Positions 1-52,110 of a DNA stretch of 52,110 nucleotides are shown piece after piece. The translations under genes were made by a program, and so were the position numbers. The first letter of the stretch is position 1. The number at the start of each line of letters is the position of its first letter. Under the pieces are notes generated by a model. It was not told the origin of the DNA, ran no database searches, and saw only the letters and a program-made list of their open reading frames with translations. Where the stretch lies: contig CALULP010000033.1 of the NCBI GenBank assembly GCA_944321495.1, forward strand, positions 1-52,110, written 5' to 3'. The stretch comes from an uncultured Bacteroides sp. (GTDB lineage Bacteria > Bacteroidota > Bacteroidia > Bacteroidales > Bacteroidaceae).

Positions 1-152
1 ATAGCAGCCATTTGTATTAGACTGCAAAGTTGAAAAATCAAGTCCGTTTCATTTTAAAAAACCGCGTAATTGACTATATTTCAATAATTTCAAAGAACTA
101 ATTATCCACTTTTACGGGACAGTAGTGGTTCTGAATAATTGTTTTTTACGTG

Positions 153-203
153 GGCGGTACTTGTTATTAAAATAATTTTGATATCTGATAGATAAGTGCC
201 GCC
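153..203 (+). promoter_or_regulatory. Leader of the first operon: -7 box inside a stem-loop
   Basis: The 223 bases before the first gene hold no convincing ORF. TAATTTTG at 173-180 fits the Bacteroidetes -7 consensus TAnnTTTG and would start a transcript near 186, about 38 nt before the ATG at 224. I see no clear TTTG -33 box. The box lies in the loop of an imperfect inverted repeat: GGCGGTACTTGTTAT (153-167) pairs with ATAGATAAGTGCCGCC (188-203). It could be an operator or a leader hairpin. The -7 box is seen; the regulatory role is inferred. Confidence 0.4.
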
Positions 204-223
204 TGCTTCTATTTTAACGTGTT

Positions 224-1219
224 ATGAAAATAATATCTTTGATTTTCGTTATATTATGTAGCTTAGTCGCTTGTACGCCATCTTCTGTAGTCGTTTTCCC
301 TATAGATGAAACTTTAACTCCTGAACTAATGCCTTTGCAGGGGGTAACAAGCCCTATGCGCGTAGAGATAAAACATCCGTATCTTATCGTTCAAAACGAT
401 AAACAAAACGACAGTTTGTTTCATATTTATAATCTTACTGATAAGAAGTTGGTAGGTGTTTTTGGACGTAAAGGTCAGGGACCGGGAGAATTCACTACTC
501 CTTGGTTGGTACAGACTTATCTGTCTGATTTAATAGTAGAAGATAATCATAAGTTTCATCATTATGAGTTTGATTCTTTAGGGCATCCTGTCCAAAAAGA
601 GTCTATGGAGGCTCAAACCGTAGTATCCATTGTGGCAGAGGCGGCTTTTATTAATGATTCTATTTTTGTAGTTGATGAAAGATATACCGGCCCCAATCTA
701 TATAAGTTTAATATGAATAGTGAAATTCCTCTTAAAAAGTTTTCTTATCGTACTCCTAATATGATTGATTTCTATGCGGATCCGCAAATGGGATATGTTG
801 TTGCAAATAATAAGCGCATTATACTTTGTCGCGGTTATAAAAAAGAAATTGAATTTATGGATACAGACTTTAATCTGATAAAAAAGATTTCTTTTGAATT
901 TGATAGTCCTACTGAAATAACCGGACAGAATCAAGGGGATGTAAATGTAAGTTATGATAATGCGTATTTGGGAGAGCACTACTTATACGTTTCTTGTATA
1001 GGAACTTCTTGGAATGAATACTATAAAAGGAATACGTATGGAAGTATAATTGAAGTATATGATTTGGATGGTAATCCGGTAGCCCGTTATACCTTAAATG
1101 GTAGACAGCCAATATATTTTGCTGTGGACGAGGAGACATATACCCTTTATGGCCCAGGTCCAGATGCAAATCCTGAAGATAATTTGTTAGTGTATCAATT
1201 GAAAGGTCTCTCAAAATGA
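224..1219 (+). CDS. BF3164-type six-bladed beta-propeller lipoprotein
   Basis: A 331-aa exported lipoprotein. The N-terminus is a signal peptide ending in the lipobox SLVAC, with acylated Cys at about residue 17. The rest resembles the TolB-like/BF3164 family of Bacteroidetes: a propeller blade motif, FGRKGQGPGEF, lies at residues 80-90, and blade-like repeats follow, such as the DLDGNPVARY stretch near the C-terminus. Family members are outer-membrane-anchored proteins of unknown biochemistry, often encoded beside thioredoxin-like lipoproteins and small secreted peptides. Here its TGA overlaps the ATG of the next gene by 4 bp, so the two are co-translated. The family call is fairly firm; the function is unknown. 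Confidence 0.8.
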   Translation: MKIISLIFVILCSLVACTPSSVVVFPIDETLTPELMPLQGVTSPMRVEIKHPYLIVQNDKQNDSLFHIYNLTDKKLVGVFGRKGQGPGEFTTPWLVQTYLSDLIVEDNHKFHHYEFDSLGHPVQKESMEAQTVVSIVAEAAFINDSIFVVDERYTGPNLYKFNMNSEIPLKKFSYRTPNMIDFYADPQMGYVVANNKRIILCRGYKKEIEFMDTDFNLIKKISFEFDSPTEITGQNQGDVNVSYDNAYLGEHYLYVSCIGTSWNEYYKRNTYGSIIEVYDLDGNPVARYTLNGRQPIYFAVDEETYTLYGPGPDANPEDNLLVYQLKGLSK

Positions 1220-1776
1220 TGAATGCTCGTGTAATAGTTTACATTGCCTGTGTAGCGATACTCTTATCATGCAGTGCTTGCAATGAGAAAAAACGGACGG
1301 AGAAAGAACTTGAAGTAGAGTTGCGGCAATTTAAGGAAAAGGCTATTCTTTTTCCTGATAATTTGCAGGCAGCCATATATGGAAGGCAGGAAGATCCCGA
1401 TACGACTTTGTTGCACCGTGTATGGAAAATGGTGGTATATGTGGATAAGAGCGGTTGCACGGGTTGCAAGCTAAGGACTTTATTGCCGGTTTATATGTTT
1501 ATGCTGGAAAATAAATCGGATAAGGATTTTGGCGTAGTTGTAATTTTGAATACTCCGGATAAAGAAGAAACTGCTCAAATGTTGACCGATTTACGCTTTC
1601 GTCATACCGTCTTTTTTGATGCGGATGGGGCCTTTGAACGGCTAAACCCTCAAATGCCTAAAAAAGAGGAATTTCACATGTTCCTGCTGAATGGAGAGAA
1701 TAAAGTCGTTTTAATAGGAAATCCTACCCATAATGAGAAACTGAATCGTCTTTATTTGTCTGCAATGAAAAATTGA
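1216..1776 (+). CDS. Thioredoxin-like lipoprotein with CxxC
   Basis: A 186-aa lipoprotein (lipobox LLSC or SAC, Cys 19 or 22). The middle reads MVVYVDKSGCTGCKLR, a beta strand followed by a CTGC motif at residues 81-84, as in the active site of thioredoxin-fold proteins. A later FHMFLLNGENKVVLIGNP segment looks like the cis-Pro/beta-hairpin half of the fold. An acidic-basic helix lies between signal peptide and domain. It probably acts in the periplasm or at the outer membrane as an oxidoreductase or disulfide handler; its partner is unknown. It overlaps the upstream propeller gene by ATGA. The fold call comes from motif reading; the substrate is not known. Confidence 0.75.
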   Translation: MMNARVIVYIACVAILLSCSACNEKKRTEKELEVELRQFKEKAILFPDNLQAAIYGRQEDPDTTLLHRVWKMVVYVDKSGCTGCKLRTLLPVYMFMLENKSDKDFGVVVILNTPDKEETAQMLTDLRFRHTVFFDADGAFERLNPQMPKKEEFHMFLLNGENKVVLIGNPTHNEKLNRLYLSAMKN

Positions 1777-1781
1777 AAAGG

Positions 1782-2660
1782 ATGGAAAGGAAAAAACAAA
1801 ATCTTGTGTGCAGATTGGTGAATGTTGCGGTTAACGTCTTATTCGGAATAGCCATTTTGATTGTAGGTTGGCTGTGCTTGCAGGTTTTTGTTTTTTCCTC
1901 CTTTCGCATTCCCAGCCGTTCGATGGAACCGGAGTTGACAATCAATGATTATGTATTGGTTTTAAAGCCGATTATCGGTCCTCGTATTTTCAATGTATTT
2001 GCATCACTAAGGGGAGAACAGGTCGCCATTTACAGACTGCCGGGTTTCAGGCGCATAAAGCGGAATGATGTGTTGGTCTTTAATAATCCCTATCCTGAAA
2101 GTCCGGATACGATGCAGATGCATATCCTTAAATATTATGTGAAGCGCTGTATTGGAATCCCCGGAGATACATTGTCTATTCAAAATGGTTATTTCCGTAT
2201 CAAAGGGGTGACTGACCGCTTGGGGCACTTGGCGTCGCAGGAGAAAATATCTAAAGAAACGAAAGAGGTGAAGATGGAAGACTGCTTTCCTCATGATAGT
2301 ATTGTGCGGTGGAATATGAAAAACTTTGGCCCGATGTATATACCGGGGCGGGGAGATTCTATTTCATTGGATATGATAAATGCAAAGTTGTATAAACAGC
2401 TTATTGAATGGGAAACGCAGGCAGACTTGCGCTTTCAAGATTCTTGTTGTTTTATTAATGGCGTGCGGATTGAGGGATATCGCTTTAAGAAGAACTACTA
2501 TTTTATGGCAGGTGATAATGGATTAGACTCACAAGATTCGCGTCATTGGGGATTGGTTCCGGAAGATTTTATTGTAGGAAAAGTGTGGTTAATATGGAAA
2601 TCTTATGATCCGTTTACCGGCAAATTCAGAAAAGATCGTTTTCTTAAAAAGGTGCATTAG
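1782..2660 (+). CDS. lepB: Signal peptidase I (S26 family)
   Basis: A membrane-anchored type I signal peptidase of 292 aa from the ATG at 1782; a TTG at 1773 would add three residues and overlap the previous stop. One transmembrane segment (about 12-35) precedes PSRSMEP with the catalytic Ser at about residue 47. The general-base Lys sits in YYVKRCIGIPGD at about residue 121, and the C-terminal box is YFMAGDNGLDSQDSRHWG. The long insert between the Lys box and the last box is usual for Bacteroidetes SPases. Chromosomes normally carry a housekeeping lepB elsewhere, so a copy inside this operon suggests a dedicated protease for a co-encoded or nearby secreted substrate (inference). Confidence 0.88.
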   Translation: MERKKQNLVCRLVNVAVNVLFGIAILIVGWLCLQVFVFSSFRIPSRSMEPELTINDYVLVLKPIIGPRIFNVFASLRGEQVAIYRLPGFRRIKRNDVLVFNNPYPESPDTMQMHILKYYVKRCIGIPGDTLSIQNGYFRIKGVTDRLGHLASQEKISKETKEVKMEDCFPHDSIVRWNMKNFGPMYIPGRGDSISLDMINAKLYKQLIEWETQADLRFQDSCCFINGVRIEGYRFKKNYYFMAGDNGLDSQDSRHWGLVPEDFIVGKVWLIWKSYDPFTGKFRKDRFLKKVH

Positions 2661-4508
2661 ATGGAAAAGCATTTATCAAGAGGGAATGTTTGTTTGTCAA
2701 TAAGGCTGTTATTGTTGATGTTGGCTATTGTTCTTGTAGGGTGTACTCTTTTTGTTATAACGCCCGAGTTGGAAGATAGCATGACCGTGGGAAAAGTTTT
2801 TTGGCTTCATTTATCTACATTATTATTGGCGGGATGTGCTGCTGTTGCATTTTTATGGGAACATCATCTTAAATATTTCTATTTTTCTATTGCTGATGGT
2901 TTGTTCTTGGCTTTTGCGGGTATTGTTTTGTTGACTTATGATTGGGAACTTAATCCGGCTCCTGAAAAACTGCTGTTTGGAGGGCAATTGTTGGTTTTGT
3001 GGTTTTTGTTGCGCTTGATGCTGAATCAATGGCCTCAGTTGTGCGAATATATTCTTCTCGTATTGGTCGTTACTGGTTTGGTGGAGAGTGTTTGGGGCGT
3101 TTTGCAGCTTTATGGGGTGGTGGCTTCTAATCATGGGATTTTTAGATTGACAGGTAGTTTTTATAATCCAGGGCCTTATTCCGGGTATTTGGCTTTGGTC
3201 CTTCCGATGTGTTTATGGAAGGTTTTATCTTATGATAGGAAAAATACATCAAGGCTTTTGGTAAACAAAATCATATATTATATGATGTGTGGCATTGCTT
3301 TGATGATATTGATAGTATTGCCTGCCGGTATGAGCAGAACGGCTTGGATTGCATCAATAATAGCTTGTGGTTGGGTTTATTGGTATAAATATGGGGCAAT
3401 GCAAGTTAAGGCTTTGTTAGAGAAATACAGAATAAAACCTATTGTTTTTTTCATTGGCTTGCTTTTCATAATAATAATGTTTGCATTCGGCCTTTTTGTG
3501 TTGAAAAAGGATTCTGCGTTAGGACGATTGTTGCTGTGGAAAGTTACAGGAAAAGCAATTATGGAACAACCTTTTACAGGTGTAGGATTAGGAGGTTTCC
3601 CGGTTGCTTATGCCGAGGCTCAAGCCAAATATTTTTCCTCCGGTAAGGCCTCTGGACCAGAAATATGGGTGGCGGATTGTCCGGATTATGCTTTTAATGA
3701 GTTTTTGCAGATAGGCTTGGAGCAGGGAATAATAGGATTATTGCTTTTTATGTTATTGCTATGTTATTCCATTGCAAGTGGTATTAGGGCTAAACAGATA
3801 GGGGTAGTCGGCAGTTTGTTGGCATTGATGATTTTCAGTTTGGCTTCTTATCCATTACAGTTGCCAGAGCTTTGGGTAGTACTGGTCTTTTTGTTGGCTG
3901 TTTCTAATAATGATGCCGGAAAGTTTAGATATGTTAGGAAGCGAAGCGCGGTTTTACTGATTATAGGAGGCTTGGGATTGTCTGCTTATGGATTTTGTAG
4001 TCATGGGTTGCAGTATTATCCTGCTTACAAGGAGTGGCGTTATGTGAAACAATTGCATAATGCAGGGATTGATGATTCTGTGATAGATGCATATACTAAT
4101 TTGACATTGCAATTGCCTCACAGGCCAGAATTGTTATTTGAAACAGCATTATGTTTTAATGGAGAAAAGAGATATGAACAAGCTACCCATTGGCTGTATC
4201 GGGCAATGAAGTTGAGCAATAATCCAATGATTTATTATGTTACTGCTCAAAATGAACAGTTAATGGGAAACTATCATCACGCAGAACGTCTCTTGTTACA
4301 TTCTATTCAGATGTTGCCAGAGAGAATATATCCGTATTATTTGTTGACTCAGTTATATTCTGATTCTTTATTTTTCCAAAAGGACAAATATTGTAAAGTG
4401 GCGAAATATGTGTTAGAGCATAGGCCTAAGGTCGAGAGCCCTGCAATTCAAGAGATGAGAAAGAAAGTTCAAGAGCATGTGACTAAGTTAAAATTACAAA
4501 TAGAGTGA
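2661..4508 (+). CDS. O-antigen-ligase-like (Wzy_C) membrane protein with C-terminal TPR
   Basis: A 615-aa polytopic membrane protein whose ATG directly abuts the previous TAG. Roughly eleven hydrophobic segments fill residues 1-440. Features typical of the WaaL/Wzy/PglL ligase family are the RLTGSFYNPGPYSGYLAL stretch, GMSRTAWIAS, and GVGLGGFPVAYAEAQ followed by a periplasmic loop and an ...FNEFLQIGLEQGIIGL segment. After the last membrane segment (about residue 450) comes a soluble region with TPR-like helical pairs such as RYEQATHWLYRAMKLSNNP. The family transfers or polymerises lipid-linked glycans, or O-glycosylates proteins. No glycosyltransferases are adjacent, so a protein-modifying or other non-O-antigen role is possible. 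Confidence 0.78.
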   Translation: MEKHLSRGNVCLSIRLLLLMLAIVLVGCTLFVITPELEDSMTVGKVFWLHLSTLLLAGCAAVAFLWEHHLKYFYFSIADGLFLAFAGIVLLTYDWELNPAPEKLLFGGQLLVLWFLLRLMLNQWPQLCEYILLVLVVTGLVESVWGVLQLYGVVASNHGIFRLTGSFYNPGPYSGYLALVLPMCLWKVLSYDRKNTSRLLVNKIIYYMMCGIALMILIVLPAGMSRTAWIASIIACGWVYWYKYGAMQVKALLEKYRIKPIVFFIGLLFIIIMFAFGLFVLKKDSALGRLLLWKVTGKAIMEQPFTGVGLGGFPVAYAEAQAKYFSSGKASGPEIWVADCPDYAFNEFLQIGLEQGIIGLLLFMLLLCYSIASGIRAKQIGVVGSLLALMIFSLASYPLQLPELWVVLVFLLAVSNNDAGKFRYVRKRSAVLLIIGGLGLSAYGFCSHGLQYYPAYKEWRYVKQLHNAGIDDSVIDAYTNLTLQLPHRPELLFETALCFNGEKRYEQATHWLYRAMKLSNNPMIYYVTAQNEQLMGNYHHAERLLLHSIQMLPERIYPYYLLTQLYSDSLFFQKDKYCKVAKYVLEHRPKVESPAIQEMRKKVQEHVTKLKLQIE

Positions 4509-4515
4509 TTAATTT

Positions 4516-6360
4516 ATGTGGAAAATATTTCTTTTATTATTATGTATATTGTCGAGCTGTCATAATCCTACAAAATTGGATGCAGCTTTAGATTTTGCGG
4601 GAGCAAATCGGAATGAATTAGAAAAAGTTCTTATACATTATAAGGATAGTGGCCTAAAGTATGATGCGGCACGTTTCTTGATAGAAAATATGCCGTATTA
4701 TTATTCTCACCAAGGAGTGGCATTAGATTCTGCTAAAATGGCTTTGATGACTGCTGATTCACATGGGATAATATCTAATACTCTGATTGAACGTTGGTCA
4801 TCTCCGGATAGTTTGAGTAAGATTTATGATGCCCATGTGATTAGTGCAGATTATATTATTCGAAATATAGATCATGCTTTTGTCAACTGGAAGAGACGTT
4901 CGTGGAATAAGTACCTCTCTTTTGAGGATTTTTGTGAGTTACTGTTGCCTTATCGGATTGGAGATGAACCGTTGGAGGATTGGCGTAGTGCTTATGAAAA
5001 GCGTTATGCGTTTTTGTTAGATTCAATTTATAAAGGGACTGATGTTATAGAAGCAACTACAGCCATTTGTCAACAATTAAAGAAAGAGGGGTTTGTTTAT
5101 AATTGGGAGTTTTCTACTCCTCATTTAGGGGCTTCTTTTTTGTTGGATCATCGTGCTGGGACTTGTGAGGATGCTTGTGATTTGACAATATACGTATTAC
5201 GAGCTTTGGGTATTCCTGTTGCCATTGATTGTTATACATATTCTCCGGAAACAAGGAAAGGTCATACTTGGAATGTGGTTAGAGATACTACTGGTGCGTA
5301 TCTTGGCGTTTGGTTTACAGAACGTTTACCAGAGCGAGGAAAAATTTATTCAGATGGTAGGAAAGCCGGGAAAGTATTTAGGAAACAATATGCCGCCCCT
5401 TTTTATAAAGATGTATCATCTGAGTATTATTCGGATACATTGGAATTAGATATTCATGATAATTCATTAGAACAGGTATATTTGGGCGTTTTTCATCCTG
5501 ACGGATGGGTGCCAATAGATTGCAAGCCAGTAATGGATGGAAAGGTCATGTTCCCCAATATAGAATCAAAGGCTGAATATATACTGCTAAAGAATTCTGA
5601 TGATAAATTTGTTACCATTGGATATCCTTTCTATTTTGATGGTCATAGTGTTTCTCACTATATCCCGGATTTATCTCAAAAAGAAACAGTGCGGCTTTAT
5701 CGCAAACAAACCTTGTTCAGTTGGATTTGGCATTATTTATGGGAATTGGATGGAGGTATATTTGAGTTCTCAAATCAAGAAGATTTTAGTAAAATTGAAT
5801 ATGCCTATAAGGTTCGGGGAGTACCACCTACTTGTCATAATGGTTTTGTGTGCTCTCCTTCTGTAATATGTCGTTTTATACGTTATCGTGCGCCTAAAGG
5901 CCGCAATACGGATATAGCGGAGTTATGTTTTTGGGACAGTAATGCATTAATAGATCCGGTATCTGTAAAAGGAGAACGTCCGGAAACTTCAAAAAGTCAA
6001 ATTGAAAAGGCTTTTGATAAAGAAATATTGTCTTCTTATACAACAATTGTACCTGGGGCAACGTTGTTCATGGATTTTGGCAGAGAGGTTGAAATCGACA
6101 GTGTGGCTTTTGTTGCACGTAATGACGATAATTATATACGCATTGGAGATACTTATGAATTGTTCTATTTTTCAGGTAAGAACGGTTGGGTATCATTAGG
6201 ACGTAAAACAGCTGTTGTACCTTGGTTGGAATATGACAATATGCCCGAGGGCGCTTTATTTCATTTGCGCTGCCTGACCCGTGGTGTGGAGGAACAAGTA
6301 TTTCACGTAGAGAATGGTAAACAGGTCTTTGTTAGTAATCAAGGGGTGCCAATAGAATAG
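4516..6360 (+). CDS. Transglutaminase-like (cysteine-protease fold) lipoprotein
   Basis: A 614-aa lipoprotein (lipobox ILSSC, Cys 15) starting 7 nt after the upstream stop. The core shows the transglutaminase/papain-like pattern: RAGTCEDACDLTIYVLRALG with nucleophile Cys about 217, GHTWNVV with His about 250, and an Asp about eight residues later. Such domains act as proteases, amidases or cross-linkers. Residues about 480-610 resemble a beta-sandwich of F5/8 (discoidin) type, with DFGREVEIDSVAFVARND. Nothing like a terminator follows. As the last gene of the five it could process or cross-link a surface substrate; that role is inferred, while the catalytic residues are visible. Confidence 0.75.
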   Translation: MWKIFLLLLCILSSCHNPTKLDAALDFAGANRNELEKVLIHYKDSGLKYDAARFLIENMPYYYSHQGVALDSAKMALMTADSHGIISNTLIERWSSPDSLSKIYDAHVISADYIIRNIDHAFVNWKRRSWNKYLSFEDFCELLLPYRIGDEPLEDWRSAYEKRYAFLLDSIYKGTDVIEATTAICQQLKKEGFVYNWEFSTPHLGASFLLDHRAGTCEDACDLTIYVLRALGIPVAIDCYTYSPETRKGHTWNVVRDTTGAYLGVWFTERLPERGKIYSDGRKAGKVFRKQYAAPFYKDVSSEYYSDTLELDIHDNSLEQVYLGVFHPDGWVPIDCKPVMDGKVMFPNIESKAEYILLKNSDDKFVTIGYPFYFDGHSVSHYIPDLSQKETVRLYRKQTLFSWIWHYLWELDGGIFEFSNQEDFSKIEYAYKVRGVPPTCHNGFVCSPSVICRFIRYRAPKGRNTDIAELCFWDSNALIDPVSVKGERPETSKSQIEKAFDKEILSSYTTIVPGATLFMDFGREVEIDSVAFVARNDDNYIRIGDTYELFYFSGKNGWVSLGRKTAVVPWLEYDNMPEGALFHLRCLTRGVEEQVFHVENGKQVFVSNQGVPIE

Positions 6361-6700
6361 GTTTTAAAGTATGAAAGAATAATCATGAAAGATGACAAGA
6401 ATAATTGCACTTTTGGTTGGAGAAGCCGAGAGAACGGTAATTGACTGTGTATTGGCATTCAGCGGTGTGAAAAGTACTTGTTCTTGCCTCAATATCTGTC
6501 CGTAGATTTTGATATGGACTGGTATAATGCATACATGTCGGCTATCAGGAGTGAAAGTCTTTACATCGCTGGGGCAGGAACTTGAATTGGGGTATAAAAA
6601 TCCGTAATATGTGCACAAATCCTGTGGGGGCAAACGGCTACTTTTGCATCAGGCTGTCGGATAGGGTCCGGTGGCCGGGTAATGTTTAAAGGTAAAGCTT
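6361..6700 (+). other. Intergenic stretch with a possible gene remnant
   Basis: There is no intact gene in 340 bases. One + strand frame runs from an ATG at 6392 through a single TAG at 6503-6505 to a TAA at about 6612-6614, and its sense reads like coding sequence (for example GVKVFTSLGQELELGYKNP before the TAA). Another frame of the same stretch is also open over about 45 codons. The antisense strand is open across the region as well, so openness alone proves little. It may be a decayed gene or chance. No promoter of good quality and no terminator hairpin was found for the operon ending at 6360. Confidence 0.3.
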
Positions 6701-7672
6701 ATGAAACGAATGTTTGGAAAATGGATCTGCCTTCTACTAACCTTCGCAGGGGTAGTCGGCGCAAATGCGCAAGGGACGCCGGGCGCGGCTTCCGGCACGG
6801 CGGGAGAACTGCCCAGGGTGTATATGTTCAAGGATATAAACTCCGCCAATCTGGTGAAAATCTATGAGGCATTGGGCCGCGAGGCCACGGGCAAGGTGGC
6901 CGTGAAGCTTTCGACGGGAGAGCCCGGCGGGCACAACTTCCTGCAACCTGCCCTGATAAAGGACTTGGCGCAGAAGGTGAACGGTACTATCGTGGAGTGC
7001 AACACGGCTTACGGCGGGAAGCGCGGAAATACGGCGGACCACATGCAGGCTGCCAAGGACCACGGTTTTACGGCGATTGCCAAGGTGGATATCATGGATG
7101 CGGACGGCAGCGCCAAGTTGCCGGTAAAGGGCGGTAAGCACCTCCCGTATGACCTGGTGGGCAAGCATTTCCTGGATTATGATTTTGTGGTGGTGCTGTC
7201 CCACTTCAAGGGGCACGCCATGGCAGGTTTCGGCGGGGCGCTGAAAAACATCTCCATCGGCATCGCTTCGTCGGAGGGGAAAACGCTGATACACTCCGGC
7301 GGCAAGAGCACTACCGACTGGGGAAGCCCTAAACAGGAAGACTGGCTGGAGAGTCTGGCGGAGGCTGCCAAGGCGGTCATGGACCATTGTGGCGACAATA
7401 TCCTTTATATCAGTGTGGCCAACAACTTGTCGGTGGACTGTGATTGCGACTCTTCTCCCGAGGACCCGAAGATGGGCGACATCGGCATCCTGGCTTCGCT
7501 TGACCCGGTGGCCTTGGACAAGGCTTGCACGGACCTGGTGCGTTCGTCCGAAGACCATGGGAAGATTCACCTGATAGAGCGTATCGACTCGCGCAAGGGC
7601 ATGCACACGCTGGACTATGCCGAACAGTTGGGCATGGGCAGCCAGAAGTATGAATTGGTCAAACTGGACTGA
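6701..7672 (+). CDS. Exported DUF362 domain protein
   Basis: A 323-aa protein with a cleavable signal peptide (hydrophobic 9-21, then ANAQG). The body matches DUF362: KVAVKLSTGEPGGHNFLQPALIKDLA, an ...ECNTAYGGKRGNT segment, the DYDFVVVLSHFKGHAMAGFGGALKNISIG core and a late D-x-D/Cys stretch VDCDCDSSPEDP. DUF362 proteins are often linked to iron-sulfur clusters or ferredoxin-like domains, but no CxxCxxC ferredoxin motif is present and the function is unknown. A small hairpin (CTGGCGG 7689-7695 with CCGCCAG 7705-7711) lies in the 77-nt gap before the next gene, which probably belongs to the same transcript. Confidence 0.8.
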   Translation: MKRMFGKWICLLLTFAGVVGANAQGTPGAASGTAGELPRVYMFKDINSANLVKIYEALGREATGKVAVKLSTGEPGGHNFLQPALIKDLAQKVNGTIVECNTAYGGKRGNTADHMQAAKDHGFTAIAKVDIMDADGSAKLPVKGGKHLPYDLVGKHFLDYDFVVVLSHFKGHAMAGFGGALKNISIGIASSEGKTLIHSGGKSTTDWGSPKQEDWLESLAEAAKAVMDHCGDNILYISVANNLSVDCDCDSSPEDPKMGDIGILASLDPVALDKACTDLVRSSEDHGKIHLIERIDSRKGMHTLDYAEQLGMGSQKYELVKLD

Positions 7673-7749
7673 AAGTGCTGATACGTGTCTGGCGGAGGGC
7701 CATGCCGCCAGGTGATACCCGATTTGTTTACTTGTTAAAAGACTGAGGC

Positions 7750-8574
7750 ATGAAGAAAATTATTTGTTTATCACTGATATTGTTATCTATAAATATTCAA
7801 AGCATGATGGCTCAAGAGAAAATTACGCAGACTGCCGGACGTGTGCAGTTGGGGGAGTTTGCCCCCAAGTTTGCCGAGTTGAACGATGATGTGCTTTTCG
7901 GCGAAGTGTGGAACCGCAAAGGACTTAGCCCGCACGACCGCAGCATGATAACCATTGCCACGCTGGTAGGCAAGGGCATTATAGACTCCTCGCTGACCCA
8001 CCACCTGCAATTTGCCAGGCAGAACGGGGTGACCCGTACCGAGATTGCTGAAATGCTGACCCACATTGCTTTCTATGCTGGGTGGCCCAACGCATGGGGC
8101 GCATTCCGCCTGGCCAAGGATGTGTGGGCGGACAGTGAGGCGGCCGATGGCGGCAAGGCGGCTTTCCAGCGGGAGATGATTTTTCCCATCGGCGAGCCCA
8201 ACACGGCATACGCCAAGTATTTCATCGGCAACAGTTACCTGGCGCCTATTTCCAAGGAACAGATTCCTTTCAACAATGTGACGTTTGAGCCGCGCTGCCG
8301 CAACAACTGGCACATCCACCACGCCACGAAAGGCGGCGGGCAGATGCTGGTGTGCGTAGCCGGCCGCGGATGGTACCAGGAGGAAGGCAAGCCTGCCGTG
8401 CAGATGCTGCCCGGCGATGTCATCCACATTCCTGCCAACGTGAAGCACTGGCATGGCGCGGCTGCCGACAGCTGGTTTGCCCACCTGGCCTTTGAGATTC
8501 CCGGCGAGAACGCTTCCAACGAGTGGCTTGAACCCGTGACCGACGCGGAGTATGACAAGCTGGAGGCACGCTGA
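7750..8574 (+). CDS. Carboxymuconolactone decarboxylase-cupin fusion, exported
   Basis: A 274-aa protein with a signal peptide ending at about MMAQ. Residues about 45-125 form a carboxymuconolactone decarboxylase/AhpD-like domain (LSPHDRSMITIATLVGKG, HHLQFARQNGVTRTEIAEML, AFYAGWPNAWGA). It lacks the AhpD CxxC, so peroxidase chemistry is unlikely. Residues about 165-255 are a cupin barrel with metal-type ligands in WHIHHA, the glycine-rich MLVCVAGRGWYQ, and PGDVIHIPANVKHWHG. Such fusions are common in Bacteroidetes and annotated only generically. It sits downstream of the DUF362 gene and upstream of a clear terminator. Substrate unknown. Confidence 0.85.
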   Translation: MKKIICLSLILLSINIQSMMAQEKITQTAGRVQLGEFAPKFAELNDDVLFGEVWNRKGLSPHDRSMITIATLVGKGIIDSSLTHHLQFARQNGVTRTEIAEMLTHIAFYAGWPNAWGAFRLAKDVWADSEAADGGKAAFQREMIFPIGEPNTAYAKYFIGNSYLAPISKEQIPFNNVTFEPRCRNNWHIHHATKGGGQMLVCVAGRGWYQEEGKPAVQMLPGDVIHIPANVKHWHGAAADSWFAHLAFEIPGENASNEWLEPVTDAEYDKLEAR

Positions 8575-8606
8575 TATAGGTTAAATAGTGTTTGTAATTG
8601 ACAGTG

Positions 8607-8656
8607 AAGCCCGTCGCCCTGCCGCATACAGGCAGGACGGCGGGCTTTGTTGTTTT
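8607..8656 (+). terminator. Rho-independent terminator after the CMD-cupin gene
   Basis: AAGCCCGTCG-CCCTGCC (8607-8623) pairs with GGCAGG-ACGGCGGGCTT (8631-8647) around a 7-nt loop, followed by a T-rich run to 8656. It lies between convergent genes and ends the + strand transcript; the regulator on the minus strand ends at 8668 just beyond it. Confidence 0.85.
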
Positions 8657-8667
8657 GAGGAGGTTGG

Positions 8668-9429
8668 TCAGGCTATCAACAGTTCGACATTGCCTTCTTT
8701 CATTTTCTGAACATGTTCTTCTGAAATCTTGTTGTCTGTGATAAAGGTATGTACCATGGATATTGATCCCAAACTGGCGAATGCGGACACGCCTATTTTC
8801 GATGAATCGGCTACAAGGAAAACGCGTTCCGCCGATTGTATCATGGCGGTTTTTACCATCAGGTCGCTAAGGCTGGGGTAGGTGAGGCTCATGTCGTGCG
8901 AGATGCCTGCGGTAGCCAGGAAAAGTTTGCCCACTTTGATGTCCTTGAAAGAGTCTGCCGCCATTTTCCCCGTCAGCGACAAGGTGGGCGCCTTGAATTC
9001 TCCGCCTGTGACAATGAGGTTAATGCCGGGGTTTTCGCCTAAAATGAGGGCTATGTTCAAGGCGTTGGTAATGACCGTAAGATTGCGGTAGGGTTGCAGC
9101 AATTTGGCTATTTCGGTCGTGGTGGAGCCGGAATCCAAGATGAGGCTGTCTCCCTCGTTAATGAATTCCACCGCTTTGTGGGCAATTTCTTGTTTTTCTT
9201 CCAAGTGGTTCTGATTGAGTACCTTTCCTGTTTTTGCAAACGATCCGACATCTTTCAAGAAGGCTCCGCCGTATTCCCTTTGCACATAACCTAATTTCTC
9301 CAATGCTTCCAAATCCTGGCGGATGGTTACGTCGGTTACATTGAATATGCGGCTTAATTCTTGCACCTTGGCGTGCCCGTCTTCGCGGATGAGGTCTAAG
9401 ATTTTCAGTCTTCGTTGATTCAGTGCCAT
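8668..9429 (-). CDS. DeoR/GlpR-family transcriptional repressor
   Basis: A 253-aa regulator. An N-terminal DeoR winged helix-turn-helix (residues 1-57) contains RRLKILDLIREDGHAKVQELSRIF, TDVTIRQDLEALEKLG and YVQREYGGA. The C-terminal DeoRC sensor domain (about 75-235) carries the GDSLILDSGSTTTEIAKLL phosphosugar-binding loop and a later VFLVADSSKIG segment. DeoR proteins usually repress sugar catabolic genes and are relieved by a phosphorylated sugar. It is divergently transcribed from the split-transketolase/kinase/isomerase operon, so it most likely controls that operon; a kinase product such as a ketose phosphate would be the natural inducer (inference). Confidence 0.9.
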   Translation of the reverse strand: MALNQRRLKILDLIREDGHAKVQELSRIFNVTDVTIRQDLEALEKLGYVQREYGGAFLKDVGSFAKTGKVLNQNHLEEKQEIAHKAVEFINEGDSLILDSGSTTTEIAKLLQPYRNLTVITNALNIALILGENPGINLIVTGGEFKAPTLSLTGKMAADSFKDIKVGKLFLATAGISHDMSLTYPSLSDLMVKTAMIQSAERVFLVADSSKIGVSAFASLGSISMVHTFITDNKISEEHVQKMKEGNVELLIA

Positions 9430-9463
9430 AGTTCTTTCTTGTTGCCTTGGGTTATTTTCTGAT

Positions 9464-9472
9464 GCAAAGGTA
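9464..9472 (-). promoter_or_regulatory. -7 box of the DeoR gene promoter
   Basis: On the minus strand TACCTTTGC reads from 9472 to 9464, a match to TAnnTTTG, about 40 nt upstream of the regulator's ATG at 9429. No clear TTTG is seen at the -33 position. It lies in a 252-bp divergent regulatory region that is very T-rich on the + strand. Confidence 0.55.
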
Positions 9473-9626
9473 GTTAAAAAAAACGAGCTGTGCTTCTTTT
9501 CTTCTTTTTATTTTCTTTCGCTTTGTCGTTCTTTCGTTTATTTATTTTTATTTCGATACAGTTTCTTTTATAGACATGTTTTAAGTATAAATATTGTTAA
9601 TTGGTAGCGGAATATTTACGATTTCT

Positions 9627-9658
9627 TTTGTTTGTTTGTGAAAACATTCATTCCTTTG
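9627..9658 (+). promoter_or_regulatory. Promoter of the transketolase-led sugar operon
   Basis: TTTG at 9627-9630, a 20-bp spacer, then TTCCTTTG at 9651-9658 match the Bacteroidetes -33/-7 promoter in both spacing and sequence except for T in place of A in the -7 box. Transcription would start near 9665, leaving a leader of about 17 nt before the ATG at 9682. The DeoR regulator is divergent from it and probably binds in this 252-bp interval; I could not identify its operator by eye. Confidence 0.65.
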
Positions 9659-9681
9659 CGGAGAAATAACAAAGAACACTT

Positions 9682-10515
9682 ATGAAAACAAAAGAGTTGA
9701 TGCTTGAATCCGAAAGAAATCGAAAGAAATTGGTGGATGTTATCCATAAGGCGAAAGCCGGTCATATAGGTGGAGACCTCTCTTGCTTGAACATGTTGAC
9801 GGCTCTTTACTTCGAGGTGATGAAGGTAAATCCGGAAGATCCTACAGATGCTTTACGCGACCGTTTTGTGTTGAGCAAAGGTCATTGTGTGGAAGCGTTG
9901 TATGTCACCTTGGAAGCCCGTGGCTTTATGCCTGAAGGTATGTTGGACACTTTAGGGCAGTTTGGCTCTGTCTTGTCGGGGCATCCTACCATTGAGGTTC
10001 CCGGCATCGAGGTAAATACCGGAGCCTTGGGGCATGGGCTTTCGTTGGGAGTAGGCATGGCCTTGGCGGCAAAAATGGATAACAAGTCTTATAAAACGTA
10101 TGTGCTGATGGGCGATGGTGAACAAGGCGAAGGTTCTATTTACGAAGCGGCCATGGCGGCGCATCAATATAAACTGGATAATCTGGTGGCTATTATCGAC
10201 CGCAACCATTTGCAGATTAGCGGAGATACGGAAGACGTGATGGGCATTGACGATATCCGGCAGCGGTGGGAAGCTTTTGGCTGGGATGTGCAGGATGTGA
10301 ATGGTGATGATATGGACGATATTGTGCGTGTTTTCCGTGAGATAGATTATGCCTCCCGCCGCCCGCACCTGTTGGTGTCGCATACTACTAAGGGCAAGGG
10401 CGTCTCTTTCATGGAGGGTGTGGCCAAGTGGCATCACGGCGTGCCCGACGAGGAGCAATATGTCCAAGCCATGCGTGAAATAACGGAACGGATCAATAAC
10501 TTAGAACATGAATGA
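9682..10515 (+). CDS. Transketolase, N-terminal (thiamine diphosphate) subunit
   Basis: A 277-aa stand-alone transketolase N-terminal half. Visible signatures are KAGHIGGDLSCLNMLTALYF, RFVLSKGHCVEALY, GALGHGLSLGVGMALA, and the ThDP/metal motif GDGEQGEGS (about 144-152), closing with IIDRN about 30 residues on. The second half is encoded by the next gene, which overlaps by 8 bp. Two-subunit transketolases are usually accessory, sugar-specific enzymes rather than the housekeeping TktA. With the kinase and isomerase downstream it probably cleaves or transfers a two-carbon unit of the ketose phosphate made by this operon. It corresponds in layout to subunit A of the known apulose-4-phosphate transketolase; substrate is inferred. 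Confidence 0.92.
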   Translation: MKTKELMLESERNRKKLVDVIHKAKAGHIGGDLSCLNMLTALYFEVMKVNPEDPTDALRDRFVLSKGHCVEALYVTLEARGFMPEGMLDTLGQFGSVLSGHPTIEVPGIEVNTGALGHGLSLGVGMALAAKMDNKSYKTYVLMGDGEQGEGSIYEAAMAAHQYKLDNLVAIIDRNHLQISGDTEDVMGIDDIRQRWEAFGWDVQDVNGDDMDDIVRVFREIDYASRRPHLLVSHTTKGKGVSFMEGVAKWHHGVPDEEQYVQAMREITERINNLEHE

Positions 10516-11443
10516 TATTATGATAGCTTGTAGAAAAAGTTTCACCGATACCCTTTTGGCATTGGCGCGAAAGGACCGGGATATTGTTGCCGTGACAACG
10601 GATGCGCGCGGTTCGGTGACGTTGAATGATTTTGCAAAAGAACTTCCCGCACAATTCGTGGAATGTGGCATAGCCGAGCAGGATGCCGTGGGCATTTCGG
10701 CTGGTTTGGCACATAGCGGGAAAAAGGTCTTTGTTTGTGGTCCGGCTTGCTTTTACGTGGCCCGTAGCTTGGAGCAGGTAAAAGTGGACCTGGCTTATAG
10801 CCGCAATCCGGTAAAAATATTGGGCGTGAGCGGTGGCGTGGCTTACGGAGCCTTGGGGGCTACCCATCATAGCCTGCACGATATAGCTGCGTTGCGCACT
10901 TTCCCGGGCATGAACATTGTGCTGCCATGCGATGCACGGCAAACGGCAAGATTGGTTAAACTGCTTGTGGATTACCCGGAACCGGTATATGTGCGCGTAG
11001 GCCGTGCTGCCGTACCCGATGTATATGGGGATGATTCTTTCCCTATGGAGTTCGGTAAGGCCAATATGCTGGCAGATGGCAGAGACCTGACCATCATAGG
11101 TACAGGAGAAACCGTATATCATGCCTGTCAGGCAGCTTTGAGACTGAAGGAGCATGGCATACAGGCGCGCGTGCTGGACATGGCGTTCATAAAACCTTGC
11201 GACGAGGAAGCCATCCGCAAGGCCGCCGCCGATACCGGACATATTATCACTGTGGAAGAACACAGCCGTTTTGGCGGATTGGGCGCATTGGTCGCTGAGG
11301 TACTTGCCGAGTATCCGGTTCCTATCAAGATATTGGGTATTCCTGACGAAGACGTTATACATGGCACTTCCCGGGAGATTTTTGCCCATTACGGTTTGGA
11401 TGCAGACGGTATTGTGAAGGCTGCGTTGGAATTTCTAAAGTAG
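10508..11443 (+). CDS. Transketolase, C-terminal (pyrimidine-binding) subunit
   Basis: A 311-aa second half of transketolase. The pyrimidine-binding domain includes FTDTLLALARKDRDIVAVTTD, FVECGIAEQDAVGISAGLA (with the conserved Glu that activates ThDP) and HHSLHDIAALRTFPGMNIV. The C-terminal domain runs from about 195 and ends with EHSRFGGLGALVAEVLAE. It forms a heteromer with the overlapping upstream gene. It begins at an ATG inside the last codons of that gene, with another in-frame ATG five codons later. Family identity is clear; the specific ketose phosphate is not shown by the sequence. Confidence 0.92.
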   Translation: MNDIMIACRKSFTDTLLALARKDRDIVAVTTDARGSVTLNDFAKELPAQFVECGIAEQDAVGISAGLAHSGKKVFVCGPACFYVARSLEQVKVDLAYSRNPVKILGVSGGVAYGALGATHHSLHDIAALRTFPGMNIVLPCDARQTARLVKLLVDYPEPVYVRVGRAAVPDVYGDDSFPMEFGKANMLADGRDLTIIGTGETVYHACQAALRLKEHGIQARVLDMAFIKPCDEEAIRKAAADTGHIITVEEHSRFGGLGALVAEVLAEYPVPIKILGIPDEDVIHGTSREIFAHYGLDADGIVKAALEFLK

Positions 11444-11478
11444 AGCATGTTAATCAATCGTATTTTGGGGAGCCAACC

Positions 11479-12960
11479 ATGGAAAACTTGATTATTGCTA
11501 TCGACCAAAGCACTTCTGCCACTAAGGCAATGCTTTTTAATGAGAAATGTGAAATGCTGCATCGGGTAAACGTGCCCCACAAGCAATATTATCCGCGAGG
11601 CGGATGGGTGGAGCACGATGCCGAAGAAATTTATGAGAATGTCTTGAAAGCCGTAACCGGCTTGCTGGAGGCGACGTCTTGCAAAGACTTTGCTTTCTCC
11701 TTGGCAATCACCAACCAACGCGAGACTGTAGTCGTATGGGACAAGCATACAGGGCATCCTGTGTACCATGCTGTCGTTTGGCAAGACATGCGTGGTTCGG
11801 ATTTCTGTAATGAGTTGAAAGAAAAAGGATATGCTCCGATGGTGCAGGAAAAAAGCGGGCTGCTGATTGACCCGTATTTCGCGGCGAGCGGTGCCAAATG
11901 GATATTGGACAATGTGCCCGGTGCACGTGAGGCAGCCTGCCGTGGTGACTTGCTGATGGGTACCATGGATTCATGGCTGGTGTGGAAGTTGACCGAAGGC
12001 CGCCGTCACGTGACGGATTATACCAATGCTTCGCGTACCTTGTTGCTGAACGTGCATACGCGGCAATGGGATAAAGAGCTGTTGGACTTGTTCACCATCC
12101 CTTCCTGCATGATGCCTGAAGTGTTGCCGTGTGATTCGGTGTTTGGGGAAACCACACTGGGCGGTCTGTTTGCCAAACCTATACAGATTGCCGGCATGTT
12201 GGGCGATTCACATGGCGCACTGGTCGGTCAGATGTGCTTTGAGGAAGGACTGGGCAAAGCCACTTATGGCACAGGCTCGTCGGTAATGGTGAATATAGGG
12301 GAGCAGTTTGCCGCTGCCCCTCCGGGACTGGTCACTTCGGTGGGTTTTGCTTCTCTTGGCAAGGTGTATTATGCTTTCGAGGGAAATATTCATTGCACAG
12401 GTGCCACCATTAAATGGTTGCAAGGTGGATTGAACATGGTAGCAAGTCCCGATGAGGTGGAGCGGGAGGCGTGTACAGTGGAAGATACGGGTGGCGTTTA
12501 TTTCATTCCCGCTTTTGCCGGACTGGGCGCCCCCTGGTGGCATAGCGAAGTACGCGGAGCCATTATGGGGATGACGCTTGGCACTACCCGGGCGCACGTC
12601 CTCCGTGCAGCCCTTGAGTCGATAGCTTACCAAGTGGACGATTTGGTAAAAAGCATGACCCGGCAAGCCGGCATTGCCTTGAAAGAACTTCGTGTAGATG
12701 GAGGGCCTACAAAGAATAATTTCCTGATGCAATTCCAGGCAGATTGCCTGCAAGTACCTATCGACTGTTCGGATGTGGAGGAGGCTTCTGCATTGGGGGC
12801 TGTGGTGATGAACGGTATGGCCCGCCATGTGTGGGGCTCATTTGTCGAAGTGGCTGCCTTGCGCCGCAGCCGTGGCACGTATAGGCCTGCCCGCGATGCT
12901 TCCCGTATGGAAATGTTGCATGACGGTTGGATGAGAGCTGTAAACCAGCTGATAAAATAA
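11479..12960 (+). CDS. FGGY-family sugar kinase (glycerol-kinase-like)
   Basis: A 493-aa FGGY kinase. It opens with AIDQSTSATKAMLF (phosphate-binding loop), continues with NQRETVVVWDKHTG and VWQDMRG, then GDSHGALVGQ, GTGSSVMVNIG and FAGLGAPWW, and ends with the ATPase segment VDGGPTKNNFLMQFQADCLQVP. Length and motifs resemble glycerol kinase, and automated pipelines would probably call it GlpK. The neighbours argue otherwise: an L-fucose-isomerase-family enzyme and a split transketolase point to a ketose kinase such as apulose or ribulose kinase. No glycerol-3-phosphate dehydrogenase or facilitator is nearby. The kinase fold is certain; the substrate is inferred. Confidence 0.88.
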   Translation: MENLIIAIDQSTSATKAMLFNEKCEMLHRVNVPHKQYYPRGGWVEHDAEEIYENVLKAVTGLLEATSCKDFAFSLAITNQRETVVVWDKHTGHPVYHAVVWQDMRGSDFCNELKEKGYAPMVQEKSGLLIDPYFAASGAKWILDNVPGAREAACRGDLLMGTMDSWLVWKLTEGRRHVTDYTNASRTLLLNVHTRQWDKELLDLFTIPSCMMPEVLPCDSVFGETTLGGLFAKPIQIAGMLGDSHGALVGQMCFEEGLGKATYGTGSSVMVNIGEQFAAAPPGLVTSVGFASLGKVYYAFEGNIHCTGATIKWLQGGLNMVASPDEVEREACTVEDTGGVYFIPAFAGLGAPWWHSEVRGAIMGMTLGTTRAHVLRAALESIAYQVDDLVKSMTRQAGIALKELRVDGGPTKNNFLMQFQADCLQVPIDCSDVEEASALGAVVMNGMARHVWGSFVEVAALRRSRGTYRPARDASRMEMLHDGWMRAVNQLIK

Positions 12961-13000
12961 ACCTATCAATTAACAAGTTTCACTAAAACAACTAATTCAG

Positions 13001-14425
13001 ATGAAAAACAAGGCTAAGATGTGTTTTGGTGTCATCATTGGCACCCGCGCTTATTTTAATTCAGAATTGGCAAGAGATGTCCGTAAGCAATTGCTAAAGA
13101 CTCTTGAAAACGAAGGCTACGACTATGTTATCCTTCCTGAAGATGCTACGCCTACCGGAAGTAGCAGTATCGAAACCCGTGAAGACGGCTTGAAGTGTGC
13201 CGAGTTGTTCCGGCAGAACCGTGACCGCATTGACGGCATCATTGTATCGTTGCCCAATTTCGGCTTTGAGATTGGTATCATCAATGCCATTTCCATTGCC
13301 GACTTGAACGTACCTGTCTTGGTACAGGCTTGCGATGACGAGAACGACAAAGTTGACCTTGACAGTCGTCGTGATGCTTTTTGCGGTAAGATTTCCGTGT
13401 GCAACAACCTGTACCAGTATGGCATCCCCTTTACGGATACCACGCTGCATACGTATTCCATCTACTCCGACTTATTGGCTAAGGACATTAACCGCTTTGC
13501 CGGCATTTGCCGGGTGGTGAATGGGCTGCGTCATTGCCGCATCGGGCAAATCGGAACGCGTCCCTCGGGTTTCCAAACTGTGCGTGCCAGCGAAAAATTG
13601 TTGCAGCGCAGCGGCATTACGATAATCCCGGTAGACTTGTCGGAGATACTCTCTGCTGCCCGCAAGATAGAAGACAGTGATGCTGACTTCCAGAAGAAAG
13701 TAGCCGACATCCGTGGTTATGCTGCTGTCCCCAAGGATTATGAAGATAAGCTATTGTTGCAGGCTAAGTTCGGTGTGGCTGTAGAGCGTTGGATTGCAGC
13801 CAACGACATTGATGCTGTTGCCTTGCAGTGCTGGGATTCGCTGGAACAGAACTATGGTTGTGCCGCTTGCGTCACTATGAGCATGTTGGGCGATAAGTTG
13901 ATTCCTTCTGCTTGCGAAACGGATATCGCCGGTGCCGTGTCCATGTATGCCCTGACGTTGGCTTCCGGGCGTGCATCAGCCTTAGCCGATTGGAATAACA
14001 ACTTTGCTGAAGACCGCAACAAGTGTGTCTGCACCCACTGTGGTAACTTCCCCAAATCGTTTGTGAAGAATGACCTGAAGCTGGGTCCCCTTGGCGTATT
14101 GGGCCGTACATTGGGCAAGGTACATACTTTTGGCGCTGTTTATGGCAAGGTGGCGCAAGGCGATTTTACTTACTTCCGCGTTTCCACCGACGACCCGCGC
14201 GGTTGCATCAAAGCCTATTTGGGTACGGGGGCAATCACCGACGAGCCTTACGGCATGGATGGCTGCATAGCCGTGACGAAAGTGCCCAACTTACAGAAAC
14301 TGATGAAGCACATCTGCAAGAATGGTTTTGAGCATCATGTCGCTTTAGTGCGCACCGATGTGAAAGACATACTGGACGAAGCTATCGGCAACTACTTGGG
14401 CTGGGAACTTTATGTGCATGAATAA
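13001..14425 (+). CDS. L-fucose isomerase family sugar isomerase
   Basis: A 474-aa enzyme of the L-fucose/L-arabinose isomerase superfamily. Probable metal ligands sit in a recognisable order: SACETDIAGAVSM with Glu about 306, LADWNN with Asp about 330, and CTHCGNFPKS with His about 346. It catalyses aldose-ketose isomerisation with a divalent metal. L-fucose itself is unlikely to be the substrate because no fuculose-phosphate aldolase is present and a transketolase is co-encoded. A pentose such as D-arabinose or branched D-apiose would suit the downstream enzymes better. It is 40 nt after the kinase in the same operon. Confidence 0.85.
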   Translation: MKNKAKMCFGVIIGTRAYFNSELARDVRKQLLKTLENEGYDYVILPEDATPTGSSSIETREDGLKCAELFRQNRDRIDGIIVSLPNFGFEIGIINAISIADLNVPVLVQACDDENDKVDLDSRRDAFCGKISVCNNLYQYGIPFTDTTLHTYSIYSDLLAKDINRFAGICRVVNGLRHCRIGQIGTRPSGFQTVRASEKLLQRSGITIIPVDLSEILSAARKIEDSDADFQKKVADIRGYAAVPKDYEDKLLLQAKFGVAVERWIAANDIDAVALQCWDSLEQNYGCAACVTMSMLGDKLIPSACETDIAGAVSMYALTLASGRASALADWNNNFAEDRNKCVCTHCGNFPKSFVKNDLKLGPLGVLGRTLGKVHTFGAVYGKVAQGDFTYFRVSTDDPRGCIKAYLGTGAITDEPYGMDGCIAVTKVPNLQKLMKHICKNGFEHHVALVRTDVKDILDEAIGNYLGWELYVHE

Positions 14426-14450
14426 ATTCTGACTACAAAAACGAAGTATT

Positions 14451-15467
14451 ATGGTACTTGTAGACAATTATATCTTGGCCATTCTCTGCTGCGCCTATTG
14501 TTGCCTCTGCTGGGGCTCGTGGGCCAATACGCAGAAAATGGTGGCTTCCAAGTCGTGGAGTTTCGAGCTGTTCTATTGGGACCTGACCATTGGCCTGTTT
14601 CTTACCGCCTTGTTGGGCGCGGTGACATTGGGCAGTTTGGGCAGCGAGGGGCGCACGTTCTTCGAGGACTTGGCCGTCATGGATTGGGGCAGCATGAAAT
14701 ATGCCCTGCTGGGTGGCATTGTATGGAACTTTGGCAACATCTTCCTCACGGCGGCCATTGCCGTGGCGGGCATGTCGGTGGGGTTCCCCATCGGTGGCGG
14801 TCTGGCGTGGATAGGGGGAATCATTTTCAACTATTTGCTCATTACCCTGGCCGGAGAGGTGTACCCGGGCAACCAAGCATTGCTGTGGGTGGGGGTAGTT
14901 GTAATAGTGGCCGCAATTGTTATCTGTGGGAAGGCCTACGGAAAGATTTCGGCAGGTAAGGCTACGACGCCCAAGAAAGGCATCCTGCTCGCTATTGTGG
15001 CGGGACTGGCCATTATGTTCTTCTACGGTTTGGTAGTGAAGTCCATCGATCCGCAGTACGTGTCGGGCGGCACGGGTACGCTGACCCCTTACACGGGCGT
15101 GTTCTGCTTTGCCACGGGCGTGCTCATTACGACCCCTATCTTCAACTCGTTTGCCATGAGCCATCCGGTGCAGGGCAACAAGGTGACGATGAAAGACTAC
15201 CTGAAAGGTGATGCCCGTACCCATCTTATCGGCGTGTTGGGCGGATTCATTTGGATGAGCGGCATGGTTGTCAGCTTCATGGGGGCAGGGTCAGCCAATC
15301 CGGCCATTTCCTACGCGCTGAGCAACGCCTCGCCCGTGGTAGCCATGATATGGGGCTTTTTCGTCTGGAAAGAGTTTAAGGGAGCACCCAAGGGTACGGT
15401 GCCGCTCATCACGGCCATGTTCATCTTATTCGTGGTGGGATTGGTATGTATCACTTTATCCAACTGA
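14451..15467 (+). CDS. DMT-superfamily sugar permease (RhaT/GRP/ureide-permease-like)
   Basis: A 338-aa inner-membrane protein with about ten hydrophobic helices. The N-terminal CCLCWGSWANTQKMV motif and the glycine-rich GMSVGFPIGGGLAWIGGI helix resemble the glucose/ribose porter, L-rhamnose symporter and ureide permease branches of the drug/metabolite transporter superfamily. It probably takes the free sugar released in the periplasm across the inner membrane. It is the last catabolic gene before the hairpin that precedes susC, 25 nt after the isomerase. Bacterial members are often misannotated as multidrug transporters. Confidence 0.78.
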   Translation: MVLVDNYILAILCCAYCCLCWGSWANTQKMVASKSWSFELFYWDLTIGLFLTALLGAVTLGSLGSEGRTFFEDLAVMDWGSMKYALLGGIVWNFGNIFLTAAIAVAGMSVGFPIGGGLAWIGGIIFNYLLITLAGEVYPGNQALLWVGVVVIVAAIVICGKAYGKISAGKATTPKKGILLAIVAGLAIMFFYGLVVKSIDPQYVSGGTGTLTPYTGVFCFATGVLITTPIFNSFAMSHPVQGNKVTMKDYLKGDARTHLIGVLGGFIWMSGMVVSFMGAGSANPAISYALSNASPVVAMIWGFFVWKEFKGAPKGTVPLITAMFILFVVGLVCITLSN

Positions 15468-15515
15468 TGTATAAAAGAAAGAAAATAGTTTCAATAGGCA
15501 TTTTCAGATAACAAC

Positions 15516-15582
15516 GGCTTTGGGCGTTTCAACGTGGTAGCGTTGCATGCCGCAACCTTGCTACGTTGCACGCTTCAAAGCC
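15516..15582 (+). promoter_or_regulatory. Large stem-loop between the permease and susC
   Basis: A near-palindromic 67-nt element. The outer stem GGCTTTG...GCGT pairs with ACGC...CAAAGCC, the middle CAACGT pairs with ACGTTG, and the inner GTTGC (15542-15546) pairs with GCAAC (15552-15556) around the loop ATGCC. It is followed by an A-run, not a T-run, so it does not look like a + strand terminator. It ends 54 nt before the susC ATG. It could be an RNA processing or stability element that sets different levels of catabolic and SusCD transcripts (inference). Confidence 0.6.
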
Positions 15583-15635
15583 AAAAAAAGAGATTTGAGA
15601 AAAATACCTTTATTATTAACCTCAAATAATATTCA

Positions 15636-18600
15636 ATGAAAACTGGATTTTATTTAAAAGCAAGACAGAGGTTCACGGCTCTAATGCTGTGCCTCTTGGT
15701 GGGTACCGTTTCAGCATTTGCCCAGCAAATCACGGTGTCCGGTAAGATTATCGACGGCAATCTCAATGAACCGTTGATTGGTGTGAGTGTGCTTGAAAAG
15801 GGCACAACTAACGGCGTGGTAACTGACCTTGACGGCAATTATTCGTTGTCGGTCAATGCAGGCGCCACCATCGTCTACTCGTACATCGGCTATGTGACGG
15901 TAGAAAAAATGGCTGAAGCAGGCCAGATGAACATTACCATGCAGGAAGACAACCAGACGCTGGAAGAAGTAGTGGTAGTAGGTTATGGCGTGCAGAAGCG
16001 TAGCTCGGTCACTGGTTCTATTTCTTCGGTGAAGTCAGAAGACTTCCAGAACCGTACCATCACCAATGCCGAACAGGCCTTGCAGGGCAAGACGGCAGGC
16101 GTGCAAATCATCTCCTCGTCTGCCGCTCCGGGTTCGTCGGCTTCCATCCGTATCCGTGGTTACAGTAGCAACGGCAGCAGCGACCCGTTGTATGTAGTGG
16201 ACGGCCTTCGCACGAAGGACATCAGCAACATCGACCCCAATGACATTGAGAGCATGGAGGTGCTGAAAGATGCTGCTTCGGCTGCCATCTACGGTGCACA
16301 GGCCGGTAACGGTGTTATCCTGATTACTACCCGCAAGGCTAAGAAAGGCGTGCGCCGCATCACTTACGACGTTCAGTTGGTGTCGCAGCACTTGGGTCGT
16401 ACTCCGGAAGTAATGAATGCGAAGCAGTACATTGATTACATGACGACAGACGGTTTGATCGCGCAAAACACGATTGACAAATATTGGGACGGGGTGACCG
16501 ATACAGACTGGATTGCCGAGACATTTGAAGGCGGTTTTATGCAGCGTCATAACATCAACTTCCAGGGGGCTAACGAAAATGGCTCACTCTTTGCATCACT
16601 CTCTTATTTGAATAACAATGGTCCGATTATCGGTGACAAAGACCATTTTGACCGCATCAGTGGTACCATTAATGCCGATTATAAAATAAAGGACTGGCTG
16701 AAATTCACCACCAACAACACATTCAGCCGCTACCATGTACAAACGGTTAGCGAAGGTTCTTTCATGGGCTCTATGATGTTGTCTGCCCTTCAACTTGATC
16801 CTTTGACTCCTGTGGTTTATGCTCCGGATGCCTTGCCCGACAAGATGATTAATTATCGTGATCAGGGACATACCTTGATTCAAGACGGGAATGGCAATTA
16901 TTATTCGATCTCTCCTTATGGCGATACCAATAACAACAATCCGTATATCATGCGCGACCGGGGTATATCCAAACGTGAAGGTTTTGTATTCAGTGGCTCT
17001 TCTTATCTGGATTTCACTCCCATCAAGCAGCTGACTGTTACTTCCCGTTTGGGCTATCGTTTTGCCAGTACCAGTTCGTATGGCTATACGTTCCCCAATA
17101 TTACTTGTTCCGACCTGTATCAAGACTTTGTGACTGTGGATGCTTCCAGCGGTAATACAACCTATTGGCAGTGGGAGAACTTTGCCAACTATACGCAGAC
17201 GTTCAAAGAAAAACATAATGTCAATGCCATGATTGGTATGTCTTTCTCTTCGGAAACGGCTTTCGACGTCACCGGCAATATCCGTGGTAGTCGTGTTGGC
17301 GATGAAGTAGACTTGGGTATTACAAAGTTGGATCCTAATTATGCTTATTTCAATTTCCAGACCGGTACGGCCACCCGTACATTGAGTGGCGGTGAAAAAC
17401 GCCGTTATGCCAACTTGTCTTACTTCGGGCGTATGTCTTACGATTTCGAGAACAAGTATTTTGCCCAGTTTACGTTCCGTGCCGATGCCGCTGACCTTTC
17501 CATCTTGCCGATGCAGAAACGTTGGGGATATTTCCCCGCGGTTTCATTGGGCTGGTTGATTTCCAATGAAAACTTCATGAAGAAGGTGGAACCGGTTACG
17601 CATTTGAAACTGCGCGCCAGCTGGGGACAGAACGGTAGTATCGCCGGCTTGTCAGACTACATGTATGATACGGCTATCCTTTCTACTATCATTTATCCTA
17701 TGGGTAACGATCCTTCTTATTCAGTAGGCTCCAAACCGTCATCCATTGGCAATCATGAGTTGAAGTGGGAAACTTCCGAGCAGTTGAACATCGGTATCGA
17801 CCTGCGCATGTTCCGCGACCGTTTAAGTTTCAGTGCAGACTATTTCAATAAAAAGACCAAAGATCTTATTGTGACGGGTATTAAAACTTCTTTGATGGCG
17901 GGTAATGCGGCTTCTCCGTTGAATGCAGGCGACGTCAGCAATAAAGGCTTTGAGTTTGAATTGGGTTGGCAAGACAATATTAAGGATTTCAGTTATAGTG
18001 TGAAAGCCAATATCGCCACGCTGAAGAACGAAGTCACTTATCTGCATCCCACATTGGACCGCCTGCCTGCTTCAATAAGTGCCGGAGCCGGTACGATGAA
18101 TTATTTCGAAGAGGGTTATCCCGTATGGTATATCCGCGGATACGAAGTGACGGGTATTGACCCGGAAACCGGCGAGCCCATCTTTGTAGATAAGGATAAC
18201 AGTGGAACGCTTGGCGAGGAAGACAAGACGATGATAGGCTCTGCCATTCCCGACTTTACGTATGGCATCACGTTGAATGCCGCGTGGAAAGGCTTTGACT
18301 TGACCGTATTTGGTTCAGGCTCGCAGGGGAATGATGTATTCATGGCTTGGAACCGTGATACGCGTAGGCAGGTGAATACACTGACAGAATTTTATGAAGG
18401 CCGTTGGACACAGGCAGGCGACCATGCCAAGTATGCCCGTGCCAACCTGACCGCCAACAACGTGCAATATCTGCAAAGCTCCAAGTTCGTCTTTGATGGT
18501 TCTTACTTCAAGATCAAACAGATACAATTGGGTTACACGTTGCCGCAAACTCTGTTGAGAAAAGCCAACCTGAGCAATGTGCGTGTTTACTGTTCTTTGG

Positions 18601-18734
18601 AAGACTTCTTTACTTTCACCAAATATCCTGGTTTTGACCCCGAATTTACCGCTACCGGCAGTGGTATGGGTTTGGATATGGGTTCCTATCCGGGCAGCAA
18701 AAAAGTGGTATTTGGCCTTAACGTATCATTCTAA
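15636..18734 (+). CDS. SusC-family TonB-dependent outer-membrane transporter
   Basis: A 1032-aa SusC-like protein with an N-terminal signal peptide (cleavage near AFAQQ). A carboxypeptidase-regulatory-like beta domain (about 30-105: ITVSGKIIDGNLNEPLIGVSV) comes next, then the TonB box/plug start LEEVVVVGYGVQKRSSVTGS, the plug segment YVVDGLRTKDISNIDPNDIE ... SAAIYGAQAGNGVILITT, and a 22-strand-type barrel to the aromatic C-terminus VVFGLNVSF. It works with the SusD partner encoded 12 nt downstream to import an oligosaccharide or glycoside in a TonB-dependent manner. No N-terminal STN domain is present, so no anti-sigma-linked signalling is indicated. Confidence 0.95.
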   Translation: MKTGFYLKARQRFTALMLCLLVGTVSAFAQQITVSGKIIDGNLNEPLIGVSVLEKGTTNGVVTDLDGNYSLSVNAGATIVYSYIGYVTVEKMAEAGQMNITMQEDNQTLEEVVVVGYGVQKRSSVTGSISSVKSEDFQNRTITNAEQALQGKTAGVQIISSSAAPGSSASIRIRGYSSNGSSDPLYVVDGLRTKDISNIDPNDIESMEVLKDAASAAIYGAQAGNGVILITTRKAKKGVRRITYDVQLVSQHLGRTPEVMNAKQYIDYMTTDGLIAQNTIDKYWDGVTDTDWIAETFEGGFMQRHNINFQGANENGSLFASLSYLNNNGPIIGDKDHFDRISGTINADYKIKDWLKFTTNNTFSRYHVQTVSEGSFMGSMMLSALQLDPLTPVVYAPDALPDKMINYRDQGHTLIQDGNGNYYSISPYGDTNNNNPYIMRDRGISKREGFVFSGSSYLDFTPIKQLTVTSRLGYRFASTSSYGYTFPNITCSDLYQDFVTVDASSGNTTYWQWENFANYTQTFKEKHNVNAMIGMSFSSETAFDVTGNIRGSRVGDEVDLGITKLDPNYAYFNFQTGTATRTLSGGEKRRYANLSYFGRMSYDFENKYFAQFTFRADAADLSILPMQKRWGYFPAVSLGWLISNENFMKKVEPVTHLKLRASWGQNGSIAGLSDYMYDTAILSTIIYPMGNDPSYSVGSKPSSIGNHELKWETSEQLNIGIDLRMFRDRLSFSADYFNKKTKDLIVTGIKTSLMAGNAASPLNAGDVSNKGFEFELGWQDNIKDFSYSVKANIATLKNEVTYLHPTLDRLPASISAGAGTMNYFEEGYPVWYIRGYEVTGIDPETGEPIFVDKDNSGTLGEEDKTMIGSAIPDFTYGITLNAAWKGFDLTVFGSGSQGNDVFMAWNRDTRRQVNTLTEFYEGRWTQAGDHAKYARANLTANNVQYLQSSKFVFDGSYFKIKQIQLGYTLPQTLLRKANLSNVRVYCSLEDFFTFTKYPGFDPEFTATGSGMGLDMGSYPGSKKVVFGLNVSF

Positions 18735-18746
18735 TCCTTTTAATTA

Positions 18747-20357
18747 ATGCACAATATGAAAACGAAACATATTCTATCAAGTTTGTTCTTGGGCAGTTGC
18801 TTGCTTTGTACGACGGCTTGCGTCGATAAGCTGGATATAGGACAGCATGGCGTGACCAATGTCGATAATTTTTATAAAACAGATGCCGATGCCGAAGAAG
18901 CCGTCATCGCTTGTTACAATGAGTGGAAAACCACTTATCAGCCGGCTTTTTGGCTCAAAAACCTGCTTTCGGATGACTGCTATTCCGGAGGTGAAAGTTG
19001 GGATGCAGCCAGCGGTTATCTGCTGACGACCTATCGCTTTGATGCAAGTCTTGGCAACATAGGCACTTTGTATCAGAACTTGTATAATGTGATTTATGAT
19101 GCCAACATGATACTGGAAAACGTAGCCGAGGATTCGGAAATCAAACTCCGGGCACGCGCCGAAGCCAAAGTATTTCGCGCTATGGCCTACATAGAGCTGA
19201 TAAGCCTGTGGGGAACTCCGCCTTTGGTAGACCATGTGCTTTCTATGGGGAATTACGCATTGCCTAATGGCGACAAACAAGCTCTTTGGAATTTGGTCAA
19301 TACCGACCTGGCAGAGGCTATTGACAGTGGCCACCTGACGGAAAAGGCCGGAGTGAACGACTGGACTTACCGTATCACCAAGCAGTTTGCCCAGGCTTTG
19401 TTGGGAAAAGCTTACATTTACCAAGGCAATTATGGTGACGCGGCTATCGTTTTGGACGAAGTGATCAGCAGCGGAAAGTACGACTTGTACAGTGATTTTG
19501 AGAATATCCAGACTACCAAGGGTGAAGCCAATTGCGAAAGCCTGTTTGAAAGCAACTATGTGTATGATGCCAATCAGGTAGACAACATGAGTGACATGAT
19601 TTGGGTGTACACCAACTGGCGTGGCGACCGTCTCTCGTTTGACATGGCAGGTGCGTATGCTTCTGTGTATACCAACCAAGGCTGGGGATTCTTCAACCCC
19701 ACCAAGGAGGCTTATGATGCTTTTGTCGCCGAGGAAGGTGAAAACGGTTATCGTCTTAACGCTTCTATCAAGACTTACGAGCAAATCAAGGCTATGGGCG
19801 TTTCGTTGGCCGATGGCCAAGTGATGCCCGACAATGCCGGGCTGTTCAGCTGGAAATACCGCTCTTACAATGACGACTGCATCCAACTGTATTTCTTGCG
19901 TTGTCCCAACAACCTGCGTGCCATGCGCTATGCTGAGGTGTTGCTGTTTGCTGCCGAGGCACACGTACAGGGAGGCGGCGATGCCGGAAAGGCTTTGGAG
20001 TACATTAACAAGGTGCGCAGCCGTGCACGCCTTGAACCGCTACCTGCCGTCACAATGGATGACATCAAGAAGGAACGCCGTCTGGAACTTTGGATGGAAG
20101 GTTGCCGTTACCAAGACTTGGTGCGTTGGGGCGATGCAGCCACAGTATTGGCCGACCGTGGCAAGGAACGTCCTCAGCTGGATTGGGTGAGGGATGATGC
20201 AGGCAATATAGTAGACCCTCCCACGGAAGTCGTCAACATGGCTGCCCAAAAGAATGCCGATGCCGGTTTCCAGGCTGGCAAGCACGAATTGCTTCCTTTC
20301 CCCACCGCAGAGATAAATGTCAATGGAAGTATCACGCAAAATCCGGAATATGAATAA
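18747..20357 (+). CDS. SusD-family glycan-binding lipoprotein
   Basis: A 536-aa SusD/RagB protein, the lid of the SusC channel. The lipobox LLCTTAC puts the acylated Cys at about residue 25. An ATG three codons in (18756) is an equally good start. Typical SusD features are DNFYKTDADAEEAVIACYNEW, the TPR-like RARAEAKVFRAMAYIELISLWGTPPLVD, and the C-terminal NKVRSRARLEPLP ... ERRLELWMEGCRYQDLVRWG block, ending LLPFPTAEINVNGSITQNP. Fixed pairing with the upstream susC is certain; the ligand is not readable from sequence. Confidence 0.94.
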   Translation: MHNMKTKHILSSLFLGSCLLCTTACVDKLDIGQHGVTNVDNFYKTDADAEEAVIACYNEWKTTYQPAFWLKNLLSDDCYSGGESWDAASGYLLTTYRFDASLGNIGTLYQNLYNVIYDANMILENVAEDSEIKLRARAEAKVFRAMAYIELISLWGTPPLVDHVLSMGNYALPNGDKQALWNLVNTDLAEAIDSGHLTEKAGVNDWTYRITKQFAQALLGKAYIYQGNYGDAAIVLDEVISSGKYDLYSDFENIQTTKGEANCESLFESNYVYDANQVDNMSDMIWVYTNWRGDRLSFDMAGAYASVYTNQGWGFFNPTKEAYDAFVAEEGENGYRLNASIKTYEQIKAMGVSLADGQVMPDNAGLFSWKYRSYNDDCIQLYFLRCPNNLRAMRYAEVLLFAAEAHVQGGGDAGKALEYINKVRSRARLEPLPAVTMDDIKKERRLELWMEGCRYQDLVRWGDAATVLADRGKERPQLDWVRDDAGNIVDPPTEVVNMAAQKNADAGFQAGKHELLPFPTAEINVNGSITQNPEYE

Positions 20358-20375
20358 TCTTGTAGGTTGATTGCA

Positions 20376-20420
20376 GGCGTGGGAGAAATGTTGTACCTTG
20401 CAGCCGCTTTCTCCCACGCC
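20376..20420. repeat. 13-bp perfect inverted repeat after susD
   Basis: GGCGTGGGAGAAA (20376-20388) is the exact reverse complement of TTTCTCCCACGCC (20408-20420), giving a strong stem with a 19-nt loop. No T-run follows on either side, so it is not a standard terminator. It lies in the 255-bp gap between susD and the DUF1593 gene. The remainder of the gap is a GC-rich stretch with GTACCCGG-type repeats near 20484-20530. Confidence 0.6.
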
Positions 20421-20612
20421 CCGGCCTGCTGGCTGGAAGTGCAAAGATTTTACAGGATTTCTGCCTGCCCGAACCGCACCTCAGTCGTACCCGGTTCGTA
20501 CCCCATTCGGTACTTGTTCGGTCCGGCTTTGGCGCTATAGACCGAAAAAAGAACGGACAAAGCAGGGCGCGGGTAGGTAGAAGCATATTGGTCATCTTAA
20601 TAAAAAACGTAT

Positions 20613-22160
20613 ATGAAAACACTGAAATGCTTACTTCTTTCCGGCCTGGTGGCGGCCATGCCAGCCTGCCTCCAGGCCCAGACGTCGAGTGAAGACGCCA
20701 CGAAGCCGCGCGTCATCATCACCTGCGACCCCGAGCTGGACGACAACAATTCGCTTATCCGCTTCCTGCTGTTCAGCACGGACTACCGGGTGGAGGGATT
20801 GATTTATGCCAGCAGCCAGTTCCACTGGAAAGGCGACGGCCAAGGTACCAAGTGGTGGGTGCCCGGGCGCGAATACTCGCGGGGCGACGGGCTTGAATTG
20901 CCGCCCATGGAGAGTTGGCGGTGGGCTCCCGACGAGCGCTTCATTGATGATGTGGTGGAGGCTTATGCCAAGGTTTACGACAACTTGAAAGTGCACGACG
21001 CTACTTATCCCACACCTGAATACTTAAAATCGAAGGTACGCGTAGGTAACGTGGAGTTTGACGGTGATTTCTCGAAAGATACGCCGGGTTCGGAACTTAT
21101 CAAGCAGGTCATTCTGGACGATGAGCCGGGTCCTGTATTCATCGAAGCTTGGGGCGGTGCCAGTACCATTGCCCGGGCCTTGAAATCGATAGAAGACATT
21201 TACAGTAAAGGCGAAGGCTGGGAAATCATGAAGGAAAAGATATCCCAAAAAGTCATTCTCTCCCTTTCCGGTGACCAGGACGATACGTATGCACGCTATA
21301 TTCATCCTTTCTGGCCGGACATCAAGAGCATGGAAATGGGTGGCATCACTGTGGGGCTGGCCTATGGCGCACAGTTGCGTGCCAAGGACGAAAACAAGGT
21401 GTTCTACTCTCCCGAGTGGATGCGGGAGAACATCCGCAGCAAAGGTCCCTTGGGCGAGTTGTACCGCGTGTGGGGCGATGGCAAGCAGATGGTGAAAGGC
21501 GACCGGACAGATTACTTTGGCCTCACATCGGGCAAAACGGTTGAGCAGCTGAAAGCCGAAGGTTACCATGTATGGTTCCCGAATCTGCAACCCGATGGTG
21601 CGTTCTTGGCCGAGGGGGATACTTATTGTTTCCTCAACTTGATAGGCAACGGCCTGCGTGCCCACGAAGATCCTACGTATGGTGGCTGGTGCGGTGGACG
21701 CATAACGCTTCCCGATGAGGTGAAAGCCAAAGACCGCATGGCGCAGACTGCTTACATTGAGGAGCATTATCCGCTGCCCGATTTTACGGCACCTATCATG
21801 AACGGCTTGGCCGCCCGATTTGCTTGGTCGGTACAATCCGACTATGAGGCAGCCAACCACTATCCTGTTATCGACGGTGCATTGGCCATGAGCGGCAAGC
21901 CGGGTGAGACACTGAAATTGAAGTACAAAGTGAGCGATCCCGACAAAAAGGATGAAGTAACCGTGAAGTGGTGGCGGTATGGTTCGGCTTGTACCTATCA
22001 AGGCGAGGTGAACGTTGCCGACCCGGCTTCGGCCAATACTACTTTCACTATTCCTGCGGATGCTAAAGCCGGTGACACCATTCACCTTATTCTGGAGGCT
22101 ACCGACAACGGTACTCCGCAACTGAACCGTTACCATAGGCTGATTGTGACGGTGCGGTAA
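20613..22160 (+). CDS. Exported DUF1593 / nucleoside-hydrolase-like protein
   Basis: A 515-aa protein with a signal peptide (cleaved near CLQAQ). The start of the mature domain, RVIITCDPELDDNNSLIRFLLFS, is the Asp-rich metal motif of the nucleoside-hydrolase fold, and WGGASTIARALKSI and VILSLSGDQDDTYARYIHPFWP fit DUF1593 (the Sde0182 family first described from a cellulose-binding protein). A C-terminal Ig-like beta domain (about 415-515, LKYKVSDPDKKDEVTVKWW) completes the Sde0182 arrangement. Related folds hydrolyse N-glycosidic bonds of ribosides. In this locus it is the only candidate glycosidase, so it may release the sugar used by the upstream isomerase and kinase (inference). Confidence 0.85.
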   Translation: MKTLKCLLLSGLVAAMPACLQAQTSSEDATKPRVIITCDPELDDNNSLIRFLLFSTDYRVEGLIYASSQFHWKGDGQGTKWWVPGREYSRGDGLELPPMESWRWAPDERFIDDVVEAYAKVYDNLKVHDATYPTPEYLKSKVRVGNVEFDGDFSKDTPGSELIKQVILDDEPGPVFIEAWGGASTIARALKSIEDIYSKGEGWEIMKEKISQKVILSLSGDQDDTYARYIHPFWPDIKSMEMGGITVGLAYGAQLRAKDENKVFYSPEWMRENIRSKGPLGELYRVWGDGKQMVKGDRTDYFGLTSGKTVEQLKAEGYHVWFPNLQPDGAFLAEGDTYCFLNLIGNGLRAHEDPTYGGWCGGRITLPDEVKAKDRMAQTAYIEEHYPLPDFTAPIMNGLAARFAWSVQSDYEAANHYPVIDGALAMSGKPGETLKLKYKVSDPDKKDEVTVKWWRYGSACTYQGEVNVADPASANTTFTIPADAKAGDTIHLILEATDNGTPQLNRYHRLIVTVR

Positions 22161-22190
22161 ATGGGAATTTAGTGCGCGCAAGCGCGGTTT

Positions 22191-22298
22191 AATGAAGAAT
22201 TAAGAATGATGAATGAAGAATTCTCAAGGATGCGGGTGCAGCGGTAACTGAATTCTTCATTCTTAGTTCTTCATTCTTCATTTCGGGGCTGCGCCCCG
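22191..22298. repeat. Intergenic inverted repeat with GGTAACTGAATTC core
   Basis: Left arm 22191-22223 (AATGAAGAATTAAGAATGA...GAATTC) and right arm 22250-22283 (GAATTC...CATTCTTCATT) are inverted copies of a GAAGAAT-rich low-complexity sequence around a 26-nt centre. The right junction contains GGTAACTGAATTC (22243-22255), which recurs as its reverse complement at 34994-35006 in another intergenic repeat. A small CGGGGC/GCCCCG hairpin (22284-22298) follows. The element fills most of the gap before the esterase gene and is probably a dispersed, non-coding palindromic element. Confidence 0.7.
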
Positions 22299-22314
22299 AC
22301 AAATTATTATTTAA

Positions 22315-23526
<1,212 letters not shown>

Positions 23527-23581
23527 TAACAAATTGATCTACTTTTTCGCTTGGCGCTTGGAAAAGCGCATGTCATTTGGG

Positions 23582-23615
23582 TTGCAGAAGTCGTGATGGC
23601 TTCTGCAATTTTTTT
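23582..23615 (+). terminator. Rho-independent terminator of the sugar locus
   Basis: TTGCAGAAG (23582-23590) pairs with CTTCTGCAA (23600-23608), followed by seven T residues to 23615. It ends the esterase transcript and separates it from the next gene pair, whose promoter begins 28 nt downstream. Confidence 0.9.
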
Positions 23616-23642
23616 ATGTGAAGTCAATTTCGGAGAGGGCTT

Positions 23643-23675
23643 TTTGTGCCTCCTGTATTTTTTTACTTAACTTTG
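23643..23675 (+). promoter_or_regulatory. Promoter of the ATPase/HNH (Septu-like) pair
   Basis: TTTG at 23643-23646, a 21-bp spacer, then TAACTTTG at 23668-23675 give a full match to the Bacteroidetes -33/-7 consensus. The start of transcription would be near 23683, which excludes the in-frame GTG at 23646 and supports translation from the ATG at 23703. The pair therefore has its own promoter, insulated from the upstream terminator. Confidence 0.8.
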
Positions 23676-23702
23676 CGGAAACTACTTAATTGTGTACTCC
23701 AG

Positions 23703-24740
23703 ATGAAGTTGAAACAAGTTCATATAGATAGTTATAAGTTGTTCCGCGGTTTTGACATGGATTTTTGTGTGGATAATCGCCCGCTTTCCATCGTGGTGCT
23801 TGCCGGAATAAATGGGAATGGGAAAAGCACGCTTTTAAAATACCTGCTGCCTAAAAAAATCTCAACGAATCATACAGGAACAGTGAATGTGCTAACGGAT
23901 AATGGAGATGAATCGTTCCAAATTCCACCATCAATCGGGGAGTATAACCGATATAAGCAGGTTTTTGATAGCATTTTGTATTTTGATGCCGAGAATGTAT
24001 CCCAAGCTTCCGGGCAGTTGCAACGTGAAGTGTTGAGGTATGTGGATCGTGTGGTGTATGTGGAGGGGAAAACAAGTTTTGAGGCATACCAGGAGATTCA
24101 GTCACTAATAGATGATGTCTTTGCAGACTTTCATCTGCAAGTGCGTTTTAAGGGCATTGATGAAAACAAACAGTTGGTTTTTGTCAATGGAAACGGGGAA
24201 GCTTTTGGCGTGGATGGTTTGTCTGACGGAGAGAAGCAGGTGTTGGCAAAGGTCTTCCCGCTGTTTGCTGCCGATATGAAAGGGCGTGTCATCTTGATGG
24301 ATGAACCGGAAAGTTCGCTTCACCCTTCTTGGCAAGGCTATTTGTTGCCGGTGCTGAGGCGCTGTGCCGAGGCTAATGATTGCCAGTTTATTCTTGCCAC
24401 CCATTCTCCTCAAATTATTTCATCAGCCTATAGGGAAGAAATACGCATGTTGACCCGCAATGCAGAAGGGCATGTGCAGGCAGAATATTGTGTAGATGGA
24501 TCTTACGGATGGACGGTGGAAAAAGTGCTGGATGAAATACAGGAAGTGCTAATGCAACGGGTGCCGGAAATAGAAAGAAGGTTGGAGGCATTGCGGATGG
24601 CTGTGAGGGGAAATCGCTACGACACAGAACCTTTCAAACATGAACTTGCAGAATTGGAAGCGTTGTTGGGGTATTCAGACCGTGATTTGACGCTTATCCG
24701 TTTGGAAATTATCCGTCGGAAGAAAGGGCAGAAGTCATGA
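23703..24740 (+). CDS. ptuA: AAA/SMC-type ATPase of a Septu-like defence pair (PtuA-like)
   Basis: A 345-aa ABC/SMC-like ATPase. Walker A is GINGNGKS (35-42), a signature-like LSDGEKQ lies at about 173-179, Walker B is VILMDEPESSLHP with Asp 200/Glu 201, and the switch His is in ATHSP at about 234. No long coiled coil is present. Its stop codon overlaps the start of an HNH nuclease gene by ATGA, which is the layout of the two-gene Septu anti-phage system (PtuA + PtuB) and of the effector half of retron Ec78. No reverse transcriptase is present, so plain Septu fits best. The start at 23703 is set by the promoter. Base composition is lower in GC than the flanking genes. Confidence 0.8.
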   Translation: MKLKQVHIDSYKLFRGFDMDFCVDNRPLSIVVLAGINGNGKSTLLKYLLPKKISTNHTGTVNVLTDNGDESFQIPPSIGEYNRYKQVFDSILYFDAENVSQASGQLQREVLRYVDRVVYVEGKTSFEAYQEIQSLIDDVFADFHLQVRFKGIDENKQLVFVNGNGEAFGVDGLSDGEKQVLAKVFPLFAADMKGRVILMDEPESSLHPSWQGYLLPVLRRCAEANDCQFILATHSPQIISSAYREEIRMLTRNAEGHVQAEYCVDGSYGWTVEKVLDEIQEVLMQRVPEIERRLEALRMAVRGNRYDTEPFKHELAELEALLGYSDRDLTLIRLEIIRRKKGQKS

Positions 24741-25318
24741 AACACATACAAAAGAGAAATGTCCCGGCTTTCTTTACGGATTTCATGAAAAAGGAAAAAC
24801 CGAAAGAATGGGCAGATACAGCACCAATACGCCCGCAGTTGAGAGAATATATCTTAGAACATGAACAGCAAGGCTGTTGTGCTTATACAGAAATACGGAT
24901 AAGCGGGGATAAGGCATGCCATATAGACCATTATCATACCTGGAACTTGTTTCCTAATGAAACCTTCAATTATGATAATTTGTTGGTTTCATGTAATGCA
25001 GAGAATTATGGGGCCAAGTACAAAGACAAGCAGGTGAAGGGAAAAACAGATTATGATAAGCTGCTGAATCCGGCAACGGATGTGCCATCCGATTATTTGG
25101 AATATACATTTATGGGAGAAATGCTGGCTATTGGCGGAAATGAGCGTGGCGCGCACACTATTGAATATTTTAATTTGAATGAACGGAGCTTGGTGAATCG
25201 CAGAAGAAATGCCGTCTATTGCTTGCAGGGCATGAAAAATGACCTTAGCGAGGATGAGGTGGTAGAGGCTATTGGAGAGTTTGAGACCATGTTGCGCCAA
25301 TTGTATAAGCAGTTGTAA
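24737..25318 (+). CDS. ptuB: HNH endonuclease of a Septu-like defence pair (PtuB-like)
   Basis: A 193-aa HNH nuclease of the family found with retrons and Septu (TIGR02646-like). Visible elements are GCCAYTEIRI (Cys 47-48), CHIDHYHTW (HIDH at 62-65, the HNH histidines), FNYDNLLVSCNAENYGAKYKDK (Asn 81, Cys 86) and a basic C-terminal helix. In Septu the ATPase partner is thought to control the nuclease, which cuts nucleic acid on phage infection. The 4-bp overlap with the ATPase gene implies coupled translation. Defence activity has not been shown for this pair; the call is by motifs and gene order. Confidence 0.8.
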   Translation: MKHIQKRNVPAFFTDFMKKEKPKEWADTAPIRPQLREYILEHEQQGCCAYTEIRISGDKACHIDHYHTWNLFPNETFNYDNLLVSCNAENYGAKYKDKQVKGKTDYDKLLNPATDVPSDYLEYTFMGEMLAIGGNERGAHTIEYFNLNERSLVNRRRNAVYCLQGMKNDLSEDEVVEAIGEFETMLRQLYKQL

Positions 25319-25396
25319 TCTTTCTCTTGAAGAACGAATCGGGCAAAAACAACAGTTTTTAAGGTCTTTGCTCCTCCCACTTCTAAGATAAATCCC

Positions 25397-25404
25397 TATC
25401 TTTG
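25397..25404 (+). promoter_or_regulatory. -7 box upstream of glycyl-tRNA synthetase
   Basis: TATCTTTG at 25397-25404 matches TAnnTTTG exactly and lies 51 nt before the glyQS ATG. A TTTG at 25367-25370 is the nearest -33 candidate, but the 26-bp spacer is too long. The 136-bp gap contains nothing else notable. Confidence 0.6.
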
Positions 25405-25454
25405 TGGCGTTTTTTTCTGATAAATGGATTTGATTGTAATTAGATAGAACGAAA

Positions 25455-26999
25455 ATGGCACAAGAAGACGTTTTTAAGAAGCTCGTTTCGCACTGCAAGG
25501 AATACGGGTTTGTGTTTCCCAGCAGCGAGATTTATGACGGGTTGGGAGCTGTGTACGACTATGGTCAGAACGGCGTGGAACTGAAAAATAACATCAAGCA
25601 ATACTGGTGGCAGAGCATGGTGTTGCTGCACGAAAACATCGTGGGCATCGACTCCGCCATCTTCATGCATCCTACCATCTGGAAGGCCAGCGGGCACGTG
25701 GATGCGTTCAACGACCCCTTGATTGACAACCGCGACTCGAAGAAACGCTACCGTGCGGATGTGCTTATCGAGGACCAGATTGCAAAGTATGACGAGAAGA
25801 TTGCCAAGGAGGTGGCCAAGGCTGCGAAGAAATATGGCGATGCGTTCAACGAACAGGAGTTCCGCAGCACCAATGCCCGTGTGTTGGAGCACCAGGCCAA
25901 GCGTGACGCTTTGCACGAACGCTATTCCAAGGCCATGAATGCGGGTCCCGACTTGAACGAGTTGCGCCAGATTATCCTGGATGAGGAAATTGTTTGCCCC
26001 ATCAGCGGCACGAAGAACTGGACGGAAGTGCGCCAGTTCAACCTGATGTTCTCCACCGAGATGGGCAGCACTGCCGATGGCTCGATGAAGGTGTACCTCC
26101 GTCCGGAAACGGCGCAGGGCATCTTTGTGAACTACCTGAACGTGCAGAAAACGGGCCGCATGAAGATTCCTTTCGGCATCGCGCAGATAGGCAAGGCTTT
26201 CCGCAATGAGATTGTGGCACGTCAGTTTATCTTCCGCATGAGGGAATTCGAGCAGATGGAGATGCAGTTCTTCGTAAAGCCGGGCACGGAGCTGGAGTGG
26301 TTCAAGACGTGGAAGGAAACCCGCCTGAAATGGCACAAGGCCCTGGGCTTTGGCGACGACCACTACCGCTACCACGACCACGAGAAACTGGCCCACTATG
26401 CCAATGCCGCTACGGACATCGAATTCCTGATGCCTTTCGGCTTCAAGGAGGTAGAGGGCATCCACAGCCGTACCAACTTTGACTTGAGCCAGCATGAGAA
26501 GTTCTCCGGCAAGAACATCAAATACTTCGACCCCGAAAGCAACGAAAGCTATACGCCCTACGTCATCGAGACATCTATCGGCGTAGACCGCATGTTCCTC
26601 AGCGTGATGTGTGCTTCCTACTGCGAGGAGAAGCTGGAGAACGGCGAGACGCGCGTAGTGCTGAAACTGCCTGCTGCCTTGGCTCCGGTGAAACTGGCCG
26701 TGTTGCCACTGGTAAAGAAAGACGGCCTGCCCGAGAAGGCACGCGAGATTATCGACGACTTGAAGTTCCACTTCCATTGCCAGTATGACGAGAAGGATTC
26801 TATTGGCAAGCGTTACCGCCGCCAGGATGCCATCGGCACGCCCTACTGCGTGACGGTGGACCACCAGACGCTGGAAGACAACTGCGTGACCCTGCGTAAC
26901 CGCGACACCATGCAGCAGGAGCGTGTGGCCATCAGCGAGTTGAATAACATCATTGCCGACCGTGTGAGCATCACTTCGTTACTGAAAACTTTGCAATAA
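25455..26999 (+). CDS. glyQS: Glycine-tRNA ligase, alpha2 class II type
   Basis: A 514-aa cytoplasmic glycyl-tRNA synthetase of the homodimeric class II type. The N-terminus (KEYGFVFPSSEIYDGLGAVYDYG) and IVGIDSAIFMHPTIWKASGHVDAF are diagnostic. Class II motif 2 is AQIGKAFRNEI ... FRMREFEQMEMQFF, and motif 3 is near the ETSIGVDRMFL segment. The C-terminal anticodon-binding domain (about 405-510) includes KLAVLPLVKKDGLP. Length is as expected. It is followed by a strong hairpin and then a DUF4827 lipoprotein gene on the same strand. Confidence 0.97.
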   Translation: MAQEDVFKKLVSHCKEYGFVFPSSEIYDGLGAVYDYGQNGVELKNNIKQYWWQSMVLLHENIVGIDSAIFMHPTIWKASGHVDAFNDPLIDNRDSKKRYRADVLIEDQIAKYDEKIAKEVAKAAKKYGDAFNEQEFRSTNARVLEHQAKRDALHERYSKAMNAGPDLNELRQIILDEEIVCPISGTKNWTEVRQFNLMFSTEMGSTADGSMKVYLRPETAQGIFVNYLNVQKTGRMKIPFGIAQIGKAFRNEIVARQFIFRMREFEQMEMQFFVKPGTELEWFKTWKETRLKWHKALGFGDDHYRYHDHEKLAHYANAATDIEFLMPFGFKEVEGIHSRTNFDLSQHEKFSGKNIKYFDPESNESYTPYVIETSIGVDRMFLSVMCASYCEEKLENGETRVVLKLPAALAPVKLAVLPLVKKDGLPEKAREIIDDLKFHFHCQYDEKDSIGKRYRRQDAIGTPYCVTVDHQTLEDNCVTLRNRDTMQQERVAISELNNIIADRVSITSLLKTLQ

Positions 27000-27004
27000 T
27001 TGCT

Positions 27005-27040
27005 TTTCCCGGCTTCCTGCACGAGAGGGAAGCCGGGAAA
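27005..27040 (+). promoter_or_regulatory. 13-bp perfect stem-loop between glyQS and the DUF4827 gene
   Basis: TTTCCCGGCTTCC (27005-27017) pairs exactly with GGAAGCCGGGAAA (27028-27040) around a 10-nt loop. No T-run follows (GATTAACCCCTTA), so termination is likely to be partial at most. It ends 20 nt before the next ATG. It may set lower expression of the downstream gene or mark a transcript 3' end. Confidence 0.55.
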
Positions 27041-27060
27041 GATTAACCCCTTATTTTTAT

Positions 27061-27711
27061 ATGAAGAAATCAATCTTTTGCCTGCTGCCTTTCCTGCTTT
27101 TCGTCGTCGGCGCCATGGTATCGTGCGAGGAAGTGGAAGAGGTCGGCGAGTATGACAACTGGCGCGAGCGCAACGAGGCGTTCATCGACTCCATCCGCAG
27201 GGAAACGGGCGAGGTGTATGTGGCTACGTCCGACGACCATCATCAGCTGGAGGAGGGACAGTTGTTTGCCATCCGTGACTTTTTTTCCAGCACGAACAAG
27301 AACGACTATTACATCTATTGCAAGAAGATAAAGGGGCTGGATGATTATACCCATGCTCGCCGTCCCTTGTTTACCGAGACGGCCAGTGTCTACTATTACG
27401 GCACCTTGATTAACGGCGTGAGCTTTGACGGCAATTTCAGCGGATACGGGGCTGCCGACCAGGGGTTCTTGGACAAGGATGATGAGGAGAAGGCACCTAC
27501 GGATTTCGATTCGCCCAACGAGTTTGCCATCAACGGCAGCCTTATCAATGGCTGGCGTATTGTTCTGCAATACATGTATGTGGGCGAACGCTGGATGGTC
27601 TACATCCCCTGGCAAAGTGCGTATGGCTCGAGCAGCACGGGCAGCATTCCGGGCTATTCGGCTTTGGCGTTTGATATCCGGTTGGAAGACGTGGTGGACG
27701 ATGAGGATTGA
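27061..27711 (+). CDS. DUF4827 lipoprotein with FKBP-like C-terminus
   Basis: A 216-aa lipoprotein (lipobox AMVSC, Cys 22). An N-terminal helical part contains NWRERNEAFIDSIRRET, typical of the linker of FkpA-like proteins. The C-terminal half reads like a divergent FKBP-type peptidyl-prolyl isomerase: ASVYYYGTLINGVSFDGNF, then MYVGERWMVYIPWQSAYGSSSTGSIPGYSALAFDIRL, which follows the usual FKBP pattern of W...iP...aYG......iP..s.L.F...L. Whether it still has isomerase activity is not readable. Family DUF4827 from memory; the FKBP resemblance is seen. Confidence 0.75.
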   Translation: MKKSIFCLLPFLLFVVGAMVSCEEVEEVGEYDNWRERNEAFIDSIRRETGEVYVATSDDHHQLEEGQLFAIRDFFSSTNKNDYYIYCKKIKGLDDYTHARRPLFTETASVYYYGTLINGVSFDGNFSGYGAADQGFLDKDDEEKAPTDFDSPNEFAINGSLINGWRIVLQYMYVGERWMVYIPWQSAYGSSSTGSIPGYSALAFDIRLEDVVDDED

Positions 27712-27747
27712 CAGTTCCCTTCTCTAAGGGCTGTTGGCGATATAACT

Positions 27748-27791
27748 ATGCGGGCTTCACGAGAGACGGTTGGTCTTCGTGAAGCCCGCAT
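27748..27791. terminator. Bidirectional terminator between DUF4827 gene and glmS
   Basis: ATGCGGGCTTCACGA (27748-27762) is the exact reverse complement of TCGTGAAGCCCGCAT (27777-27791), with a 14-nt loop. Short T-rich sequence follows on the + side (GGTTTTG). It lies between convergent genes and can serve both. Confidence 0.75.
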
Positions 27792-27817
27792 GGTTTTGAT
27801 AGGGCAGCGGTAGCCTG

Positions 27818-29659
27818 TCATTCCACTGTGACAGACTTGGCCAGGTTGCGGGGCTGGTCTACATCCTTACCCTTGCAGACGGCGATGTGGTAGGCCAGCA
27901 GTTGCAGGGGAATGGTGGTGATGAGGGGCTCGAGGCACTCGAGGACGGGAGGCAGGGCGATGCACTCGTCGGCCAGCGCGGAGATGCCGGTATCGCCTTC
28001 GGTGACCAGGGCAATGACTTTTCCCCGGCGCGACTTGATTTCCTGTATGTTGCTGATGACTTTGTCGTACAGCACGTTGCGGGTGGCAATCACCACTACG
28101 GGCATTTCGGTGTCGATGAGGGCGATGGGGCCGTGCTTCATCTCGGCGGCGGGGTAGCCTTCGGCATGGATGTAGGATATCTCCTTGAGCTTGAGCGCTC
28201 CCTCGAGGGCGACGGGGTAGTTGTAGCCCCTGCCCAGGTAGAGGAAGTTGTGGGCGTAGGTGAAGATGCGCGACAGTTGGCCGATGGCTTCATGCTGTGC
28301 CAGTACTTCCTTCATTTGTCCGGGGAGGGTGGCCAGCGCCTGTGCGATGGGGGCGGTGAGGGTAGCGGGCATGCCTTTCTCCTGCGCCAGGGCGAGGGCA
28401 AGCAGGGTGAGCACCGTGACCTGCCCCGTGAAGGCCTTGGTGGAGGCTACGCCTATCTCGGGGCCTACGTGGATGTACGAGCCGGTGTCGGTGATGCGGG
28501 TGAGGGAGGAGCCCACGGCGTTGCAGATGCCGTAGATGAAGGCTCCCTGCTCCTTGGCCAGCTGCACGGCGGCCAGGGTGTCGGCCGTCTCGCCGGACTG
28601 AGAGATGGCAATGACCACGTCGGTGGGCAGGATGACGGGCGTGCGGTAGCGGAACTCGGAGGCATACTCCACTTCGACGGGCATGCGGCACAGGCTTTCG
28701 ATGAGTTGCTTGCCTATCAGCCCGGCGTGCCACGAGGTGCCGCAGGCCACGATGATGAAGCGGCTTGCCGCCAGCAGGCGGTCGTGATGGTCGCGCACGG
28801 CGGAGAGGGTGACGCGGCCTGTCTCGGGATGGATGCGCCCGCGCATGCAGTCGTTGATGCAGTCGGGCTGCTCGAATATCTCCTTGAGCATGAAGTGGGG
28901 GTAGCCGCCTTTCTCCAGCTGGCCGAGGTTCATGGCCACGGTCTGCACGCGGGCGTCGACGTCCACGTTGTCCAGGTCGACGATGTGGAGGGGCGCGTCG
29001 CGGCGGATGATGGCTATCTCGTTGTCCTTCAGGTAGACCATCTGGTCGGTGTATTCCACGATGGGGGTGGCGTCGCTGCCTATGAAGTATTCGCCTTGGC
29101 CGATGCCTATGACGAGGGGGCTGCTGCGGCGTGCCACGAGCAGGGTATCGGGGTCGCGGCGGTCTGCCAGGGCGATGGCGTAGGCGCCGATGACCTCGCG
29201 CAGGGCCAGTTGCAGGGCGGTGAGCAGGTCGAGGTGGTTGGCGGCCTGCAGGTAGTCGATGAGTTGCACCAGGGCTTCGGTGTCGGTGCTGCTGCGGAAG
29301 GGGATGCCTTTCTGCTCGAGCCGTTGCTTGATGACGGCGTAGTTCTCGATGATGCCGTTGTGCACCAGGGCAAGGTTGCCCGAGGCCGACAGGTGCGGGT
29401 GGGCGTTGGCTTGCGAAGGCTCGCCGTGGGTGGCCCAGCGGGTGTGGGCAATGCCCGTCTGTCCGGCGAGGTCGTGCCCTGCGGCGGCGCGTTCCAGTTC
29501 GCTCACTTTGCCTGTGGCCTTGTACACGTTCAGTTGTCCCTGTGGGGTGACGAGGGCGACGCCTGCGCTGTCATATCCTCTGTACTCCAGTCTTTTCAAT
29601 CCTTTTACCAAGATGGGATATGCATCCCTTTTACCTATGTATCCTACTATTCCACACAT
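27818..29659 (-). CDS. glmS: Glutamine-fructose-6-phosphate aminotransferase
   Basis: A 613-aa GlmS that makes glucosamine-6-phosphate for peptidoglycan and LPS. The N-terminal glutaminase domain starts MCGIVGYIG with nucleophile Cys 2 and contains LEYRGYDSAGVAL and IAHTRWATHGEPS. Two SIS sugar-isomerase domains follow (about 290-430 and 460-600), with ACGTSWHAGLIGK, AISQSGETADT and KEISYIHAEGYPAAEMKHGP. The C-terminus DQPRNLAKSVTVE is standard. It is the last gene of a minus-strand run containing amino-sugar recycling genes, 38 nt after the kinase. No glmS ribozyme-like structure is expected in this phylum and none was seen in the short gap. Confidence 0.97.
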   Translation of the reverse strand: MCGIVGYIGKRDAYPILVKGLKRLEYRGYDSAGVALVTPQGQLNVYKATGKVSELERAAAGHDLAGQTGIAHTRWATHGEPSQANAHPHLSASGNLALVHNGIIENYAVIKQRLEQKGIPFRSSTDTEALVQLIDYLQAANHLDLLTALQLALREVIGAYAIALADRRDPDTLLVARRSSPLVIGIGQGEYFIGSDATPIVEYTDQMVYLKDNEIAIIRRDAPLHIVDLDNVDVDARVQTVAMNLGQLEKGGYPHFMLKEIFEQPDCINDCMRGRIHPETGRVTLSAVRDHHDRLLAASRFIIVACGTSWHAGLIGKQLIESLCRMPVEVEYASEFRYRTPVILPTDVVIAISQSGETADTLAAVQLAKEQGAFIYGICNAVGSSLTRITDTGSYIHVGPEIGVASTKAFTGQVTVLTLLALALAQEKGMPATLTAPIAQALATLPGQMKEVLAQHEAIGQLSRIFTYAHNFLYLGRGYNYPVALEGALKLKEISYIHAEGYPAAEMKHGPIALIDTEMPVVVIATRNVLYDKVISNIQEIKSRRGKVIALVTEGDTGISALADECIALPPVLECLEPLITTIPLQLLAYHIAVCKGKDVDQPRNLAKSVTVE

Positions 29660-29697
29660 GATATGTTGTTGTATTTATGGGTTATTTGTTTCGTTGT

Positions 29698-29799
29698 TCA
29701 TTCATTCGGCCACCCCTTCGAGTTAGGCTTAGGGCACCCCTCTGAGTTGGGCTTAGGGTACCCCTCCGAATGGGGCTTGGGGTACCCCTCCGAATTTCC
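29698..29799. repeat. 24-bp in-frame tandem repeat at the kinase 3' end
   Basis: About four imperfect copies of a 24-bp unit centred on GGGTACCCCTC/CGAATTGGGCTTA. Read on the minus strand they encode an 8-residue period: NSEGYPKP, HSEGYPKP, NSEGCPKP, NSKGWPNE. They form the last 32 residues of the kinase and run to its stop codon. Confidence 0.85.
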
Positions 29800-30633
29800 T
29801 GCTTGGTGGTAGGCCATGAGCCCTGCCAGCGGCGTGGGGGTGACGGTGCCTATGGTGATGCCTGCCTCGTGGGCGGCTTCGTGGAGTATCGGGCTGAAGT
29901 GGTGGGCGATGGAGCCGGCGAAGTGCACCGGGTAGCGGCGGTAGTCGTACTGCATGACGTTCCGTTGCAGGAAGGCGGTGAAGGCCTCCTTGACCGGCGT
30001 GCGGACGGCAGGGACGTCCAGGTGTGCCGCCAAGAACGGGGCGAGGCTTGCCAGGAAGCGGTTGGGCAGGGGCTGGCGGTACACGCGGTCGATGATGTCG
30101 GCCTCGGTCATGCCCAGGTGTTGCAGCAGGGCTTCTTTCAGTCCGGCGGGCAACAGGCCTTTCAGAGCATCGCCTACCAGCCGTTTGCCCAGGCAGGCGC
30201 CGCTGCCCTCGTCGCCCAGGATGAAGCCCAACGGGGGGACGTGGGCAGTGATGCTCCGGCCGTCGTAGTAGCAGGAGTTGGAGCCGGTGCCCAGTATGCA
30301 GGCTATGCCGGGCTGCCTGCCGCAGAGGGCGCGGGCGGCGGCCAGCAGGTCGGAGCAGACTTCCACCGTGCCTGTGACGGTGAGGTGGCGGCGCAGGGCG
30401 CGCTCCACTGCGGGGAGGGTATGCGGCAGGCAGCCCGCGCCGTAGAAGTGCAGTTCGTCCACCGGGCCGGCGCCCAAGGCGGGGAGCAGTTCGGTGGCCA
30501 CGATGCGTGCCATGTCGTCCTCCGTCTGGAAGAGGGGGTGGATGCCTTGGGTGGCTATCTGCCTGTGCCCGGTGCCAGTGTCCAGTACGACCCAGTCGGT
30601 CTTGGTGGCGCCGCTGTCTGCTATCAGTACCAT
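29698..30633 (-). CDS. murK: BadF/BadG-type amino-sugar kinase (MurK-like)
   Basis: A 311-aa kinase of the ASKHA fold. It begins LIADSGATKTDWVVLD (phosphate-1 loop), then FYGAGCLP, CSDLLAAARALCG, GIACILGTGSNSCYYDG and LGFILGDEGSGACLGK, all as in N-acetylglucosamine kinases and the BadF ATPase family. In Tannerella a homologous kinase, MurK, phosphorylates N-acetylmuramic acid and lies with a transporter and peptidoglycan enzymes, which is the setting here. The fold proper ends near residue 279; the rest is an unusual repeat tail (NSEGYPKP-like). Glycan kinase activity is well supported; MurNAc versus GlcNAc preference is inferred from context. Confidence 0.8.
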   Translation of the reverse strand: MVLIADSGATKTDWVVLDTGTGHRQIATQGIHPLFQTEDDMARIVATELLPALGAGPVDELHFYGAGCLPHTLPAVERALRRHLTVTGTVEVCSDLLAAARALCGRQPGIACILGTGSNSCYYDGRSITAHVPPLGFILGDEGSGACLGKRLVGDALKGLLPAGLKEALLQHLGMTEADIIDRVYRQPLPNRFLASLAPFLAAHLDVPAVRTPVKEAFTAFLQRNVMQYDYRRYPVHFAGSIAHHFSPILHEAAHEAGITIGTVTPTPLAGLMAYHQAGNSEGYPKPHSEGYPKPNSEGCPKPNSKGWPNE

Positions 30634-30635
30634 GT

Positions 30636-30720
30636 GGTTAGTGTTTAGTGGTTAGTGGTTAGTGGTTAGTGATTAGTGGTCAGTATGTATTAATCACTAA
30701 TCACTAACCGCTAACCGTTA
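30636..30720. repeat. TTAGTG-rich intergenic inverted repeat
   Basis: Repeats of GTGGTTA/GTGATTA fill the left side and their complements (TAATCACTAATCACTAACCGCTAACC) the right, giving a long imperfect hairpin in the gap between the kinase and the NagX-like gene. The sequence type matches the arms of the element at 34918-35055. Non-coding. Confidence 0.7.
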
Positions 30721-31923
30721 TATCTTAATGTATATTCTCCGTTTGTAGAGCTGGTAGCCTATCACCCAGTTGATGGCGATGAATACCAGCGCGTAGGCCA
30801 GCGAGCCGCCCGTGTCGCCGAAGAGGGGTTGCAGGGTGACGTCGTACAGCAGGCCGTGTATCGATACGCTGCCGTCTCCCCAAGGCAGGCTGATGGCGTC
30901 GAACAGCACGCTCAGCACATTGCCCAGCACGTACATGAACAGGGGATTCACGCCGAAGGCCTCGAAGAACATGCTCCACTTCTTGCAGCCCTTCACGTCG
31001 ATAATCCAGATGAGCAGTGCCAGCAGGCTCGACCCGAAGCCGCAGGTGGTGAGTACGAAGGTGGGCGACCATACCTTCTTGTTGATGGGGCAGCCGTAGC
31101 TCAGCAGCAGTCCGGCAAAGGTGAGGATGACGCCTACCAGGAACAGGGCGATGAGCTTCTGGTCGTGCCTCCGTTCGGCGGGCACATCGCCGGCGGTCTG
31201 GGGCTTGCCGCCCAGCATCATGCGTGCCACGCAGAAGCCTATCAGCACGTGGGCGATGGCGGGGATGGTGCTCAAGATGCCTTCGGGCTCGATGCCGTTG
31301 TCGCGGTACATGTGTGCCGGGGTCAGGATGGCGCGGTCTACCTTGGACAGGATGTTCTCCTCGCCATACACGAAACCGTTGCCCAGGGCCAGCAGCACGA
31401 AGTAACCCACCAGCAGGGCCACGATGAGCCAGGGGATGCGGCTGTGCTTCATGGTCAGCGCCACGAGGGCGGCGGCGCAGTAGCACAGGGCCAGACGCTG
31501 CATGACGCCCAGGATGCGGATGTGGTCGAACGTCCACACCGACTCGCCCAGCTGCGCCCAGAAGCCTATGCCCTCGGTGGGCGACGCCCAGTAGAAGCAG
31601 AAGCTGCCGAACCACCCCAGCCCCAGGCCGATGAGGAAGATGACCGCCGTGCGGCGGATAATCTTCAGGGCGGCGGCGCGGCTGAAGGTGAAGTCGTACT
31701 TCTTCAGCGAGATGTAGGTGGATATGCCCATGATGAACATGAAGAACGGGAACACCAGGTCGGTGGGCGTCAGCCCGTTCCACTGGGCATGGCGCAGGGG
31801 CGCGTAGATGTGCCCCCAGCTGCCGGGATTGTTTACCATTGTCATGCCGGCAATGGTGATGCCTCGCAGGATGTCGATGGCGAGGATGCGTTTGCTGCTT
31901 GTAGCGGTCTTGATACGGTTCAT
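30718..31923 (-). CDS. NagX-like membrane protein (heparan-alpha-glucosaminide N-acetyltransferase family, DUF5009)
   Basis: A 401-aa integral membrane protein with about ten helices. The N-terminal KRILAIDILRGITIAGMTMVNNPGSW and GLTPTDLVFPFFMFIMGISTYISL are characteristic of the HGSNAT/NagX family, which in animals acetylates terminal glucosamine across a membrane using a His in the lumenal/cytosolic path. Bacterial NagX genes commonly sit in GlcNAc or MurNAc loci, as here, between the amino-sugar kinase and a symporter. It may acetylate or move an amino sugar at the inner membrane. Family call is firm; the bacterial activity is not well established. Confidence 0.85.
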   Translation of the reverse strand: MNRIKTATSSKRILAIDILRGITIAGMTMVNNPGSWGHIYAPLRHAQWNGLTPTDLVFPFFMFIMGISTYISLKKYDFTFSRAAALKIIRRTAVIFLIGLGLGWFGSFCFYWASPTEGIGFWAQLGESVWTFDHIRILGVMQRLALCYCAAALVALTMKHSRIPWLIVALLVGYFVLLALGNGFVYGEENILSKVDRAILTPAHMYRDNGIEPEGILSTIPAIAHVLIGFCVARMMLGGKPQTAGDVPAERRHDQKLIALFLVGVILTFAGLLLSYGCPINKKVWSPTFVLTTCGFGSSLLALLIWIIDVKGCKKWSMFFEAFGVNPLFMYVLGNVLSVLFDAISLPWGDGSVSIHGLLYDVTLQPLFGDTGGSLAYALVFIAINWVIGYQLYKRRIYIKI

Positions 31924-31955
31924 GGTGATGATGTGTGTTAAGTTAATAATGTGTT

Positions 31956-32022
31956 TTTAAGTTCTTTAGTTCTTTGGTTTTTAAGTTCTTTAGTTCTTTA
32001 GTTCTTTAGTTCTTTGTTTCTT
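31956..32022. repeat. AGTTCTTT tandem repeat between symporter and NagX-like gene
   Basis: Six or more near-identical copies of AGTTCTTT (often AAGTTCTTTAGTTCTTT) run through the 104-bp gap. Simple-sequence direct repeats, non-coding; copy number is likely to vary between strains. Confidence 0.75.
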
Positions 32023-32027
32023 GTCGG

Positions 32028-33533
32028 CTATGTCCCGCCTGTTCCTACCTCTTGACCCCGGCCGAATCGAGGTCTAGACCTCGGTTTGCCCTTCTGCCTC
32101 CTCACCAGCAGGCACAGCCCCACGAAGGTGAACAGGGCGTTCAGTATCAGCAGCTCGTAGCTGAACTGGTAGCCCCCGAGCCAGGCCTCCGAGTTCCTTT
32201 GCAGCACGTAGCACAGGGCGGGCGACAGGATGGCCACCACGGGGATGTAGCGGTCGCGCACCTGCCGGCGGGTGAAGATGCCGAAGGCAAACAGCCCCAG
32301 TATAGGCCCGTAGGTATAGCTGGCCAGCGTGTAGACGGCATCGATGGTGCTGGTGTCGTTCAGCAGGTTGAACACGAAGATGGTGATGCCCATCAGCACC
32401 GCCATGCCCACGTGCACCCGCTTGCGCAGGGTGGCCACCTGCCGTTCGCTCTTCCCCCGGGTGCCCAGGATGTCCACGGTGAACGAGGTGGTCAGCGCCG
32501 TCAGCGCCGACCCTGCCGCCGAGTAGGCCGCCGATATCAGCCCGATGATGAACAGCACGCCCACCACCAGGGGCAGGTAGCCGCCCGTAGCCACCAGGGG
32601 GAACAGCGCGTCGCCGCTTGCCCCCTCGATGCCCCGGCTGCCGGCAAAGGTGTAGAGCAGCACGCCCAGCATGAGGAACAGCAGGATGACGAAGAACTGC
32701 GACACGGTGCTGGTTATCATGTTCTTCTGCGACTCGCGCGAGTTGCGGCAGCTCAGGTTGCGTTGCATCATGTCCTGGTCGAGGCCGGTCATGGCTATCA
32801 TGGTGAACATACCCGCGAAGAATTGCTTGAAGAAGTACTGCTTGTCGTTCACGTCGTCGAAGAAGAACATGCGCGACATCTCGCTCTCCCTTATCAGGCT
32901 GACCATGCCGCCCGCCGTCAGCCCCATGTCCCGAGCGATGTAGACGATGCACAGCACTACGGACACGACCAGGCACAGCGTCTTCAGCGAGTCGGTCCAG
33001 ATGAGCGACTTCACCCCGCCGCGGAAGGTATAGAGCCACACCAGCGCCACGGTGACCGCCACGTTGAGCAGGAAGGGCAGGCGCAGCGGTTCGAACACCA
33101 GCAGTTGCAGCGTGAGGCACACCAGGAACAGCCTTACCGCCGCCCCCAGCATCTTCGAGATGAAGAAGAACCATGCCCCCGTGTGGTAGGTGCACAGGCC
33201 GAAGCGCTCGGCCAGGTACTCGTAGATGGAGGTGAGGTTCATGCGGTAGAACAGCGGCACCAGCACGTAGGCTATCACCAGCTGGCCGGCGGTGAAGCCC
33301 AGCGTCATTTGCAGGTAGCCGAAGCTGCTGGTGGCCACCATGCCCGGCACCGACACGTAGGTGACGCCCGACATGCTGGCGCCTATCATGGCAAAGGCCA
33401 CCATGTACCACGACGAGCGGCGGTTGCCCGTGAAGAAGCCGGCATTGTCGGCACGCCGCCCGGCGAAGTGGGACACGGTGAACAGCACGGCGAAGTAAAG
33501 CACTATGGTGAGTATGACGGACAGGGGGGACAT
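32028..33533 (-). CDS. Sodium:solute symporter (SSS family), MurT-like
   Basis: A 501-aa inner-membrane transporter with about 13 helices. SSS features include FFTGNRRSSWYMVAFAMIGASMSGVTYVSVPG, QMTLGFTAGQLVIAYVLVPLFYR, TFRGGVKSLIWTDSLKTL and LISAAYSAAGSALTALTTSF. The hydrophilic C-terminal tail is Arg/Gly rich. In Tannerella an SSS protein next to the MurNAc kinase imports MurNAc; the same order of NamZ, symporter, NagX-like protein and kinase makes this the likely role here. Substrate is inferred, family is clear. Confidence 0.88.
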   Translation of the reverse strand: MSPLSVILTIVLYFAVLFTVSHFAGRRADNAGFFTGNRRSSWYMVAFAMIGASMSGVTYVSVPGMVATSSFGYLQMTLGFTAGQLVIAYVLVPLFYRMNLTSIYEYLAERFGLCTYHTGAWFFFISKMLGAAVRLFLVCLTLQLLVFEPLRLPFLLNVAVTVALVWLYTFRGGVKSLIWTDSLKTLCLVVSVVLCIVYIARDMGLTAGGMVSLIRESEMSRMFFFDDVNDKQYFFKQFFAGMFTMIAMTGLDQDMMQRNLSCRNSRESQKNMITSTVSQFFVILLFLMLGVLLYTFAGSRGIEGASGDALFPLVATGGYLPLVVGVLFIIGLISAAYSAAGSALTALTTSFTVDILGTRGKSERQVATLRKRVHVGMAVLMGITIFVFNLLNDTSTIDAVYTLASYTYGPILGLFAFGIFTRRQVRDRYIPVVAILSPALCYVLQRNSEAWLGGYQFSYELLILNALFTFVGLCLLVRRQKGKPRSRPRFGRGQEVGTGGT

Positions 33534-33544
33534 GGCGTGAGTTT

Positions 33545-33636
33545 GTGAGTTCTTTAGTTTATTAGTTTATGAGTTTATTAGTTCTTGAGTTCTTGAGTTC
33601 TCAATTCTTCATTCTTAGTTCTTCATTCTTCATTAT
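33545..33636. repeat. AGTTCTT / ATTCTTCATT repeat before the symporter gene
   Basis: AGTT(T/C)(A/T)TTAGTT- and GAGTTCTTGAGTT-type copies grade into ATTCTTCATTCTTAGTTCTTCATTCTTCATT, the last part identical to the right arm of the repeat at 22251-22282. It fills the gap between NamZ and the symporter, and its last bases overlap the 3' end of the NamZ gene. Confidence 0.7.
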
Positions 33637-34801
33637 ATAATAGGTATGGCCTGCGCCTTTCCTTGAACTGCCGCACGTCCTCTTGCCAGCGGGCGCGTAT
33701 CTCGTCGGCGGTGCAGCCCTGCTCTATCATGGGGCGCACGTAGTCCACGCCTATCAGCTTCTCGAACAGCGAGGTGAAGAAGCGCTTGCCCGTGGGCTTC
33801 AGGTCGTGGTAGGCCTCGATGAGGTAGGTCAGGTCGATGCCCTTGGCGCGCAGGGTGGCTTCGTCCAGGCGGCTGAGGTCTTTGCCGTGGCACAGGTGGC
33901 CTTGCTGGGGCGGGTTCTTGGCGCCGGGCAGGCTGCGCGGGGTGAAGGCGCAGGGGTACTCCGCCTCCGGCAGGGCGGGGTGGCCATACTGCTGGAAGGG
34001 CTTGTCCGTGCCGCGCCCCACGCTGACGGGCGTCGCCTCGAAGTAGCAAAGGGAGGGGTAGAGGTAGATGGCGGTCATGTTGGGCAGGTTGGGCGAGGGG
34101 GCGATGGGCACGTGGTAGGGGGTGGCGTGCGTGTAGTTCAGGCAGGGGACCACGGTGAGCCGGCACGTCCTGCCCTGGGGCAGCCAGCCTTCGCCGTTCA
34201 CCATGCGGGCCAGTTCGCCCAGCGTCATGCCGTGTACCACGGGGATGGGCAGCCAGCCCACGCCGGACTTGTGCTTCATGTCGAGCACGGGGCCGTCCAC
34301 GTAGTGCCCGTTGGGGTTGGGGCGGTCGAGGATAATGACGGGCTTGCCGTGCTCGGCGCAGGCGTCCATCAGCCGGCACAGGGTAATATAATAGGTATAG
34401 TAGCGCAGGCCCACGTCCTGTATGTCCACCAGCAGCACGTCGAACTGCCGCATGGACTGCGGCGAGGGCCGTTGCTCCCGCCCGTTGTAGAGGGAGAGGA
34501 TGGGCACGCCCGTCTGCGGGTCGGTGCCGCTGGCCACGTGCTCGCCCGCGTCGGCGCGGCCGCGGAAGCCATGCTCGGGCGAGAAGATAGCGGTGACGTT
34601 GAAGTCCTGCTCCAGCAGGATGTCCAGCAGATGCCTGCCCGCCACCATGCCCGTGTGGTTGGAGAAGAGGGCGATGCGCTGCCCCTCTATCAGGGGATAG
34701 TAGAGGTTGGTGCGCTCGTCGCCGGGGATGACGCGCTGCGCCTGCACGGGGAGCAGGGCGCAGAGTAACAGGAGGAGGGTAAGGAGTCTCTTTGTCCGCA
34801 T
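33623..34801 (-). CDS. namZ: Exo-beta-N-acetylmuramidase, DUF1343 (NamZ-like, GH171)
   Basis: A 392-aa exported hydrolase of family DUF1343, now GH171. The founding enzymes release terminal MurNAc from peptidoglycan glycans. Visible blocks are SNHTGMVAGRHLLDIL, IFSPEHGFRG, LLVDIQDVGLRYYTYYITL, ILDRPNPNGHYVDGPVLD, VVHGMTLGELARMVNGEGW, and PSPNLPNMTAIYLYPSLCYFE...VSVGRGTDKPFQQYG. I start it at the ATG at 34801 (MRTKRLLTLLLLLCALLPVQAQ, a good signal peptide). The upstream ATG at 34837 would lie at or before the predicted transcription start. It heads the amino-sugar recycling operon. No MurQ etherase gene is present in the window. Confidence 0.88.
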   Translation of the reverse strand: MRTKRLLTLLLLLCALLPVQAQRVIPGDERTNLYYPLIEGQRIALFSNHTGMVAGRHLLDILLEQDFNVTAIFSPEHGFRGRADAGEHVASGTDPQTGVPILSLYNGREQRPSPQSMRQFDVLLVDIQDVGLRYYTYYITLCRLMDACAEHGKPVIILDRPNPNGHYVDGPVLDMKHKSGVGWLPIPVVHGMTLGELARMVNGEGWLPQGRTCRLTVVPCLNYTHATPYHVPIAPSPNLPNMTAIYLYPSLCYFEATPVSVGRGTDKPFQQYGHPALPEAEYPCAFTPRSLPGAKNPPQQGHLCHGKDLSRLDEATLRAKGIDLTYLIEAYHDLKPTGKRFFTSLFEKLIGVDYVRPMIEQGCTADEIRARWQEDVRQFKERRRPYLLYNEE

Positions 34802-34841
34802 AATGGGGTATTCTCTTGGCCGTTTTCTTCGTTTCATGCGA

Positions 34842-34849
34842 CAAAGATA
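34842..34849 (-). promoter_or_regulatory. -7 box of the namZ-led operon
   Basis: On the minus strand TATCTTTG reads from 34849 to 34842, an exact TAnnTTTG. The transcript should begin near 34836, so the ATG at 34837 would fall at the 5' end and the ATG at 34801 becomes the probable start, with a leader of about 35 nt. No TTTG -33 box is visible. Confidence 0.6.
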
Positions 34850-34917
34850 GCAGAAGTTATGTATCTGACGGCAGCGGGAAGGATATTTTTTCGGCCTGCG
34901 GGGAGGATTAAGGATGA

Positions 34918-35055
34918 GGTGTGAGGTGTTAGTGATTAGGTATTAGTGATTAGTGATTAGTGATTAATGCCATGCGGGGTAACTGGAGGAGGAGAATTCA
35001 GTTACCTTACAGTGCATGATTCATTAATCACTAATCACTAACACCTAACACCTAA
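34918..35055. repeat. Nested palindromic intergenic element
   Basis: Outer arms: AGGTGTTAGTGATTAG (34924-34939) is the exact complement of 35031-35046, inside longer TTAGTGA/TCACTAA repeats. Inner arms: GGTAACTG (34978-34985) pairs with CAGTTACC (34999-35006). The core GAATTCAGTTACC (34994-35006) recurs, inverted, at 22243-22255. It occupies most of the 257-bp gap between namZ and the HU gene. No ORF or transposase is associated. Confidence 0.75.
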
Positions 35056-35058
35056 TCC

Positions 35059-35574
35059 TCATCCCATCTGCTGGTTGCCGCCTTCCTCGTCCTCGTCCTC
35101 GCCTCCGGTGCCGGGGACGGTGACTTGGCCGGTGGCTTGGTAGTAGTCGGCGCGGGTGGCGTAGTTGATGCCGTCCTTGCTGACGCCGCCGTCCTCAAAC
35201 TCGATGCCTTGGCGGACGCGGTCGCGCAGCTCCTTGGAGGGCACGAAGACGGGGCGCACGTCGTAAATCAGTTCCTTGGGGTCGAAGTCCTTCACCGTGT
35301 CGGCGCCCTTGCTCTTGAAGGTGAGGCGGAAGTAGCCCAGGCCGGGCAGGGTGACGGTGTGGCCCTGCAGCAGCTGCTGGGGGATGAAGTTGCCCAGCAG
35401 GTCGAGCGCGGCCTCCAGCTCGATGGGCGCCAGGGTGGTGTTTTCGGCCGCGGCCTTGGTCATGGCCTTGCCGCTGAGCGCGGTGGAGCTTTGCGTGGTG
35501 GCATACCATTTTTTCGGTGAACCCTCTTGCATCGGGTTACTGTCTTTCTCAATAAGTTTGTATTTGAAGCCCAT
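35059..35574 (-). CDS. HU-family DNA-binding protein (HU-HIG type)
   Basis: A 171-aa protein of the Bacteroidetes HU-like group. It begins MGFKYKLIEKDSNPMQEGSPKKWYA, which is typical of the HU-HIG subfamily. A helical pair (LAPIELEAALDLLGNFIPQQLLQG) leads to the beta-arm region TVTLPGLGYFRLTFKSKG, and a second basic/acidic segment has VRPVFVPSKELRDRVRQGIEF. The C-terminus is an acidic Gly-rich tail (GTGGEDEDEEGGNQQ). Such proteins bend or wrap DNA, but many accessory HU-HIG copies have no known target. Unusually for this phylum it has a strong Shine-Dalgarno, and six palindromic 23-bp repeats lie just upstream. Confidence 0.85.
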   Translation of the reverse strand: MGFKYKLIEKDSNPMQEGSPKKWYATTQSSTALSGKAMTKAAAENTTLAPIELEAALDLLGNFIPQQLLQGHTVTLPGLGYFRLTFKSKGADTVKDFDPKELIYDVRPVFVPSKELRDRVRQGIEFEDGGVSKDGINYATRADYYQATGQVTVPGTGGEDEDEEGGNQQMG

Positions 35575-35578
35575 AATG

Positions 35579-35585
35579 ACCTCCT
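35579..35585 (-). promoter_or_regulatory. Strong Shine-Dalgarno of the HU-like gene
   Basis: On the minus strand AGGAGGT lies four bases before the ATG at 35574, preceded by an A-tract. A canonical ribosome-binding site is rare in this window, where most genes lack one, so this gene may be strongly translated or acquired. It fixes the start at 35574. Confidence 0.65.
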
Positions 35586-35677
35586 TTTTTTAATTGTGAA
35601 TAAAAATGTTTATGTTCTCTATGAATTTGTACTGTACTATTTATCAGATGGTTACATTTGCCTTGGGCTGACCTCTG

Positions 35678-35815
35678 AACTCCGCCTAGGCGGAGTCCGT
35701 TCCTCGGCCTAGGCGGAGGCGGCATCACGGCCTAGGCGGAGGCGACGTCACGACCTAGGCGGAGGTGACGCCTCGCCCTAGGCGGAGTTTTCGCCTCGAC
35801 CTGGGCGGCGTCACT
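35678..35815. repeat. Six tandem copies of a 23-bp palindrome-bearing repeat
   Basis: CCTAGG (CCTGGG in the last copy) recurs at 35685, 35708, 35731, 35754, 35777 and 35800, exactly 23 bp apart. The unit is about (T/C)C(A/C)CGGCCTAGGCGGAGGCG, in which CCGCCTAGGCGG-like palindromes occur; the first copy carries a full CTCCGCCTAGGCGGAG. The array begins about 100 bp upstream of the HU-like gene and ends over the stop codon of the neighbouring pseudogene. No spacer variety, so it is not a CRISPR. Confidence 0.9.
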
Positions 35816-37681
35816 GCCTGCGCTCGAGCACCAGGGGGAAGTCGTCCTGGGTTGCCGGGTCCGTGTTCACTGTCCACAGGTAGTCGTGAGCGCTGAGTTG
35901 TTGGTTCATGCTATCCATGGCTTCCAACCAGCTGTTTTGGCGCACCTGTTCAACGAGTCTAGGCTGATCTTGACGACCACCAAGTCCATTCCCTATCCCG
36001 TCATAATAGCAGGCGCTGAAGAAAACGGATTCCCCCCTCCCTGCTATGTGACCGGAAGTATTTTCTGGCCCTTTGATGTCGCAGGATGTCGCATAGCAGG
36101 CAATAACGGAATTCGGCTCCGCATCGACAGCCCCTGCAATACCACCTGCGTAGTTCGTTCCACTGACTTTGCACCCGGACACGGCGCAAGCGATAACCGT
36201 ACCGCCCATCATCCATCCGACTATTCCTCCTGCATGTGCATTACTGCTGATGTCGGCGTCCACTAACAGCAGGTTCTTGACAATGCCTCCGCTGCTTAAC
36301 ATGTCGATAAATCCGGTCGTAGCGTTGAGGTTGCGGATGATATGCCCCGCGCCGTCGAATGTGTGCTCGAAGCCCCCTATCTTCGGCCATGTCTGCCCGC
36401 TCATGTCGATGTCGGCGGCCAGGGTGCAGTTGTAATCTCAATAGATGGCTGCCCATGCCAGCAGGCCTTGGGGGGTGTAGACGGTGTAGGTCTTCGTAGT
36501 CTCGTCTATTACGTAGGGCAACGACACGATGCGTGAGGCCGCCAGCTCGCTGCCGTCGTTGCGGATGAGGGTGACGCGCAGCAGGGCTTTGGCTGCCTGT
36601 GCCGTGGCCTCGGCGGTGACGGTGACCTTCGGGTCCTGCAGGTCGCCCTCCACGCTCCAGCCCGCGGCGTTACCTGCGCGGGTGCTGATGTCGGTGTAGG
36701 TGCCGTCAGCGCCTTCGGGGGTTATCTGTGCCACGAGGGCCCGGTAGTCGTCGGCGGTGGTGCCTGCGGGCAGGGTTATGTCAATCTCGTTGGTTCCCGG
36801 ATTCAGCTCCAGCACGCCTGTGCCGAGGCTGAAGGCCTGGTACACAGGCACCTTGAACGTGGGGTTGTCGCTAAGGTCTGTGTTGTCATCGTCGGAGAAG
36901 GTGAAGGTGTAGTACAGTCCGTCGGCAGACTTCTCGGGCGCGCAAGCCAGCCATGCGTCGCCTTTGTCACCCTTGTCACCTTCGTCCCCTTGTTCCCCCT
37001 TGTCACCTGTAATGCGGTACCACGTCTGCCCGCCGTCCACGCTGAGGTACCAGGCGTCGGGGTCCACTGTGCCGCCGTCGGCGATGGCGCCACTATCTAT
37101 GGTGCTGCCCAGCTTGATTTGGGGCGTGGGGGCGGAGGCGCCGCTTTGCCCGGGCTGGCCTTGTTGGCCTTGCTGCCCGTCTTCCCCGTTGGCGCGGATG
37201 GGGTTGTTGTCCTTATCCAGCATCAGCTCGCCGTCCAGCGTCCAGTACCAGTTGCCGTCGGTGCCCTGGGTCAGGCCTATCTGGGGGGGTGGCCGTCGTC
37301 GCCCTGCTCGCCCGGTTCTCCCTTGTCCCCTTCGTCGCCTTGTGCCCCGTGATAAATATTGATGGGGTCGGAGTTCAGGAACTGGATGGTGTAGCCCACC
37401 TCTTCCCCGCCCTCCACGAGAGGGGTAACAGAAGTGATATAGTCGGTAGTGTTGAGAAGTTGTTGCAGCGATGCGATGTTTTGGTTCACCTGGTCCTGCC
37501 ACTCCTCCAGGTCGGAGAGGCGTTGCTCGTGGTCGCTCACCACGGCCCACAGGGGGAGATGTTGTTGTCGTCGTAGCAGGAGGTCAGGGTCGCTCCTGCG
37601 AAGAGGATAAAGAATAGTAATGGATAGTTAATCTTTCTTAAATGGGGGGGGGGTAAAATGCCCCTTCTTGTTCGTCTTCAT
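35811..37681 (-). pseudogene. Broken or phase-variable DUF4988/collagen-like surface lipoprotein
   Basis: Minus-strand gene starting at an ATG at 37681-37679. Its frame is disrupted at a C10 tract (37644-37653), a C5 tract (37552-37556) and a C7 tract (37283-37289), and by an in-frame TGA at 36440-36438. Read across these, it encodes a lipoprotein signal (LLFFILFAGATLTSC), then SDHEQRLSDLEEWQDQVNQN (DUF4988 coiled-coil start), Gly-x-y collagen-like runs (GDEGDKGEPGEQGDDG, GDKGEQGDEGDKGDKGDA), beta-sandwich repeats, and a GLUG-like C-terminus (NYAGGIAGAV). C9 or C12, C6 (or C3) and C8 would restore the frames. Parts are well preserved, so decay is recent or the gene is switchable. Confidence 0.85.
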
Positions 37682-37711
37682 AGAGTTATGTAGTTAAGAT
37701 GGTTTACTTCG

Positions 37712-37719
37712 CAAAGGTA
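37712..37719 (-). promoter_or_regulatory. -7 box of the DUF4988 pseudogene
   Basis: On the minus strand TACCTTTG reads from 37719 to 37712, an exact TAnnTTTG, about 31 nt upstream of the ATG. The promoter thus appears intact although the reading frame is broken. Confidence 0.6.
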
Positions 37720-37754
37720 ATGTATTTTGTCGGATATGCAACCCTGCCGGGGCA

Positions 37755-37798
37755 TAAAAAATGAGGGCAGGCACGGGGATGAATCCGCACCTGCCCTC
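37755..37798 (-). terminator. Terminator of asd
   Basis: On the minus strand GAGGGCAGG pairs with CCTGCCCTC (arms at 37790-37798 and 37763-37771, with an inner CGG/CCG pairing), followed by a T-run given by the A-tract at 37755-37761. It ends the asd transcript 22 nt after its stop. Confidence 0.85.
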
Positions 37799-37819
37799 GC
37801 AAAGCTATGGAATGGATGG

Positions 37820-38827
37820 TTAAAGAGCCTTTTCCTTGATGAGCCATTCGGCTATCTGCACGGCGTTGAGTGCCGCGCCCTTCTTTATCTGGTCGCCCAC
37901 AATCCAGAAGGCCAGGCCGCAGTCGTTGGTCAGGTCCTTGCGTATGCGTCCCACGTAGACGGGGTCTTTGCCTGCCAGGAACAGGGGCATGGGGTACTCC
38001 TTCTCGGCGGGGTTGTCCATCAGCACCAGGCCTTCTCCTTTGCTGAAGGCTTCGCGGGCTTCCTCCACGGAGATGGGGCGTTCGGTCTCTACCCAGATGC
38101 TCTCGGAGTGCGAGCGCAGGGCGGGCACGCGGACACAGGTGGCACTCACGCGGACGTCGCTGTGCATGATTTTGCGCGTCTCGTTGTACATCTTCATCTC
38201 CTCCTTGGTGTAGCCGTTGTCGGTGAACACGTCTATCTGGGGGATGAGGTTGAAGGCCAGCTGGTAGGCGAACTTCTCCACGGTGACGGGCTCGCCGGCC
38301 AGCACCTGGCGGTATTGCTCGTACAGCTCGTCCATGGCGGCTGCTCCGGCGCCGCTGGCTGCCTGGTAGGTGGACACGTGCACGGTCTTGATGTGGCTCA
38401 GCTGCTCGATGGCTTTCAGCGCCACTACCATCTGTATGGTGGTGCAGTTGGGGTTGGCGATGATGCCGCGCGGGCGTATCTTCGCATCGGCGGGGTTGAC
38501 TTCGGGCACTACCAGGGGCACGTCGTCGTCCATGCGGAAGGCGCTGGAGTTGTCTATCATCACGGCGCCGAACTTGGTGATGTCCCCGGCATACTCCTTC
38601 GACGTGCCTGCGCCTGCCGAGGTAAAGGCGATGTCCACGCCCCGGAAGTCGTCGTTGTGTTGGAGGAGCTTCACTTCGATGTCTTTGCCGCGGAAGGTGT
38701 ATTTTCGTCCGGCACTGCGTTTGGAACCAAACAATACCAATTCGTCCAACGGGAAATTCCTTTCATCGAGCACGCGCAGGAACTCTTGTCCTACGGCTCC
38801 GCTTGCTCCAACAATAGCTACTTTCAT
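37820..38827 (-). CDS. asd: Aspartate-semialdehyde dehydrogenase
   Basis: A 335-aa cytoplasmic enzyme of the lysine/threonine/methionine and diaminopimelate pathway, reducing aspartyl phosphate with NADPH. N-terminal Rossmann motif [26 protein letters not shown] phosphate-binding segment, catalytic Cys about 128 in [12 protein letters not shown], the [18 protein letters not shown] block, and the late active-site region [18 protein letters not shown]. Length is standard. It has its own -7 box (38885-38878) and terminator, so it is monocistronic. Confidence 0.97.
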
Positions 38828-38877
38828 TTTCTTCTGTAATTTTAGTGTTTATGTTATCTATTGACAGATTTTCTTCG

Positions 38878-38885
38878 CAAAAATA
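38878..38885 (-). promoter_or_regulatory. -7 box of asd
   Basis: TATTTTTG on the minus strand (38885 to 38878) matches TAnnTTTG and lies about 50 nt before the asd ATG. The divergent antiporter gene has a weaker TTATTTTG at 38929-38936 on the + strand, 28 nt before its ATG. No clear -33 boxes. Confidence 0.5.
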
Positions 38886-38963
38886 CTACAAAATGCTGTA
38901 CGTGCTCCGTTTAGTGAAAACTTTTTCGTTATTTTGCAACAGAAATGCCTAAAAGTACAGCTT

Positions 38964-41090
38964 ATGGACTGGTTTGACTTCAGTTTGGAACTGCCTATCA
39001 CCCACCCTACCTGGATATTCCTCCTGGTGCTGCTCATCATACTCTTTGCCCCGTTGCTGCTGACCAAGCTGCGCATCCCGCACATCATCGGCATGATTCT
39101 GGCGGGGCTTGCCGTGGGCGAGCATGGGTTCAACATCCTGGTGCGCGACAGCAGTTTTGAGCTGTTCAGCCAGGTGGGGCTGTTCTACATCATGTTCCTT
39201 GCCGGGCTGGAGATGAACATGTCCGACTTCAAGAAAAACCGCGGGAAAGCCGTCGCCCTGGGCCTGCTGGCCTTTATCATCCCGATAAGCATCGGCATGG
39301 TGACCAACATGATGCTCTTGAAGTACAGCCTGCTTACGTCCATCCTGCTGGCCAGCATGTATGCCTCGCACACGCTGGTGGCTTACCCTATCGTGATACG
39401 CTACGGCATCTCGCGCCAGCGCAGCGTCAGCATCGCGGTGGGCGGCACGGCGGTTACCGACACGCTTACCCTGCTGGTGCTGGCGGTCATCAGCGGCCTG
39501 TTCAAGGGCGAGGCCGGCGGGCTGTTCTGGCTGTGGCTCATCCTGAAGTTTGTGGTACTGGGCGGGGTGATGATGTGGCTGTTCCCGCGCATCGGCCGCT
39601 GGTTCTTCCGCCGCTACGACGACGGGGTGATGCAGTTCATCTTCGTGCTTGCCCTGGTGTTCCTGGGCGCCGGGCTGATGGAGCTGATAGGCATGGAAGG
39701 CATCCTGGGCGCATTCCTGGTGGGGCTGCTGCTGAACCGCCTCATCCCGCACGTTTCCCCCCTGATGAACCACCTGGAGTTTGTGGGCAACGCGCTGTTC
39801 ATCCCTTACTTTCTGATAAGCGTGGGCATGCTGATAGACCTGCACGTGATATTCGGCGAAGGCGATGCCCTGAAAGTGGCTGCCGTGATGATTGTGGTGG
39901 CCTTGCTTGGCAAGTGGCTCGCTTCGTGGATGACGCAAAAGATATACGGCATGAGCATGCTGGAGCGTGAACTGATGTTCGGCTTGAGCAACGCCCAGGC
40001 GGCTGCCACCCTTGCCGCCGTGCTGGTGGGTTACAACATCATCCTGCCCTCGGGCGAGCGGCTGCTCAACGAGGATGTGCTCAACGGCACGGTGCTGCTC
40101 ATCCTGGTTACCTGTATCGTCAGCTCGTTTACCACCGAGCGTGCCGCGCGGAAAATAGCTATGGACGAGGCGCATCCCGAGGAAGAAGACCATTCGCGCG
40201 AGCCTGAAAAGATATTGATTCCCATCGCCAATCCTGCCACCATAGAGTATCTGATGAACCTTTCCCTGGTGATACGCGACCCCAAGCAGAAAGACAACCT
40301 CGTTGCCTTGAACGTGCTGAACGACAGTGCGGACTCCGAACGCCTGGAACTGCAAGGGAAACGTTACCTGGAGCGTGCCGCCAAGATTGCCGCCGCCGCA
40401 GGGGTCGACCTGAAGTGCATCAGCCGCTATGACCTGAACATTGCGTCGGGCATCATACATTCGGCTAAGGAACATGGGGCGACGGATGTCATTATCGGCC
40501 TGCACTATAAGGCGAATATCGTGGACTCCTACTTCGGTATGCTGACCGAAAGCCTGTTGAAGGGCTTGCACCGCGAAGTGATGGTCGCGCGCTTCCTGAT
40601 GCCTATCAATACCTTGCGGCGCGTCATCGTGGCAGTGCCCCCGAAGGCGGAATATGAAGCCGGTTTCCAGAAATGGGTGGAACACTTCTGCCGCATGGGC
40701 AATACCTTGGGCTGCCGGGTGCACTTCTTCGCCAACGAGAAAACGGGCGACCTGCTGCAGGCCTTGGTGCGGAAGAAGTATGGCGAAACCATGACCGAGT
40801 TTTCCCGCCTGGACGATTGGGACGACCTGCTCATCCTGACCGGGCAGGTGAACTACGACCACCTGCTGGTAGTCATCAGCGCGCGGAAGGGCTCCATCTC
40901 CTACGACAGCTCGTTTGAAAAACTGCCCGGCCAGTTGGGCAAATACTTCACCAACAACAGTCTGATAGTGCTTTATCCCGACCAGCTTGGCGACCCGCAG
41001 GAAGCATTGTCCTTCTCCAACCCCCAGGGCAGCAACGAGCACTACGAGAAGGTGGGCCGCTGGTTCTACAAATGGTTTAAAAAGAATTGA
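38964..41090 (+). CDS. CPA2-type cation:proton antiporter with C-terminal USP-like domains
   Basis: A 708-aa inner-membrane antiporter from the ATG at 38964 (MDWFDFSLEL); an in-frame TTG at 38934 lies in the promoter region. Residues 1-400 have about twelve helices of the Kef/NapA fold, with KLRIPHIIGMILAGLAVG, LFYIMFLAGLEMNM, GGTAVTDTLTLLVLAV and MEGILGAFLVGLLLNRLIP. Residues from about 420 hold two cytosolic domains of universal-stress-protein type (EPEKILIPIANPATIEYLMNLSLVI ... GATDVIIGLHY). It exchanges Na+ or K+ for H+; the ion is not readable. Divergent from asd. Confidence 0.9.
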   Translation: MDWFDFSLELPITHPTWIFLLVLLIILFAPLLLTKLRIPHIIGMILAGLAVGEHGFNILVRDSSFELFSQVGLFYIMFLAGLEMNMSDFKKNRGKAVALGLLAFIIPISIGMVTNMMLLKYSLLTSILLASMYASHTLVAYPIVIRYGISRQRSVSIAVGGTAVTDTLTLLVLAVISGLFKGEAGGLFWLWLILKFVVLGGVMMWLFPRIGRWFFRRYDDGVMQFIFVLALVFLGAGLMELIGMEGILGAFLVGLLLNRLIPHVSPLMNHLEFVGNALFIPYFLISVGMLIDLHVIFGEGDALKVAAVMIVVALLGKWLASWMTQKIYGMSMLERELMFGLSNAQAAATLAAVLVGYNIILPSGERLLNEDVLNGTVLLILVTCIVSSFTTERAARKIAMDEAHPEEEDHSREPEKILIPIANPATIEYLMNLSLVIRDPKQKDNLVALNVLNDSADSERLELQGKRYLERAAKIAAAAGVDLKCISRYDLNIASGIIHSAKEHGATDVIIGLHYKANIVDSYFGMLTESLLKGLHREVMVARFLMPINTLRRVIVAVPPKAEYEAGFQKWVEHFCRMGNTLGCRVHFFANEKTGDLLQALVRKKYGETMTEFSRLDDWDDLLILTGQVNYDHLLVVISARKGSISYDSSFEKLPGQLGKYFTNNSLIVLYPDQLGDPQEALSFSNPQGSNEHYEKVGRWFYKWFKKN

Positions 41091-41101
41091 CCGGAAACAT
41101 C

Positions 41102-41833
41102 ATGGACGAGATGAATACCGTTAGCCCCGGCTGGCAACAGCGTACCCGCCTCTTGCTGGGCGATGAGAAGATGGAACGCCTGCGCGGGGCGCATGTCTTG
41201 GTGGTGGGCCTGGGCGGCGTGGGCGCCTATGCCGCCGAAATGCTGTGCCGCGCCGGGACAGGCAGCCTCACGCTGGTAGATGCCGATACGGTACAGCCCA
41301 CCAACCTGAACCGCCAACTTCCCGCCTTGCGCTCCACCTTAGGCAGGCGGAAGGCCGATGTGCTGGCCGAACGTTTCCGGGACATCAATCCCGATGTGCG
41401 GCTTACGGTGCTACCCGTCTTCCTGGATGCGGAACACATCCCCGCCCTGCTCGATGCCGCGCATTACGACTTCATCGTGGATGCCATCGATACCCTTGCC
41501 CCCAAGTGCTGCCTGATTGCCGAGGCCTTGAAGCGCCGCATCAGGATAGTATGCAGCATGGGAGCCGGTGCCAAGAGCGACATCACCCAGGTACGTTTTG
41601 CCGACATCTGGGACACCTACCACTGCGGCCTGAGCAAGGCGGTGCGCAAACGCCTGCAACAGATGGGCATCCGCCACCGGGTGCCCGTGGTGTTCAGCGC
41701 CGAGCAAGCCGATGCCTCGGCGGTGTGCCGGGTGGATGACGAGCGCAACAAGAAGTCCACTTGCGGGACCGTCAGCTACCTGCCGGCCGTGTTCGGGTGC
41801 TATCTGGCTGAATATGTAATAAAGAGATTATGA
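41102..41833 (+). CDS. tcdA: tRNA threonylcarbamoyladenosine dehydratase (TcdA/CsdL)
   Basis: A 243-aa E1-like (ThiF/MoeB family) enzyme. It cyclises t6A37 of tRNA to ct6A with ATP. The nucleotide motif [17 protein letters not shown] starts at about 36, [18 protein letters not shown] is the Asp/Arg segment of E1 enzymes, and the end [25 protein letters not shown] resembles the TcdA C-terminus. I start at the ATG 41102 rather than the TTG at 41087 inside the previous gene's stop region; an ATG at 41111 is also possible. It overlaps the following ABC gene by ATGA. Confidence 0.88.
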
Positions 41834-42483
41834 TACATGTAGAAAATATCCGGAAAAGTTATGGAGGCCTGCAAGTGTTGCGCGGCATCAGCATGGATGT
41901 GGCAAAGGGGGAGATTGTGAGCATCGTGGGGCCCAGCGGGGCAGGCAAGACGACTTTGCTGCAGATTATGGGGACGCTGGAGAGAGCGGACGAGGGCACG
42001 GTCGTGGTGGACGGCGTGCCGGTGGGCGGATTGAACGAACGCCGGCTGTCCGACTTCCGCAACCGCCGCATAGGCTTCGTATTCCAGTTCCACCAGCTGT
42101 TGCCCGAGTTTACGGCGTTGGAGAACGTCATGATTCCTGCCCTGATTGCCGGCAGAAGCCGTAGTGAAGCCCAGGCGTCTGCGGTGGACATCCTGCAATT
42201 CATGGGGCTTGCTGACCGGGCCTCGCACAAGCCGAGCGAACTGTCGGGAGGCGAGAAGCAGCGGGTGGCGGTGGCACGTGCCCTCATCAACCGTCCGGCG
42301 GTAGTGCTGGCCGACGAACCCTCGGGCAGCCTGGACAGCCGCAACAAGGAGGAGTTGCACCGCCTGTTCTTCGACCTGCGCGACCGCTTCGGCCAGACTT
42401 TCGTTATTGTGACCCACGACGAAGGGCTGGCGCAGATAACCGATCGTACCATTCATCTCATCGACGGGGCAGTATCGCAGTGA
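41830..42483 (+). CDS. lolD: LolD-like ABC transporter ATP-binding protein
   Basis: A 217-aa ATPase of the LolD/MacB group. Walker [10 protein letters not shown] (34-42), Q-loop [17 protein letters not shown], signature LSGGEKQ (138-144), Walker B VVLADEP (158-164), D-loop SLDSRN and switch His in VTHD. It probably powers lipoprotein release from the inner membrane with LolC/E-type permeases encoded elsewhere; no permease is adjacent, so another MacB-like role is possible. The start ATG overlaps the tcdA stop. Convergent with the HhH gene 16 nt downstream. Confidence 0.85.
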
Positions 42484-42499
42484 AGGGTGTGCTACATCC

Positions 42500-43432
42500 T
42501 CATTCAAAGCAGGCGTAGTGGCTTATCCGTTCCAAGTCATCCGGCGTGAATTCTTCATATAGGGCAAAAACTTTCAGGCTTTTCAGCACCCCGTGTTTCC
42601 TGCGGTACTCTACGATGGCCTTGGCTTGGTAGAAGTCTATGTACGGGTGGCTGCGCAGCCGTTCTATGCCTGCGCGGTTCAGGTTGATACGCCGGATGCT
42701 GTCTGCCCGGATGCTGAACCACGGGCGCAGCTTCTCGTAATCCAGGTTTATCTCTGCCAGCTGCTCTATGCGGTAGAACCCGCCCAGCCGTTGCCGGTAG
42801 CCTGCAATCATGCGGGCGATGCCGCTTCCTATGCCCGGTATCTTTTTAAGCTCGGTGGTATCTGCCCGGTTCAGGTCGACAACCGTGCCTTCCGGGTATT
42901 TGAAAGGGAGGGCCGCACTGTCTGCCTTTGCCGGTGGCAGGTAGATCTGCACGGTTTCACGTATCGTGTCTTCGGGAGCGATGCGCAGGTAGGGGCGTAG
43001 CGTTTCGTATTGCCCGGGTGTCAGTCCGTATATCTTCCTGAAGTCTTCCGCACGCCGGAACTTGCCGCCTTTCTCCCGGTAGCGCACCACGTTCCTTGCC
43101 ATCCATCCCGGCAGTCCCAGGCTACGCAGGGTAGCCGAGTCCGCCGTGTTGGGGTCGAACGGGGCAAGCCGTACCGGGGGCTGCGGTATGCGGTCGTAGG
43201 CTGATGTCCGCCGCTTCCATTCCTCCTCTTTCTCCTGCAGTGCGGCGGCAAAAGCTTCGTATGCTTGCCGGCCGGCGTGTGTGTCTCCCCCGTTATCCGG
43301 GCACTCCATGCCCGTGCGGTGGTCTCGTCGTTGCAGGTATATCCCGTAACCGCCCGCAATGAGGAGGATGAGTGCCAAGAGCAGCACGATGCCCCGCCTT
43401 TCCCACCGGGAAAAATAGAAAAACTCTTTCAT
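42500..43432 (-). CDS. Membrane-anchored helix-hairpin-helix protein (ComEA-like)
   Basis: A 310-aa protein with an N-terminal transmembrane segment (about 14-32) after a basic start (FSRWERRG), so most lies in the periplasm. It carries at least three HhH-type units: FDPNTADSATLRSLGLPGWMA, VDLNRADTTELKKIPGIGSGIARMI, and INLNRAGIERLRSHPYIDFYQAKAIV. This pattern resembles the DNA-uptake receptor ComEA, but with more copies. Function in Bacteroidales is not established; DNA binding is inferred from the motifs. It is the downstream partner of the sodium transporter gene (16-nt gap). Confidence 0.82.
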   Translation of the reverse strand: MKEFFYFSRWERRGIVLLLALILLIAGGYGIYLQRRDHRTGMECPDNGGDTHAGRQAYEAFAAALQEKEEEWKRRTSAYDRIPQPPVRLAPFDPNTADSATLRSLGLPGWMARNVVRYREKGGKFRRAEDFRKIYGLTPGQYETLRPYLRIAPEDTIRETVQIYLPPAKADSAALPFKYPEGTVVDLNRADTTELKKIPGIGSGIARMIAGYRQRLGGFYRIEQLAEINLDYEKLRPWFSIRADSIRRINLNRAGIERLRSHPYIDFYQAKAIVEYRRKHGVLKSLKVFALYEEFTPDDLERISHYACFE

Positions 43433-43447
43433 GCGGAGATGTGTGCC

Positions 43448-44812
43448 TTACAGCCACCCCAGTTCGTTGATGAAGATAAAGGCTATGCCGATAGGGGCGA
43501 TGAACTTCAGCAGGAAGATGAGCAGCTTGTAGAGCCCCGCTTTCAGCCGGCCCCGGTTGCTGAACTCTTCCCACACAATCCGCTTGTCCAGGTACCAGCC
43601 CGTGAAGATGGCAATGAAGAAGCCGCCCAAGGGCAACATAATCTTGGCAGTAACGAAGTCGAAAAGGTCGAACAGCGTCAGCCCCGCGATGGTGTACTCC
43701 TTGCCTATGCCCAGCGACAGCGAGCAGAACACGCCCAGGATGGTGCATCCCACGGTCACTATCCAGGCTGCCTTGTTGCGGCTCAGGTTGAACTCCTCGT
43801 GCAGGTAGGCTGTGGCCACTTCGTGCAGCGAGATGGTGGAAGTAAGCGCCGCCAGCGCCAGCAGGATGTAGAACATGACGGACAGGATGACGGCCAGCCA
43901 GGGCAGGCTGCCGAATGCCTGTTGGAACACGTTGGGCAGCGTGACGAACAACAGGCTGGGGCCCATGTCGGGCTGTATGCCTACCGAGAAGGCTGCCGGG
44001 AAGATGATGAACCCCGCCAGCACCGCTACCGACGTGTCGATGATGGATACGCTGAATGCCGTTTTGGGCAGGTTGGTGTCATCCTTGAAGTAAGAGGCAT
44101 ACGTACACAGGCAACCCATGCCGATGCTCAGCGAGAAGAATGCCTGCCCCATGGCTCCCAGCAGCACGCTGCCGTTCACCTTGCTGAAGTCGGGCTTCAG
44201 GAGGAACTCCAGCCCCGCGCCTGCGTTGGGCAAGACGAGGGAGCATGCCGCCAGGATAAGTAGCAGGATGAAGAGCATGGGCATCATGATTTTGGCCGAT
44301 TTCTCAATGCCTTTCTCCACGCCCTTCACCACGATGAAGTGCGTGGCAAGCAAAAACACCACCAGCCAGAGTATCGGCCGCCACGGATGGGCGGTAAACT
44401 GGCCGAACGATGCGATGAATTCGTCGGCCGACTTGCCTGCGAAGCTGTTGGTGGCAGCTTCCATGATGAACTCCAGGGTCCAGCCCGACACTACGGCGTA
44501 ATACCCCAAAATGAGGAATCCCGTCAGCACGCCCATGCGCCCCACCCAACGCCACGGGGTGCCCGGGGCCAGTATCTGGTAAGCCCTTGCCGTGTTCGAG
44601 CGTGAGCGCCTGCCTATGGAGAATTCGGCAATCATGATGGGCACGCCGAACAGCAGCACGCAACCGATGTAGACCAGGATGAATGCGGCCCCGCCGTGTT
44701 CACCCGTTTCGTATGGAAAACGCCAGATGTTGCCCAGCCCTACTGCCGAACCTGCTGCTGCCAGTATGGCGCCCAGCTTGCTGCCAAAGTTTGCCCTCTT
44801 GTTTGGTGTCAT
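43448..44812 (-). CDS. Sodium-dependent transporter of the NSS/SNF family
   Basis: A 454-aa inner-membrane symporter with about 11-12 helices. The first helix GSKLGAILAAAGSAVGLGNIWRFPYETGEHGGAAFIL is the signature of the neurotransmitter:sodium symporter family (LeuT type) and includes the Na+ and substrate site residues. Further matches are FGVPIMIAEFSIGRRSR, GQAFFSLSIGMGCLCTYASYF and ALAALTSTISLHEVATAY. It probably imports an amino acid. A -7 box TATTTTTG (44870-44863, minus) lies 51 nt upstream of its ATG. Confidence 0.92.
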   Translation of the reverse strand: MTPNKRANFGSKLGAILAAAGSAVGLGNIWRFPYETGEHGGAAFILVYIGCVLLFGVPIMIAEFSIGRRSRSNTARAYQILAPGTPWRWVGRMGVLTGFLILGYYAVVSGWTLEFIMEAATNSFAGKSADEFIASFGQFTAHPWRPILWLVVFLLATHFIVVKGVEKGIEKSAKIMMPMLFILLLILAACSLVLPNAGAGLEFLLKPDFSKVNGSVLLGAMGQAFFSLSIGMGCLCTYASYFKDDTNLPKTAFSVSIIDTSVAVLAGFIIFPAAFSVGIQPDMGPSLLFVTLPNVFQQAFGSLPWLAVILSVMFYILLALAALTSTISLHEVATAYLHEEFNLSRNKAAWIVTVGCTILGVFCSLSLGIGKEYTIAGLTLFDLFDFVTAKIMLPLGGFFIAIFTGWYLDKRIVWEEFSNRGRLKAGLYKLLIFLLKFIAPIGIAFIFINELGWL

Positions 44813-45223
44813 AAGAATCTGTACTTTGCTTACAATGTGTTAGGAATAACTTACTGAAATTGCAAAAATAGAAAATGTTTGGGAGTTTTGCTTATAAACC
44901 GCTATTTTTTTGTCTCTCCGTCCGCAGTTTTGGGGGAGAAAGTCCGTTTTAATTACCCGCTTTGTCTGGATTTCCGACGTTCCACCTTCGGTCCATGGCG
45001 GCGGTTCATGACCGAACCGGGACCGAACCGGGTACGACCCGGGTAGGTGCCGGGTACGTTGTTGGAAAAAAATGGGTATGATTTCCGAAAGGGCATGCCC
45101 GGGGGAATCGGGGCGCGTGGGAGGACATTCAGGCTTCCGGGTACGGAATATGGCCGGTTTATGTGGCGTGCTGGGATTTTCTTTGTACATTTGGGGCGCG
45201 AAACAGAAAGAAACCGGATTGCC
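44813..45223. other. Divergent intergenic region with two promoters and a GTACCCGG repeat
   Basis: The 411-bp gap holds the NSS gene -7 box TATTTTTG on the minus strand (44870-44863) and, on the + strand, TACATTTG at 45186-45193, an exact TAnnTTTG 31 nt before the VanZ-like ATG at 45224. Between them, 45006-45059 repeats ACCGAACCGGG / GGTACG / CCGGGTA units. CGAACCGGGTACGAC (45024-45038) is the exact reverse complement of 20484-20498 after susD. No credible gene lies here, although an antisense frame is open through it. Confidence 0.55.
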
Positions 45224-45610
45224 ATGCTTTATTTCCTGAAGAAATATCCGTTGTCGCTTGCCGTTATCTTGGCGGTGGTTTATTTGTCGTTTTTCAAGCC
45301 GCCTTCCACGGGACTGAGTGATATACCTAATCTTGACAAAGTGGTGCACGTGTGCATGTACCTTGGCATGGCGGGCATGTTGTGGCTGGAGTTTCACCGG
45401 GCACACCGCAGGCATCCCGCCCCACGCTGGCATGCATGGGTGGGTGCGGTGCTTTGTCCGATAGTGTTCAGTGGCGCGGTGGAACTGTTGCAGGAGTACT
45501 GCACCACGTACCGGGGCGGCGACTGGATGGACTTCGCCGCCAATGTGTGCGGGGTGCTCTTGGCGTGGGCTGTCATGGGCAGGCCCTGGTGGCACCGGTT
45601 CGGCTTATAG
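45224..45610 (+). CDS. VanZ-like membrane protein
   Basis: A 128-aa membrane protein with four hydrophobic segments. VanZ-family features are NLDKVVHVCMYLGMAGMLWLEF after the first helix, and the polar SGAVELLQEYCTTYRGGDWMDFAANVCGVLLAW. Longer frames start upstream, but the -7 box at 45186-45193 puts transcription near 45200 and selects the ATG at 45224. The VanZ family was named for teicoplanin resistance; most members have no known function. Its 3' end overlaps the convergent murF gene by 6 bp. Confidence 0.83.
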   Translation: MLYFLKKYPLSLAVILAVVYLSFFKPPSTGLSDIPNLDKVVHVCMYLGMAGMLWLEFHRAHRRHPAPRWHAWVGAVLCPIVFSGAVELLQEYCTTYRGGDWMDFAANVCGVLLAWAVMGRPWWHRFGL

Positions 45611-46909
45611 GTAGTCGGCAACGGTGGCGAGTTTCATACTGTTTGAACCCTTTATCAGGATGGTCTGCCCGGCAGGCTTGTCTTTCTTCAACTCCTCAAT
45701 CAGTGCCTGTGCGTCCGGGTAGCAAGGGTAGTGGGTGCCCGTGGCGGCAAACTCGCTGCCTACCAGCCTTACTTTGGTAAATCCGCAGTCTTTCAAGTAG
45801 TCCACAATCCGGCAGTGCTCGGCGTGGCTGTCTTCGCCCAGTTCGCGCATATCTCCCAGTATCAGCATTTTGTTTTCCGCCTGCATGTCCTTGAAGTTGT
45901 CCAAGGCTGCTTTCATGCTGGTGGGGTTGGCGTTGTAGGCGTCGACGATGAGGGTGTTGGCTGCCGTGCGCTTCAGTTGCGAGCGGTTGTTGCGGGGCAC
46001 GTAGTTTTCCAGTGCGTGGTTGATGCGTGCCGGCCCGATGCCGAAGTAGCGTCCGAGGGTGACGGCTGCCAGTGCGTTGGGCAGGTTGTATTCGCCTATC
46101 AGTTGTGTCTGCACCTGGTGTAGGGTAGGCTGGCCTGCCGCCTGCCACTCGAAGGCCAAGAACGGCGAACATCCTGTGGCATGCCCGCTGACGTACAGTC
46201 CCGGGCGGTTGCCGTAGCACACCGTCTGCAAACCGGTGGCGATGGCTTTCAGGTGCGGGTCATCGTCGTTCAGGAAGACGGTGCATCCGCCTTTCCGGCG
46301 CAGGTAATCGTACAGCTCGCCCTTGGTACGTACTACGCCTTTGAAAGACCCGAAGCCTTGCAGGTGTGCTTTGCCTACGTTGGTGATGAGGCCGTAGTCG
46401 GGTTCGGCTATTTCCACCAGTTCTTTGATGTCGCCGGGATGGCTGGCGCCCATTTCCACCACTGCCAGCTGGTGTTCGGGCTTTAGTGACAAGAGGGTGA
46501 GAGGCACGCCGATGTGGTTGTTCAGGTTGCCTTGGGTATAATGTACGCAGAGGTGCTCGGACAAGACGGCGGCAATCAATTCCTTGGTGGTAGTCTTTCC
46601 GTTGGTCCCGGTGATGCCTATGACGGGTATGCCGAGGGTGCGGCGGTGCATCTTTGCCAGTTGTTGCAGGGTTTGCAGGCAGTCGTCGGCGGGCAGGTAG
46701 CGCGTGTCGCCGGCGGGAATGTATTGGGCGTCGTCAACCACGGCGTATGCGCAGCCTTCCTCCAGCGCTTTGGCGGCAAAGGCATTGCCATTGAAGTTTT
46801 CGCCTTTCAGGGCAATGAACAGGGAACCTGCGGGGCAGTTGCGGCTGTCGGTTGTCACACCTTTGCAGGAACGGAATATGCGGTATAATGATTCGATATT
46901 TGTTGGCAT
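45605..46909 (-). CDS. murF: UDP-MurNAc-tripeptide--D-alanyl-D-alanine ligase
   Basis: A 434-aa Mur ligase adding D-Ala-D-Ala to the UDP-MurNAc-tripeptide in the cytoplasm. N-terminal VTTDSRNCPAGSLFIALKGENFNGN is the MurF uridine-binding part, the P-loop is GITGTNGKTTTKEL (GTNGKTT 101-107), followed by TQGNLNNHIGVPLTLL, VVEMGASHPGDIKEL, and the C-terminal ligase domain with VDAYNANPTSMKAAL and LGDMRELG. Length is typical. It is the last gene of a minus-strand run that also includes ddl, which makes its D-Ala-D-Ala substrate. Confidence 0.97.
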   Translation of the reverse strand: MPTNIESLYRIFRSCKGVTTDSRNCPAGSLFIALKGENFNGNAFAAKALEEGCAYAVVDDAQYIPAGDTRYLPADDCLQTLQQLAKMHRRTLGIPVIGITGTNGKTTTKELIAAVLSEHLCVHYTQGNLNNHIGVPLTLLSLKPEHQLAVVEMGASHPGDIKELVEIAEPDYGLITNVGKAHLQGFGSFKGVVRTKGELYDYLRRKGGCTVFLNDDDPHLKAIATGLQTVCYGNRPGLYVSGHATGCSPFLAFEWQAAGQPTLHQVQTQLIGEYNLPNALAAVTLGRYFGIGPARINHALENYVPRNNRSQLKRTAANTLIVDAYNANPTSMKAALDNFKDMQAENKMLILGDMRELGEDSHAEHCRIVDYLKDCGFTKVRLVGSEFAATGTHYPCYPDAQALIEELKKDKPAGQTILIKGSNSMKLATVADYL

Positions 46910-46913
46910 GGCG

Positions 46914-47300
46914 TTATTTCTCTATTTCAAACTTTTCTTGTTGCCACGACTGGAAGCCTTTGTCCAGTTCGTAGACTTTGTAACCTTTGCTGCTGAGCAG
47001 GCGGGCGGCTTTCTTGCTGCGCTTTCCGCTGCGGCAATACAGGGCTACGGGGCGGTCTTTCTGCAAGAGCGAGTCGGCCACGGATTCAAATTGCTCATCG
47101 AGCATATTGATGTTGAGGCTGCCAGGGATGTGTCCGTCCGAATATTCTGCCAAGGTTCGTACATCCAGGCGTTGTACCTCGGGTGAGGCTATCAATGTGG
47201 CAAATTCGTCGGCGGGCAGCGACTGGAAGTCCCCCACTTTCTGCTGGCAGGAGAACAGCAAGCTGATGGACAGGCAGATGCCTGCATAGATTCTTTTCAT
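46914..47300 (-). CDS. Rhodanese-like lipoprotein
   Basis: A 128-aa lipoprotein (lipobox LLFSC, Cys 18) with a single rhodanese domain: QRLDVRTLAEYSDGHIPGSLNIN, then the active-site loop YCRSGKRSKKAARLL with Cys about 89, and GYKVYELDKGFQSW. It may carry sulfane sulfur or act in periplasmic redox chemistry; the substrate is unknown. It is 4 nt upstream of murF on the same strand, so probably co-transcribed. Confidence 0.88.
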   Translation of the reverse strand: MKRIYAGICLSISLLFSCQQKVGDFQSLPADEFATLIASPEVQRLDVRTLAEYSDGHIPGSLNINMLDEQFESVADSLLQKDRPVALYCRSGKRSKKAARLLSSKGYKVYELDKGFQSWQQEKFEIEK

Positions 47301-47327
47301 TGCTTAATGTAAAAATTATAGTTGCAT

Positions 47328-47969
47328 TCAAGATTGGGGAGTGTAATCGAACTTGTAAGTTTCCGTCGCTCCCTCATAAGTGTTTAAGGAGAAGTACACG
47401 CGGGTTATCCCGCCGTCCTTGCGGGCATAGGGCTGCAACGGGACGGATAGGTAGGCGCGGCTGGTGTAGGCGGGTACGTCGCCGCCCGCGTCGTGATACA
47501 GGCGCAGGTGGACATCGGTGCGGTTGCCGTCCTCCTCTACTTTGTCTTCGATGAAGTGGAACAGGTGGGTACCGTCTTGCCTTTTGATGTTCAGCACGAT
47601 GTTCAGGTAATCCTGCCCCATCCAGATGGATAGTATTTCTGCCGGGTCGGTTTTTATGCCGTCCGTAAACTTGTCTTCCGTGAGTGGTACAGGGGCTATT
47701 GCGGCTACTGCGGCGTAGAGAATGGCTCCTTCCTCCGCCATTTCGTAGTTGGTGACCATGCGCATCAGCGAGTCGGGCGTAAAGGACAGTCCTGTACCGT
47801 CGCGCCAGACGGGCAGCACTTCCCCTTGGTCTGTCCGGATGGATTGCAGGGCGGCATTGCCGTCGCTATATCCTGTCAGGTATTCCAGCTTGACGGGAGG
47901 GTAGTGGTATTCATCTTCACCACATGCCGCCAAGGCCGCCAGCATCAGCAGGAAGAGGCATTTCTTCAT
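47328..47969 (-). CDS. NigD-like lipoprotein
   Basis: A 213-aa lipoprotein (lipobox LAAC, Cys 16). The organisation fits the NigD-like family of Bacteroidetes: an N-terminal small beta domain (KLEYLTGYSDGNAALQSIRTDQGEVLPV) and a C-terminal beta domain with DYLNIVLNIKRQDGTHLFHFI and RAYLSVPLQPYARKDGGITRVYFSLNTYEG. NigD was first noted beside a Bacteroides bacteriocin locus, but most homologues have no known role. Its start overlaps the end of the upstream acyltransferase gene by 4 bp. Confidence 0.8.
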   Translation of the reverse strand: MKKCLFLLMLAALAACGEDEYHYPPVKLEYLTGYSDGNAALQSIRTDQGEVLPVWRDGTGLSFTPDSLMRMVTNYEMAEEGAILYAAVAAIAPVPLTEDKFTDGIKTDPAEILSIWMGQDYLNIVLNIKRQDGTHLFHFIEDKVEEDGNRTDVHLRLYHDAGGDVPAYTSRAYLSVPLQPYARKDGGITRVYFSLNTYEGATETYKFDYTPQS

Positions 47970-49117
47970 GCTTCCATTCTCCTTTCCTGGTTTTTCAGCG
48001 GATTGGCGTACATCAGCAGCATCTTTTCGCGGAGGAAAGGAACGTCTTTCTGCGGCAGGTCGATGCGGCCTATCTGCTTGTCTATATAGGTGGTGAAACG
48101 GTTACGGTCGGCTTCCGTGTAGTGTGCGGCATGGCGCGTGTTGCCTTCCAGTAAGTCCGAGGCAACGTAGTTATTGGGGTAAATGCGGTAGTTGGCGTGG
48201 ATGCCGTCGTCTATGAGGGCGGCAATGCGGGTAAACAGTTCTTGCTTGGGCAGCGAGCGGTCCATCTTTGCCAACTTGCCGTTGATGCACGGCGCGGGTT
48301 GGAAGTGTACGTGCCCTTTATAACCCGTCAGTCCCGTCTGCATGTTCAGCAGGTCGTCGGCTGTGGTCTTGTGATAGTCGGGCATGTCCCGTTTCAGCTG
48401 GAATTCTTTGGCTTTGAGGAAGTCGCACGGGTCAAACTCATAAGAAATGGACAACGGCGCAATGTTCATTTGCGTCAGGCGGTCGATGATGCCGCCTTCG
48501 CCGCCCATGGCAAGCATCTTCAGTACGCTCTCCTGGGTGCGGTCGTCCGAATCCTTGGCGCGTCCTTCACGCTGGGCAATCCAGATGGACTGGTGTTTCT
48601 CGCCGATGGTGTAGTGCATGTAGCGCGACATGCGGGCAGACGACTCCAGCATCTGGCGCATGGTGAGGGCGCGCTGTACGATGAACGACTTGTTTACCCG
48701 CACCAGCTTCTTAATCCACGGATAGATGAGCAGGTTGTCTCCAATGGCGATTTCCACCGTGTCCAATCCGCGTTCCACCAATAGCATGGACAGCAGTCCG
48801 GAGTCCAGAATAATGTCCCGGTGGTTGGATATGTAGGTGTATGCCCGGGTGGGCTCGGCTTCCAAGGCACTGTAGTTCATGGTTAACCCGTCGGTCTTTT
48901 CCTTGATGATCCGTTTCAGAATGTTGTAGCAGAAGGCTATTTGGAACTCCAATTTGGTTTTACAGGCACGCATCTGCTGCGCCCATGCTTCTACGGGCAC
49001 GCCCGGCATGGCGATGGCTGCTACTTTCCGGAAGGCCGGATCGGCAATCAGTTCCTCAAACACCTGGGGAAGCTCTTCATCGTGGTAAGGGCGAATTTCA
49101 TCAAATTCCGTATTCAT
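47966..49117 (-). CDS. PlsC-like acyltransferase
   Basis: A 383-aa acyltransferase related to glycerol-3-phosphate/1-acylglycerol-3-phosphate acyltransferases. The motif I region reads YISNHRDIILDSGLL, where the spacing is not the usual HxxxxD: the acidic residues fall two and six positions after His. SIWIAQREGRAKDSDD (motif III-like EGR) and IAPLSISYEFDPCDFL follow. It lacks predicted membrane helices and has a long N-terminal helical extension. The lipid substrate is unknown. Part of the ddl/murF run; it starts about 28 nt after ddl ends. Confidence 0.8.
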   Translation of the reverse strand: MNTEFDEIRPYHDEELPQVFEELIADPAFRKVAAIAMPGVPVEAWAQQMRACKTKLEFQIAFCYNILKRIIKEKTDGLTMNYSALEAEPTRAYTYISNHRDIILDSGLLSMLLVERGLDTVEIAIGDNLLIYPWIKKLVRVNKSFIVQRALTMRQMLESSARMSRYMHYTIGEKHQSIWIAQREGRAKDSDDRTQESVLKMLAMGGEGGIIDRLTQMNIAPLSISYEFDPCDFLKAKEFQLKRDMPDYHKTTADDLLNMQTGLTGYKGHVHFQPAPCINGKLAKMDRSLPKQELFTRIAALIDDGIHANYRIYPNNYVASDLLEGNTRHAAHYTEADRNRFTTYIDKQIGRIDLPQKDVPFLREKMLLMYANPLKNQERRMEA

Positions 49118-49144
49118 AATCCAAAGGTATTAAATGTTAGCTGT

Positions 49145-50125
49145 TCAGGCAAAGGCGTTTTCTATGATGTCCGTCATTACCTCTTGCATGGTCATGCCTG
49201 CGGCACGCACCTGTTGGGGAATGAAGCTGGTGGCGGTCATGCCCGGTGTGGTGTTTACTTCCAGCAGGTTTATCTTGTTGCTTTCGGTAATGATGTAATC
49301 CACGCGGATGATGCCCGTTGCTCCCAGGATGTCGTAGATGGCAGAGGTAAGCTGTTTCACGCGGTCGGCGAGCTCGTCGGGGATGCGTGCAGGGGTAATC
49401 TCATCAGAATCTCCGCAATACTTGGCATCGTAGTCAAAGTATTCGTGGTGTGAAACCACCTCGGTGATGGGCAGTACCACGCTGCGTTGCTTGGTCTTGT
49501 AGCAGCCGCAGGTAATTTCCGTACCGTCCATGAAAGCTTCGATGACGGTTTCCGGCGATTCCTCTTTGGCTTTGGCGATGGCCGGTTGAATCTCTCCGGG
49601 AGTCTTTACCTTGGTAACGCCGAAGCTGGAACCGCCCAGGTTGGGCTTGATGAAGCAGGGCAATCCGATTTTCTCCACTACCTCGTTGTCGGTTATGGCT
49701 TGTCCCCGGCGCAGCAACAGTGAGTCGGCAATGCGTACCCCGAAAGCATGCAGGTACTGGTTGCAGGCAAACTTGTTGTAGGTGAGTGATGCGGGTAACA
49801 CTCCGCAACACGAATAAGGCAGGTGCAGCATGTCCAGGTAGCCTTGCAGCAACCCGTCCTCGCCGGGTGTGCCGTGTATGGTGATGTACACAAAGTCGAA
49901 GTTTATTTTGCTCCCGTCCGGCAGGCGGAAACTGAAGTCGTTACGGTCTATGGCAGCCAGTGTGCCGTCTTCCAGCTGCACGTGCCAGTCCGTACCCCGC
50001 ATCTGCACGATGTAGGCCGTGTACTTTTCCTTGTCCAAGAACGAGTAAATACCTTGCGCGCTGCGCAGGGAAACTTCATATTCGGAGGTATCTCCTCCGG
50101 CTGCTATGGCAATGGTGCGTTTCAT
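49145..50125 (-). CDS. ddl: D-alanine--D-alanine ligase
   Basis: A 326-aa ATP-grasp ligase making D-Ala-D-Ala for peptidoglycan. N-terminal AIAAGGDTSEYEVSLRSAQGIY (Ser/Glu binding first D-Ala), YITIHGTPGEDGLLQGYLDMLHLPYSCCG, the ATP-grasp strands LPCFIKPNLGGSSFGVTKV, FMDGTEITCGCYK, and the metal-binding end RVDYIITESNKINLLEVNTTPGMT. The N-terminus overlaps the last codons of the upstream pseudouridine synthase by 4 bp. Together with murF it serves the same cell-wall step. Confidence 0.97.
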   Translation of the reverse strand: MKRTIAIAAGGDTSEYEVSLRSAQGIYSFLDKEKYTAYIVQMRGTDWHVQLEDGTLAAIDRNDFSFRLPDGSKINFDFVYITIHGTPGEDGLLQGYLDMLHLPYSCCGVLPASLTYNKFACNQYLHAFGVRIADSLLLRRGQAITDNEVVEKIGLPCFIKPNLGGSSFGVTKVKTPGEIQPAIAKAKEESPETVIEAFMDGTEITCGCYKTKQRSVVLPITEVVSHHEYFDYDAKYCGDSDEITPARIPDELADRVKQLTSAIYDILGATGIIRVDYIITESNKINLLEVNTTPGMTATSFIPQQVRAAGMTMQEVMTDIIENAFA

Positions 50126-51201
50126 TGTAGTTCTCTGTTACTGATGTAGTTCCGCCATTTGTCCAGCAGTTGTGCCATGTCATCGGGCAAGGGGGAGGTG
50201 AAGTGCATCTCCTCGCCGGTAACCGGATGCACGAAACCCAGTGTCATGGCGTGCAATGCCTGGCGCGGGCAAATGTCGAAACAGTTGTTTATGAATTGTT
50301 TATACTTTGCAAAATGGGTTCCTTTCAGAATTTCGTGCCCCCCGTAGCGTTCATCGTTGAACAGGATGTGCCCGATGTGTTTCATGTGCACCCGTATCTG
50401 GTGCGTGCGCCCCGTTTCCAGTATGCATTCCACAAGGGTGACATAGCCGAAGCGTTCCAGTACCCGGTAGTGGGTCACGGCGTGTTTGCCTTCGCCTTCG
50501 GGCAGTACGGTCATTTGCATGCGGTCGCGCGGATTGCGGCCAATGTTGCCTGTGACGGTCCCTTCATCCTGCTCCACGTTGCCCCACACCAGTGCCCGGT
50601 AGCGGCGTTTGGTGGTCTTGTGGAAAAACTGGTTGCCCAGGTTGGTCTTGGCATCGGGGGTTTTGGCTACGACCAGCAGGCCGGAGGTGTCTTTGTCTAT
50701 GCGGTGCACCAGTCCCACGTGCGGATCGTTGGCATCATAGTCGGGCACGTCTTTCATGTGCCAGGCCAAGGCATTGACCAGCGTACCCCGGTAGTTGCCG
50801 TGTCCGGGGTGCACCACCAGCCCGGCAGGCTTGTTTACCACTAAGAGGTAGGGGTCTTCGTACACGATATCCAAGGGTATGTCTTCCGGGATGACCTCGT
50901 TTTCATAGCGCGGCCGGTCCATCATGACCGTGATGACGTCCAGCGGCTTCACCTTGTAACTGCTTTTCACCGGTTTGCCGTTGGCCATGACGAATCCCGC
51001 TTCGGCAGCTTTCTGTATGCGGTTGCGTGAGGCGTTGGTCAGGCGGTCAAACAGATATTTGTCCACCCGTATCATCTCCTGCCCCTTGTCCACCACTACG
51101 CGGAAGTGCTCATACAGCTGTGCCTCGTCGCCCACGGGCTCGATGTCGTCCAGCAGGTCGTCGGAAATTTCGTTGATGTCTTCCGGTAACTCGTTCGTCA
51201 T
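50122..51201 (-). CDS. rluD: RluD-like 23S rRNA pseudouridine synthase
   Basis: A 359-aa RluA-family pseudouridine synthase. An acidic N-terminal extension (1-30) precedes the S4 RNA-binding domain (about 42-95: IRVDKYLFDRLTNASRNRIQKAAEAGFV). The catalytic domain has VVNKPAGLVVHPGHGN and HRIDKDTSGLLVV with catalytic Asp about 169, then RTHQIRVHMKHIGHIL. Such enzymes modify helix 69 or related sites of 23S rRNA. It lies between the PASTA protein gene and ddl, an order I recall as common in Bacteroidetes. The exact target uridines are inferred. Confidence 0.92.
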   Translation of the reverse strand: MTNELPEDINEISDDLLDDIEPVGDEAQLYEHFRVVVDKGQEMIRVDKYLFDRLTNASRNRIQKAAEAGFVMANGKPVKSSYKVKPLDVITVMMDRPRYENEVIPEDIPLDIVYEDPYLLVVNKPAGLVVHPGHGNYRGTLVNALAWHMKDVPDYDANDPHVGLVHRIDKDTSGLLVVAKTPDAKTNLGNQFFHKTTKRRYRALVWGNVEQDEGTVTGNIGRNPRDRMQMTVLPEGEGKHAVTHYRVLERFGYVTLVECILETGRTHQIRVHMKHIGHILFNDERYGGHEILKGTHFAKYKQFINNCFDICPRQALHAMTLGFVHPVTGEEMHFTSPLPDDMAQLLDKWRNYISNRELQ

Positions 51202-51231
51202 AAGGAAAAGTTTGCAGGATGAATGTTTGTA

Positions 51232-51882
51232 TCAGAACCACGATTCGTCTTCGGGCAGGTCGGCGGGGATGCTGTCGCGCATCAGCCCGAGGGAGTCGGC
51301 GCTTAGCGAGTCTGCCGGTGCGGGGATGGGTTCTCCGTTGCCTATTATCAGGGTCAGTGTGGCACCGGTGGGCACCTGGTCATCCACATTGAGGGTGTCT
51401 TCTCCGTGGCGCACGTAGTACACCCAGTCCTGTTCGCCCGGCACAGAGTCGTTGGGCGTCAGCTTGAAGCCCGCTGCCAGCAGGCGTGCCTGCGCTTCGC
51501 GCACGGAGCTGTTGTCAGCCACGTCGGGCACGTTGCATAGGGGAATGTTCAGTGTATTGATGGTGAGGTAAACAATGCGTCCTTTTTTTACCCGTTGTCC
51601 TGCCGTAGGCGTATAGTCCAATATGCTGCCGGCGGGAAGCGTCTTTACGTAAGTGGAGTCGGCCACCGTGCATGCAAGCCCTTTGCCTTGGAATATCTTT
51701 TGTGCTTCGGCCACCCGCATGCCTTTCACGTCGGGAACTACCACTGCCTCACCGTGATGTGTGTAGGCGTCCAGCCACTTCAGCGTGCCGAATACCAGTG
51801 CCACCACTACCACCACCATGGCAACGATGTTTCCCCAGAACAGCTTGTTCCGTTTAAGCGAGAAGAACTCCTTGAATGTCAT
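51232..51882 (-). CDS. PASTA-domain membrane protein
   Basis: A 216-aa protein with one transmembrane helix (about 18-38, GNIVAMVVVVVALVFGTLKWL) and PASTA repeats outside the membrane: VVVPDVKGMRVAEAQKIFQGKGLACTV, IPLCNVPDVADNSSVREAQARLLAAGFKLTPND, and related beta segments to about residue 182. PASTA domains often bind peptidoglycan fragments. There is no kinase domain and no penicillin-binding domain. The C-terminal tail is acidic and ends DLPEDESWF. It leads the minus-strand run to murF, with a -7 box 23 nt upstream of its start. Confidence 0.88.
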   Translation of the reverse strand: MTFKEFFSLKRNKLFWGNIVAMVVVVVALVFGTLKWLDAYTHHGEAVVVPDVKGMRVAEAQKIFQGKGLACTVADSTYVKTLPAGSILDYTPTAGQRVKKGRIVYLTINTLNIPLCNVPDVADNSSVREAQARLLAAGFKLTPNDSVPGEQDWVYYVRHGEDTLNVDDQVPTGATLTLIIGNGEPIPAPADSLSADSLGLMRDSIPADLPEDESWF

Positions 51883-51904
51883 AAGTCACGTCTTTTATCG
51901 GGGG

Positions 51905-51912
51905 CAAAGATA
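51905..51912 (-). promoter_or_regulatory. -7 box of the PASTA-led operon
   Basis: TATCTTTG on the minus strand (51912 to 51905) matches TAnnTTTG exactly. Transcription would start near 51898, leaving a leader of about 16 nt. It probably serves PASTA, rluD-like and ddl, and perhaps the genes up to murF. Confidence 0.6.
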
Positions 51913-51930
51913 CGATTTTTAGAATGAAAT

Positions 51931-52027
51931 ACGGACTGCGGGGCAAGTTTTTCACCGCTTGCCCCGCAGAAGTCCGTCGGGGCATAAAAAAAGGGGGTGT
52001 ATCAAAATTCCGATACGCCCTCTTTTT
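51931..52027. terminator. Two hairpins at the right edge, the second a bidirectional terminator
   Basis: ACGGACT-GCGGGGCAAG (51931-51947) pairs with CTTGCCCCGC-AGAAGTCCGT (51958-51977). A second stem, AGGGGGTGTATC (51992-52003) with GATACGCCCTCT (52012-52023), has A-run 51986-51992 on one side and T-run 52023-52027 on the other, so it can terminate in both directions. It may end a minus-strand gene beyond the window. The last 80 bases show no ORF; AAAGCCT/AGGCTTT forms a further small hairpin. Confidence 0.7.
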
Positions 52028-52110
52028 CTCATATCCAGCCGCAAAGGTTTACATAGAATGAAACAAAGCCTCGACTTTCCCAAGCCAAGGCTTTGCCCTG
52101 TCACAAAAGT

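What the first reader, a model, noticed from the sequence alone, without database searches (positions are those of the whole stretch)
224..6360. Five-gene surface-processing operon with its own signal peptidase
Propeller lipoprotein, CxxC lipoprotein, signal peptidase I, an O-antigen-ligase-like/TPR protein and a transglutaminase-fold lipoprotein are coupled by overlaps or gaps of at most 7 bp and stand out as AT-rich. A dedicated signal peptidase with a redox protein, a ligase-type membrane enzyme and a cysteine-protease-type lipoprotein looks like a maturation line for a secreted or surface substrate. From memory, BF3164-type lipoproteins and thioredoxin-like lipoproteins co-occur in Bacteroides with short NVEALA-type peptides; such a peptide gene could lie just left of this window. 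The assembly as one system is inference.
Basis: partly seen in the sequence, partly recalled or inferred. Interest (0 to 1): 0.78.

Follow-up and report, generated by a model that had tools for sequence, protein, structure and literature searches.

The report
Bacteroidales peptide maturation and signalling system
Five adjacent genes in a Bacteroides-type bacterium match the processing core of a gene cluster that recurs in related bacteria beside genes for small cysteine-rich peptides; the core likely trims and folds these peptides for export, cells would sense one class of them, and our paper searches found no description of such a system.

Summary
The five ORFs are real and tightly coupled. 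The window starts at a contig end inside an insertion sequence, so the peptide gene expected on the left cannot be read. Of 28 loci with full flanks, 23 have NVEALA and 18 have the other four families together. All 7 of 247 genomes with the peptidase also have NVEALA. Peptides share a leader ending in NVEALA; mature parts have paired cysteines and track the neighbouring propeller, leaders do not. One class sits beside a membrane regulator with an OmpR-type domain, with 10-11 bp direct repeats between them in 22 of 24 regions versus 68 of 337 controls. Likely: a secreted-peptide system with dedicated processing, cognate lipoproteins and autoinduction; cleavage, sensing and export are inferred. 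The Wzy_C protein lacks the ligase histidine.

The parts
1..127 (.). End of an insertion sequence (repeat); bases 1-41 on the minus strand correspond to the start of its transposase gene
   Evidence: 123-127 bp identical at five other contig ends of this genome (C16, C17, C18, C40, C32); 96% copy in relative G007 overlaps a 400-aa ORF with DDE_Tnp_1 and DUF4372
128..223 (+). 96-bp stretch between insertion-sequence end and gene 1; no ORF or part of a peptide gene seen
   Evidence: six-frame reading of bases 1-300
224..1219 (+). Predicted lipoprotein with TolB-like 6-bladed propeller (PROP)
   Evidence: PF15869 53 bits; relatives lie directly after NVEALA genes
1216..1776 (+). Predicted CxxC lipoprotein, thioredoxin-like, without the DUF1573 extension of many relatives (CXXC)
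   Evidence: no Pfam match; both Cys kept in 10 of 10 aligned relatives; profile weakly matches StoA and ResA (E 0.0015, 0.025)
1782..2660 (+). Signal peptidase I of a distinct Bacteroidales subfamily (LEP); alternative TTG start at 1773
   Evidence: PF10502, TIGR02227; Ser47 and Lys121 in 90 of 90; 35% identical to the ~500-aa signal peptidase of the same genome
2661..4508 (+). Membrane protein with Wzy_C domain and C-terminal TPR region, Phe-Asn-Glu in place of the His-Asn motif (WZY)
   Evidence: PF04932; profile matches TPR proteins of the PDB; F345, N346, E347 in 56 of 56; alignment to WaaL 7tpg
4516..6360 (+). Predicted lipoprotein with transglutaminase/cysteine-protease-like core and C-terminal CBM6/CBM32-like modules (TG)
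   Evidence: PF01841; C217 and H250 in 64 of 64; profile matches 2yb7 (E 3e-19) and 7blg (E 0.016); model pLDDT 90.7, core matches 3isr and transglutaminases

Best explanation
The five genes match the processing core of a peptide system that recurs across Bacteroidales, in which a dedicated signal peptidase likely cuts short cysteine-rich NVEALA peptides after the NVEALA motif, and the freed peptides would be bound by their own propeller lipoproteins, exported, and in one class sensed by a membrane-bound regulator. Shown here: gene content, recurrence, co-occurrence, the split into common leader and variable mature part, even cysteine numbers, the match between mature part and neighbouring propeller, the regulator beside one peptide class, and direct repeats in the DNA between them. 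Inferred: the leader keeps the peptide anchored in the inner membrane; the CxxC lipoprotein forms or proofreads its disulfides; the signal peptidase releases it; the transglutaminase-like and Wzy_C proteins modify, trim or attach it; the RND pump, where present, exports it; the class-P peptide is sensed in the periplasm by the regulator, which binds the repeats and raises transcription of the peptide gene. The window copy has the core but no readable peptide, regulator or pump; an insertion sequence sits where the peptide gene would be expected, so this copy may serve the genome's other NVEALA peptides or be cut off from its own.
For: Peptidase neighbourhoods: 79 loci, 28 with full flanks: NVEALA 23, CXXC 26, PROP 25, TG 22, WZY 22. 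L049 and L053 have NVEALA-PROP-CXXC-LEP-WZY, the window's order of its first four genes with a peptide in front. Co-occurrence: 7 of 7 peptidase genomes among 247, and 10 of 10 among 41 relatives, have NVEALA (10, 82). The next profile hit after the subfamily falls from 272 to 166 bits. Leader: Ala at -1 in 101 of 102 and -3 in 99; conservation falls from 4.24 to 1.12 bits across the inferred cut, fitting the -3/-1 rule of signal peptidase I (established knowledge). Cys even in 91 of 102, expected 48.4. Mature part tracks propeller (r 0.76; 0.40 after thinning), leader does not. Regulator: 26 of 29 within 700 bp of an NVEALA gene; class P 20 with / 4 without, others 7 / 96; direct repeats 22 of 24 versus 68 of 337.
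Against: No cleavage, export or sensing was measured. The motif lies about 25 residues after the hydrophobic core, far for a signal peptidase, and 85 of 102 linkers hold a permissive alternative site. NVEALA occurs without the peptidase: 6 of 13 NVEALA genomes of the 247 draw, three of them solid, and 3 of 13 among the 41 relatives. 5 of 28 full-flank peptidase loci lack a detected NVEALA. Rank correlation of mature part and propeller over all pairs is low (Spearman 0.14). The pump genes also occur in 3 of 31 relatives without the peptidase. The window itself has no NVEALA match.
Confidence: 0.6

Rival explanations
1. The housekeeping signal peptidase cuts the NVEALA peptides and this subfamily acts on something else, for example the cluster's other exported proteins; gene proximity reflects shared regulation or a shared insertion spot.
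For: NVEALA without the subfamily in three solid genomes (G094, G137, G267); permissive ordinary sites in 85 of 102 linkers; some peptidase loci without NVEALA (L069, L083, L108, L116, L119).
Against: 10 of 10 and 7 of 7 peptidase genomes have NVEALA (34, 42). Gln at +1 in only 19 of 102, whereas most signal peptidase I substrates of Bacteroidetes expose Gln (PMC5837995, abstract). The motif is far more constrained than a -3/-1 rule needs.
Confidence: 0.2
2. The unit is a glycan-attachment operon: the Wzy_C protein transfers a lipid-linked glycan to the peptides or a lipoprotein, and the transglutaminase-like protein with its carbohydrate-binding modules works on the glycan side.
For: PF04932; CBM6/CBM32-like modules; PglL enzymes are often adjacent to their protein targets (PMC3643930, passages).
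Against: The His of characterised ligases is Phe in 56 of 56 (role of that His: PMC3643930 and PMC12800693, passages). By the listing no glycan-synthesis families were looked for, so this is only partly tested.
Confidence: 0.2
3. The peptides are bacteriocins and each propeller lipoprotein is the immunity protein; the regulator senses stress or peptide as in bacteriocin loci.
For: One-to-one peptide/propeller pairs that travel together; several variable peptides per locus.
Against: No killing data; propellers are not known immunity proteins (recalled); double-glycine leaders of bacteroidetocin type are absent in these peptides. Not exclusive of the main reading.
Confidence: 0.3
4. The window copy is a relic: the insertion sequence cut off promoter, regulator and peptide, and the five ORFs no longer form a working unit.
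For: Insertion-sequence end 96 bp before gene 1; no NVEALA match on C33 and no close HlyD relative there.
Against: All five frames are open, catalytic residues of the peptidase and transglutaminase core are kept, and the genome has NVEALA peptides elsewhere.
Confidence: 0.25

Closest known systems
NVEALA peptides (Pfam PF14055)
   Same: The peptides beside this peptidase subfamily match PF14055
   Different: Pfam gives a family without a function; the peptidase, cognate propellers, regulator and repeats are not part of it. The window itself has no NVEALA gene
Dedicated signal peptidases such as SipW of Bacillus (recalled)
   Same: An extra signal peptidase I encoded beside its likely substrates
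   Different: Substrates here would be a family of small cysteine-rich peptides with an inferred cut far from the hydrophobic core
Bacteriocin loci with inducing peptide, sensor and peptide/immunity pairs; bacteroidetocins in Bacteroidetes (PMC6671954, start of abstract in listing)
   Same: Several variable small peptides, each with a partner gene, plus a regulator beside one peptide class
   Different: Sec-type leader ending in NVEALA instead of a double-glycine leader; one membrane protein instead of kinase plus response regulator; RND pump genes instead of a peptidase-ABC exporter (last two by what searched for)
ToxR/CadC-type membrane regulators
   Same: OmpR-type DNA-binding domain in one protein with a periplasmic domain
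   Different: Reverse order: helix, periplasmic domain, helix, DNA-binding domain at the C-terminus; ToxR and CadC have the DNA-binding domain first (recalled)
O-antigen ligase WaaL / O-oligosaccharyltransferase PglL
   Same: Wzy_C domain
   Different: Phe replaces the His of the ligases in 56 of 56; C-terminal TPR region

Membership tests
Signal peptidase I (S26) | Peptidase_S26/TIGR02227 match over cut-off and Ser/Lys dyad | tested here: met
   101.8 bits (cut-off 22.9) and 102.6 bits (cut-off 47); Ser47 and Lys121 in 90 of 90
NVEALA family PF14055 | A PF14055 match in the window | tested here: not met
   10 matches in the genome, none on contig C33; the window is the processing core only
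NVEALA family PF14055 | PF14055 peptides with this peptidase subfamily in the same genome | tested here: met
   7 of 7 and 10 of 10 peptidase genomes (10, 82)
O-antigen ligase / PglL | Wzy_C domain | tested here: met
   61 bits, cut-off 31.7
O-antigen ligase / PglL | His required in WaaL and PglL (H338, H349; PMC3643930 passages) | tested here: not met
   Phe at that aligned position in 56 of 56; the alignment to 7tpg is weak (E 0.011) though it spans the motif
Transglutaminase-like superfamily | PF01841 match and catalytic Cys and His | tested here: met
   27.3 bits, cut-off 23; C217 and H250 in 64 of 64. Activity not testable here
Thiol-disulfide oxidoreductase (StoA/ResA type) | Thioredoxin fold with CxxC | tested here: inconclusive
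   CxxC kept in 10 of 10; profile matches StoA at E 0.0015 and ResA at 0.025; no Pfam match of the window protein
BF3164-type lipoprotein | Match to a named model | tested here: inconclusive
   PF15869 only; no NCBIfam hit for the window protein
Bacteroidetocin-type bacteriocin | Double-glycine leader | tested here: not met
   Leader ends in ALA in nearly all of 102 peptides (Ala at -1 in 101)
ToxR/CadC-type regulator | OmpR-type winged helix joined to a membrane-spanning periplasmic domain | tested here: met
ToxR/CadC-type regulator | N-terminal DNA-binding domain (recalled) | tested here: not met
   DNA-binding domain at residues 260-354 of 361

The most novel reading that the evidence does not exclude
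A Gram-negative peptide-pheromone system of a new kind: class-P NVEALA peptides, freed by a dedicated signal peptidase I and held by disulfides, are sensed in the periplasm by a reverse-order ToxR/CadC-like regulator that binds 10-11 bp direct repeats at the peptide promoter, and switch on a battery of further NVEALA effector peptides, each with its own propeller lipoprotein as receptor or immunity protein, exported by an RND pump.
Probability: 0.4. Interest if true: 0.92.

Novelty: categorically new. Interest (0 to 1): 0.82.

Why it matters
NVEALA peptides are numerous in some Bacteroidales (10 matches in this genome; 16 in relative G014), yet no paper in the held library contains the word NVEALA. 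If the reading is right, bacteria that are major members of the gut community have a Sec-dependent peptide system with its own processing enzyme, cognate lipoproteins and a built-in sensor. That would make peptide communication or antagonism in Bacteroidales directly testable, with predicted peptides, cut sites, receptors and DNA sites in hand.

Tried and rejected
Looking left of base 1 failed: contig end and repeat. A cut-off peptide ORF in bases 1-223 was looked for and not found. Rfam gave no match in the window at gathering scores, ARAGORN no tRNA. Sigma-70 and terminator scans of bases 1-7800 were near background (28 found, 22.2 expected, sd 5.4; 5 found, 6.1 expected). Shared words across regulator promoters were barely above shuffles (top 7-mer in 11 of 25 regions, shuffle maximum 9); only the per-locus repeat test was clear. 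The own genome's repeat word was not found again in the other own loci fetched nor in the window, apart from weak 3-mismatch places, so a regulon beyond the peptide promoter is not shown. Co-variation of peptide and the regulator's periplasmic part is not clean: the leader correlates too (0.40 versus 0.53). In the fold searches the DNA-binding domain filled the list, so the regulator's periplasmic domain stays untested; it was not folded alone. For the transglutaminase-like protein the whole-model TM-scores are low (0.15-0.32), so only the core is used. The window's propeller has relatives L007:3681, L056:5206 and L045:6262 whose upstream peptides look alike (C-[YW]-x(2)-[IV] ... YC-G ... S-x-C), a hint at the missing peptide's type, but the closest relative L062:18279 (51% identity) has no such peptide directly upstream.

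Papers: 'NVEALA' 0 papers; BF3164 and 6-bladed terms 8 listed; signal peptidase and lipoprotein terms 81 found, 20 listed; four-term joint search 0; propeller, RND and small-ORF terms 6; PF14055, PF15869, DUF5128 terms 5 (their titles are on malaria parasites and enzyme models); pheromone terms 34 found, 12 listed; small secreted and cysteine-rich terms 41 found, 8 listed. By titles and abstract starts none of the listed papers describes this cluster. Preprints and most subscription papers are not held, so 'not in print' goes no further than these searches.
Full report
OBSERVATION. Pfam gives PF15869 propeller, no family, PF10502, PF04932 and PF01841. The block is AT-rich. The window is one whole contig of a 2.74-Mb genome in 45 contigs. 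The genus is probably Bacteroides: relative G014, marked same genus, has a contig of the same length (691,802) as the B. fragilis S82 contig behind L110. Bases 1-127 recur at five other contig ends. A 96% copy in relative G007 overlaps the start of a transposase ORF with DDE_Tnp_1 and DUF4372. So an insertion sequence ends 96 bp before gene 1, and what lies beyond cannot be read.

A SECOND CLUSTER IN THE SAME GENOME. Contig C10 holds a CxxC protein, a 43% identical signal peptidase, an NVEALA peptide (42.9 bits), a propeller, a 55% identical transglutaminase-like protein, a second NVEALA-like peptide and a 39% identical Wzy_C protein, and runs into HlyD, RND, outer-membrane-factor and second RND genes. 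The genome has 10 NVEALA matches on 8 contigs, 9 of them over the Pfam cut-off and one with an internal stop. Around the matches away from C10, the six loci in which the peptide ORF was recovered all have a propeller or CxxC gene next to or near it; at C6, the match with the stop, no peptide ORF was recovered.

RECURRENCE. A profile of 15 relatives brought 79 loci in named Bacteroidales genomes (Parabacteroides, Tannerella, Bacteroides, Phocaeicola, Proteiniphilum, Massilibacteroides and others; the best 80 of 366 were kept, so the set leans to close relatives). Same strand, within 10 kb, of 79: PROP 62, WZY 57, CXXC 51, NVEALA 47, TG 46, HLYD 26, RND 25; many loci are cut by contig ends. Of the 28 with 9.9 kb on both sides: CXXC 26, PROP 25, NVEALA 23, TG 22, WZY 22, HLYD 13, RND 13; PROP+CXXC+TG+WZY together 18, with NVEALA 17. 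The five without NVEALA are L069, L083, L108, L116 and L119. A common layout is [NVEALA, propeller] repeated, then CxxC, transglutaminase-like, signal peptidase and Wzy_C genes, often followed by HlyD-RND-OMF-RND, but order and content vary. L049 and L053 read NVEALA, propeller, CxxC, peptidase, Wzy_C: the window's first four genes in order, with the peptide in front. The gene after an NVEALA gene is a same-strand propeller in 89 of 117 cases, median gap 68 bp.

CO-OCCURRENCE IN GENOMES NOT CHOSEN BY LOCUS. In a draw of 247 Bacteroidales genomes the peptidase subfamily (13 copies, 272-464 bits) is in 7, and all 7 have NVEALA. The next hits are 166 bits (G174, a 224-aa frame) and 152 bits or less, mostly on ~450-630-aa frames. 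NVEALA is in 13 of 247, so 6 have it alone: G094, G137 and G267 over the cut-off, G074, G125 and G229 with one weak match each. Of 41 relatives 10 have the peptidase, all 10 have NVEALA; G005, G007 and G011 have NVEALA alone. The HlyD orthologue at >=55% identity is in 8 of those 10 and in 3 of the other 31, so the pump goes with the system but not only with it.

THE PEPTIDES. 102 unique peptides with a clear motif (12 of 114 had none or were cut) have a basic and hydrophobic start, a linker and the consensus L-S-D-L-A-L-A-N-V-E-A-L-A. Ala stands at -1 in 101, at -3 in 99, Asn at -6 in 95; conservation falls from 4.24 to 1.12 bits across the inferred cut, and Glu stands at +3 in 82. Mature parts have a median of 37 residues, with 9.6% Cys against 0.9% in the leader. 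The Cys number is even in 91 of 102; 48.4 expected, maximum 66 in 5000 draws. Ala-Leu-Ala fits the -3/-1 rule of signal peptidase I (established knowledge). Gln stands at +1 in 19 of 102, whereas most signal peptidase I substrates of Bacteroidetes expose Gln (PMC5837995; abstract and section list seen). Against the cut: the motif lies about 25 residues after the hydrophobic core, and 85 of 102 linkers hold a permissive alternative site.

COGNATE PROPELLERS. For 73 peptide-propeller pairs the similarity of mature parts tracks that of the adjacent propellers (r 0.76; 0 of 2000 permutations; 0 of 2000 within-locus swaps, maximum 0.60) while leaders do not (-0.02). After thinning similar propellers r is 0.62 (63 pairs) and 0.40 (47 pairs), 0 of 1000 permutations each, and leaders stay near 0. 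The rank correlation over all pairs is low (0.14), so the signal comes from the related pairs. A common leader with a pair-specific mature part is what one expects if shared machinery reads the leader and the propeller reads the mature part (inference).

THE ENZYMES. The peptidase keeps Ser47 and Lys121 in 90 of 90 and is 35% identical to the ~500-aa signal peptidase of the same genome. The CxxC protein resembles StoA and ResA weakly. The transglutaminase-like protein keeps Cys217 and His250 in 64 of 64 and ends in CBM6/CBM32-like modules. The Wzy_C protein has Phe, in 56 of 56, where WaaL has the His of its His-Asn motif; that His is important in WaaL and conserved in PglL (PMC3643930) and the proposed catalytic residue (PMC12800693) (passages). 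Ligase chemistry should not be assumed.

HOW IT WOULD WORK (inference). The leader holds the peptide in the inner membrane, the CxxC lipoprotein sets its disulfides, the dedicated peptidase releases it. The propeller lipoprotein binds the mature part as receptor, carrier or immunity protein, and the pump exports it. Class-P peptide is sensed in the periplasm by the regulator, which raises transcription of the peptide gene. The roles of the transglutaminase-like and Wzy_C proteins are the weakest part. The window has only the core; its relation to a peptide rests on the related loci.

VERDICT. Observation confirmed; interpretation partly supported and extended. The parts belong to known families. 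As a system it missed tested features of O-antigen ligases and of double-glycine bacteriocins, and the paper searches named in Tried and rejected listed no description of it.

Noticed in passing
L008, G000:C8 about 128917-129860: A 311-aa signal-peptidase-like protein next to the ~500-aa signal peptidase has Gly at the positions aligned to the catalytic Ser and Lys: a possible inactive partner.
   Followed up: partly
L026:5553-8259: A C10-family peptidase gene with a Spi-type inhibitor domain and a serpin gene lie between NVEALA and signal peptidase copies.
   Followed up: no
L026:5319-5450 and L028:8942-9148: Short pieces of a signal peptidase gene (43 and 68 aa) lie upstream of full copies, suggesting duplication and decay.
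   Followed up: no
L027:7638-9515 (relatives in L030, L031): A 626-aa protein with glutaminase A, DUF5127 and DUF4964 domains sits between transglutaminase-like and signal peptidase genes in three loci.
   Followed up: no
L007:160-930: Many CxxC relatives carry a C-terminal DUF1573/HYDIN-like domain that the window's protein lacks.
   Followed up: partly
L116 and L119 (Phocaeicola): A reduced form, CxxC-peptidase-transglutaminase-like, follows a 760-770-aa unknown protein and shows no NVEALA gene.
   Followed up: no
G000:C6:12538-12666: An NVEALA match with an internal stop, possibly a pseudogene; not recovered as an ORF.
   Followed up: no
window 26000-45000: G+C rises from 45-47% (23-26 kb) to 55-64% (26-45 kb); cause not examined.
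   Followed up: no
window 6701-8574: Next genes after the operon: a DUF362 protein and a carboxymuconolactone decarboxylase/cupin protein, higher in G+C; not part of the cluster as far as seen.
   Followed up: no
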